A stretch of DNA of 64,000 nt. It comes from Cinnamomum chago (Eukaryota; Streptophyta; Magnoliopsida; Laurales; Lauraceae). The translations under genes were made by a program, and so were the position numbers. The stretch is taken from positions 71,542,501 through 71,606,500 of the forward strand of contig CP142459.1 in the NCBI GenBank assembly GCA_038049695.1, read 5' to 3'. This document shows positions 1-64,000 of this stretch, in pieces. Within the stretch, counting starts at the first letter, position 1, and each line of letters begins with the position of its first letter. Under the pieces are notes generated by a model. That model was not told where the DNA came from. It saw nothing but the letters and a program-made list of their open reading frames with translations, and made no database searches.

Positions 1-375
1 GGAAATAAAAGATATAGTAAATTTACTGGATTATTTGGAATGTTACCCGGCTTATTGTTCGATCATGGCCAACTAGGTAAACGACCTGACCCAACGCCCT
101 TCTACAGGGCCAGAAAATAAAGTCTTCATCAGCTCTGAAACCATTTGTAACAACCCGGTTTGCTGTCCACGTGATATTATCCGCTTTGACTCATGGGTTT
201 CCGACCCAATCTTACCTCACGGTTTTTAAAGGGCCTCATGTGAATGTGAGACTAGGTCACATACATATACGCTTAAGATCTGGACTAGCATATTTTCAAT
301 GTGGGACTTATGCACCACTGCATACAAAGTCCTCATAGGACCCAACTCCCTTCAACGGGGGAGCCATAGGTAGGG
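1..375. repeat. Dispersed plant repeat, unclassified
   Basis: No ORF is supported. The stretch at about 148-235 (TTGTAACAACCCGGTTTGC, then a cytosine-rich run and a CACGGTTTTTAAAGGGCC block) resembles a family of dispersed repeats common in plant genomes whose members begin TGTAACAGCCC and carry AAGGTTTTTAAAACG further on. I recognise the wording of this repeat but cannot assign a superfamily or find its ends. The rest of 1-375 shows nothing else that I can name. Confidence 0.4.
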
Positions 376-780
376 GCGGACCTACATGTAGGCCATGGCC
401 CCTCTTAAGTTTTTAAATTGCTACTTTTTACCACTAAGATTTTTGTAATTTTTTTAATTTGCCTCCTAAAGTATTAAAAAAAAAATTTAATAAATTTTAT
501 TTGGTCCCCTAGTTCCATTTTTTGGGTTAGCCCCTGGCCGCTCGCATGACTTGTAATGTCATATCTTGACTCGGACAGTTTTTGAGCACCTTGTTTTACA
601 GATGATAAGACATATGATATGCACCAATTATCTACATTTTTTTCTTTTTTAATATGAGTAACGCAAACAATACTTAAAGAGTTGAAAAGATCAAGCAAGC
701 ACAAGCAGGTAGAATCCAAAAGCCTAAACCCTGGATTCTTGGAGTTGAAGGGTATCTCTAAGATCCAGTGCATATGGAGA
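376..780. other. Intergenic stretch, possible transposon end
   Basis: No gene is supported. The phrase GTAGGGGCGGACCTACATG near 371-391 resembles the terminus of a dispersed plant DNA-transposon repeat (GGGGCGGA-type ends), followed by an A/T-rich body. The 103-codon minus-strand reading frame here has no recognisable domain and is probably chance. Confidence 0.25.
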
Positions 781-894
781 ACCATGAAGATTTATTTAGT
801 CCCTAGAACTCTCAGAAGAATTCCATGGAGGGACTTATGAACCATGAAGATTTATTTAGTCCCTAGAACTCTCAGAAGAATTCCATGGAGGGAC
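779..894. repeat. 60-bp tandem duplication
   Basis: Positions 781-834 are repeated without a mismatch at 841-894, so the period is exactly 60 bp. The last six bases of each unit differ (TTATGA versus CCCAAA). Both copies begin ACCATGAAGATTTATTTAGT. The identity implies a recent slippage or duplication event, or an assembly or sequencing artefact. Confidence 0.85.
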
Positions 895-1499
895 CCAAAA
901 CAGATGAGGCTTAAAATAGACAAAATCCAAAGCAAAAGGTATTCTCCTATTAGGATTTTAGAGTTCCATAAACAAACAGGCCCTATAGAGTTCCAAGGAT
1001 CCATGCAGTCCAGTATGAGAAACCCCACAAGGAGTGTCTCCTTCACCCTTGGCAAAAGAGCCAATATTTTCATGCGCCTCTTTAGGGGCGTTTGTGTAGC
1101 GCCAGTACAAAAAAGGGTGGACAATTGCTCGACATGCTTACTGCAATAACGAAATGGCCTTCCAATCCCTCCTTTTTTGGGATTTTCCCACCAAGATCCA
1201 AACATCTTCAACAGAGTGGTAAGAAAGCCAGATCCGTGGAAGAGAAAATGCCCGGTTTTTCCTTCCGAGACCAGCACTATATCCATTCTTAAGGAAGAAA
1301 ATAGGGCCTTTTCATAATATTTTAGACAAAATGGATAAACAACTGATGGCATTAGACCCATATTCACCAGACCACATAGACAATGGATTATAAAAATGTA
1401 CATGGGCCTTATTATTTCAGCCCATGTTATAATCGGGTCCAGATTCGATGGGAAACAATGGTCAAATGTCCCCAACACGAAAAAACTAAACTTTGCCAA
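852..1499 (-). other. Unassigned 215-codon open frame
   Basis: An uninterrupted minus-strand frame of 215 codons begins at an ATG at the right end. The predicted protein is hydrophobic and Leu/Phe/Ile-rich near both ends, with a basic middle. I recognise no domain. An overlapping plus-strand frame of 101 codons (844-1149) is also open, so the openness may reflect composition. Its left end overlaps the second unit of the 60-bp duplication. It could be an organelle-derived or transposon-derived fragment, but I see no diagnostic motif, and I would not call it a gene without expression evidence. Confidence 0.15.
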
Positions 1500-2600
1500 A
1501 AAGACTAGAGATAGTTAATTTTCTTAAGAATTTTGTTTCTATTTATGCTTAACATCAAATAGGGCCAGGTATTTGTTAACTGTACGTATTGAACATGGAT
1601 GCAATTTTCTTCAATGTGTAGGCAATTTCAATGCCATGTTTTCATTGCTTCCTTTAATTGGGGATAAAATAAAATTATTGTTTCTTTGGAGGAAAATGGT
1701 CTTCCTTGGTTTCTAATGATTTGTGGGGGGAAAAAAAAAACCTGATAACTTCATGTTGTTACCGCATCATATAGGGGTGGCTTGTATGCCACTAAAATAA
1801 ACCATGGTTTGGAATAAATTATTTAGAAGTAAAAATAGGCTTACTGGATATTGTTAGCCAATAGTAATTGCAAATTGTTTGGTCGCCATATTAATGATTG
1901 TGTCTATTGCCTTTTAGAGATGATAATAAAGTTTTTAAACAACATATTTCTTTGAAAGAGTTTCTAGCTAAAATTTGTTATTTTGGAAATTCATAAACCA
2001 AAAATTCCCAACGTCTCACATTCCCATTAGAAAATCTACTAAAGAAGCAAGCCCTTATAAAAAAATAAATGAAAAAGAGGCTTGAGAGTACCCATGTTCT
2101 TCGTCCCATTGTACGCCCCAAAAAAAAAAAAAATGGTTTTCCTTTATTATTATTAATTTTTGCTTAAATTGTGTTTTCCATTTAGGATGGGTCGGGTCAG
2201 GCTTGGGGCTCTCTACTACTGCAGTCAATCCATTCCTGCCCCATATATTAAATGGGCCCAAAATAAACCCTAGCTCATCTCATTATTAAAACCTAAGGCC
2301 CAAGCCCGATCGAACCAAGTCGGGGCCGACTCGGGCCCGGCCCGGCCCGGTCCATGACCACCCTTGAATCTCACTATAGAATTGTCCAGATCCTCATGAT
2401 CCATGCCATCTCATAACTGGCCCAGCTGATATGTAGAGATGAGAAATCCCATGGGCCATGGGCAAACGAAAGCCGTTCATCTAGTGGGCCCCACAATTCG
2501 ATTCGTAGGTACGTCTCAACCACACGAGACACAACCACCAAAACACGACGCACAATAAAAGAGAAAAAAAAACCCACAGCCCACAGGTCAGTTTTTTCCC
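1500..2600. other. Intergenic region upstream of the ACINUS-like gene
   Basis: No coding sequence is supported. The first half is AT-rich. Around 2296-2366 there is a very GC-rich block (CGGGCCCGGCCCGGCCCGG followed by TCCATGACCACCCTTG). Read on the minus strand it starts AAGGGTGGTCATGGACCGGG, the style of the ends of many plant hAT-like non-autonomous elements. The promoter of the downstream plus-strand gene should lie in the last few hundred bases. Confidence 0.3.
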
Positions 2601-2917
2601 TCTCGGTCCGTCTCCGCGCAGCACTGCAGAGAGCTCGAAAACTCGGCAGCGGAAAAACCAAAAACCCTAGAAACCTTTCTTTTCCTCGATTTCTCGAGGA
2701 TTCTTCGTCTAATCTCTCTCTTTCTTTCTTTCTTCCTTTTTCTTGTCTTTTAGTTGTCTTTTTCAGGGAAAGAAGCGAAGGAAGATGGGGATCATTGGCG
2801 TTTGGCTCTTGTTTTGATTAGTTTCCGTTTTTTTTCCTGAATCTAATGGGTCTTTGTCTGTTTTGAAATTAGGGTTTTGCTTCTGAGCTGCAATTGTTGG
2901 AACCCAATAATTGGCGG
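2600..2917 (+). promoter_or_regulatory. Probable 5'-UTR first exon of the ACINUS-like gene
   Basis: The stretch has the look of a plant leader: a telo-box (AAACCCTA, about 2662-2669) followed by CT-rich DNA (CTCTCTCTTTCTTTCTTTC). It ends at a donor-like G|GTGAGT at 2917/2918. The matching acceptor is TTTGTTGTTTAG at 6226, so the coding exon would carry leader from 6227 to the ATG at 6271. The transcription start is not visible, so the left edge is approximate. The exon is inferred and needs RNA support. Confidence 0.5.
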
Positions 2918-3389
2918 GTGAGTTTTCTATGTTTTTGTTCATGGTTGGATGTGATTTTATCGTTTTCAATTTGGGTCTTGCTGTCTATGTTATCTTGTCT
3001 GCTTATATGAAGTTTGGAGCGTAGGAAAGTAGTTTCTTTTTTGTAGCATGTTGATGATTTCTTTCTCTTCCTTTTGCTTTCCATTTCATTTGAGAAAGTT
3101 GGTTTTAGGGTTTTTTTTAATCCCTTTTGTTCTGTGTGTTTTTTCTTTGTAATGAGTGCATTGGGTTTTCTTTTTTCTTCTTTTTTTTGGCTTGGTTTGT
3201 GCTTGTGAAAATGCTGTTAACAGTAAAAGATGAGTAGAAGAGAAGAAGATGGTTTTGGTAGAGGAAAACACTTTGTAAGAGAGCAGAAATGTTCCATTAA
3301 CATAATCCCGCAATACAAACTTTTCAAGTTAAAAGCTTTATCTAAAGTAACTACCCCATTTTACACAACTGAAAAACTACCCAACATAT

Positions 3390-3649
3390 TAGCCTATTTG
3401 TTCCTGGCGTCTTTCTTCCATGTGGGTTGAATGGCGGCATGGCTGACTCTTTGGCCAAGCAAGGGGTTGATAGGACTGGTCGTTTGTTTGCTTCTCTCTT
3501 GTAGTTTTTCTTTCGGTATTGGTATAAGGCTTGTGTAGCAATAGTTGGTATTTGTATTTTTTTTTGTTTTTCTGAATTTTTTTGCTTGTATGTTCCTTTT
3601 TCTTTTAATAAGATTGACTGTCACCGATGATTAAAAAAAAAAAAAAAAA
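3390..3649 (+). mobile_element. 5'-truncated LINE (L1-type) 3' end with poly(A) and target duplication
   Basis: Translating the plus strand from about 3426 gives GLNGGMADSLAKQGVDR and then a stop at 3502. This is the typical end of the RNase H-like domain of plant L1-type LINEs. A short 3' tail follows and then an A-run at 3633-3649. The insertion is flanked by a near-perfect duplication: AAAACTACCCAACATAT at 3373-3389 and AAAACTATCCAACACAT at 3646-3662 (two mismatches). All upstream reverse transcriptase is missing, as is usual for 5'-truncated LINE insertions. Confidence 0.8.
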
Positions 3650-4128
3650 CTATCCAACACATAACAAGAAACTACAATGGTAAAGCTATAAAAGAAATAG
3701 AGTAACTGTCCAATATGTGGAAGTAGATTGTACACTGCTCTTCCCTTATTTAAAACCTTGCCCTCGTGGTTTGAATGAAATATGTCTTTGGTGAAACTTC
3801 TGCAATTTCTACCATGTCGTGTATTCAGTGGGTAGATGAGCCCACTTAATGAGCGCTCCAATGTCAACTCAGTGGTTATGTTTCACTATCCTATGGTGCG
3901 GTATGGACTCTGACACAAGTTCAGTGAACCCTTTCTAAGAAAAATGAGGAAGATTGTGGACCAATGTTGATTAATCTTTTTTCCTTATCAGGTAACATGA
4001 AAAGCACGATTTTTTTTTTTATAACTTTTCAGAGGTAACTGGGATTATAAGCAACACTTTTAATTTTCTCTAGAACTTGATAAGCCCTCTCCCTGGAGTA
4101 GGACTGATGACTGTCAGTAAGGCTACAA

Positions 4129-5402
4129 CTAAAGATAGGCCGCGCCATCAACTTCAAACTCATGTTTAATTATATCTTCATTGGCATGCTGTTTTTGTCG
4201 AGCTTGAGCAGCACATGAATTCTCCTTAAACAACTCGAGAATTTGATTGCGACTTTGCAAAGCTTCTTCGGCATGTTGCTCATTAGTGGTACTGGAAACG
4301 TAAGTCACTGTTGGAGGAGATTGTTCATAAACTGCTTCATGCGGAATCATGCTGTTTGATTCATGGTAGGTACCACTTACCAGGTAGTATTATATCATCA
4401 CCTATATCCCAAGGAAAATATGTGATCATAGCCTAGAAAACACCTTGAATAAATTTTCAAGCAGCGATTTACTTGTTTCGTTTGACCATCAGGTTTCAGA
4501 TGGTATATGAAGACATTTGTAACTTGGGCCTATTTCTTTACCGGAATTTATGACTAGAATTTGGGATGTTGGGGTTTTTTGGACATGATGTGACATCTTG
4601 TCCATTGACATTTGAAATGCTATGTTTCTTTCAGTAGAGTTTCAAATTCCAACCACTCAAAAGACTTTTTGGAATTTTTGGAATTCCATTCTATACCATT
4701 TGTAGGAATTTCAAATCCTCCATCAAGAAGAGGGATTTGGAATTCCACCTAAAGGGACAACTTTTGGAGAATTTGAAATTCTCCCAGACATGAATTCTTG
4801 AAATTCTGATAAAGAAACAGGCAATGTCATGCAGCATAAAGAATTCCTGCCTACGGAATACAGAATCTCAATCAATAACTATGGAATGTGACATATCATG
4901 CAGCTTAAAATTATATTAACAAATACCTTGATCACTATGGATGAGTGAGAGGGACAAAGTGTGTATATCACTAACATTTCCATTATTACAAAAAAGAAGA
5001 AGAAGAAGAAGAAGAAGAAGAAGAGATTTTCCCATGTGACTTAGGCAAGCCATCAATATAATCCAGGTAGACATCAGTTGATACACACTTAGGAATTGGC
5101 AACAGTTGGAGAGGAGCGATGGTGATATTGATTATCCTATACTCTTTTGGCATACATTACACTCAACAATATGTTGTTTAATTTCTTTTTGAACCCAACA
5201 CCTAGAGAACCTTGGAAATGCACTTGTAGGTCTTTAAATAACTGGAATTCCTATATTCATGTGAATCATGGAATGCTTTTAAGATTTCTTCATTCCAGCC
5301 AGATAATATATCATTATCAACCACTACTCGATTCTTAAAACGTAGCTGATCTTGTCTAAAGTACAGTGGTGAACTGAACCAGGCGTGTCTCATGCTTTCC
5401 AT
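4129..5402 (-). mobile_element. Degenerate Ty3/gypsy polyprotein relic (integrase part)
   Basis: Three blocks in order on the minus strand match plant gypsy polyproteins. At 5202-5402 RFKNRVVVDND leads to ILKAFHDSHE and LKTYKCIS, the region before and inside the integrase zinc-finger. At about 5033-5098 YLDYIDGLPKSHGK matches the start of the integrase core (usually MDFIEGLPKS). At 4129-4350 AVYEQSPPT leads to a charged stretch, the integrase C-terminal part. Stops and frame breaks separate the blocks and an AAG microsatellite interrupts the core. No LTRs were found nearby. It is dead and lies in the 5'-UTR intron, antisense to the gene. Confidence 0.8.
4990..5025. repeat. (AAG)n microsatellite
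   Basis: About eleven consecutive AAG/AGA units within the gypsy integrase relic. Confidence 0.95.
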
Positions 5403-6270
5403 GTAATTTTGTCCATTTGGATCCTTTATAGCTTCATTTCTGAATTCACTGATACTTTGGTTTGGGAATTGAAATTGATATAGCTGTTAATTAAGCTTCT
5501 TAATCATGACGAGAATGGCCTTTTGCAACTTAGGTCTCAACTCGACTCTTGTATTCATGTATTAAATGCTTCTACTTGGTTTCTTTTTTGTTACCATGTT
5601 TCTTTTGTTTGGTGATGTCTACTCTTCAATCTCTCCTATCAGTTAATTTTCTGCTGAAATTTCTACACTCGCTCATTTTCTATCATTAGTTTTATGCATA
5701 TTTCATATTCTGTGCCATGTTATATTGGTTACTTTCTGGTCCTGCATGTATTATGGTTGTGTGGTGTTATGATTTATCTTAATATTAAAAAAATGATTTA
5801 TTGATTTTCATTGATTTATTTAATTTTTTTTGTTCTGTTTTGTATTATATTTAAGTTGGTTCATCAGATTCTGCTTTATATTCTGCATTGTGAAGTTGGT
5901 TCATGAGATTAAGCGCACTGTGTTTACTGACATGAGTAATTTTTTTTGGTATGAGCTTAGTCATTAGTGTGGTCGATGAGCTTGTAGTCTTGTATTTTCC
6001 AATCCATCTTGCATTACATTATCTCTGGGTTTATTACATTTTTTTTTATAATAAAATTGGTTTTAATTTTGTTTATTTTCTTCTAACAAGTTGTCTGTTT
6101 GGATGTGGTAGTAACTGTTCTTTGGTTTCTGGAAAGTCTCTGTTTTTTTTTTCCTCCCTTTTCTCTGATTGTTTTCCTGTGCAGAACCAGTAATAGTTAT
6201 AATGTGGATTTCATTTTGTTGTTTAGGGTCACAAATACAGAACTGGTTTGGGTTTAAGTGATTGAGGAAG

Positions 6271-9200
6271 ATGTCATCACCGTATCCTGTCCTTTACAAT
6301 CGACCAATTGATCAATGGAAGGTAACAGAGTTGAAGGAGGAGCTTCGGAAACGGAAACTCATGACGAAGGGCTTGAAGGAGGATTTGGTGAAAAGGCTGG
6401 ATGAAGCGATTCACAATGAGAGGGAATCTGTTAATGAAGAACTGGGCAATGGTTTTGGTCTTGACTCTGATTCTGAGGTCAAATCTGAAGATTCAAAGTC
6501 AAAGCCTATAGGTAGTCAAGTGGTAGAAGAAGCTACAGGCTATGTTGTGGATGAAGGTGAGAAGGTGGATAATGTGGATGTTGCTGCTGCCACTGTTGAC
6601 ATTGGTGGTGACAATGCCAATGCCGAGACTGCTCAAGAGGACCAAATTCAAGATGGGAAGTCAATGGATGGTACTGATAAAAACAGCAAGGTGGACGAAA
6701 CCGTCATCCATACCGTTTCCATGGAAAACAGTGTCATCGACGGACAGAGTGTAGAAACCAAATTAGAATCCAGTGCTCAAGTGACAAAGTGCAATATTCA
6801 GGTAGAGAATGAGGATTCAAAGCCTCCCTCTTTTGAAGATGTCAAGTCCAACATTTCCGATCCAAATAACCAGGTATCTGAGGTCAGCCCCATTTTAGGG
6901 TTTCAAGTAAAATGTGAGTCTATTTCTACTGATTCTGTCTCAATTAATGAAAAGAATGAACTAAAGGATAATTTGAATGCTGATAATTTGAATTTAGAAC
7001 TAGAAGTTGTTAAGCCAGAGATGGTGGAACCATCATCCCGTGATGTTCCTGCTATTGGTGGTGATTTACATTCATTGGGTGATCAAGAGCCAGGTGAGAA
7101 CCAGGGCTCTATGGAAGAGTTACATGACACCAATGCTGCAACTGCAGACCTTATCAAGAAAAATGAAAGTACAGATGCAGGGTCACCAGAGAAACTAAAT
7201 TTAGACCGAAGTTCGGGTGATGATTCTCTGGAGGAGGATGTTTTGGACAGTAAACAAATTGATTCCAATCATAATTCTGATGAAGCTATTGATAGGAATG
7301 AGTCGACGATGGAATTGCCTGTTGTAAAAGAGGGAAGCGCTGATGTAGCTATGGAAGTTGGGCCATCTCCTGGCAAGAGGGTTCCTGATGAAAAGAACCA
7401 TAACCTGGAGATTTCCTCAGAGAAAAGAAAGCTTGAAGGTGACCTTCCCCACCCTCCCCCCCCCCCTCCCTCCCATTATAAGATTCTGTGATTATAAATT
7501 GTGCTTCCTTTTATAAATTTTCTTCTCACAGGAGAAAAGTCCCTCTTTGTTTACTGAATGAAAATATAGTAGCTTCTTTGTTTATTTTTTAATTCATATG
7601 ATCTGCTGCTTCTTTTTCTTGGGTATATTTCTTGTTGGACTCTTTTAAGGAAAAATTTCTCTATACTGTTTTTAACTTTTAAAATTTATCAATAAATCTG
7701 CGATGCTGTAGTTTGGAATAATGACTTCTGTTATCATCATTTTTTTTATTATTGGGCTTCTGAGTTGATGATTCATCAAATGCTTGTGGAAGGTAACTAT
7801 TGTGATTAGCAGTAAGCTTCTGCTAATAGGACTGCTACATTTCTAGAAAACCCTATATTTCTTGAAAATGATGTGATCAGCAATGCTGTGTATGATACAA
7901 CCTTTACTTTCTAAAAATTGCCTTCGAACTTGCATGGTTGGACCAAGAGAATTTTGAAAGCTAGCTCTTATGGCCTTTTGTATTTAATGTCTTCACAGAT
8001 CAGGAACTGGTTGGGAACAGTGAGCCTTCAAAGAGGCAGCGCCGATGGAACTCAGAAACCATTAAAGTTCCTGAGCCACAGACCACTAACCTGACACCTT
8101 CAAGTACACCTAAGGATGCATTTCAGTATACTCCTAGACGTGCATTCACCAGATCTGACTCAACAGTCAGTGGAGATTCTCCAAAAGAGCGCATTGGTAG
8201 GTGCTTGTGGATTTGGTGTATTAATTCCCAAGTTCACTAAGATTTTGTAACTTATTACTTCTATATTGGCAGTTCCAATATCACAGAAAACACCGACAAC
8301 TTCCTTGAGAATTGATCGTTTTCTGCGCCCATTTACTCTGAAAGCTGTGCAGGAGCTTCTGGCAAAAACTGGGACTGTGACTGATTTCTGGATGGACCAT
8401 ATTAAGACACACTGCTATGTGACGGTATATTATTGTTTCTTCCTTTCAACTTTCTTGAATAACTTACAACTGGCAAGGAGAGGATTTCAAGGCTATAGGG
8501 GTGGAAGCCACCTGACTTAGAGAAGCTTGGGATATGAAAATGAAGGCTACTTAGAGAACCATAATATACTAACTAGTGAGTAGTCGATGCGGCCCTGATC
8601 AGAGACCATAATAGGTTGTGCTTCTGGATAGCACTGGCCAAATCCTCATGGGATTCTTAGTAAGACAGGCAGGCCAAGCTCCCGGATGGGGCTGGCTGAA
8701 TCTCCAAGGGCTTCCATGCACACGAGCACTCTCAATTGAAGTGGCACTCACAACTAAAGAGAGACTGAACAATTTCTTTATTGAAGTAATGAAAGATGAT
8801 CTTACCCAAAGGAGGTACGTTCATAATTATAGGTTTCTGATGTGATGTTCCTTCCTAGGTAAATCCCATCCTGACTACACTTCCTAATTTTCTCCTAATT
8901 TATCTCAAATTAGAAACTTACTAAACTAATCTATATAAAAAAACCTCCTAACTAAAGAGTCTTAATTGACTCAAAATTCCTTTGCCAAACGTCCTTGAGT
9001 GCATTAATTCATCCAAGTCTCGGTTGCATTGGACCACATAAATCAATTGAAGCAGTTATCGTGCCCTTAGTTAACAGCAATGGCACCACAACAATCCTAT
9101 ATGAAAGTTATTTCTTTGTAAATTCTCATTAAAGAATCTACAATCTTCTTTGGCCACTAGCTATCTTATCATGGTATTACTTGCATTGCATCTTGGACTC

Positions 9201-9826
9201 AGGGCAATGGTGATTAGTTTATCTGTGCCCACATTCATCTATGAGCATCAAACCATTCAACTCACCACAGGCCCAAGGTCTTTTAGGCATACAAAGTGGC
9301 ATTGCAGTTAAAGTCTTTGTTGTAGGATGGGGTCTGACAAGATGACTTTGTTTTTATGTAGTATTCATCTGGGGAAGAAGCTGTAGCAACTCGGAATGCC
9401 TTGTACAATCTGCAGTGGCCTCCGAATGGTGGACGCCTTCTCACAGCTGACTTTGTTGATCCCCAAGAAGTGAAGACACGTGTTGACGCCCCTCCACAGT
9501 CTCCTGTACCTGTCAGCCCCAGCGCGACTGCTCCTGCCCCCACTTCCCAACCTCAACCTGCCTCTCACCAACATACCCTCAGGCAGCAGTTGCCGCCCCC
9601 ACCTCCCCTCCCACCACCACCACCACCACCTTTGTCTGACCCACTGCCAGTGAGGGAACGGCTTTCTCTTCCTCCACCACCACCAAAGAAACCTGACCCA
9701 CCTATTGTCACACTTGATGATCTCTTCAGGAAAACCAGAGCCACCCCTAGGATCTACTACTTGCCACTATCCGAAGAACAGGTCGCAGCAAAGCTGACTG
9801 CACAGGCCAGAAGCAGGAAGGACTAG
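6271..9826 (+). CDS. ACINUS: ACINUS-like SAP domain / RRM / RSB-motif protein (ASAP complex subunit)
   Basis: Four coding exons: 6271-7438, 7999-8196, 8273-8424 and 9362-9826. They join in frame with GT/AG borders to 660 residues. The start is the ATG at 6271 (MSSPYPVLYNRPIDQWK); the reading frame is open a little upstream but has no earlier ATG. A SAP domain (DNA/RNA-binding helix-turn-helix) covers about residues 12-47. A long acidic, Ser/Asp-rich linker follows, then KRQRRW, an RRM-like fold (RIDRFLRPF to RLLTADFVDP), a Pro-rich stretch, and a C-terminal RSB motif (TLDDLFRKT...IYYLPLSEEQ) that in this family binds RNPS1/SR45 and SAP18. The domain order matches Arabidopsis AtACINUS (At4g39680), a nuclear ASAP subunit tied to the exon junction complex and alternative splicing. 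Failure to splice the first coding intron would add 17 codons and stop at 7491, removing the RRM and RSB motif. Confidence 0.92.
8425..9361 (+). other. Largest coding-region intron of the ACINUS-like gene
   Basis: About 940 bp between GTATAT and TTATGTAG, splitting the RRM-like domain between VT and YSSGEE. Open frames inside it (8438-8520, 8618-8845) show no recognisable domain. The middle (8600-8800) has a mixed-GC texture unlike the AT-rich flanks and may be an old insertion, but I cannot name it. Confidence 0.6.
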
Positions 9827-10640
9827 AGGTAAGAGTTGTAACACATTTAGCAAACCTCTTGGGTAATTCTTCAATAAGGTTTATGGTGTTAATGGTTGGT
9901 TATTTCAATGATTCTGTCTTTACAGGTTTGATGCCTGACAGCCAGGAACTACATCGCTGAGTTGAAGCAGAGCTGATAATTTCCATTGACTAACTGAGGC
10001 TTTGTATGCACTGGTTCAAGGAGGTTTGAGTTAAGAGTTGGGAGTCAGTGACTGCCTTTGAATATTGAGAGATCCTTTTCCTGAGTAGAAGCCAGGACTT
10101 TTCTCTTGCTATCTGGATTTATGTTATAGCAAACACCAGTCAGTTGTATGATGTGGTCTTATTCTTAGAATGCAGTGGTTGATGGCTATTTTCTTCCTGG
10201 ATGCACATCTGATCTGTAGTGGATATCATTGTATTGGCATTGAGGGCATGGCAATAGTACTGGGATATTAATGATTGCAACCCTTTATACAAATCTTGTT
10301 CCAACTTTGCCAGCACTTGGTTTGCCAAGCCCTTCTATTCTGATCCACTGATGAGATGCATTTCTGCCATGTCTTAGGCTAGCTTCGGGAACCACCCATG
10401 TTTGTTTATCAGTTGGTCCATTTCTTTTCGGTAGCGAGATCATCTTTGTTATCAAAAAGTCTAACTGTCCATGGGATCCAACGGCCTGGCTGGGAGACCG
10501 GGCCATGGGTCGGTCTCCCAGTCAGGACAGCTAGCAGGGCTGCTTTGTTATTACCTATAAAAGAGAGTTGCATTCACGAACCTTTTTGTTTCACGTCTTT
10601 GCGACAGAATTCTCTTGTTGCACAAATGCACCCCTAGTCA
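9827..10640 (+). other. 3' UTR and downstream of the ACINUS-like gene, with a possible UTR intron
   Basis: After the stop at 9826 a donor-like AGGTAAGAG (9828-9836) and an acceptor-like TTTACAG (about 9926) suggest a 3'-UTR intron of about 95 bp. The 3' end of the transcript is not marked clearly. A strong hairpin lies at 10485-10526. Confidence 0.4.
10485..10526. repeat. Hairpin with 16-bp arms
   Basis: CCTGGCTGGGAGACCG (10485-10500) is the reverse complement of CGGTCTCCCAGTCAGG (10511-10526) apart from one position, with a 10-base loop (GGCCATGGGT). It stands out in GC content from its surroundings. It could be a short foldback element or an RNA hairpin near the 3' end of the ACINUS-like transcript. 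Confidence 0.8.
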
Positions 10641-11973
10641 AAATTCAGGGCTTACTAGTTGATGGCCCATGTAGACTGGAGGGGTCAATGCAACTGCAAG
10701 TAATATTAGCAGAGATCTATGGAGGGGGCCAACAATGTGCAGCTTGGTTGACCTATTAAAACAAGTGGGCACTATAGAGCTACAAAATTTTGACAACTGT
10801 ATGTTTTATTATAGAAAAAGGTAAATCAACACAACCAAAATAAGACATAAAAGGGTGATTTCAAAATCCCTCTTAAGTTTGTTTCAATCAAATGAATTAA
10901 CACAACATTTTGGCCCAAAGTGGTCTCTTTTCCTTTTCCTCTCTCTCTCATTCAAATCAATCATAAGTGCTCAATGCACTGGTGCCACAGTGGTTAGGTC
11001 AGTGACCTAGTTCCCTACAGAGGCAGTAAGCCGAAAAAAATAAAATAAATAAATAAATCACAAGTAGCAATATGTTAGACACGAGTAGGAACATTCACCA
11101 CATTTCTCTCTGTCACAAGAGTGTGTCAAAGGATGAAGTCATGGTCGGTACCATCACTAGTGGTCATAATCCATTGATTTTGTGGATGTTTGACATTCTC
11201 ATTTTCAAGGTGTCAATTTTAAATAAATATCATATAAAGAGCGATCTCTCCTTAAATAAAGAGATCAAATTGGAATTTCCCGAGCAATTACCTCCAAAAG
11301 TTAGCAAATCAAAATACCAACAAAAAAGGGAATACATGAAAACTGAAAACACGGAAACTAAATAAAGAGGAATTTTGAAATCACACTTTTAATGCTTATT
11401 TTTATTTTTGTTTCAAATTTATAATTAATCTGGAGGCCCTTTTCTTTCAAAATATTTTGCAAAGGTGGTGGAAGAAAAGAGAAGATCTTCTTGGTGTTTG
11501 TTTTATTGGTTTTATTTATAGTTTCTATGGTTTTTTTTTTTTTTTTTTTTTTTTAATAAGTGGGTTGGAACTTGGAAGGGCCTAACTATCGGTTTTACTG
11601 AAATGAAATTATGATTTAATTAATCATTCATTTGAATTGACCCTCATTTGGAAGAAGTCACAAAGAGGAAAAATTAAAACGTTCTGGACAATTTTATTAA
11701 GCAAATTTAAGTTCAAATCATTCAAGTTATTAAACATCCCATTGGTACAACAATGGACGAACCAGATCCACGTAGAGCAACATTCTAGTCATCACGCTAA
11801 AATACATGAACCTGATTACCTTGAGAAAAAACATAACATACATTTCACACACACACACATACTATATATGTCTGATGAACACTGCACGAAAAATGCAGAT
11901 AATTGGATTCATGTGAGCTAGGGAGGTACACGTACTCCAAATTAGCTGGAAGAACTTACTATGAACATCTTCA
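10641..11973. other. Intergenic region between the ACINUS-like gene and the SDR pseudogene
   Basis: No supported gene. It includes a possible SINE-like tail near 10978-11060 (GGTGCCACAGTGGTTAGG followed by an A-rich (AAAT)n end), a T-run at about 11530-11553 and a short CA repeat near 11848. Small open frames (11072-11365, 11637-11921) have no recognisable domain. Confidence 0.35.
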
Positions 11974-12394
11974 CTATTTTAATTTCAAACTGATAATGGC
12001 ATCTCTAAGAAATATTGGAAGGTGATAAAGAAACCCTGAGATCATGGAAAAACGGCCATAGGAGAACCATGTTGGTGGGCTTTCCTTCAGTACATTTTCC
12101 ACCGTCTTCTTTGCAAAGTCTTCTGCTGGAGTCGCATTTGGGTTCACTGAGAACTTGGCTCTGGCGCGAATCAGGTGCTCAAATGGCTTATATAGCTTCC
12201 ACTCAGGCAGCTTACTATAACTAGCTACTGATTTGTTTCCTATGTTTGTTTTAATTGCACCAGGAACCACAGTCATAACATCAATGCCTGGGTAAGAGCA
12301 TTTCATAATAAAAAGACATATCCAGTTTTTTTTATTGGTATATGATATATCTACCAATTCCCTATTTGACTTTATTTTATATATGAGACTAGCT

Positions 12395-12728
12395 CTCCTA
12401 AACTCAAGCTTAAGATAAGGTAAGCTCAAGTGTGTGGTGGGGCCCACTTGGAGACCCGTATGGAGATGGAGATGAGGGGGATTTCAAGGACTCCCTGCGA
12501 TCTTCCTCTCTACAAAAAATCAGTCACAACCGTGATTTTTATCATCTCTATATAGGCCCAAAACTTTAATGGTCAATAGTTCATTCAGATCGAATTTGAC
12601 CGAAAGTTAGTGGACATGTACAATTTAGAGGGGTCATTTGTTTGGTTCATTTGGATGGACCAAAGATGGGCCCCACAAGCATGAGCTTACGAAATTTTCT
12701 TTTAATCTTGAGCTTAAGAAAGCCTTGC
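12395..12728. mobile_element. MITE-like inverted-repeat element in the last SDR intron
   Basis: The left side reads CTCAAGCTTAAGATAAGG, then GTAAGCTCAAGTGTGTGG and GGGGCCCA. The right side, on the opposite strand, reads CTTAAGCTCAAGATTAAAAG, then CGTAAGCTCATGC and GTGGGGCCCA. The two arms are an imperfect inverted repeat about 40-50 bp long around a roughly 230-bp centre. It sits exactly where the missing LEL-PF codons of the SDR would be expected. Exact ends and target duplication are uncertain. Confidence 0.55.
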
Positions 12729-13786
12729 TCTGTATATACATACAAAGTGGCATTTCCCCATGGGTCAAAAACTAGAAAGTGGGTAATGGATAATAACACA
12801 TATCTTAACAGAAACTGTATTGATAAAAAAAATATATATATACTTTATACCTCAAGCTATCTGTCAAGGCATGAAGAGCAGCTTTAGATGCAGCCTAGGC
12901 ACCTATCCATGGTCCAGGTGCCAAAACAGAGACACTTCCAACATTGACTATCTTTCCCTTCCTCCTAGTTGCCATGTGAGGAACAACTGCTTGGATCAAC
13001 CTCATGGGACCTTTTACCCATAATAATAATAATAAAAAAACATAAACAGAGCAACCATAAGTAACTCTAATTAGCAATATATGCTTCACAAAACACAAAT
13101 TCAAAACAGGATAACACAAAATATAAAACCTGTCCCTGCCAAGAAATATCATTATCACAACATCTAAAACTCACTAAATTCTAAAAAAAACCCTTGACTT
13201 TGAGATTATTTTAAAACACGCCTCTAAATGGGTCCCCCCTTCCTCTTCCCTTCGCCCTTTTCCTCGTCCTTTTGAGCTACCATTTTTCTTGCATTGGTTG
13301 AAGAGACTAGAACACCAAATTTCTTTCCAAGATATTAAGGATATAGAAGAATTAACTTCTTCTAACCTCTTGAAATTGTGTTTAAGAGAGAGGACAAAAT
13401 TCCTTGCCCTAATCAAAGTTTTTTCTTTTTTCGAAAATTGTTTGAAAGCTAAGGGGGTTTCTGAAAATTTAAAGGACGGTGCGTTTTCTTTTCTTTTAAA
13501 AATATAACCCACAGGGGTTTCTAGAAAAGTCCGGAACATCAAGCCAAAAAGCTGATTCAGACCTGCAACCAAACGAGTCCCGATGCCATGAGTGTCCCAC
13601 ACACTTACCCTGAGTGGGATGTGGGCCCACCTGTTAAAAATCACCATCATTCAAATAGTTACCTTTCAAGAGGCAAGTCTTAAAACTTTACTTTTAACTG
13701 CAGTTGGTTCTACTATGAGAGGATATAACTATTGACAATGTAATTAATGAATCTTATGCAGTAATTACATTATTATATGCTACAAT

Positions 13787-14075
13787 TCAATACCCCTTAC
13801 ACATTTAATTTCTAAATTCATGACTAAAAGTCATTAAACGTCACCAGAGCCGTTTGACTGTGTGGTACAATTTTTTTTTCTTTTTCTGCCTTGGATCCCA
13901 TAATATTATGGATTTTTAAAAATCCATAATGCCAGGGGATCTACATGTTAAAAGTTGAAAAACTACTTGGATACCATGATATTATGGGATCCAAGGTCAA
14001 ATGACTCTGGAGATATTTAGTGATTTTTAGTTATGAATTTGAAAATTGAATGTCTAAATGTCATTGAATGGTAAA
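13787..14075. mobile_element. MITE with nested inverted repeats in SDR intron 1
   Basis: Outer arms of roughly 80-95 bp (about 13787-13866 and 13977-14072) are imperfect reverse complements (for example CATGACTAAAAGTCATTAAA against TTTAGTGATTTTTAGTTATG). Inside them a tighter pair, CCTTGGATCCCATAATATTA and TGATATTATGGGATCCAAGG, encloses a short self-complementary centre (GGATTTTTAAAAATCC). There is no ORF. It is a typical non-autonomous foldback. Confidence 0.75.
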
Positions 14076-14747
14076 ATCTCCTATATTAAATGAAACCAAC
14101 TTCTATTAAAGTAAAATTTAAAAATATATCGACCAAAAGGATAGTACTCATTTTCACCTGTGTGAACTATGAATAAGTAGGACATCCCATTCAGGCATTC
14201 ACAGATAAACAAACCCACACAACAAATTATTCTCCAAAACTAGGATTTAAATCAAAGTTCATCATCATTACAATAAGGAAAAAAAAAATCATCAATTCAA
14301 TTTAAAAGAGAAGAAGGAGAAGAAAACCAAAATGAGGAGTTGTTATACCATAGACATTGGTATTGAAAGGAATCTCAACCTCAGACATTGGAATCTCCAC
14401 TACAGGCCCAACACAGTGCACCCCTGCATTGTTAACCAGTATATCAATCCTCCCAAACCTCTCCAGAACATTTCTCACTGCTCCCTCTATGCTCTCTTGC
14501 GACCCCACGTCCAGCTCTTGCAGAAAGATCCGAGTGTCATCCTCAAGGCTTCTCATGGACTTCAGAGATCTTGTCGTCGCGACTACCGAGCACTTCTCCG
14601 AAGCGAAGGCCCGGGCGAGAGCGCTGCCTATGCCGCCGTCGGAGCAGCCTGTGGTCAAGACGACCGGTTTGTCGGAAACTGCCATTAAAACTGTGTAAAT
14701 GATGTAAAGATGAAGTTTTGTTTTTGGTGGAAGAAGAAGGTGGAGAG

Positions 14748-14770
14748 GAATGATATAAATAGAGAGAGGG
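14748..14770 (-). promoter_or_regulatory. TATA-like box upstream of the SDR start
   Basis: On the minus strand CTCTCTATTTATATCATTCC lies about 70 bp upstream of the ATG at 14685. Its position and sequence fit a TATA box for the SDR gene. Nothing else marks the start site. Confidence 0.45.
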
Positions 14771-16829
14771 GATTGGATCTGGGACTTTCTGTCGTCTTGC
14801 GTCGCTCTTCTGTTTATTTATTCGTTAGTGAGGGAGATGGTTCGAGACGACATGTTCGAACGCATGGGATGAGATGATGCCTACGTCGGTTCTTATCTTG
14901 TCAGGATGAACGAAGTGTTTGTGTTCACATTGACTGTCGGTGGTATGAGTCTGGGCAAGTCTGGAGCCTTCTAAAACCTTTCATCATTAAAATGACAAAA
15001 TAAAAAGGAAGCAAGGTTTATTGGATGTTAATGAATAGAGAATTTCTAAATGCACCCACTTCCATTGTTGAGCACATCCACATTAATTTTTTTTCTTTTT
15101 TTATCAAAATACTCATATGTGAAATTCCGACTGTTTCATTGACTTTATTTATGCACGGATACACTCATCAAACGTACACGAATCTGTGTATCGGTGCATA
15201 ATGCGAACATATTTTTTTGTTTTGGGATTCCATTTAAGAGAGAAGAGGAGAAAGAAGTGGAGAATAGGAAAATGAAGAGAAAATAGGAGAGAGAGGAAAA
15301 AGGAGAAAGAAGAGTGAAGAGGAGAAGGGGCAGACGACAAACTAAAGAAGAAGGAAGTGGAGAAGAGGAAAAGGAGAAAGAAGAGGGAAGAGGAAAATGA
15401 GCAGTTCTGAAAAAAATCGCGAGTGGGCTCAATAAAAAGGGGTAACTCATATTTTTAATGTGGTGAGCTCATAATGTGGGTGGGCTTAGCAAATGAAGTA
15501 GGTGCATTTAGAATTTCAGTATGATAACTAGGGTTACTCGGTTGGTTGCCAACAGGGATTAATCTGTGGACATGATGCTTTTCCCACGCCCTGCGCCTTG
15601 CTGCTTAGGGATTAATCTATGGACATGATGCTTTTCCAGCGCGCGCGTGTGCCTGTGTGGACTCCCTTAATTTCCCTATGGGTGTAAGAGCTCTATTGGG
15701 TCTTAACTCCCTTGATTGAGGTGCCAAGGAAAAAGAAAAAAAAAACAATTTAATCAAAACACATAAGGGCCTTGTTTTATGGCATTGAATGCATAGAATT
15801 GTAGGAGTGGTTACAAATAAAGAACCAAAAGGTGAACATCCAAAAATAACCATTAGATTATTTTCCTTTCATAGAATCATAGTAATTTAATACCAAGGAA
15901 AGTCAAAGGTCCAATCTACATCTCTATCTTATATGTTTCACATATGACATCTTTAATAATTTTTTGGGAGGGCTAATTTCACTATGAATTCTTATCTTTT
16001 TAATTTTGATGTACTTTTGGCGAACAAATAGGCCCACAATAAAATTTTAAAATAAAAGCTTTATTAATTCTAAAATAGACTTTCCATCAATGTACAGTAA
16101 CTTATAGCTGAGGAAGATGATTCTATGCTTTAGCTCCAGCTCTGCTCAGTCACGTTGTTATCAATGGTCTTTGAGAATTATATTTTTATAGATGAGTAGA
16201 CCATGAATTGCTGCTAACATTCCATCGAACTAGTGGGCCCAACAAACTCTGCAAGTGTTTACTGGCATAATGTCAAAGCCATAGAGGATCTAAATCTCTT
16301 TGAACTATATTACATATTGTGGCATTAGTGGAAAGTGGCGAAAATTAACCATTAAAATGTATATTGCATTGTGTGCACTTTTGTCTAACTAATAGTAGAG
16401 CCAGCCAACCCTCTATATATGTAAATGGTGCCCTCTGAAAATCTTAAACTGCCCAAAATAGTAGTTTAGGTTCTCATGTGTTAGCTAGGAATGGCCCTGC
16501 CATCAATTGTGATTAAAGTTAAAAACTTAGAGGGGGTAGATCAGGCTATTTCATTCACAATACATATATAAGTGGATACTTGATAGTATGTTTGAGTGGT
16601 TTAGATTTAGAGGTTGGCCATGTTGTTGGGTCTGAAGGGGTGCCTGTTATTAGCATTTAAATCTAATTGAAGACCTTTTTTTTTCTTCATTTTATACATA
16701 GTGAAATGCTCTAGGCAATAATAAAAAAGGGGAATGTTTAAAACCACAGACCCTTTCTTGCAGTTTCACGTGTAGAGTGTTCCTTTCTAATTGTTCATAT
16801 TAAGCATCCATAAGTTTCCATGGATTTTG

Positions 16830-16868
<39 letters not shown>
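14771..16868. other. Intergenic region between the two SDR copies, left part
   Basis: No gene is supported. It holds a purine-rich stretch (15236-15400, GAGAAGGA-type, producing artefactual Ser/Leu-rich frames on the minus strand), a 31-bp direct repeat at 15554-15584 and 15607-15637, AT-rich filler, and an (AT)n tract at 16835-16868. Confidence 0.6.
15554..15637. repeat. 31-bp direct repeat, period 53
   Basis: The sequence beginning AGGGATTAATCTGTGGACAT is repeated 53 bp downstream with one mismatch (CTGTGG versus CTATGG). The copies are 15554-15584 and 15607-15637. Confidence 0.9.
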
Positions 16869-16870
<2 letters not shown>

Positions 16871-17041
16871 GGAATGTTCATATGCATCTATCCCTCACCA
16901 TAGGGTGAGGGATGCTTCCATAAATGGGGGGTTTCAAGTACACCTTATGTACTTGAAATCCCCCTTTTGTACTTGAAACCCCCCATTTAAGGAAGCATCC
17001 CTCACCCTATGGTGAGGGATAGATGCATATGAATATTCCCC
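16869..17041. mobile_element. Foldback MITE inside an (AT)n tract
   Basis: Nearly the whole 173-bp element folds on itself. The left arm starts GGGGAATGTTCATATGCATC; the right arm read on the other strand starts GGGGAATATTCATATGCATC. The arms carry CCCTCACCATAGGGTGAGGG, which is itself nearly palindromic, and continue through AAATGGGGGGTTTCAAGTAC. The element is flanked on both sides by TA dinucleotide runs (16835-16868 and 17042-17061), consistent with insertion at TA. A diverged relative is at 27427-27548. Confidence 0.9.
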
Positions 17042-17061
17042 ATATATATATATATATATAT

Positions 17062-17396
17062 TATCTTTGAGAATCCTATGAACATAGAGATTTTCACCTC
17101 TGCAGCTTTGAATATATTTTCAATTGTCACTACGTAGTTTTGTAAATCTCCTCAATATCATCGAAGAATTGAATTCATAACTCCATTTAGTATTATATTG
17201 TAGTTTCTCTATCTTCACCAAATGCTGGCCAATATTTTATCAGCGACTAAAGAATACTTTACTTTGTTTATACTATTTCGAGATGCTCATGATCTGATTT
17301 CAGTTGTAAAAAAAAGATTATCTCCAAGATGCCCGCCACAATCTGAGTTTTTGAGGAGAATTGTATCCACGTGTGTTAGCCTTTTGACCGACACAA

Positions 17397-17429
<33 letters not shown>

Positions 17430-17750
17430 TTCAGTAATCACCTACATGAAGTATGTGTAACGATGATCAAGCCTTATCACCACATGAAATAGACATTTTT
17501 TTTAAAAAGTTTTTTGGATCCATATGCGCTCTCATATTTTGAGCAAACTTGACTCACTCGAGCAAACTTGATACAGGTACATACATTAGTGGTAAGTGAA
17601 AATTTGGCCAATCGAACGGACCGAGTGGATTTTGGAATTTTCACATAAATTTGGAGTACTTCTTGTAAGTATGAGTACTCTTTCAATTAGTTTTGAATTT
17701 AAACCTCCATGGGTGATAATTATGGGGACCATGCAATACACACATTAAAT
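17062..17750. other. AT-rich intergenic stretch
   Basis: No gene or recognisable repeat beyond an A-run followed by (TA)n at about 17394-17429. The boundary with the left LTR-like copy is not sharp. Confidence 0.5.
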
Positions 17751-18932
17751 ATAAATGTAATGTCCATCGAGAATAACACGTGCGTTTTGGAAACCAATGG
17801 TTACATCCAAACGGTTGGTTTAGATTGAGACATAATTGAGTAGAGTTATATATGAGTAGTAAGATCTCTCATTATATCGTATTTCACATTATTGCGTCCC
17901 GATCTAGTGAGATTGGTACTATAGTTATTCTCTTTTCTTGTTATGAAGAGAATTATTGAAATGAATTGAATTGATCATTAGAAATACATTAACCCTTAAG
18001 TTTGACAATACCTAACTACTGTACTAGAACTCTAAATGAGTTCAATGAATTGATAAATGAAATAAATGACTAATCCTGCTGCAGCAGATGGATTTGGGGG
18101 CGTTCCGGAGCTCCGTGGTGATACTAGTTGTCCCTGGCCTGGATACTAGTAAGTCTCACATAATCCGATCATATCTATGGGTATTGATTGATGCCTTCTG
18201 TTTGGAAGATGAATCCTTCCTTGAGGGAAGATGGTAAATGAAATGAATGAATGAAAATTATGATAGTGATTATCTTGTGAGTGTCTATTGATCAACTCTT
18301 AAGTTTACCTATTGTCATTTTAGGAATTATCTAGACTTGTCTAGAATGGTAATTGTTACCAAATGGATTTAATAAATTCAGTATATGTGTATTAACATGT
18401 GCTATTACAAGATTTGTTTATACATTGTTGAACCGTCGTGTTCATTAGTGTTGTTGATGGCATTACATGCCCGATTGCCGCTATCGGTGTAGCAGCGCCC
18501 CCAGCGCCAGCGAATGAGACCGCTCCGGTTCATCCAGGAGGACTAATTGAATGGAATAGACGAAATACCATTTGATATGAGTATTCGAGTGCGAAAAAGG
18601 AATTATAACATTTTGAGAAACGTTTTGAAAGGTCATTTTGTACATTCATTTTTGGAATGTAAGTAATTGTTATTGTCTGGTGTTGGATATGCACCGATTG
18701 ATAAACGATGATGGAAATGATACATGTATAAGAACTTGTTTTTGTATACATGTAAATTCGTAAAATGATATTGTCAATTATAGATATTTCCGTAAAGTTT
18801 GTGTATTTGTCAAGTTTATTGGGAATGATATCCCTTGTGTATCCCGTTTTAACTTTGGTTAATTCGGGGTTTACGGGAGTAAGTATGGAGCCACGGCCCG
18901 GGGTTATCGTAATTCGGGCCCGGGTCGTGACA
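17750..18932 (-). mobile_element. LTR-like element, truncated copy, inverted relative to the copy at 19147
   Basis: Read on the minus strand it begins TGTCACGACCCGGGCCCGAA at 18932 and follows the plus-strand element that starts at 19147 through many shared blocks. Examples are the block around CCAGGGACAACTAG, the block around GGATTCATCTTCC, and AAGAATAACACG-type sequence near 17770. Similarity fades left of about 17750, so the distal part (over 1 kb in the other copy) is missing or too diverged to see. It directly abuts the SDR fragment at 18933. Confidence 0.8.
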
Positions 18933-19070
18933 GAAGAGCAGCTTTAGATGCAGCTTAGGCACCTATCCATGGCCCAGGGACCAAAACAGAGACACTTCCA
19001 ATATTGATAATCTTTCCCTTCCGCCTAGTTGCCATGTGAGGGACAACGGCTTGGATCAACCTCATGGGAC
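18933..19070 (-). pseudogene. Second SDR copy: exon-2 fragment with stop at the catalytic Tyr
   Basis: The minus strand translates as [37 protein letters not shown], stop, AASKAAL. It is nearly identical to exon 2 of the SDR at 11974-14685. The acceptor context GGTAAAG|GTCCC is kept. The codon for the YxxxK tyrosine is TAA here, whereas the first copy has TAG. The exon is cut at 18932 by an LTR-like element before the HALTD part. Its N-terminal exon lies beyond another LTR insertion at 21941-22110. No C-terminal exon was found. Confidence 0.9.
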
Positions 19071-19146
19071 CTTTACCAATAGAAAAAAAAAATTTAAAAG
19101 CAAAGCAACCATAAGTAACTGAATTCTCAATAATGGAATGGACAAC

Positions 19147-21641
19147 TGTCACGACCCGGGCCCGAATTACGATAACCCAGGGCCGTGAGTCCATACTTAC
19201 TCCCGTGAACTCTGAATTAACCGAAGTTAAAACGGAATCAACAAGGGATAACATCTTCAATAATCCTGTCAAATACACAATATTGCGGAAACACATATAT
19301 TTGACAATATCAAATTTCGATTTACATGTATACAAAAGAATAAGGTCCTTATACATGTATCATTCCTATCATTTTCTTGTCAATCGGTGTATACCAAAAA
19401 CACCATACAATAACAATTAATTACATCTCAAAATGGTTAACAAAATAACTTCTCAAAACATTTTTCAAAATATTATAGTTCTTTCGCGCACTCAAATACC
19501 CATATCAAATGGTATTCCAACCGTGCCATTCGTTCAGTCCGCCTGGAAGAACCGGAGCGGTCTCCTCCGCTGGCGCCAGGGGCGCTGCTGCATCGGCAGT
19601 GGCAAACGGGCCTGTGATGTTATCAATAACACTAATGAACACGACGGTTCAACAATGTATAAACAGATCTTGCAATAGCACATGTTAATACATATACTGA
19701 ATTCATTAAATCCATTTGGTAACAATTACCATTCTAGACAAATCTAGATAATTCCTACAATGACAATAGGTAAACATAAGAGTTGATCAATAGACATTCA
19801 CAAGATAATCACTATCATAATTCTCATTCATTTCATTTCATTTACCATCTTCTCTCAAAGGAAGGATTCATCTTCCGAATGGAAGGTATCAATCAATATC
19901 CATAGATATGATCGGAATATGTGAGACTTACTAGTGTCAGGGCCAGGGACAACTAGCATCACCACGGAGCTTCGGAACTCCCCCAAATCCATCTACTGCA
20001 GTAGGATTATTCATTTCATTGTTACCTTTAGTAACTGTTCATTAATGAATTAATTCATTTATTGTATTGTTCAGTTCAGCTCAGTAACGAACTTAAGGAA
20101 TTACTAAGTAGTGTCAGACTCGGAAATCGCACCATAGCTATTAACTCTATCCAAGTTCATAATCAAATTCCTAAACCAAACAAATGGGTGAAACGTTTGT
20201 TATTTAATGTACGTGTTATTCTTGATGAACATCACTTTGATAGTAGTTTGTACATTCAAATAACCGATGCATGTTTAGATAACACATTTAAAGAATTAAT
20301 ACTTAATTCGTTACCATTCTTTTCCTTTAATTTCCTTAATCTTGATAATCTTAGATTAGGGCATAATTAGTTCTAACACTAATTTATAGACCACTAAGAC
20401 TCATAGAAAACGTAATTGGTTCCAAAATGGACCGATTTCAACCTTCGGTCCGATCGATCGGTCTGAAATCATGTCCCAGTTATGGACTGTCTGATCAATT
20501 GGTCTGTATGTCCAATTGATCGGACCGAAAAACCTTTCAGTTAAATGACAGTCCGATCGATCGGACCTGGGACGAGTTGCAGGTCCGAAACTTGATTTTT
20601 CTCTCCCCTTTCCTTTCTCCATTCATTTCATCCACAACCTGCATTAAACATTGGAACCTCCTATTCTCTCCTCATACACCATTCATCCACAACAATACTT
20701 CTAATCATTCATTACCCATCTTAATCATTCATATACAATTCCATAATCTCATGGAAATTTACAAGAATCCATGAAAACTCTATGCATTTCTACAATGATT
20801 AACACTAATCACAAGAAATGTTTATACTTACCTTTCTTGAAGTCTAGTTAACTCAAAGCCCTTTGTTTTGCTTGCTTTGAGATGAAAACCCCCAAATGAA
20901 ACTCTAACTCTATGAAAACACAAAATACACAAATCTATAAGCCATTTGTGCTAGAAATCATGCCTAAGCACTCCTTATGACTTGTAAACTCATTAAAAAC
21001 TCCAAGTACTTACTTGTAGTTCAACTAGAGGAGCCTCTAGCTTTAATGAAGAGAGATTTGCACTTCCTCTCCAATGAACCAAAAGGGATGGTGAAGAAGA
21101 TGAAGATGGTGAAGCTAGCACCCCTTTAATCATACATACAAGCTCCCTTCTTGATGCTTGATAAGGAAAATGGAAGAAGATGAGAGGAATGAGTCTAGGG
21201 TTTGGTTGAAATGAGGAAATGATTCATTCCATTCTAATATAAGACCCTCTTACACAAAAACCACCTCTTAATAAGTCAAATTACATTTTGAGTCAAATGA
21301 AGTCTTATTTGGTCCATTTGAGGTCAAATGGAGTCTCGTCTATTATGAAAGTTAACGTACTACCCGAGATATACGCGTTGGTATCAAGGATTTTCGTATT
21401 TGACGAAATACGTGAAAACTCGTATTTACAGAAAAGTCCTTAGCCTACCTTGTTTGAGTCTAAACTCACTTGAACCAATTCAATTTCATCTTAGTTCATT
21501 CTATTATGCTTAATGCATCATTTGAGACTAATTTCTCTCTCTTTGGTCATTAACCTTCATTAATACGATTATTCATGCTTAATGAGCATTAATCCCAATT
21601 AATTAGCTTTAATCGTGATTAGTTTGGGTCGGGGTGTAACA
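19147..21641 (+). mobile_element. 2.5-kb LTR-type element (solo LTR candidate) inserted in the second SDR copy
   Basis: It starts TGTCACGACCCGGGCCCGAA and ends GGGTCGGGGTGTAACA, the usual form of plant gypsy LTR termini (TGTCACGACCC to GTGTGACA). Flanks are ACAAC (19142-19146) and ACAGC (21642-21646), a 5-bp duplication with one mismatch. There is no coding domain, primer-binding site or second direct LTR, so a large solo LTR is the simplest reading. It interrupts the intron between the SDR exon fragments. It carries a set of symmetric palindromes at 20448-20567. Confidence 0.75.
20448..20567. repeat. Four spaced palindromic motifs inside the LTR
   Basis: GTCCGATCGATCGGTC (20448), GTCTGATCAATTGGTC (20489), GTCCAATTGATCGGAC (20510) and GTCCGATCGATCGGAC (20551). 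The last is a perfect 16-base palindrome. Start spacings are 41, 21 and 41 bp, which is itself symmetric. The truncated left copy lacks this region. Confidence 0.85.
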
Positions 21642-21940
21642 ACAGCATGCACATAAAGATCTACAAATGGAAACATTACTACTTTAATGGAGAATGAGCA
21701 TTTCAAATCATACAATGGACAAAGCTTTTAACAATCTTGCAATGAGAAAAGATGCTACAAAACCCAGAATAATTTCTAGAGCATCAAACCAAATTTTGAT
21801 TCAAGCCAACAAACTAAAACTCTTCACAAAACAACAACTGTTTTCTCAAAACCAGGACCTGAACAGAGTTGATCGATTAGAGAAGAAACTTACCAAAAAA
21901 CACAAGAAACGAAAATTCAATTAAAGAATAAGAAGAAAAC

Positions 21941-22110
21941 CAAATGAAGAGTACTTATACCATAGACATTTGTATTGAATGCATTCTCGACCTCAGACAG
22001 TGGAATCTCCACGACGGGGCGGACGCAATGCACCCCTGCATTGTTTACCAGTATATCAATCTTTCCAAATCTCTTGAGAACATTTCTCACCGCTCTCTTC
22101 AGATGCCACA
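21941..22110 (-). pseudogene. Second SDR copy: exon-1 fragment
   Basis: The minus strand reads [45 protein letters not shown], close to the first copy. The donor after NVYG is altered in sequence context but a GTATAAG-like motif is present. Upstream, CTGGATGTGGCATCTGAAG still encodes LDVASEE in another frame, so a small deletion before AVRN caused a frameshift. The Rossmann-fold start (TGxxxGIG) is absent. Together with 18933-19070 this is a dead duplicate, split by a 2.5-kb LTR-type insertion. Confidence 0.9.
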
Positions 22111-25100
22111 TCCAGAATGAGCATGCATGATTAACAAATAAATGTAAATAATTAACAATTAATTTAAACAATTAGTGAGTGAAGTGTGATCACAAGGTGG
22201 GGTACTCATGATAGGTCCTACCTACAATATCATCCCGGTTTTTTAGATTGGGTCCTTATAATGTGAGTGACTATGTTCCACCGCGTATTTCTTCTAGCCT
22301 GAGAAGAGTGGTTTGAACTTCAACCTCCTAGTTTCTAAAAATCTTGTTGAAGTTGAATGATTAATGTGAAATATCCCACAATCCTTATCTATTTTAGTGA
22401 GATTTAGTCGGATTTTGTGTGACAACTGCATTGAAAAGTCGGTAGTGGTGTAGTAAAATATTATATCTAATACAATTTAGAAAAAAAAAAACCATTTGTT
22501 TCACTTTTGTCCAACCCTAGCCCTTGAGTGTAGGGTAAGGGCTTACGTATTATAAGTCCACCGTGGGCTCTGAGCGCTTTGGCTCAACCTAGGAATGACC
22601 CACATATATAAGGGTAGGGTAAGGGGGCCCGTTGAAAACCCTAATGAAAATGTCTAATGCTCGTTGGATGGATTGGGCCTAACTATTACAGCTGACGATA
22701 TAGGCCAAGTGGGCTAGTTTGGTCCAGTTTGATGTGGCTCATGAACACCCCTAGCTTGAACTAATCCAGCATCTAGGGCTTCTAATGTAAAAATAAATTA
22801 AAATTTTATCTAATGGCTAATTGCCTTTAGGAATGCAAGTTAGGCGAGAACCCCCAGTGAGATAAGGATATATTGAGGTTTTCAAATTGCAATGAATAAC
22901 AATCCATTTCATGATTTTCTATAAAGAGAATCTTTTAAAAACTCATAATCAAAATATTTATAATAATGATTTTTGAAGGGATTTTCTTAAACAAAACGAA
23001 AAGGCCAACTTCACTTATTATATATTAAAGCCGAAGGTTTTGGATTCAACTTTGACTAAATTCATTTCAATTTTTGACTTATATATTGAGCCTTGGTAAA
23101 AAGCTAAAAATGTATGGGTTGTGAGACTCGAACTCAAGATTTCTTTTATTTTCAAATAAGTAACTTAATCTCTACACAACACAGTTAATACTAATATATA
23201 ATTATTTATCAGAAAAATCTTAAAAGTAGTAAGATAGAACGGGAACTCCAACCACGTGGGTCATACCAAGCTAAGCATGGATTACTGTGCTAGTTTATAT
23301 TTATTAAAGTAACAAGAAATTAAAATAACGTTAAGAGCTTACAAGTTTACAGAAAAAAATTGGTTGAATGCCTCCTTTCCTTAACAAATATCTGATTTGC
23401 AATACAATGAAAGAATAAACATTTAAGTTAGCCAAAGTTTTATTATTTCTTCTTTCAAAAATAAGAAATTTACACAAATGGCTAGACAAAAGATGAGTCA
23501 AAGCCGAGGAATTATCTTCAAGTAAAAAGAGGCTAAGGTGTTTGGAAATTTTCAAAATAAGCTCTTATTTAATCTTTTAGAGCTTATTTAGTTTTCAAGA
23601 GTGTTACATAAACCTCTAATTGAATCCGTCATTTGATTATAAATAGAGGTTCACGTTCTAAAAAAACAAGAGAAGGGGACCTTTTGGCATACAATCAAAA
23701 TGCTTACGGAGGATAAGGTCCAAGTTCTATTCTATTGGTCTAAATTTAATGAATATCATTTTACTCTGACGTATATCAGTACATATGAGTCAAACCAACA
23801 TAAAATCAACTTGAACTTGATCGACACTATATTGGAATTGGATTGTGGTTTTTAGCCCAATATTGGTTGAACTATAGCCTAACTTTTTTAGTGTGGTTGG
23901 CATATTTAGTATGAATAAAAGTACATAGGATCTGCAAATTAGATGGGCGTCTGCCTTAATTTTAGGGCCATGTCCAGGTGTGGTCGTAAACTCAAGCCAG
24001 ATAACGAAAAGGTTCGTGAATGGTTCACAATCTTTGGCCAGGCTAGACCCAGACCATAAAAAAACCATCATGGCTAGACTCCACCCTTGTGATCACATTT
24101 CACTCACTAATTATTTACTGCTTTCATGTAATTGCATTTATTTGTTAATCATGCATGCCCATGCATTATCATGTAGACCGGACTCTCAACTTCTGATCTT
24201 GATCTTGATCTTGATCCTATCCATACAAAAGAAAGAAAAAGGAAAAAAAAAAAAAAGAGACCGAGAGAAAGACCGCAGGTTTACCACAGTATGCATCGTC
24301 GGTATACCAAAAATTGTAAATGCAAGGTTACCGCCCATAGGCCATATAGACGGCGGTAAGCCTATAATTCCTTTGTTCTTCTAATTCCTTTCGGGAGAGT
24401 TGTAGAAACTAAAAAGAAAAAAGCAAGTTATTCAATTCATGTGAATTACAAGCTTATCTTTCATCATTATTCATTTTGCAAGCAACGCATGAGATGTTTA
24501 AAGTCCTATAATCCCATCCGGCCTATTATATTATAATATATGAAGCCAACTGCATCCAATTGAAAATTTCAAATCTGATTTTGACCATTTTCAATTTTGA
24601 CCTCCACTAGTTATTATTATTATATTATTATATATGAAAGAGACCGATTTAAAATTCAAATCAACTCCAATTGATTTTGACCATCTCCCACGACTTTAAC
24701 CTAATCAATTCCAATATCCAAGTCTATTTTAATTTTATTTAATCTAATTAAAAAAATAAAAAATCATTTAATACTCTGTCCTCGTCTCTCCCTTTCATTG
24801 ACCTGTGCTAAGCATGGGGCATTCTGCTAGTCGTCATTTGAATTTGAATTGGTCCTGATCCAATCATCATTAAATCTGGGTTACAAATCATTAAAAATAG
24901 CTTTCCAGAAGTATTAACAAAACACAAAAACCACATTATTTCGCATGTACAATTCCTCTGATCTGCCAGCCACCCAAGTATGGACTGAGGCATTCCAGTG
25001 GTTGAGGGAGGTTGCTCCATAAGAGTGGGGTGGACCTCAACTACCACATTGACCTCACCCAACAGTAGGAGGTACATGACTTATGATGATTGATGAGAGT

Positions 25101-25817
25101 GGAAAGAGTTTTCTGTGGTTTACATTGAAAGTGGACAGAGATTTTTCTTCGTGGTCTACAGGAAACCTTTCTTCTACGTCCACATAAAAGTCTGTAATGA
25201 ATAGGAGTCACTGTGGTCTAGTTAATGTTAAACCCATCAAGGCTTGTCTTTTGGAAACACTCTCTGCCTAGAGTACAGAACGTTATGCTTCTTCTAACTT
25301 TAGTTTATTTTAAAAAAATTCTTAAGTTTATTCTTATCATCCTGGGCATTTGTTAACTCTAAAAATGAACTCTTATTTTGTGATTTAGAGCTTATTTATA
25401 TATTAGGGCATTTGATAAACCTCTAATTGAATTTTATAAATTTAGAGTTAGCTTATTTATTTACAAATGAGAACTTTTGCCTCTGAAAAATCCAGCAACA
25501 GGTTTTTTTTTTAGAACTTTTTTAGGTAACACGAACGGAGGTAGATAATGCAAAGTTTATGTGTTTTTAATGAAAATAACCTCATAGATATTCAAAATGA
25601 CACAAATGGCGGGTTCTATATTGTAGTTTATAAAAGGTGGGTACTAATCACCACAATTCCTAAAGGTGGGCTCCAATTACCTCATAAAATAAGGACTTTT
25701 TTTTATTTTACAAAAATGCTCTTATTATAAATTACAACTTAAAAGTTGGAGCTTTTATTTATGACGTTAATCAAATTAGTTATTATTAATTAGATTAGAG
25801 TTTATAAAACGGACCAT
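22111..25817. other. Gene-poor intergenic region
   Basis: No supported gene. Content is AT-rich with scattered GC-richer phrases. The stretch 22500-22760 ends in CATGAACACCCCTAG, the reverse complement of CTAGGGGTGTTCATG, which resembles hAT-type transposon ends. A (TTGATC)n-like short tandem lies near 24195-24219. Open frames such as 23790-24071, 23980-24384 and 24808-25077 show no domain I recognise. Confidence 0.5.
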
Positions 25818-26092
25818 GTTTGGTAATTTTACTTGTCAAGTAAATTTAAGCATAAAATCAAAAGCACTTTAATTCAAAACTCCCTCTATCTTTTTAAAAA
25901 AAAAAGTAAAAAAAACAACTACCTTTATTCATTAAATGACAAAAAAAAATTCAATTTCCCTACACAAAACGTCAAAAACATTCCATCCTAAACAACTAAA
26001 AATAAAATACCATCATAACCCACTTATATTTTATTCCCTTTCTTTATTTCACTTCACTACACTTTATTTTTAAAGTAAAATTACCAAACGGT
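25815..26092. mobile_element. MITE, 17-bp perfect TIR (family with copies near 33835 and 63540)
   Basis: GTTTGGTAATTTTACTT (25818-25834) and its exact reverse complement AAGTAAAATTACCAAAC (26073-26089) bound an AT-rich body without an ORF. The body (CAAAACTCCCTC, ACCTTTATTCATTAAATGAC, ATACCATCATAACCCAC) reappears in reverse orientation near 63540-63810 and more weakly at 33835-34171. Confidence 0.85.
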
Positions 26093-28850
26093 AGGGAAAA
26101 ACTTAAAGGACCTATTTATTTCGCACATGTCTGAAATTTCTGACACTGGTCAAAAACATGTCTTTAGAGTATTTGGGATCCTTTGATTAAACGTTGAAAC
26201 AGTAAAAATCAACTTTATGAAATGTTTATTCTAACTTTTTAAATTCTCTGTACTCGAGCATTTTGGAAAGGAATGGGGGGCAATATTTGGAGAACTCATA
26301 ATTATTTAAGAAAATAATTTCTTAGAATTCTTTGACCACATTGGCTGTAATAGACCAAGGAGGAAAGTTGAAAGTAAAACTTAATACAACTGTCCTCTTG
26401 ATATTTCATAGTTTAAAAGACAAATTCTATATTTTCGTAGAGGAGTTTCCATTTCAATGCAAGAATCCTCTTTAATGTGACAGTATCATTTTGTTCACAT
26501 TTTCACCAATAACAGTCAATACGTCTACAAGGGTTCCTTATTAAGAGGCATGAGAAGCAGTGCGGGGGGTTGACCCCTGGGCAGAGTATGCAGTGCATGT
26601 AGGAACCCCATGGAGTTCGGATTAACTCCGAGATGATAGATTAGGTTAATTTAGAAATATATATATATGGGAAATTTTTAAAAACTCTTCATTTCAAAAA
26701 GGGTGTTTTCACTCCTTTTGATTTGTCCAATGAGATAATGCCACTTCACATTGTTTATGCCAACTCATATTTATTTACTCACCTTTATTATAGGAGTGTG
26801 TAGGAGAGAAAATAGGAGATGTGAAAGAGAGAAAATAAGAGATTTGAATTTGAGAGAGACTCTCTTGAGGTGCTCACGTGGATATAATATATCATTTAGT
26901 TGCCGTTTTAGTCCTTTTTTATCTTGCAAAGTGGGGCACACATTTGGATTAAGCAAAGCCCTTTACAACAAAAATAAGAGGGTCCCACTGCGGGTTCACA
27001 TAATGATAACCCAAATAATTCATCTTGAATCCCGACCCCTACATGGATTTATCCTTCAAATCTTATTTTAATATGAGCGAGTCCCACCATATGATTCAAC
27101 ACATAACGAATATAATCGATGCCACGTGAAAAAATATGATGGATGCCACAAGACACATACGTGATTGATTGGATTTTGAATATACCTACTTTAACAGAGA
27201 AATTAATTAAGATTGATTTGATTAGCTACTTTTAAGGATATGAGATTGGCTAAGTAATAAGAGAAGAACCAATCTCTAACTTGCCATTTGTGTTAAATCT
27301 CATTATCTTTATTTATATTGGATGACATGACACTTTCATAGGCTCAGAAGAAGGGGCGTTTTCTTGCAAATAACGTCCAGGGAATTTTGTAGGGTGACCC
27401 TATATATATATATATATATATATATAGAATATTTATGTATATCCATTCATCATCATAGAGTCATATATGGTTATATGCAAAAAGGAAAAGCCATATAAGT
27501 GTCCCTCATCGTATGATGAGGGATGGATGCACATACATGAATATCCCCATATTATATATATATATATATATGATAGTTTACCATTCTCTCCCATATAAGA
27601 AAGATAGAGAGGGTGTCACTTCTTCTCTCTCTACGAGCTCCAAAAGAGAAGTGAAAAGGGAAAAATCTTCTGGGGTGCTTATCTAAAAGTTCAAATGCTA
27701 TTTTCAAGATTGATATTTTGAATCTTCGACATAGAACCTGCTAAGAATTCCTCAAATGCCTGCTATCAAGTAGAATTTTATACTATGATTTTGAAACTCA
27801 TAATAGAATTCCAAATGCTTCTTAGTTTTCTGTGATTGAACATCGACCTGATAGCGACCACATGTGCAATGTATCCCACAATAAGGATGGTTGAGAAAAT
27901 TTTAGCCATCTAATAAATATTCAACCTTTTCTTCACCTAGAACATTGGCTGTCCTTTAATTCTTTACATGTCTACTGATTTGGAAGCTACTGCTAAGTGC
28001 CTTTCCATTATGCAATGCATCGTTATGCTACATGTCCTCCAAATGAGTGGTCAGATCGCTCTCTTCCATGCCACACAATAAAACCTTAGGGGCAAGGACG
28101 GCTAGACACAAATGAGTGGATCAATTCCACTCATGGTGAGGGAATTAGGTGAGTGTGGTTGAATCTGAATGGGATGACAATCAATGTTCCATCCCTTCTA
28201 TCATTAAGAGGCTTGGTAAGAGTTTTTATTATTATTCTATTTTCACTAAAAACTAGTTTAAATAGATTTTTGAACAATACTACAGTTACTCTCGAACAAA
28301 TCCCCCCCCCCCCATGTCTACTTTCACAAAAAATCATTTTCTCAATTAAATAAGAAACAGTGGCCCACCTAGAAGTTTCTAGAAGTTTGTGGAGTGGCAT
28401 ATGTCTAAAGTTTGAAATCTACTTTAAATTTATCCAATGAACATTTGTGTGGATTTAGCGATCTAAAATAATCTCATTAATCAAAGACCTCGAGCGTACC
28501 AACGTAGTAAAAAAATAAAAAAACAATACCTGCAGGCAAGACAGGTCCGGAAAAACCGTTCACATTGAAACACATATCTGACTTTTCATTTGTGGGTCTA
28601 TCAAATAAATTTGAATGATAGAAATAACTTTTGACTAAATTTCGTCAATTGAGGAACCCATAAAAGACTTTTCTTACGTTGATCAATCAATCAATCAATT
28701 TAATAACTTAAGATGGAAACAAATTCGACTAAATAAGAAAAAAAATTCCCTCAATCAAAGAGTAATGCAGGATAGTGATCTTCAATGTGTGGATGGCCCA
28801 TTGATGGATTTATTTTGACCATCCTAATGACTGAAATCTGGCTCTCAAAT
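26093..28850. other. Intergenic region with a MITE relative
   Basis: No gene is supported. It contains a foldback MITE at 27427-27548, a C13 run near 28301-28313, and AT-rich DNA with phrases such as CAATCAATCAATCAATC near 28682. Short frames here (for example 26751-27071, 28131-28400) have no recognisable domain. Confidence 0.5.
27427..27548. mobile_element. Foldback MITE, diverged relative of the 16869 copy
   Basis: It lies between (TA)n runs (27401-27426 and about 27551-27572). Its right half read in reverse (GGGGATATTCATGTATGTGC, then CATCCATCCCTCATCATACG) follows the 16869 MITE arm. The left arm has lost the GGGG end. Central CCCTCATCGTATGATGAGGG is a near-perfect palindrome. Confidence 0.75.
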
Positions 28851-28989
28851 CTCTTCTGGGTCCGGCCATAGTGCACCCGGCTTCGACGGCTGAGATCCAT
28901 TTAAGTGCAAGACGACGGATCCATCCACGTGTCAACTCGGATCTACAAATGGTACGACGGCGAGAATGAAGGAAATTTTAAGGAAAGAT

Positions 28990-30900
28990 GTCGCTCCAAG
29001 TCTTCGCCAAAAATCGTCTATTCGTCTCCTCTTCTCTCTCCTCAGAAAACCCTAATTAGGGTTTCTAGATCTTCTTCTCCGTTTTCGAACAATCAGGTGT
29101 TTTGCTCTTTTTCCTTCTTCGATTCATTTTCTTTCCTGATTCGAGATCGATCAGATTGCTCAAAATTGGATCTTGTAGTGTTGATTTTGCAGAGACTTCG
29201 TTACGAGTTCTTCCATTTTGGGGAATTCGAGGGATTTTTCTGAACAGGTGAATTTTAGATTTTTTTTTTTTGAAAATTTAAGTTTTGATCGGATTAGTAT
29301 GCCTTTTTTTTTTTAATTTTAATTTGACTTTTTTCGTTGATGATTGATGGAGTTTATTTTAGGGTTATGGGACTTTAGAAGGAAAATTAATTCTAGTGTT
29401 TTTGTGGAAATGTTATGTTCTTATTACCTTGTTTGGAATTAGGGTTTTGAATTAGAAATTTTGTGTGCGTCTGTGTTTCTTTAAGTCTGCTAGGAAGATT
29501 CTTGAATTTTTATGTTTTGATATGATTACCATGCCCTTTTTTCCCTCTAATTTTCTGTTGGTGGAAACTTGTTGGAGGCAATATTGGTTTTGTTCTTTCT
29601 TTTTTTTTTTTTTACAAATTGGGTTGAATAAAAATGGTTTTTTTTTTTTTTTTTTTCAAGGAAGATCTGTTGGGATTTGTTCTGATTTTTTGAGGTTTCA
29701 ATTCTCTCATATCTGATCTTTCATTATATCGGGTTGAGACGTTTAAGTTAATTTCATGTTGAGAAGAAGGCATGTGTGATTTTTTATTTTTATTTTATGT
29801 GTTTTCTCAGTTGTTTATGACATTGATTTATCTTAGGAATGTGTCGTGGCAAGTTCATTCGGCAAAAATGATACAAATGCTTCTTCATTTTTTTTTTCCG
29901 AGGAAGCACACAATAAATTCAATTGATAATTTAGACATTGGTGCTACTGATTTTTCCTCCTAGTGAATGTTTAATGGAAGTTTTGGAAGTCTGAAATAAA
30001 TTGCGTAGTTGTGTGCCTATTTTTCACAGTTTGTCAACTTCCAGTAGTTTACAAAGACTACATCAACCAATGAAATTCATTAGCGTTAATGGCATGGCCC
30101 ATAATGTTTTCAATTTTTTTATTATGAGATTGATGGAATGCCGCACTTATATTTTCAATTATTTGATTATGAGATTGCGGATTTCTTTGTCATTTTTAGT
30201 TTCTTTTGCTTTCTTTTTGAGACCCTTGAGCAGGAGGGCATACTCTTGATGCCCTTCATGCATATAATTAACATCCTTGTGATTTTTTTTCCTGAAAAAT
30301 TTGCATCCTTTTCTCTATACCACATTCTCATTATTGTTTGAGTTTTGTGTAATTTGTGACCAAAGGGCATCCTTTGAATGGGGTTGCAACTTTCAGTTGG
30401 GCATGCTCCAAGTGCACTGTACTGTGGGGCTGGAACATAATAAGTAAATGGGATCTTGAGCTTGTATGCCTTATATGTGCTAAAATGGCTAGCATTTTTG
30501 ATAATCCTAGCTGTGTAGCATCAGATCATGTGCAGTGTGGGATGCCACGCTGGTGCCTTGGCCTGTGTCTAGACTGCATGATACGTGACTTGTATAGGCT
30601 TCAGCACAAGGCAGGCAACTGTAGGAATGGGCATTTTATGGATATGCAATGCTTGGTTTAGGGACTTTTCCCCCAAACACTGCTGGTGTTAATACTTTTT
30701 GGCTGAGATTTTTCCAGCAGGTAAAATCTTTGGGTTTGCAATTAATTCCTTTTCTGTTGCTTACTATCAGATTCAATACTAGTGCTGTGGAGTTGATATG
30801 GTGATTTATTCAGCTTTTGCGACGTAGGGAATAAGATCATTTGACTGGAGTGGTGTGATGTGAAAAATCTCTAAACTAGAAGTGATCTTGAGGATTTTTG
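28990..30900 (+). promoter_or_regulatory. 5' leader region of the F-box/kelch gene with a palindromic telo-box
   Basis: CT-rich leader-like DNA (TCTCCTCTTCTCTCTCC) is followed by AAACCCTAATTAGGGTTT at 29047-29064, a perfect 18-base palindrome made of two opposed telo-boxes. A leader intron is likely: donors AACAG|GTGAA (about 29247) or AATCAG|GTGTT (29096), acceptors such as TTTTCCAGCAG (30720). The exact splice pattern cannot be chosen from sequence alone. The 30356-30661 frame is not supported as coding. Confidence 0.5.
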
Positions 30901-32334
30901 ATGGGGCAATTTTTGAGCTTGGCTGGAAATAAGTCTAAAACGAGTGAGTGCGGTGATATTTTACAAGCCGAAACTTGCAAGAGGCAGAGGATGTCATTGG
31001 GCTTTAATGAGAGCCCAAGACTCATTCCCAGCCTCCCTGATGAGATATCTCTTCAGATTCTCGCAAGATTACCCAGAATCCGCTACTTGAACATGAAATT
31101 GGTGTCACAGAGCTGGAAAGCTTCTATCACAAGTCCTGAACTCTACCAGTTGAGGAAGGAACTTGGAACAACTGAAGAATGGCTGTATATACTGATAGAG
31201 ATCGAAGAAGATAAGCATATATGGTATGCTTTGGACCCTTTGTCCAATGCATGGCAAAGGTTGCCACCAATGCCCAGTGTAGTTAATGAGGAAGAACCTA
31301 GACGGGGCTTCTCTGGTCTTTGGATGTGGAATGTGGTGGGTTCAAGTATCAAGATTGCAGATGTCATAAGGGGCTTGCTTGGACGGAAGGATGCATTGGA
31401 TCAGATGCCTTTTTGTGGCTGTGCTACTGGGGCTGTTGATGGCTGTCTCTATGTGGTCGGGGGTTTCTCTAGAGCTTCTGCTGTGAGATGTGTCTGGCAG
31501 TATGATCCATGTGTGAATGCATGGAGTGAAGTGACATCCATGACTTTTGGTAGGGCTTATTGCAAAACAGGTGTATTAAACAACAAACTTTACGTTGTTG
31601 GAGGGGTGAGTAGGGGCAGAGGTGGATTAACTCCTTTACAATCTGCTGAAATGTTTGACCCATGTATGGGAACGTGGACTACAGTACCCAGTATGCCGCG
31701 CTCAAGTGCTCCGGTCTTACCAACTGCCTTTCTAGCTGACCTGCTAAAGCCCATTGCCACTGGAATGACGTCATATCGGGGAAGATTGTGTGTGCCTCAG
31801 AGTTTGTATTTCTGGCCATTCTTAGTAGATGTTGGTGGGGAGATTTTTGATCCTGAGACAAACTTGTGGGTGGAAATGCCGACTGGCATGGGAGAGGGAT
31901 GGCCTGCTAGGCAGGCAAACACAAAGTTGAGTGTTGTAGTGGACGGGGAGTTATATGCTTTGGATCCTTCTAGTTCTTTAGACGGTGGTAAGATCAAGAT
32001 ATATGACTCCAAAGAGGATGCTTGGAAAGTGATAATAGGGAAGGTCCCAATTCGAGATTTCACTGACAGAGAGTCTCCACATCTACTCACCGGTTTTCTT
32101 GGGAAGCTTCATGTAATCACAAAAGATATCAATAATGAACTCTCAGTGTTGCAGGCTGACTTGCGGAATGATGTTGCCTCTTTACCTTCAACTTCATCAT
32201 CCTCACCTACTGCCAGCGCCTTGTGTGAAAACTCTGATCCCTTGGCAGAAGAGGAAGCTTATATATGGAAGGTCATTGCAACGAAGAATTTTGGATCAGC
32301 TGAACTGGTAAGCTGTCAGGTTCTTGATATCTAA
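30901..32334 (+). CDS. F-box/kelch-repeat protein (At1g22040-like)
   Basis: One uninterrupted coding exon of 477 residues starts at the ATG at 30901; the frame is open three bases upstream but that codon is TTG. An F-box spans about residues 42-88 (LIPSLPDEISLQILARLPRI) and should bind SKP1/ASK in an SCF ubiquitin ligase. Kelch-type blades follow: LYVVGGFS (about 183), KLYVVGGVSRG (229), GGEIFDPETNLW (312), and GELYALDPSS (349), which presumably recruit the substrate. The overall order and signature segments (MPFCGCA, FLADLLKPIATGMT, MGEGWPARQA, SCQVLDI at the end) match Arabidopsis At1g22040, whose substrate I do not know. The protein begins MGQFLS, fitting the MGxxxS pattern for N-myristoylation. 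No truncation or frameshift is seen. Confidence 0.95.
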   Translation: MGQFLSLAGNKSKTSECGDILQAETCKRQRMSLGFNESPRLIPSLPDEISLQILARLPRIRYLNMKLVSQSWKASITSPELYQLRKELGTTEEWLYILIEIEEDKHIWYALDPLSNAWQRLPPMPSVVNEEEPRRGFSGLWMWNVVGSSIKIADVIRGLLGRKDALDQMPFCGCATGAVDGCLYVVGGFSRASAVRCVWQYDPCVNAWSEVTSMTFGRAYCKTGVLNNKLYVVGGVSRGRGGLTPLQSAEMFDPCMGTWTTVPSMPRSSAPVLPTAFLADLLKPIATGMTSYRGRLCVPQSLYFWPFLVDVGGEIFDPETNLWVEMPTGMGEGWPARQANTKLSVVVDGELYALDPSSSLDGGKIKIYDSKEDAWKVIIGKVPIRDFTDRESPHLLTGFLGKLHVITKDINNELSVLQADLRNDVASLPSTSSSSPTASALCENSDPLAEEEAYIWKVIATKNFGSAELVSCQVLDI

Positions 32335-33834
32335 TGATATTTTGTGAGGCGTGAGGCGGTGCCTACTTATGTAATTAAGTTGCTCTGGAATCAAGTAAGC
32401 ATTTGAGGAGTTGGCAATAGACTATTAGAAATATATATTTCTTTTCATAAGCTGTTTTTGGCACATTTAATATGGCTGAGTTGTTGCATTGGAAAGGTAT
32501 TTGGCAATGCCATTAACCTGGTGATATGGTGGTAAAAGATTTGGGATACAGCTGGTTGATTTGCCATGATGTATACAACTTTGAATATTCAGTTGGAAGT
32601 TTGTTAATTAATCATACAATCTTATTATATCTGTTTGTATATTGATAATTACTTAAGCATCTATATCTTTCCACGTTAGTGCCCTTTCTCTTCTATGGAT
32701 GGATTATGCGCGCATGTTTGATCACTTTTGTTATTCATGTAGGTTGTCTCCTGACAGTCATAGATGTATGGTGTATCTGTCTTTGTTGTATTGATTAAAC
32801 CAGTTCTACCGCTTTTACAAAGTAAATTTTGCAAACCAATCAACAAGTAAATCATGAATACCACTTTTTTTTTTTTTTTATGAAAATAATATTTCTAGAA
32901 CAACAGCTATTTTTTAGATGTATTCCACTTCTCTTGGTGCAGTTTGGTCTTATAACTGCATTTTCATGTTTGACTTCTTAAAAAACAGAGAGCAAATAAG
33001 ATTAAGAAACAGCTACTGACCTATTATTCTGGAGCAGAAGAAAAAATGCGCATTGCTTCTCAACTGATTGAGCTTCACGTTCTGTGGTGTTTTTGTTTTA
33101 TCAATTCTTTCATGGATATTTAGCTTGAATCACTTACCAATTGTTAAAAGAAAAGGCGGGGGGGTTTTATGGTAGTCAGAATCACGTCTGGCTGGTAACT
33201 TACTTCCATCTATCCTTTGATGCTTCTTCTTATTTTATCCCCCTTTTGTGTCTAAAGTTTAATTTTTTCTGTGTTCTGACTAATGTGTGTATATGTGCAT
33301 TTGCTGCATCTCTTAATGGGTCACATTGACATTGTTTGTGGGGTTTATGAACTCTATACCAAAGTAGTAGAATCCATCTACTACTGCATTCAAGACTGGA
33401 ATAGGATGAACTCCCTGTTTAGGAGATTTTGGAACGTATTTGCAGGAGTGTGGTGTAATGAGTTAGTGAGGGTGTCAGTATCCTCTTCTTCTTTTTTTTT
33501 CAAAAAACAGTTAGTGTGGGCAGCATACATCCTGTTTCAGCCTGACCTGGCTCTCCTCTTTGGACTTAAGGGGCATAGATGATCTGAAATAATATAGTTG
33601 TATATCTTATATATGTAATCTGTTCTGTTGTTCTAGATGAGCCTTCTTGTTTTATAATACAGAGTACAATATCCAACGTGATCATTGAGATTAGTTTTTG
33701 CAATTGAAGGGTAAGTTTAATTTGTAATTCACTTGGCAAGCAACATTCTCACTTGCATTTCCTTTTTCCTTTTAGGTTAACTTGTTTGGTTGGTTTCTTT
33801 TGTTTTAGTTTTCTTGTCCTTTTCTTTAGTATGA
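32335..33834. other. 3' flank of the F-box/kelch gene
   Basis: The 3' UTR must begin at 32335, but its end is not clear. The rest is AT-rich with T-runs. No further gene is supported; small frames such as 33283-33582 show no domain. Confidence 0.45.
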
Positions 33835-34171
33835 GCTGTTTGGGTAATTTGCTTATATAATGAAGTCAACAAATCAAGAGAGAATAAAAGAAGACGGGTC
33901 AATAAATGACAAAAAGACAAGTAATGGTTTTTTGTCATTTAGTGGATGAGAGAAGTTTTTTTACCCTTTTTTTTTTTTTTTGCAAAAAGAGGAGTGCCTT
34001 TTGTCAATTTAATGGCATGAGATAGTAGCTTTTGAACTCTTTTTTTTTTGTAAAAATATGTACTTTTTGAAATTTAGTACATTTTGACTTGACCCCTACT
34101 TATTTTCTCATATATTGAATTGACCATTTTATTTACTTCATAATACTTTACAAGTGAATTACCCAAACAGC
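33835..34171. mobile_element. MITE with 15-bp perfect TIR
   Basis: GCTGTTTGGGTAATT (33835-33849) and AATTACCCAAACAGC (34157-34171) are exact inverted repeats. The body includes GTCATTTAGTGGATGAGAG and a T-run, resembling in reverse the body of the 25815-26092 element. No ORF. Confidence 0.8.
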
Positions 34172-35660
34172 CCCTAATTAAGGTGTGTTTGTGGAAGGCA
34201 ATGATTCCACGATGCGGAGTTCTTTTCATGTGTGGGTGTAGAATCATGCTCTCCAACTCCGTCCATTGGATTTTGAATTCCTTTATATGGGACGAATTTA
34301 GATTTTCTGTGCATAGAGAACTTGGAAATAAGAGCACAAGATGATCTCCTTGTTTATGCATGCATGATTTAGGTGTAGAGGCCTTGGTACATGGTTTCGT
34401 TCCAATGAGCTGTTGTGCATGTATGTACCTTTGATTCATACCTGAAGATAGACATGTTTTGAAGTTGGGAGTGTGTTTTGAAGTTGGGTCAACCCTTTCT
34501 TCTTCTCTGCCGGTCATAACTCATGAGCAGAGTACGATGGAAACAGTTGGTGTGTGTTGTCTAAACCTTGGGTTTGAAGGCAACTGGGTTACTCCTATTC
34601 TGTGTCAGAACTAATGCTGCAAGAAGCCTTTTAGGAGTGACTTTATTGCCAGGTCAATGGTCTGATTAAGCTGTCACATGGCTTTGATGTGAAGAGCAAC
34701 AGGAACTCATCTCGAGTGTAAAAAGAAACCACCAAGGTAGGAACATGCCTCCCTTTTCTTTCACAAGGTAAAATGTATCTTTTATTACATTTTTCTAATG
34801 GTTGTATCGTTTACTACTTTACAAATCTTATTATAAAAAAGGGTAGATATTGACATATGTTTTAGTGGATTCTGTTCATCATTATCATTATTAGCATTTA
34901 TCTTTTATTCTTAGTCAATCTTATTTGAAGAAAGGGCATATCTCAACATATGTTTTAGTGGATTGATCATCATCAGCAAAGGCTTTGGTCGAGCATTGAT
35001 TGTGTTTGTTGTCATGAAACAAATTTGGGACTCGAGTTCAACTGTCGCCTCTGAGGATAATGGGTTTCCTCTTTGTCTGGCATTTTGCACTGATCTGAAG
35101 CGATGATGCCTTGTCAAGCTTGACTGCATTCTCCTGTTGTATCCATACCAGATGGATAATTGGTTGTTGATTTTATAATGAAAATATGGAATTAGTAGTA
35201 GTTTGACTTTGAGCATATACTGAGTGGGGAATGGTCTGAATTCTCAGCACCATTCCCCAATCAACCTACCAGAACTTAAAAAAGCTTTCTATGAAATGTG
35301 AGGCATATATGTAAATTTGATTGGGTGTGTAAGTTGTTTTCTTGCTCATGGCTTCGAGTGGAGCAGCAACATGCATTGGCATCTTCATTCTTCAAAACTA
35401 TATTGAACAGCAATCTGGACTAATTTTGTTCGTAAAATTGTTATTTTACCTTTTTCATGATGCTGTCTGTCAAATCCAACCAAATCAGAGGATGGAATCG
35501 GGCTGGATTTAACCCTCTAGTTTGCACAGGACAACCCCCCAACCTCAAAAAAAAAAAAAAGAAAAAAAAAGGATGGCATGGCATGGCATCTTTTTCAGAA
35601 GCGTGTGCAGTCCTCGGCTTCGAAGATGAAAAGGTCCAGCTAGAAGAGGAATTATGAATA
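34172..35660. other. Intergenic region
   Basis: No supported gene. A diverged direct repeat of about 48 bp, ending in ACATATGTTTTAGTGGATT, occurs near 34825-34873 and 34917-34964. The 147-codon minus-strand frame at 34074-34517 overlaps the MITE end and has no domain. Confidence 0.5.
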
Positions 35661-35668
35661 TCATTTAG

Positions 35669-36992
35669 GGTATGTTTGTGTAGCTCATTTCCGCCGAAAA
35701 TGTTGTAGTTTTCTGCGAAAAACTTCTTTTTCATGTATTTGTTGCGGTAGTTTTTTGCGGAAATGATTTTTCGCCACGTCAGTTTTTTCCTTTTTAGCCA
35801 GGGAAATATACTTCTTATTGTGGGTATGGGAAGTCCATTTCCACGAAAAACTGACCCTCCAATTTCCTCTCTCTCACCCTCACTCCACCCAACCACCCTC
35901 TTTCTTCCTCTTCCCCTGCTAACCCCACCCACCCCACACACATATCAACCTACCCACCCTATAGTTTTCACTAAAAAGTGGTTTTCACTAAAGAATTCCA
36001 TAACTGCACCAAACAACATTAGCACTAATTCATCGAGGAAAATCTTTTTGTACCAAACATAAAATTTTGACTTCCGCGGAAAAACTTTTCCAAAGAATTT
36101 AAAACCCATGGATTTTGTTGATGTGATAATTTTCAATTTCCATGGAAATTATATATACACAAACGTGCCTTTACAAGTTAACCTTTGGACATTTTTGCGG
36201 GGCCCACTGTTTGATCTTACGACTTTAGTTGACAGAGGAATCTTCCCACCCTTTGAACCTCACCTGTATTCATCAATAACCTCAAAATCAATGATCAAGA
36301 AGGAAGCACATTGGCCATTATCCACATTCAATGTGGATAGGCAGGTTTCCCATCCTAGGCATTATTTGGAACATTGATCCTGCAAGCAAGGTTTTATCTG
36401 GTACAAGACTGTGGAGAACGGATCCTCACCCAAGTAGTGAGGAGAGGCACATCTCACTTGGCTATTCAGGGTTCGAACTTTGAGTATGCACCCTCTCTGC
36501 ATGTGCGTGCTGTTTTTTCACTTGAGCGGACTGTCTTTCTGCAGTGTGCGGGCTACTTTTCCACTTAAGCGTGCTGTCTTTTTGCATTGTACAGGCTACT
36601 TTTCCACTTGTGCGGACTGTCTTTCTGCGTGTGCGGGCTACTTTCTTACTTGACCTTCCCACATCAGGGGATTTCTCTTAAATCTCAGCTCCTTTGGCCT
36701 TTGGCTAGAGTTCTAAAAAAAAAAAGAAAAAAAAAAAAAAAACAGAGAGAGTAAAAGATGTGTCCCACAAGGACAGGGGCATACTTTTGTGACAATCGTG
36801 GAAAGAAAAATAAATATTTCTGGCCTTCAATAAAATTTACATTTGGTGCGGCCAAGACGTAGGAAAAACGGAGAAATGTACCAACTTTTCTGCATATTCG
36901 TGGAAAATGTTCCACGGGAGACTTGGTTTTCTGTGAAATGCAGAAAAGGATTTTCACAATTTGGGTTTTCTACAGTGCTGCACAAACCTACC
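35669..36992. mobile_element. Non-autonomous DNA transposon candidate, 1.3 kb
   Basis: GGTATGTTTGTGTAGC (35669-35684) pairs with GCTGCACAAACCTACC (36977-36992) with two mismatches. Sub-terminal regions on both sides are rich in short GTGGAAAA / GCGGAAA-type motifs, as is common in hAT-like elements. There is no transposase. Inside, 36500-36652 is a tandem repeat. No clear target duplication was found. Confidence 0.55.
36500..36652. repeat. Three imperfect tandem units of about 55 bp
   Basis: Units contain GCGGACTGTCTTTCTGC followed by GTGCGGGCTACTTTTCCACTT, repeated with variants (AAGCGTGCTGTCTTTTTGC, GTGCGGACTGTCTTTCTGC). Confidence 0.8.
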
Positions 36993-38386
36993 ATTAATTT
37001 GTTGATATAGATGAAAGTTGCTTATCCAAAAGGAAAATATTCATTGTTAATGCCCTTTAATCGTGTGTCCCTCGAGCTCGGGCCAAAAGTGTTCCCTTGA
37101 TGCGACCATTTTGTTGAAACTGCAATTGTCGTTCTGTGGGGGCAGACAATCTCAGATTCCATATATGCCACCAACTTTGCAGACTGGGCGATCCAAATAT
37201 GTTTATTTATCGCTCAGGATTACATAAGAAGCAAAGCATCTTTTTCTAAAGTTGTATGGTCTATTGTTTGCATCTATTTGGTTTTTTTTTTCCTCATGAC
37301 AGATGCCAACTATTTGTTCTTGATATTGCTGTTATATATTTCATCAGAATGTGGTAGTTATTATATATATTCTGATATGTGAAGTACATATTAAATTTCC
37401 AGTACCTTGTACATCTTAAAGTTCCACAACTCCATAATTCTGGAATTTCTACAATTTCTTCATTTGAAGGGAATCTGCGACCATATTAGCCGCCCTGAAG
37501 TGCATTGGCATCCTCTTTGTTTCAGATAAAATAATTAAATAATCCCAAAAAAATCATGTCTCTAAGATAAAGTTGAAATGATTTTTGTTATTTTTAGGGT
37601 CTTAAGCTACCATATGCTTTTTCTTTCCCAATAAGGCTTATGGAGAAACTGTGATAAATGGTATAAGGCTTTGACTTTAATGATGATTATATAGTTTGAC
37701 ACTAAAATCAATGTCATAACCAAATTGAAGGTTTTTTTCTATAACTTACCTCTAGAGATGACTTTTCTTTCTCATTCTAAAAGTTTAAATATTTTCCCAC
37801 GGCTACAATTACACCATTTTAGCACTAAAATACCCATAGTAAGCGCTATAGCATAAGAAAAATGCATTCTTATAAATGAGTTTGAAATTTTGATCAATGA
37901 AAACATTCAAACTTGTATTATAGCATTTGTGGGCTGAAAATGCAACGATATAAATGAGTTTGGATGTAAATATATAGCATAATTATGTAATTGAGAAGTA
38001 GTGATCTAAATGCAATTTCTTATGTTCTTTTAGATCTTAGGGAATGTTTGGATATGTACAAAATAAAATATTTCTAAATCTAAATACTTGCAAAATAAAA
38101 TATTACATCATAAAATATTTTAATATTAAAATATTAGAATATTGTCGTTGTTTGACATTTTCCAAAACATTCAATAGATTTTGAATTAAGAAATTTGGCA
38201 ATTACGTCATATTATAAGATATGCTAAATTTAAGATTGACTTCAATTTTCAAATTAAAGATATGATCAATAACTTTATGAGGATAATTTTTTAAAATGAC
38301 AAAACAACGACTTTAGTTTGAGTCTTTAAGATTAGGGGTGCACATGACCGAATTGAACCGCCCATATGCTCAAACCGAACCAAACC
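36993..38386. other. AT-rich intergenic region
   Basis: No gene. Near 38330 TTAGGGGTGCACATGACCGA followed by AACCG repeats resembles the end of a hAT-like element (TAGGGGTG-type terminus with GAACCGAACC sub-terminal motif). Confidence 0.4.
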
Positions 38387-38801
38387 GGTAAGCCATATTG
38401 ATGGTTTGTGCATGAAAGCAAACAATGGTATGACCCTTCCTATAGTCGTTTTTACTTTGTTTTTTATGCAAATAAATGATGTTCTACCTCATCTGCAATA
38501 TGTGCAAAAAGTGGTTTAACCCAAACAACGTTATTTGGAAGTTTGGAATGAGAAAGATACCAGCAAAACACTAGAAAAGTCCCCCAGAAAGTGGCAATGC
38601 GGCACTACTTTAATCCAAACAACATTAATTGGCGGTCCCCCCCCCGCCCCCCCAAAAAAAAGGGTATAGGGTTTGATATCTATCTGAATGAACTGGACCA
38701 CCGGATCGAGGTTTTACTAATTTTGGATAGTGAAAACTTCTTGACCATGGAAAAGTGGGGTTGATGATAATCGGATCCTCCTTCATTGCACACCTCGGGC
38801 C
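38387..38801 (+). repeat. Dispersed repeat, copy A of a pair
   Basis: This stretch of about 415 bp is closely similar to 42782-43194 in the same orientation: both start GTAAGCCATATTGATGGTTT and share CAATGGTATG, CCCTTCCTATAGTCG, AGTCCCCC-AGAAAGTGGCA, ACCACCGGATCGAG and GAAAACTTCTTGACCATGG. A cytosine-rich run is central in both. No ORF is conserved. Class is unknown; probably a non-autonomous transposon. Confidence 0.85.
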
Positions 38802-41288
38802 CCACACGATCACAAGAAAAAAAAGGAAAGATTTTAAAACAATATTTCATTTTTACATTATTATTAAAAAAAGTACAAGAATATTTCAAAAAAGTATACA
38901 AGTCTTTTATATTTCTTTTAATCAAGTCCTCACCATTAAGAATTTTTTAAATGACAAAAATACCATTATTTTATTTTTAATATTTTCCTAATAAACTATT
39001 TAAGAAAAATGAACTAGTGGGGCCCACTTCAACTCCCTCAACGCATATGTGGTTTAAAACAGATATTTATGTGGATTTCAAATGGCTGAAAAACTTAGTT
39101 TGTCTAAATGGTTATATATGTTCATCTAATTCAAGTTGAAACTTGGGCCGCATGAGAATCTATAGAAAATAACCCTAAGGCCAATTCTAGCATTCTCCTA
39201 GGTAATTGAACCATTAAATAAAAAAAGGATCCCACCATCAATACTTTATTAGTGAGACCCATAAAGTGAATTTTGGGTTGGTCTTGGAGATGAAAGAAGG
39301 TTAAAAAAGATAAAAACTTGCCTTACCAAAAGTTTTATACTTTCTTTATTTTCTTTTCCTTTAATATTTCAATATGATGCATGCTTCCTTTGGTGATAGA
39401 AAAGCATATAAAATCTCAATCATCTGTAGACTCTATGCTCTATACACTTTTCTTAAAGGAACTAGAAGCCTAAGCCTGGCCCAAGCTTAAGTGTTGCCGG
39501 CTTAAGCCTAGCCCGCACATGAATGATGAACCCTTATTGGACTTATATCATGAAAAAATGAGTTTTTTACCATGTCCTATGTCAGCTCAACTGGTCTGGT
39601 CATGTCACCTTCTATAAGAGGTCATGGATTTCAGTCCTCACTATTATTACTCCCTCCCTCCCTTATAATTATATATGTATATTTAGGCCGGGAGGGGATT
39701 CGGGATCTCAACCACTGAGTCCAAACAAAAAAGATTTAGGCAGGATCCATCTATTATAACCTAAACCCCAGGCCCGACCCAATGCGGGACGGCCCTATCC
39801 ATGACCAACCTTACAAAAAAATCTCTTCTTAAAATAAAAATTCAAAGACCTACTACCTCGCATTCTGATTTTGCCAGACCTTTACTTTTGTTCTCTCTTT
39901 GTATTTAACCATTTGATTTACTTTACCGGTAACGTAAATTGACCAAACAAGTGATTTACCATGTATTTGTCGTGATTTGATAGTATTGCATTTAAACGTT
40001 AATTATAGATGCCCATCCATTAGTGTGTGGACCAAAGCCTCGACCCATGACCCTACCGAGATGCAAAATAAGGGCAAAGGAGAAGAAGAATCCGTTTACA
40101 AGTTTTCCTCCACTTAGATGAGAGGAAATCTTGCAAATGAACCTCACTCCATAATGTTACTTTGAGCAGCTCCAAGTGTAGGTTTTCCTCCTCTCAGAGG
40201 GGAGGAAAAATGAAACAAACGAGACTTTACCATCTAGAAAGCAGGTTTTCCTCCTCTCGGAGGGGAGGAAAACTAGCAAATGCAACTTTTCCACCTATGA
40301 CTGTTTAGATCCATTGCAAGCATCCCTTTCCACTTCCTTTTAACATAAAACTATCAACACAGGCCTGATAAGCCTGGACCTTAAATTTAATATTTTCTTA
40401 AAATATTATTAATAGATAAATAAATAAATTTATTATTTTGGAAAATTACTTGGTTCGTCCCAAAAGTACGCATTTATGAAAAAAACAGCATTAGAGAAAT
40501 AAATAAATAAAATCTTTTCTAATATTTTCTTAGTGAATAAATGTAATGCGTAACGTGAAAAAAAGAACATATAAAAGATAATATATCTATTTATATATAT
40601 ATATTTAATAACCGGGGCGTGCACATTACTTTGGACCCCACCTTACTTACCTAAAGGACTTGAACCTAAAAAATCCAAGTATAGACCCTTTTGGACTCCA
40701 TTTGGGTGCAATTGCTCCATGAATCTAGGTAGGAGTCCATTAGATTTTATACTCAAATAATACAGTATCATATAAAATAATTGATATGAAAATGATGTTG
40801 TGCGTCTGTCACTTACTGAGCTTAATATGAGAGATGGCATGTGGGGCCAATCAATTCTTTTTAATCTGTTGATTTGCTTGCATTCAGTGGGTGCCCACAT
40901 CCATGGTTCCCAACTTTCAAATGTTTTTTTTACATGGTGAGATTTAGTGGATTTGGAAAGAGTTGTAGTTGATGTGACGAGGGAAATCTCGCGAGGTGCA
41001 ATGGCCCACATAAAAGTCAAAGCCCATGTATAGTTTTCTTGGGTATTTTTTGAAAGGAGAGCTCCGTGGGTGATGACGTGTCAAAATGAATTGTGTTGCT
41101 TTAACTAAGATACATAATGCATATATTTAAGAAGCGAGAAAGGTGTGCACAGAAGAATTGACATCATGTGCTAGGAGTGATTTGAGTCCTCCATTGGACA
41201 AATCCTACAAATAAGGCAGTGTACTGATGACTGATCATTGCTAGTAAGTCGCGAGAGAGATGAAATCTAATTATAGTACGAAAGCTTA
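38802..41288. other. Gene-poor intergenic region
   Basis: No supported gene. It includes a SINE candidate (39575-39645), three similar GGTTTTCCTCC-TCTC-GAGGGGAGGAAAA hairpin-like segments between 40160 and 40275, and AT-rich DNA. The 125-codon minus-strand frame at 40643-41020 has no domain. Confidence 0.45.
39575..39645 (+). mobile_element. SINE candidate (tRNA-like promoter boxes)
   Basis: GTCAGCTCAACTGGTCTGG resembles a pol III A box and GGATTTCAGTCC a degenerate B box, about 35 bp apart, the usual arrangement of plant SINE heads. The 3' tail and target duplication were not resolved. Confidence 0.4.
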
Positions 41289-41714
41289 GAGCATTCCCAC
41301 GTGGCTAGCTTAGCTTTAGTTAAATCTAAGCTATCTAAAGTCACTTTTGTTATTTAAGCTATCCTACTATTCACATGCACCTACATCAGCCTCTTTACTT
41401 TATCTTTATTTCATTTAAATATTATTTCTTCATTATTTTTTTATTATTTTTTGTAACAGTCATATTTTTTAAATGCTCACGTTTTTCAATGTTCTCTGTT
41501 TTTCTTGAGTAGACTTACAGACAAAGGGTGAAAGAGAAAACAGGAAATCATTTTTTTAATGAATCTCAAGCTACAGTGCATAGTCAAGTGTAGAGAGCCA
41601 CTGTTCATCAAAGCTTTTTCAACGGATGGATAGAGGCTGATGTGCACTGATTTGATGTTGCTTTAGCTACTTTATAGCTAAACAGTGCATTTGAAGAGCC
41701 ACATGTGAATGCTC
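41289..41714. mobile_element. PIF/Harbinger-like MITE with TTA target duplication
   Basis: The left end GAGCATTCCCACGTGGCT pairs with the right end AGCCACATGTGAATGCTC (imperfect inverted repeat). TTA is present immediately outside both ends (41286-41288 and 41715-41717). GAGCATT-type termini with TTA duplication are typical of the PIF/Harbinger (Tourist) class. Sub-terminal TTTAGCTAAA-like motifs occur at both ends. No ORF. Confidence 0.85.
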
Positions 41715-42419
41715 TTAACAAGTTAACAAAGGAGCTCTACACAGTTGGTCACATTTGACGAGGCTGCAGCAGGGGACTCAAAGGAACTCTTTTAAAACTC
41801 ATTTCTTCTAGTATTTCTAAGAGTGATGCTCTTCCAAACAGTTGGTGTGGGGAGAGATTGAGAGGAAGGAGATTAAACTATTTTAGAGTTTCATTTCCAC
41901 TCACAACTTTTCTTTTTCAATGGATTAAGACAATAACGGCTTACATGGGTTTTGTGGGTAAACCTAACCTGACTGGTTTTACTGTAGGTTATATTTGCCG
42001 GACTCACAACCGACCAGTATATTAAGCGGGTGATCAGATTTGACAGGTAAAAAGCGGGTTTGGTGGCATTTTGCGAGCTTTTTATGCTATAACGTTATAC
42101 ATTGAACTACTACTGCAACTTTAGAAAAAGTTGCATTTTCTACGAGAGCTCAGGAGATCGGAATAGCACAAATAATCAAGCTATTAAATTATAAGATGAT
42201 TGTGAAAGTATGTGAAGTTGATGGACTGAAAAAGATTATGTTAAAATGCATGTATAATTATTAAAAAGGACTAATTGGAACACGACCATTTTAAGTACAG
42301 CTATGATCATATAAACAGTGAATTTTGGGCTATAATTCATTAACAATGGGTTGGCACAATTTATAGTGGTTTTGACATTTCAGTCCTCCTTAAACCCCAT
42401 TTTGCAAATTTCATGACCA

Positions 42420-42779
42420 AAATTCAGATAACATCACCAGTGTCCCTTGATTTTTGTCAACGTTTTTTTTTTTTACATCATATCCCATGACATCACGGGG
42501 TTTATCGGTTTTTATATTATACAATTTCTACAACCAAGAAGCGAATTCATTTTTTTACAAAACAAGAAAAACGACATTAACCACCATTTCTCGGATTCTA
42601 TCATTTGAAAAAAAAAAATCCTAAAATGTTGCATAAAAGTCACGACATCATGGGACAGTCCCATGATATCATGGGATTTATCAGTTTCTTTAAAATACAT
42701 TGTTCCCATGATATCATAGGATCCGGAGCGAAAAGGCTTTTAAAAAAATGTTGACAAGAGTTGTGAGATTATCTGAATT
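42420..42779. mobile_element. MITE with several internal palindromes
   Basis: The left end AATTCAGATAACATCACCAG, with TTGTCAACGTTTTTTT further in, mirrors the right end read in reverse (AATTCAGATAATCTCACAAC, with TTGTCAACATTTTTTT). Inside are TCCCATGATATCATGGGA (42659-42676, perfect 18-base palindrome) and variants near 42483 and 42704. The motif resembles the GGATCCCATAATATTATGG arms of the 13787 MITE. Confidence 0.75.
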
Positions 42780-42781
42780 CC

Positions 42782-43194
42782 AGTAAGCCATATTGATGGT
42801 TTGTGCATGAATGAAAACAATGGTATGGCCCTTCCTATAGTCGGTTTTGCTTCTTTTTTTTTTTTTATGCAAATAAATGATGTTTTACCTCATCTGCAAT
42901 ATGTATAGAAAGGGGTTTAACTCAAACAACGTTATTTGACGGTTTGGAACGGGGAAAAAACCTGCAAAACACTTGAAAAGTCCCCCTAGAAAGTGGCAGT
43001 GCGGCACTACTTTAACCAAAACAATGTTAATTGCCCCCCCTCCCCCCAAACCCCCCAATATGGATCCAGGGTTTGGCACCTATCCGAATGAACTGGACCA
43101 CCGGATCGAGTTTTCATTATTTTTGGACGGTGAAAACTTCTTGACCATGGACAAGTGGGGCTGATGATGATCAGAGCCTCCATCATTGTGCACG
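42782..43194 (+). repeat. Dispersed repeat, copy B of a pair
   Basis: This is the partner of the repeat at 38387-38801, in the same orientation and of almost the same length. The central C/A-rich runs differ (CCCCCCCTCCCCCCAAACCC here). It begins directly after the MITE at 42420-42779. Confidence 0.85.
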
Positions 43195-44200
43195 TGCTCA
43201 TGTTTATTATGAGATCTTACATAATGCATCTGAAGTCTATGAAGGGACTTGGACTTCAAAAATTCATTTAAAACTCGTGTGTTACTCTCAAAACCATGTA
43301 TATTTTGACATATTCAATATCATACACCTCCTGAGAACTTAAAAAAAAAATAAAAAAATAATCTCATGAAGAATCATTTCCAAAAGACATCTATCATTGG
43401 ATCAAATGCCGCCGACTGTAGATGTTTCCCAATAATTTTTTATCTTGTGTACCCAAATGGTGGTGCTGAGTGCCACATGGCCTATTGTTGTTCATCAATT
43501 AGCTCTACAGTTCATGGATCCAAATTCCAAACCCTGTTAAGGTGTGCCGTTTCTTTATAAATCTTTCCGCCTTTCTTACTTGCCTATCTCTCTGTATATG
43601 TTGAATCTGCTTCTTTCTAGGTTGTAGTTGGTTCACATGATTTAGCTGGAAATCATGATGTTATGCAGATAGTAGAGGTATTATCTGTCTCAAATTATCA
43701 GATCGTGACTACATTACTAGGTGTCTGAAACGGTCCGGATCATCTCTTGAGTCCTACGATGGAGTTCCGGGATATGATTTTGTTTGTTACACGCTTGTGT
43801 AATAGAAGCTGACTCTGAACTCTAGACGGCAAAAGTACAGCATGAACTCCCCCAACAATTAATTTTTGGTGTTGATCTTGGCTAATCCATCCAGGACCAG
43901 AAGGAAGCCGGGTAAACTCCCATGTAGTCCTAGTGTGATAGTGCAGTTTTCAATCCACAACTTTTCGGATGCAAACCATGATCCTAGCCGAACTGAACTA
44001 CCCCTTGGGATTAAATGATTTACATCTAAGTCAACACCAAAACAAAGTTCATGATACAAACAGCATACCAACAAACCAACCACAACCAAGAACAGAATCA
44101 TTAAGAAATGAAAAACAAATGCCTATTTGAATCAAACGCATGACCTATTTCATCATTCATGAAAATACCAAATTACCTCATGAGTCTCCTTCAATTCACA
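43195..44200. other. 3' flank of the ERD7-like gene
   Basis: No gene. The 3' UTR of the minus-strand gene should lie just left of 44201. Short frames here are not convincing. Confidence 0.4.
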
Positions 44201-47141
44201 TTAATCATAACCCAAAGGCTTTTCAACTGAGTTTGTGCAGCTCATGCAAGACAGCTCTGTTCCCTCACTCTTCAAGCATCCAAAATCCTTGCCAACCGAA
44301 CTACTCCTTACATGAATCACAGCAGATGCTGCCACTGCTCGAAGCAGCAAGGCCAAGCCAGATTTATTAAAACTCCAGTACTTAACTCCTGATAAGAACA
44401 TTTTGTCACGATGACCGTTCATAATGCTGCGGCCCGCTGTCTCTACGGCCTCTATGACATCAGTGAAGGCCCTGATGCTAGCAAAAGCACAAGTATCGCC
44501 ACTGTCTTTCGCCCCCATGATATTGACATGGTAATTGAAATTTATGGCTCCCCTAACAAGGGCTTTGGATACTAACTTTGCTATTGCTGACATTCTTATA
44601 GCCTTCTGGGCTTTGTTGTGCATGTCTTCACTTTTTTTTTCCACTGAGAATTCTGGCTTCTTTAGTTCTTCGCCTGTGATTTTCACAAGCATTTGGTTGC
44701 TGAGTTTCTCTATCTTCGACAATGCTGATGACCAAAATTCGGTTTCGATTTTGATTTCGATTTCGGGCATGTAGACCTTGGAATCTGTCATACGAATCAA
44801 CATTGAATGAAAATTCATAAACAATCCGAATAATTATAGAGATAATGCACAACTTATTTGATAATTGACCAACCCAACACAAACTTTATGCTTGTATGAT
44901 ACTTGGTCATTTAGAGTCTCAGGCTCAATTTTGCTGTTTGCGGCTCCTTAATCAGGTTGGTGATGGGAAATGGCCCCTCCATTTCCAACAAGGCAGAGGA
45001 AGGAAGCATCACAATAGCAATTGATCGCTAGGAGAATATTTTGAAATTTGTTGTTCAATGATATGGATTGCACTTGGATATGAGGAGCATTTGCAAATTG
45101 CAAAGCAAAGCACACATGGATGAGGTTAGGATTAATGAAGATGGACCCTAAGATTAAAATATATATACTTCTTCTATTTAGAACAAGAATTGGGAAGAAA
45201 GAGAAAGGAATAGGGAAAAAAACGCACCTAACCAGTTAATCTCGACCCATACGGATATAGCATATGACCAACAAAGAACCATAGAATTAACTGTCAAACT
45301 GAAATGGGTCTTACCGCTAGCATGCTCATGTTCGAGAGGTGTTGGGATCTTAGCATCATACACATACCCCAAGGATTGATATATCACTCTGGAACTATGA
45401 TGCAAGGATACTTGACATAATATCATGTTGCATTATATACTATGTGAAAAATTTGTGTCATGCTGTGTCTCTGACATGTCCCTCCTCTATCTAGGGACAC
45501 GTATCTAGGGACACTGTCAACTTCAAACGCTTTTAGTGGGCCCTCTTGTTAAAATCTTCATTGCTCCAAATATCACTCTGTTGAGAGATGGGTCAGATTC
45601 AGACAAGAGGGCCCCAATTAGATTTCTTGGGTCTCCGATCAAAATGAGAGAATCTGGCCTCTGCCATGATATGTCCCACTACCTTTCTGCATGTGGGCCC
45701 ACAAGATGCCAAACAGATGGCAGACCACACACTGCAAAATGTTACTTTCTAACGGGGCCAGTGGGCTAGAGGGCTAGAAGACCCTCATCTGTTCAGGTGC
45801 TAGAGGCACTTTATGAACATTACATAGAACCGGGAGTGGTCCCACCAGTCTACCACAGGAAGCGATCTGTTGCTTTCTATTGTAATAAAACATATGGCTT
45901 GGGCCTGTGGGACTCACTGGGCCTTCCTACAACATTAAGGATGGCAATGACGATTAGCCATCTTTAAGATTCGTCCCACTGGATTGGATGTCTCTGTAAG
46001 GCCAAGGAATGGATTGGACTGACAGGTACTGACTTGAAAAACCTAAACTGACTACAACACCCTAAACTAAAGAATCTTTTGTATGTATCAACATGCCCAC
46101 GACATCATATGAGTATAAAATGATATTACATGTCACTAACTAGAAGTATATATATAAAATAGTCACCATCCTCACTAGTTAGGAAATGAAGAAAATACTA
46201 AAAATAGAGTCGTCCAATCAAGAAAACGAAAAAAAAATCGCTAAATATGAATGCAGCAGGCAGTTCAAAAGTGATTGCATTTCATCAAAGGTTTATCATT
46301 TCAAGAGGAAAACTTTCTTTAAACGATTTGATTAAAAAATTTCTATCTAAGTCAACACATTATGGTTGAGTGGTGTTGGCACCTCGGTATCATACACATA
46401 TCAATAGATCAATCATCGGACTTCAGATTGAAAGTATCAATCTAATAAAAAAACTACTCTTTCACATGATGGGTCATGAGTGCACGATAGAGAAGAAAAT
46501 TATTCTGATTTTAAATGTAACGCAATGTAGTTGGATTGTTTGATGGGTCATAATTTATTGAAAATGATAATTAAACTGCTTTCCCTATATCATCTCATAC
46601 TTTTATAGATACGTGGATAGAAAAATCCGTGGAGTGTGGAATTCTCGTGCTCTGTTTAAAAAGAGAGGAAAAAAAAAGGTTTCTTTTACGCCACAAATCA
46701 CATTTCAAGAAGAACAAGAGGTAAAAAATAAACATTACCCTCTTGTTTCTCATGAAGTAAATGACTTCCATAACAAGAAAACCTCATGAGAGTCTCTTCC
46801 AATCTCTTGAGTTCATCCTCTGAACAGTTCTCCGGCAATGCCAATCCATAGAGAAAGCCCGGCAATGCGAACGAGAACCTCCTCAACCCCACTCTCAGAA
46901 CCGGACAGTCCTTACCAAGAGGCCATTGATGGTCACCCACAATGCAAAACGCCGCCGATAGAGGACTCTGCAACTGCTTCACCACCCGGACCGCAAACTC
47001 CCCCGTTCGAATAACGGCTATTCTCTCATCACCCATCAAATAAAGCTCTGTCCCATTGATTCTAATCATTTCACTCTCGGTGCCTGCAGCCAACTCTGCT
47101 GCACTCTCCACCGTCGACATGCTTGATGTCTCATCATCCAT
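44201..47141 (-). CDS. ERD7-like senescence-domain protein
   Basis: Two coding exons, 46739-47141 and 44201-44784, join in phase (GAG G|GTAATG to TGACAG|ATTCC) to 328 residues. The start is the ATG at 47141 (MDDETSSMSTVESAAEL). Residues 24-134 match the N-terminal region of the plant senescence/dehydration-associated (ERD7, spartin-related) family: MIRINGTELYL, HQWPLGKDCPVLRVG and FSFALP. The C-terminal part (FWSSALSKIEKLSNQ, AKLVSKALVRGAINF, FASIRAFTDVIEAVETAGRS) fits the senescence domain. At 328 residues it is shorter than ERD7 and closer to the At3g21600-type members. ERD7 relatives are linked to membrane-lipid remodelling under cold and drought; the role of this branch is not known to me. 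The intron (46738 to 44785, about 1.95 kb) holds no gene. Confidence 0.88.
44785..46738 (-). other. Intron of the ERD7-like gene
   Basis: AT-rich, about 1.95 kb. It includes a short direct repeat, ATCTAGGGACACGTATCTAG near 45491-45516, and plant-repeat style phrases around 45536-45770. No ORF with a domain. Confidence 0.7.
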
Positions 47142-47587
47142 TGTTTTCTCCTACAACTCCTAGCAAAAAGTAATAATACAGACAGAAAGACAAACATGAA
47201 GACAAGCATGAGAGAGAAGAGAAGCCAATAAAAAATAAAAAATAAAAGGGTGGGTAGCTTTTCCACAAATGACATACCAGAGACGTACGGATAGTGAGAG
47301 AGATGAAGAGAGACAAGAAGAGAGAAGAAGACTGCAATGGAATGGAAGTAATGGGATGGATTGAGGAAGAAGAAGAAGTGGGGGATAGATAGAGAGGGAA
47401 AGTGCGTGTCATAGGGTGACTAATGGCGTGGTTAGCATGCGCTGGAGGTGGGTTCTGAACACTGACACTTGGCCCTTCCCCATCTCAAACTTGGAGTCTA
47501 TTTCGGTTCCTCCCTTCACTTCCTTCCTCGCGCTTGGCGTGCATGCAGTGCTGGCTGCGCACTTTGACAGATTACAGAGACCACTGA
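47142..47587 (-). promoter_or_regulatory. 5' leader and promoter region of the ERD7-like gene
   Basis: Read on the minus strand the first 260 bases upstream of the ATG are CT-rich with short CTTCTTCTTC runs, a usual plant leader. Whether the leader is spliced cannot be decided. No TATA box stands out. Confidence 0.4.
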
Positions 47588-47743
47588 CTAGGGTTCTTCA
47601 AAGCCCGGACGGCCGGACCAGCCCATGCCCGACCCAGGCCCTGCCCACTTTGGGTCGGCCTTCAATTAAGTGATAGAAAGCTCAATGTTCGGCTAGGCTC
47701 GGCCCGGCCTGAATAAGTAATACATGTAGTTACCAATAGAGAG

Positions 47744-47791
<48 letters not shown>

Positions 47792-48379
47792 CCAGGCTTA
47801 GCCCAGCCTGATAAGTAAATGGGCGGGCTCGAGCCATGCATTTGGATATAGGCCTATGTTTATAAAGGCGGTTTGGGCTTGGATGTGCCTCAGCTAGATC
47901 AAGTGCATGAAATGGGTGCTTTACCTTACCTGACTCTCTATTAGTGCAGTTGCCAAACAAGCCCCTACGGACCATTCCCCAAGGCATTCTCGTTATACAC
48001 TGTACTTCTATATATTATTATGACGTGCAAGGGTGTGCTATATATGGATGGAGCTGGATATATAATCTGGGCTCATTTAATATTTAAGGCCGATCTTGAA
48101 TTAAGTGATAGAAAGCCCAAATTCAAACTCGGCCCGAATAAGGAGTGTTTGTGATTTAGTGATTATTTATCCAAACAATTGCTAGAAAGTTGATGCAGCC
48201 GATGAAATGTCTGGTTCAGTCCAGCTCAGCCTGGCCAGATTGACTTAATGGGCGGGCTTGGGCCTAACGTTTATGTCCCGTGTGAGGCTTGGCCAGATAC
48301 TGGCCTTGTGTTCCTTCTAAATTCAGTCAGTCAGGTGTGAATATGCCTCAGCACAAACTCACCCGGGCCATGAACACCT
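47588..48379. mobile_element. hAT-like non-autonomous element candidate
   Basis: The left end TAGGGTTCTTCAAAGCCCGG and the right end read in reverse (TAGAGGTGTTCATGGCCCGG) are an imperfect inverted repeat. Inside are GGCCCGGCC-rich sub-terminal regions, a (TA)n tract at about 47755-47788, and duplicated phrases: TTAAGTGATAGAAAGC-C (about 47668 and 48105) and TTAATGGGCGGGCT. No transposase. An 8-bp target duplication is not evident. Confidence 0.5.
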
Positions 48380-51244
48380 CTAATTTTGTGCTTTACTTTC
48401 AACTTCCTCCTCTTTTCTTTTCTTTTGATTTGATTTTTAATTTTATTCTACTCTACCCCACGTGCAAACAAACATGTCCAAATGGGATAAGATGAGATGA
48501 ATCAATCCCGACCCTCCTTCTTCTTGGCATTTGGGCCTTCACCCACGCGCCCAACTATAACATTATCATCTTAGCCCAAAATGAAGGCTTCTCTTGGCAC
48601 TTGGCCCTGTGCATGCATTTTCAGTTACAAGAGAGAAATTCTTCCATTCCCAACAGAAAGAAAAACTGTCTTTGACGACACACCAGACGACTCCTTCAGT
48701 CCCCACTCTCTAGTCTCTTTAAAACTGAGCGAAGTGGTCAGTTAGTAACCATCTATATGTGGAATGTTGGATTAGTATGTACGGGTTGATGATGGTTTCA
48801 CACATGTAACAGATAAGTCCATGCAATGCAACCTTCTTCTTCATCTGTGCACATGTCAGATGTTGTGCCTGACCATATATTTTGTGTGGCTGTCGTCACT
48901 GGCCAGAAGACTAAAGAGTAGAAGTGTGGGTGTGCATGTACTGTCACACGATTCCAGTGTAAATGGGCCGGACTCAAAAAAAAAATTTTATGGGTTCACA
49001 TTGATATGTGTTGAAGGGTGCATCTTGTTAAATGTCAGACGTTGGGGCTGATCATCTGACTGTTGTGACTCCTGAAGACAAGTGCAGAAGAAAATTCAAC
49101 TATTGATTTTGGAAATTCCCTTCTGGCAGATTTTTTATTTCTGAAGCTGAAACAACGATGACTACTTTAATAAGTTTGAATGTCGATGGCGCCAAATTCA
49201 CTAGGATGATCAGTAAACCCCACTGCCTCGCCATGTTCCATATCCCACTTTGACCAATCTTTAATCTTCCTTTGAAAATGACTAAAAAAAAAAAAAAAAA
49301 AACCAGCTAAACTCATTAGCCCAAGACCCAACTCAAGTTCTACATAGGGTCAATTCAACTACTCCCATATGTATGTTTTTTTTAGGAAAGCAAGTACTCA
49401 TGCACCCACCACCTGCAAATACTCCCCCCAACCTCGCACCATCAGCTCTACAGCCAGGATTGATCCCTGTTGTTTTTGTGGATATTTAATTGTAAGAGAA
49501 TGTATATTTTTTATTCTCTAGCCATTGATATGACCATCAAAAAAACCTCCACTGTCCATTAGATTAGTATTAATATTGAGTGGACATATGTCACATAGAT
49601 CAAAAGTCGGATTCGCATTCTCTGTTTGAAAAATCGTAGGTTGAATGTTAAAAAGATTAGTACAAGACCCACGAATCAAATTTCATTATACTAGTGATGT
49701 ATGAAGATAAAACCCATTATTCAAGTGGTACATAATAAATTAGTGGCCATTTGTAGATATTATTACAAGAGAAAAATGACTATACCAGGAGCTGATCTGG
49801 TGTGGTGGGTGAGCAAATCTTTCCTCCCTGGGGCCATGACAATAATGGTGGAGCTGAAGATGGAAAGGTCTCAAAAAATACTTATGGGTATGCAAAATAT
49901 CAACCCATATCAAATGTTTGGTATGCGGCCCTCAAATTTTAATGGTCTTTATGTGAGATGATTTTTTATGGATGTCATTCAAACGGTGAATAACAATTGG
50001 ATGAACACCAACTTCTAGTAAAAATGAGAAAGACAAAGGCCTTTTTTTTTCAGGCTGAGTGAAATACAGTGGCCTTTAGCTGGAATACAATTGAAATATG
50101 TGTATCCATGAAAATAAGAGATCCACAAGGGTCACTGGAGTGCATATCTTGAATGGGCCATAGTTAGAAAATCACACTCGGGCAAGCAATTCTGTCCATG
50201 TAATTGGATAATACTGTACACAAGGAAACGGGCATATATCTATATCTATATCAGCATCTATATCTATATCAGCATCTATGAAGCAGTGAAAGCGACATTA
50301 CTTGCATTAGACGATTCTGATCATTTGAACTGGCCCCAGCTATTGACTCCCATGTGTCCTTGGGATCAAAATATATACCAGCAACCATAAAGTAGTCAAA
50401 TTCAGTTTGTTTAGGCTGAATCGGCAGAAACTATTCGGTTTGGTTTGTGTACCTAACCAAACAACCCCTTCAGAATATTAGGTCCAAAATCAGGCTTGTT
50501 CAGACAAAATGTGTGTTTCAGTTTCAATTTCATTGATCCAAAATAGGTCAGAACTCACAATTTTAGCCAAATCTAGTGCAATTATTTTTTAGGTACAATT
50601 TTTACTGCAAAAAAATGTACTCCATCTAGGCAAAAAGTCAAGTTTTCCTTTTTTTGTTTCTTGTGACTGGTGAAGGGATCTTAGCTCCCCCAAGTTTCAG
50701 ATTTATATAGTTTCTCACTTGATTTATCCTTTTATGGTGATGACCTTTCTTTTTATTTAAATACATAATTTGTTTAACATTTTTACTATTTTTCAAATAT
50801 ATTTATATTTTTAAACTGATAATATTTTTCCGAAATGAAACACCAAAATGCAGAACCAGATGAGATGTTACGATCCAAGGTCAAATCGAAATAGCATCCG
50901 AAACGAATTTGACAAATGCGCGGGCAATAGTGTGCTTTCTGTCCCACCTGATTTATGCATATGCCTTTGTCTCTGTCCAGCCAATGAATGAACAGAAGAA
51001 GCATGATGAAAAATGAACAAAACCAAGAACACCAAATCAATTCAAGGCAGACTCCAGTTTATGCAGCATTTGAGAGAAAGCTCCCATCTCATGTTGAATT
51101 ATAAATAGTGGTAGTAACAAAAGGCCTCATTATGCAGTTTAGTCGTAAACCGAAAATATTACATAACACCAAATTATTCAGTGCATTGAGCCAGTAACTG
51201 GAACATGTTATATGAGAATCCTGCATTGGATCGTGAAAAATCAC
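48380..51244. other. Intergenic region downstream of ALD1
   Basis: No gene is supported. A short minisatellite made of CTATAT and CAGCAT units is at about 50226-50275. A T-rich stretch follows at 50580-50830. The 3' UTR of ALD1 should occupy some part left of 51245. Confidence 0.5.
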
Positions 51245-59167
<7,923 letters not shown>

Positions 59168-60804
59168 CTGTAAATATATTACATGCAACGATTACCGAGA
59201 ACTATACAGTTAAACATTTCTTTTGAAAACACTCTACTAAGAAGGAAACAACGAGTTCAACAACATACCCCTTCAAAATTCATAGCACAATGTTCCATTG
59301 AATAGAACATGTGATGAGAAAAAAATATATATGACCTAATAAAAATATTCTCAGAATATTACCAGTCTCAACAGATCTCTTTGCAATGCATGTGCAGGCG
59401 CCTCTTTTCCAAGGACTCAGGCCACGAAATATTGGTGAACTGACATGAGATGAATGGAACTGTAAGTGTCATGAAGAAAGTTCTTGCCTGCCTATCTTTT
59501 GAATTAAGGGTAGTTCTAATCACTACCTGGTACTAAATTTCGAAGGATGCACAAACTCCATATGAGGCATGCAAATGCATGACATTGGTTGAATCAGAAA
59601 CATCTTTGGTTCAAATACTTAGTATCTGTTTGAGGTTATCTAGACGTAAATGCAAGATTAGCTATATGAACCGATCGTTGCTGTAAGAGAAATACCAACA
59701 ACAGAAACCTCACTGTGATTGTGCTGAATCTCAATGACACTGCTCTGTATATCTATATATACATTCATACATTTCAGTATTGTTGGAACAGGTCATGATC
59801 AGGCTCAAAAGGTTCCCAGAAAAGTAAATGCCACGTGGTGAACAATCCATTACTGAAGCAGGGGGGGTCGATGAAGAAAACAAATATAAGATTGAGTAGC
59901 TTCAATGTGTCTGTCGTTATCGAAAACTCGGTGTTTCATTCAAGTATCAGAATTTGTCCATCATGGAGGCATAAGCTTGTCTTCCATGTTTTTCACCTAA
60001 CTTCCACTGGCTTTTTTTCCATATTCCATAATAACCATGACTTCTTTGATACACAGAAAACAGAATTCACATTATTTCTGAGAAGCTGCCTATTGACTTA
60101 CTAGTAGAATATAGAAGCTCACATATATTTGTGGTCATTGGGCCACACTTAAGCCCCATAATTCTAACAATGCTTTCTTAACGTGGTCTTAATTCATCTA
60201 TGTTTCAATAAAGATGACCAGCTTTTTTGTTTTTTATTTGCAACTTGGAAGTCTGTTCATTTCTACAGCTGACCTTTTCCTTAAGTCTGATTAACAGAGA
60301 AATAATTCTGAAGTTTCCATGGCCTGTCAAAATACTCCAAAGAGGAAATCACTCTCAAGAAAGAAATTCTGTTGAAAAGGACGTTGGGCTGAATCAAATT
60401 TCCATCTGACTACTCACTGATACTAGAGGTCATGGCATCCACACTAACTTGACACAAGTTGCCCACTCACACAAAATGCCTTCTCAATCACAAGCTGGCT
60501 GTGGGGACCAACTCCTGAAAGAATATGAAGAAAAAGTTCACGTTCTTGAGCCGCCAAGCTTTTGTCAGGTTCATCCAGGGTTAAATGAATCTTTTACCAA
60601 GCATCATTGTCATATAAATATCTTGTGATAATGACTTCATGAGTTTACGCAGTAACTACACAAATTATAATCTAATAAGCACTTGGGTTTTCCCCAAATG
60701 TAGTATGAATAGATTCAAAATCAAATGCCAACAACTAACTAGACAGTAATTCAAACCTGCAATTTCTAATGAACTTCTATCCAACCCCTCTAGACGACAC
60801 TCAC

Positions 60805-60857
60805 CAAACTTTCACTTGACTTTCAGTGTCTAATTTTATTGGAAACTTCTTTTGCAT
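60805..60857 (-). CDS. ALD1: Tentative first coding exon of ALD1
   Basis: The minus strand has an ATG at 60857 followed by 17 codons (MQKKFPIKLDTESQVKV) and an excellent donor, TTTG|GTGAGT. It ends in phase 2. If exon 2 uses the acceptor GTTAG at 59164 (four bases inside the one assumed in the ALD1 entry), the junction reads V-C-C-T-T-R-V-P-R-N in frame. The resulting N-terminus is short and not obviously a plastid transit peptide. A longer exon farther upstream, or outside the window, is possible. This is an inference from splice phase only. Confidence 0.35.
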
Positions 60858-60917
60858 TTCCGAAACAAGTTCATTGAACTTCCTCCATGACAGAAGTCAT
60901 AGTCTGGTAGATGGTAC

Positions 60918-61596
60918 TGTGTGGGGTCCATCCCAGGAACCAAACCTTACGTCGGCTTCGGTAAAGCGCGTAACCCTTGGTCTCGGCCTCGGACGTAAAC
61001 TCCGCACCGCCTCGGCTTCGGCACATCCTGCTGATGTCGGAAAGGGGTAACCAGTTCGGCCGTGCCATCCCATTCGGTCTCGGCTATACGGAGTTATGCA
61101 AGCATATCCGTTGGCCACATCCCCATCAGAACAAGGCTCAAGAAAGGGATTCGATGGGACCTCAGCCGCTAACATATCAGGGCGAGATCAGACCCAATGT
61201 GACTGGCATTAAATGCAGTGTGGGCTGATCGGACCCTCATCAAATGCAATGAGGGCTGTGATGGACCTTCATTAATGACTCTATGGGCTGATGGAACCCT
61301 AGTCGTATCATTAGGCCCACGGGCACAGGCACCAACGCAATCTCTCATATAAGGTAACAGACCATCCACAAGGGAGGTATGCATTCTCTTACGTTCAACC
61401 ATACACACCCTTCTTCTTCGATCAGTTGCCTGGACTAACTTAAGCATCGGAGAGCCCTGCGCTGCCCACAGCTAGGGTCCTTTGACTGTTCTCTTCTCCC
61501 CTTTCAGGTTCACCAGATACGCAGCTCCTCCTCGAGTTCCTTGAGTAAGTCCTTAAAGGCATCCCTACTTTGTGAGTATTATTTTCTGCACTTACA
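60918..61596 (+). mobile_element. Solo LTR, 679 bp, with perfect 5-bp target duplication
   Basis: Starts TGTGTGGGGTCCATCCC and ends CTGCACTTACA, so TGTG...TACA termini. GGTAC lies immediately outside both ends (60913-60917 and 61597-61601). There is no internal coding region or second LTR. It is GC- and CpG-rich in its first 200 bp with repeated TCGGCTTCGG / TCGGCCTCGG motifs, unlike the AT-rich flanks. A TATA-like TATAAGG at about 61348-61354 suggests plus-strand LTR transcription, followed by a CTTAAGCATCGGAG-type R/U5 sequence of gypsy style. It lies 56 bp upstream of the tentative ALD1 start, in antisense orientation. The open frames in it are not genes. Confidence 0.9.
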
Positions 61597-61601
61597 GGTA
61601 C

Positions 61602-63539
61602 GATGAAGAACACGATTAAAAAGAGTAGTAGGTATGTCTAAAGAAGAAAAAAATAATCAAACAAATGCACCTCACATATTATAATCCGAAGACTCAACTC
61701 CTTTAAATGATATTCACTTCAATACATAGGAAATTGCTCGTCTAAAAAACAAATGTTGTAATTTCTGGGCAAAATAATGAGCAGAACATATCAACACAAG
61801 TCATTATGAATGCAAATTTATCCAAACTCCAAAACAAGCTGCCCTCAACCACATATGACCAAGTTAACAGATATTGAAAGGTCACAAGACTGAATCCGAT
61901 GGGTCAAGTCCTGAAATGTATAGTACACATACAAAACTAGATTTCATTTAATTGTTCTTTAAGAATCCAACAACAAACACCCAAAAGCACAAAATTCAAA
62001 CTTAAAATAGCAAAACACAATTTGTCAACATAAAAAAATTTAGAATCTAAATGGAATAAGAAGCAACCTGTCAACTTCCATCACCACAGCTTCCCTGTAC
62101 GCTTTAAAAAAAAAAAAAAAACCACACACACACACACAGCCCCTCTACTCCAATTTAGTTCCTCATTTGGAAGAACAGCAATCCACACCATCAATTACTA
62201 ACATGAATTTATCATCAACAAGATTTGGAAACATTTTGGGTGAAATTAATTTCTTTTTGTTGGACAAAAAAAAAAAAAAAAAAAAAAAAGGAACACATAA
62301 ATATGGGCACAGCATGTAGTCGGGAACTGGAAAATCAATCCAACCATGAAACCATGAAAACACAAGACAGCTTGCAAAATTAAATACCCAAAATCCATTT
62401 CATCACCCCATACAAATAATAATAATAATAAGCTCTTTTGTATATTTTTTTTCATCATTTTGGTCTTTCCAATAAATTATCATCAGGCCCAGAAACAATT
62501 TGTAAAAAAATATATCAGTATGAAACCATTCCCTCCCATAAAAAATTTAAAAATCAGTTTTTTAACACAATTGAATCTTCGAATACCCAAACTACAATCC
62601 CAATTCCAGGAACCTAAACCTGCTTATATTATTACTACTACTACTTAACTATTGGCACAATTATTCTACTGATGTTGCTACAATTAGGGATCCTTATCTA
62701 GTTTAGTCTCTTGTGGCAACGGAACTACGTGGAGTGAAGAGCGTCTTCCAGACAAGTAGCAAGCTTCCGTCTTGGGAGAATGGGAAAGCCCTTTGAAATT
62801 AATGTTTCTAGAGAAACTTTCAACATTGCATAGGGTAACAATTTTTTTATGTGTTTGCTATCTAATAAACATCTACGACTTTTTTTTTTTTTTTTTTTCG
62901 GCTTTTTTTCCTGTGAGGGTCACTGAGGGTCCCATTTTGGATAGAATAAGTGGGGATTGAAAAATTTAGATGCGACCACTCCAAATATCAAGTTTGGCCT
63001 CAATTCATGCACTTAACCCCTTGTCTACGGCGACAAGTCCGGCTCATTTATATTGGTGTATAGCTGATCCAATGGTCAAATTCTTTCGCTTAGGTGCCAA
63101 ATCCTGGTGTGTGACCATCAACGGGTCAATATCCATTGTAAGTTTTGGTGGGGTGATAGGTGGCTGCACCATAGTTCTCACCTAATTAATTTTTTGGGGA
63201 AATTACAAATGTATCCATAATTTTCTTTTTATGAGTTTTTTCAAAGTGCATCATGATTTACTTATGTCAAATTAGCATCTGAGTTTTTCACATATCTTTC
63301 AATGGAGTTCTTTTTGCAGTTGTCCTCTACCATTAGTTGGCACCATTTTTTTTTTTTTTTTTTAAATGATAGAAATGTCATTTGTTTAAAAAATAAATAA
63401 TAGCATTCTTCTATCTTATTCCCTCTCCCTGCCTGAACCACCCATGCCCCCTTCCCGTGGGTGGATTCCGACAATGCTAGTAGCTATTGGCTATTGCAAG
63501 TAGCCGTTGCTGCCGAAGGGTAAGGGTGGGGAATAGAGT
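61602..63539. other. Intergenic region upstream of ALD1
   Basis: No gene is supported. It includes long A/T homopolymers (about 62104, 62268-62289, 62880-62898, 63347-63363), (CA)n at 62124-62138, and AT-rich DNA. The frames at 62163-62363 and 62246-62458 are driven by poly(A/T). Confidence 0.55.
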
Positions 63540-63810
63540 CAAGTGAGTGAAGTAAAGTTGATTTTGAAGAAAAAATAAAATATAGGTGGGTTATGATGGT
63601 ATTTTGTTTTTAATTGTTTCTTATAGAACATTTTTTATTTTTTGTATGGAAAAGTGGAGCTTTTTTGTATTTTAGTGGATAAAGGTGATCGTTTTTTTAC
63701 CTTTTTTTTTAAAGGTGGAGGGAGTTTTGAATTAAAATGCTTTGATGTTACATCTTGTCTGAAAAATGAAAGTTTTACTTGATTTTTACTATGTTAGTAA
63801 AGTGTCAAAC
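63540..63810. mobile_element. MITE copy, reverse orientation to the 25815 element
   Basis: Reverse-complementing this stretch gives ATTTTAATTCAAAACTCCCT, CACCTTTATCCACTAAAAT, and ATACCATCATAACCCACCTA in the same order and spacing as in 25815-26092. AAGTTTTACTT near 63770 and GAAGTAAAGTTG near 63548 are its diverged terminal parts. Confidence 0.75.
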
Positions 63811-64000
63811 TAGCCCAATATATACGAGAGAATAAGTGAAAAGGAGAATCAGATAAAAGAATCTTAGCTATTTAAAAAAAAAGAAAAAAAAAAGAAAGAC
63901 ATTTCTGTCATTTAAAAGGACACAGAACTTTTTTTTTGGGGCAATAAAGGTTGATTGCAAAAAGGACCCAATTGAAAGAAATGTAAAAAACTCAGACACT

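Follow-up and report, generated by a model that had tools for sequence, protein, structure and literature searches.

Classical short-chain dehydrogenases/reductases (SDRs, Pfam PF00106, adh_short) are recognised by a catalytic tyrosine in the motif YxxxK. On the minus strand of the window, i.e. the whole 64,000-nucleotide stretch of Cinnamomum chago DNA analysed here, a classical SDR gene is present in two tandem copies, each with a stop at the catalytic tyrosine codon. These copies are like the known enzymes in their Pfam matches, and they share the exon borders of intact relatives in the genome except at the start of exon 3. They are unlike the enzymes in having a stop for Tyr; moreover, copy 1 is without the start of exon 3 and copy 2 is a fragment. 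We take plant 1-acyldihydroxyacetone-phosphate reductase-like proteins to be the likely kind of these SDRs. The other close comparison is with tandem and fragmented plant pseudogenes (PMC7935947). As described in the accessible part of that paper, these are likewise unprocessed with introns, arranged in tandem, present as fragments and disabled, whereas the pair in the window also coincides in the position of the stop. Among the literature matches listed, no paper resembling a stop coincidence in two copies was found, as judged by titles and abstract openings.

The pieces of both copies are listed in Table 1. The reverse-complement reading bore out the claim of the earlier note that the Tyr codon is a stop in both copies (TAG and TAA), and that the upstream Ser and the Lys are retained. 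The range 12851..19070 given there does span both second exons, but the gene pieces extend from 11974 to 22115. The other TAAGCTGCA of the window, at 4899-4907, gave no SDR reading in any of the three minus-strand frames. Pfam PF00106 was matched by exon 1 (E 1.1e-19) and exon 2 (E 5.2e-12) of copy 1 and by exon 2 of copy 2 (E 1.1e-9), all three exceeding the curated cut-off of 26.6 bits with the stop entered as X. The 25 NCBIfam families listed (of 211 matched) were all SDR-type enzymes, all under their own cut-offs. The column of the stop holds Tyr in all five PDB alignments shown (best 5 of 516 matches) and in 12 of 14 prokaryotic relatives, the remaining two having an alignment gap and a sequence that ends short of the site. 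The earlier note had also called for an alignment with intact family members elsewhere in the genome; this was run, and the codon is TAC in all three further members found (C3, C8 and C5). TAG and TAA are each one step from TAC. Judged by these alignments, the stop column is the SDR active-site tyrosine. Having TAG or TAA where classical SDRs have the Tyr of YxxxK, both copies would be SDR genes by descent and not SDR enzymes.

Table 1. Pieces of the two SDR copies and of the adjoining LTR-like elements, with positions in the window
Feature	Position	Strand	Description
Copy 1, exon 1	14349..14685	-	Open from ATG to donor GTATAA (337 nt); matched over 337 nt by three relatives
Copy 1, exon 2	12851..13010	-	160 nt, premature TAG; gapless alignment to three relatives
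Copy 1, catalytic Tyr codon	12895..12897	-	TAG; reads GCC TAG GCT GCA
Copy 1, expected exon 3 start and acceptor	12288..12307	-	20 coding bases, unrecognisable
Copy 1, rest of exon 3	11974..12287	-	314 nt (103 codons and stop), open
Copy 2, exon 1, 3' half	21961..22115	-	155 bases, 11-nt frameshifting deletion relative to copy 1
Copy 2, exon 2, first 138 nt	18933..19070	-	Truncated by LTR-like element starting at 18932
Copy 2, catalytic Tyr codon	18955..18957	-	TAA; reads GCC TAA GCT GCA
First LTR-like element	18061..18932	-	Starts TGTCACGACCC; truncates exon 2 of copy 2; positions cover the stretch resembling the second element, far end not located
Second LTR-like element	19147..21641	+	TGTCACGACCC ... 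GGTGTAACA; within copy 2 intron 1

Relatives were searched for in the 1.06-Gb, 14-contig genome, and all counts from this search are lower bounds. Exon 1 and exon 2 each occur in at least five places, namely the two window copies and contigs C3, C8 and C5. For exon 3 the search recovered copy 1, C3, C5 and, in two pieces, C8. By reading, C3 and C5 are intact and encode 277-residue proteins. The C8 member (region C8:31064500-31073500) is near-identical to C3 (333/337 and 158/160 bases) and is broken in exon 3, where an insertion of about 200 bp is bordered by a repeat of AGTGGAATCTTTATA; its exon 1 lies about 58 kb from its exon 2. The SDR gene family is small, with at least two members found intact in the genome.

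Copy 1 keeps 267 open codons besides the TAG and the missing start of exon 3. In the intact relatives exon 3 begins 20 bases earlier than the part recognised in copy 1, with LEVRPF or LELRPL followed by GIDV, and six residues are missing here relative to the PDB alignments (best 5 of 24 matches). When copy 1 is spliced to the nearest AG, the frame is shifted, reads SLRH* and ends at once. A microexon carrying the missing block was sought between exons 2 and 3, and none of the 10 AG...GT/GC candidates considered, of five lengths (8 stop-free ones shown), resembles it; this idea was rejected, the relatives placing the block at the start of exon 3. A search of intron 2 for an element with terminal inverted repeats yielded only an 18-nt, 83% pair and overlapping palindromes. 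Copy 1 thus has two lesions over about 800 coding bases. This load fits a gene that died roughly 0.015-0.035 substitutions per site ago; the upper limits, which depend on the assumed indel rate, are 0.055-0.125 substitutions per site.

Copy 2 is a fragment. The 5' half of its exon 1 is absent, the edge adjoining a repeat at 22117-22203. The remainder of the copy (the 5' half of exon 1 and exon 3) was sought in the window and elsewhere in the genome and gave no match belonging to this copy, within the sensitivity of a search whose counts are lower bounds. The two LTR-like elements are 86% alike over 882 aligned positions and lie in opposite orientation; the second has near-matching 5-bp flanks, ACAAC and ACAGC. 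They face each other head to head across 214 bp of SDR sequence. Both copies therefore carry disabling lesions in addition to the stop, and because of these neither copy is expected, from its sequence, to make an enzyme even if the stops are left aside. The copies are homologous to an intact gene, retain introns, lie on one strand and are close together, and both are classed on this basis as unprocessed tandem pseudogenes.

Several other features of the window were recorded. A near-perfect palindrome of about 220 bp, with 94-nt arms that are 98% complementary, occupies 16845-17064 and is probably a hairpin miniature transposon; related sequence is found at 27502-27575. A direct repeat of about 400 bp (38385-38788 and 42780-43188) is 84% identical. 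On the plus strand, open frames at 6262-9826 encode a SAP domain together with an RNSP1-SAP18 binding motif and resemble the plant Acinus homologue, and a 478-codon open frame at 30898-32334 has an F-box and Kelch repeats. An open frame on the minus strand (44201-44824) has a sub-threshold match to the Senescence domain. No part of the window matched an Rfam family at the gathering score.

The homology of the two copies is far beyond chance, since exon 2 with the adjoining intron matches at E = 3.7e-58 and half of exon 1 matches too. In exon 2, 10 differences were counted over 138 aligned bases, one of them inside the stop. Over the 95 comparable codons, which leave out the stop and gapped codons, there are 23 synonymous and 11 nonsynonymous changes (pairwise dS 0.42, dN 0.053, omega 0.13). 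About 24-26 nonsynonymous changes are expected under neutrality, and in 4000 neutral simulations run under each of three transition biases the number was never as low as that observed; for exon 2 alone, P was 0.009-0.019. C3 and C5, used as outgroups, assign 4 nonsynonymous and 7 synonymous changes to copy 1 and 4 and 8 to copy 2, leaving 11 unplaced. A codon likelihood model was then fitted to copy 1, copy 2, C3 and C5 (275 codons, the stop codon excluded, on a tree assumed from identities). Neutrality of both copies since the split was rejected without equal branch times (2 delta lnL 23.8, p = 6.8e-6), with equal branch times (p = 9.1e-6) and for exon 2 alone (p = 0.008). Without equal times, neutrality was rejected for copy 2 alone (p = 6.7e-4), while copy 1 alone, with omega 0.39, was compatible with omega = 1 (p = 0.17). 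Under equal times, omega was 0.30 for copy 1 (p = 2.7e-4) and 0.13 for copy 2 (p = 6.4e-6). The branch of copy 1 since the split was estimated at 0.53 per codon, or about 0.18 per site, when times were equal and omegas free, at 0.39 per codon without equal times, and at 0.16-0.69 per codon across all models fitted; the lowest of these estimates overlap the upper limits of the death age of copy 1.

Most simply, the stop of copy 2 is younger than the split, because copy 2 stayed constrained. The stop of copy 1 is, again most simply, also younger than the split, given equal branch times and the few other lesions. Our favoured explanation, to which we give a probability of about one half, is that a working gene was duplicated and that two independent nonsense hits later fell on one tyrosine codon. 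A classical SDR gene of three exons and about 277 codons would have given rise to two tandem paralogues that stayed under protein-level selection after the split, each dying later. The hits would have changed TAC to TAG in copy 1 and to TAA in copy 2. In addition, copy 1 would have lost the start of its exon 3, and copy 2 would have been cut up by deletion and by the LTR-like insertions. Of the two readings offered by the earlier note, a single ancestral stop, i.e. duplication of an already dead gene, is left without support by the constraint after the split, whereas two hits at one codon fit the data, as does a short gene conversion. Ancestral death would be the simplest source of a stop at the identical codon in both copies, TAG and TAA being one transition apart, and with branch times left free, neutrality of copy 1 by itself since the split is compatible with the data. 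Ancestral death is nevertheless unlikely. The pair and copy 2 were constrained after the split, and the constraint on the latter is enough to disfavour inheritance of a disabling stop by that copy. Ancestral death also predicts, for copy 1 at a distance of 0.1 substitutions per site, 1.6-2.4 further stops and, with frameshifts assumed at 0.1 per substitution, about 8 frameshifts, whereas one such lesion was found (P = 0.003). No further stop was found in copy 1, a result that is weak alone (P(0) = 0.09-0.19 at that distance). As for independent hits, two random nonsense hits would coincide with a probability of 0.043-0.078 in codons 59-165 of copy 1, a stretch slightly longer than the part kept by copy 2. 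There, 25 of 107 codons are one step from a stop and the Tyr codon ranks first to fourth in likelihood. The coincidence required, 4-8%, or 1.6-2.8% with the whole frame as target, counts against two hits; in a scan that seeks oddities, 4-8% would not be remarkable. In the conversion reading, the stop would have arisen late in one copy and been moved across by a short conversion tract, a transition then separating TAG from TAA. The copies are tandem paralogues a few kb apart, and the accessible part of PMC7935947 mentions both conversion in which pseudogenes take part and the concerted evolution of duplicates in tandem. Moreover, from -15 to +24 relative to the first base of the stop, +24 being the end of the shared part, the stop is the sole difference. 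Exon 2 also has fewer silent differences than exon 1 (6 vs 17; resampling P = 0.02, Fisher 0.012), and the 12 codons around the stop without a silent difference, picked post hoc, give a weak hint (P = 0.03 over both exons, 0.13 in exon 2). However, no stretch of silent identity is unusually long (P = 0.50 over both exons, 0.71 in exon 2), differences at -16, -22 and -23 from the stop would require a tract edge nearby, a tract spanning the whole of exon 2 conflicts with the constraint on that exon, and the intron flanks of both sides are similarly diverged (22-38%, in short, gappy alignments). Conversion, for which the support is mixed and weak, is a tentative second choice. We prefer two hits to it by about 2 to 1, a judgement and not a computed ratio, and we infer that the shared position is a coincidence.

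Explanations in which one or both stops do no harm, or do not exist, were also weighed. A plant tyrosine tRNA might read the stop as tyrosine, so that copy 1 would be active now or was formerly; the inserted residue would be exactly the catalytic one, and constraint did persist. In the TMV context, plants insert tyrosine at both UAG and UAA, and a change of the C after the stop to G in the TMV test sequence abolished readthrough, according to the accessible part of PMC2754532. Because a G, and not the permissive C of that TMV sequence, follows each of the two stops, this readthrough is hardly credible, the more so as the start of exon 3 is missing from copy 1 and copy 2 is a fragment. It is very unlikely that either stop, or both, came from a mistake in assembly or base calling, as the loci are separate, the stops differ, the neighbouring bases differ as expected of paralogues and other lesions are present in both copies. 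Equally improbable is a living copy 1 from which the catalytic exon is dropped, exon 1 being spliced directly to the displaced acceptor of exon 3. This join is open and in frame (216 codons by summing exons), and the same skip would shift the frame in the intact relatives because exon 3 begins 20 bases earlier there. If it were true, exon 2 could carry stops at no cost, and the surviving protein would be SDR-like but lack the catalytic Ser, Tyr and Lys. Exon 2 is, however, constrained in the pair.

With two independent hits as the favoured explanation, these results suggest that the same lesion position in two pseudogenes need not mean inheritance. The intact paralogues together with the codon model date the stops, most simply, after the duplication. 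Overall, the locus is a case of ordinary gene and pseudogene decay, a routine loss in a small SDR family.
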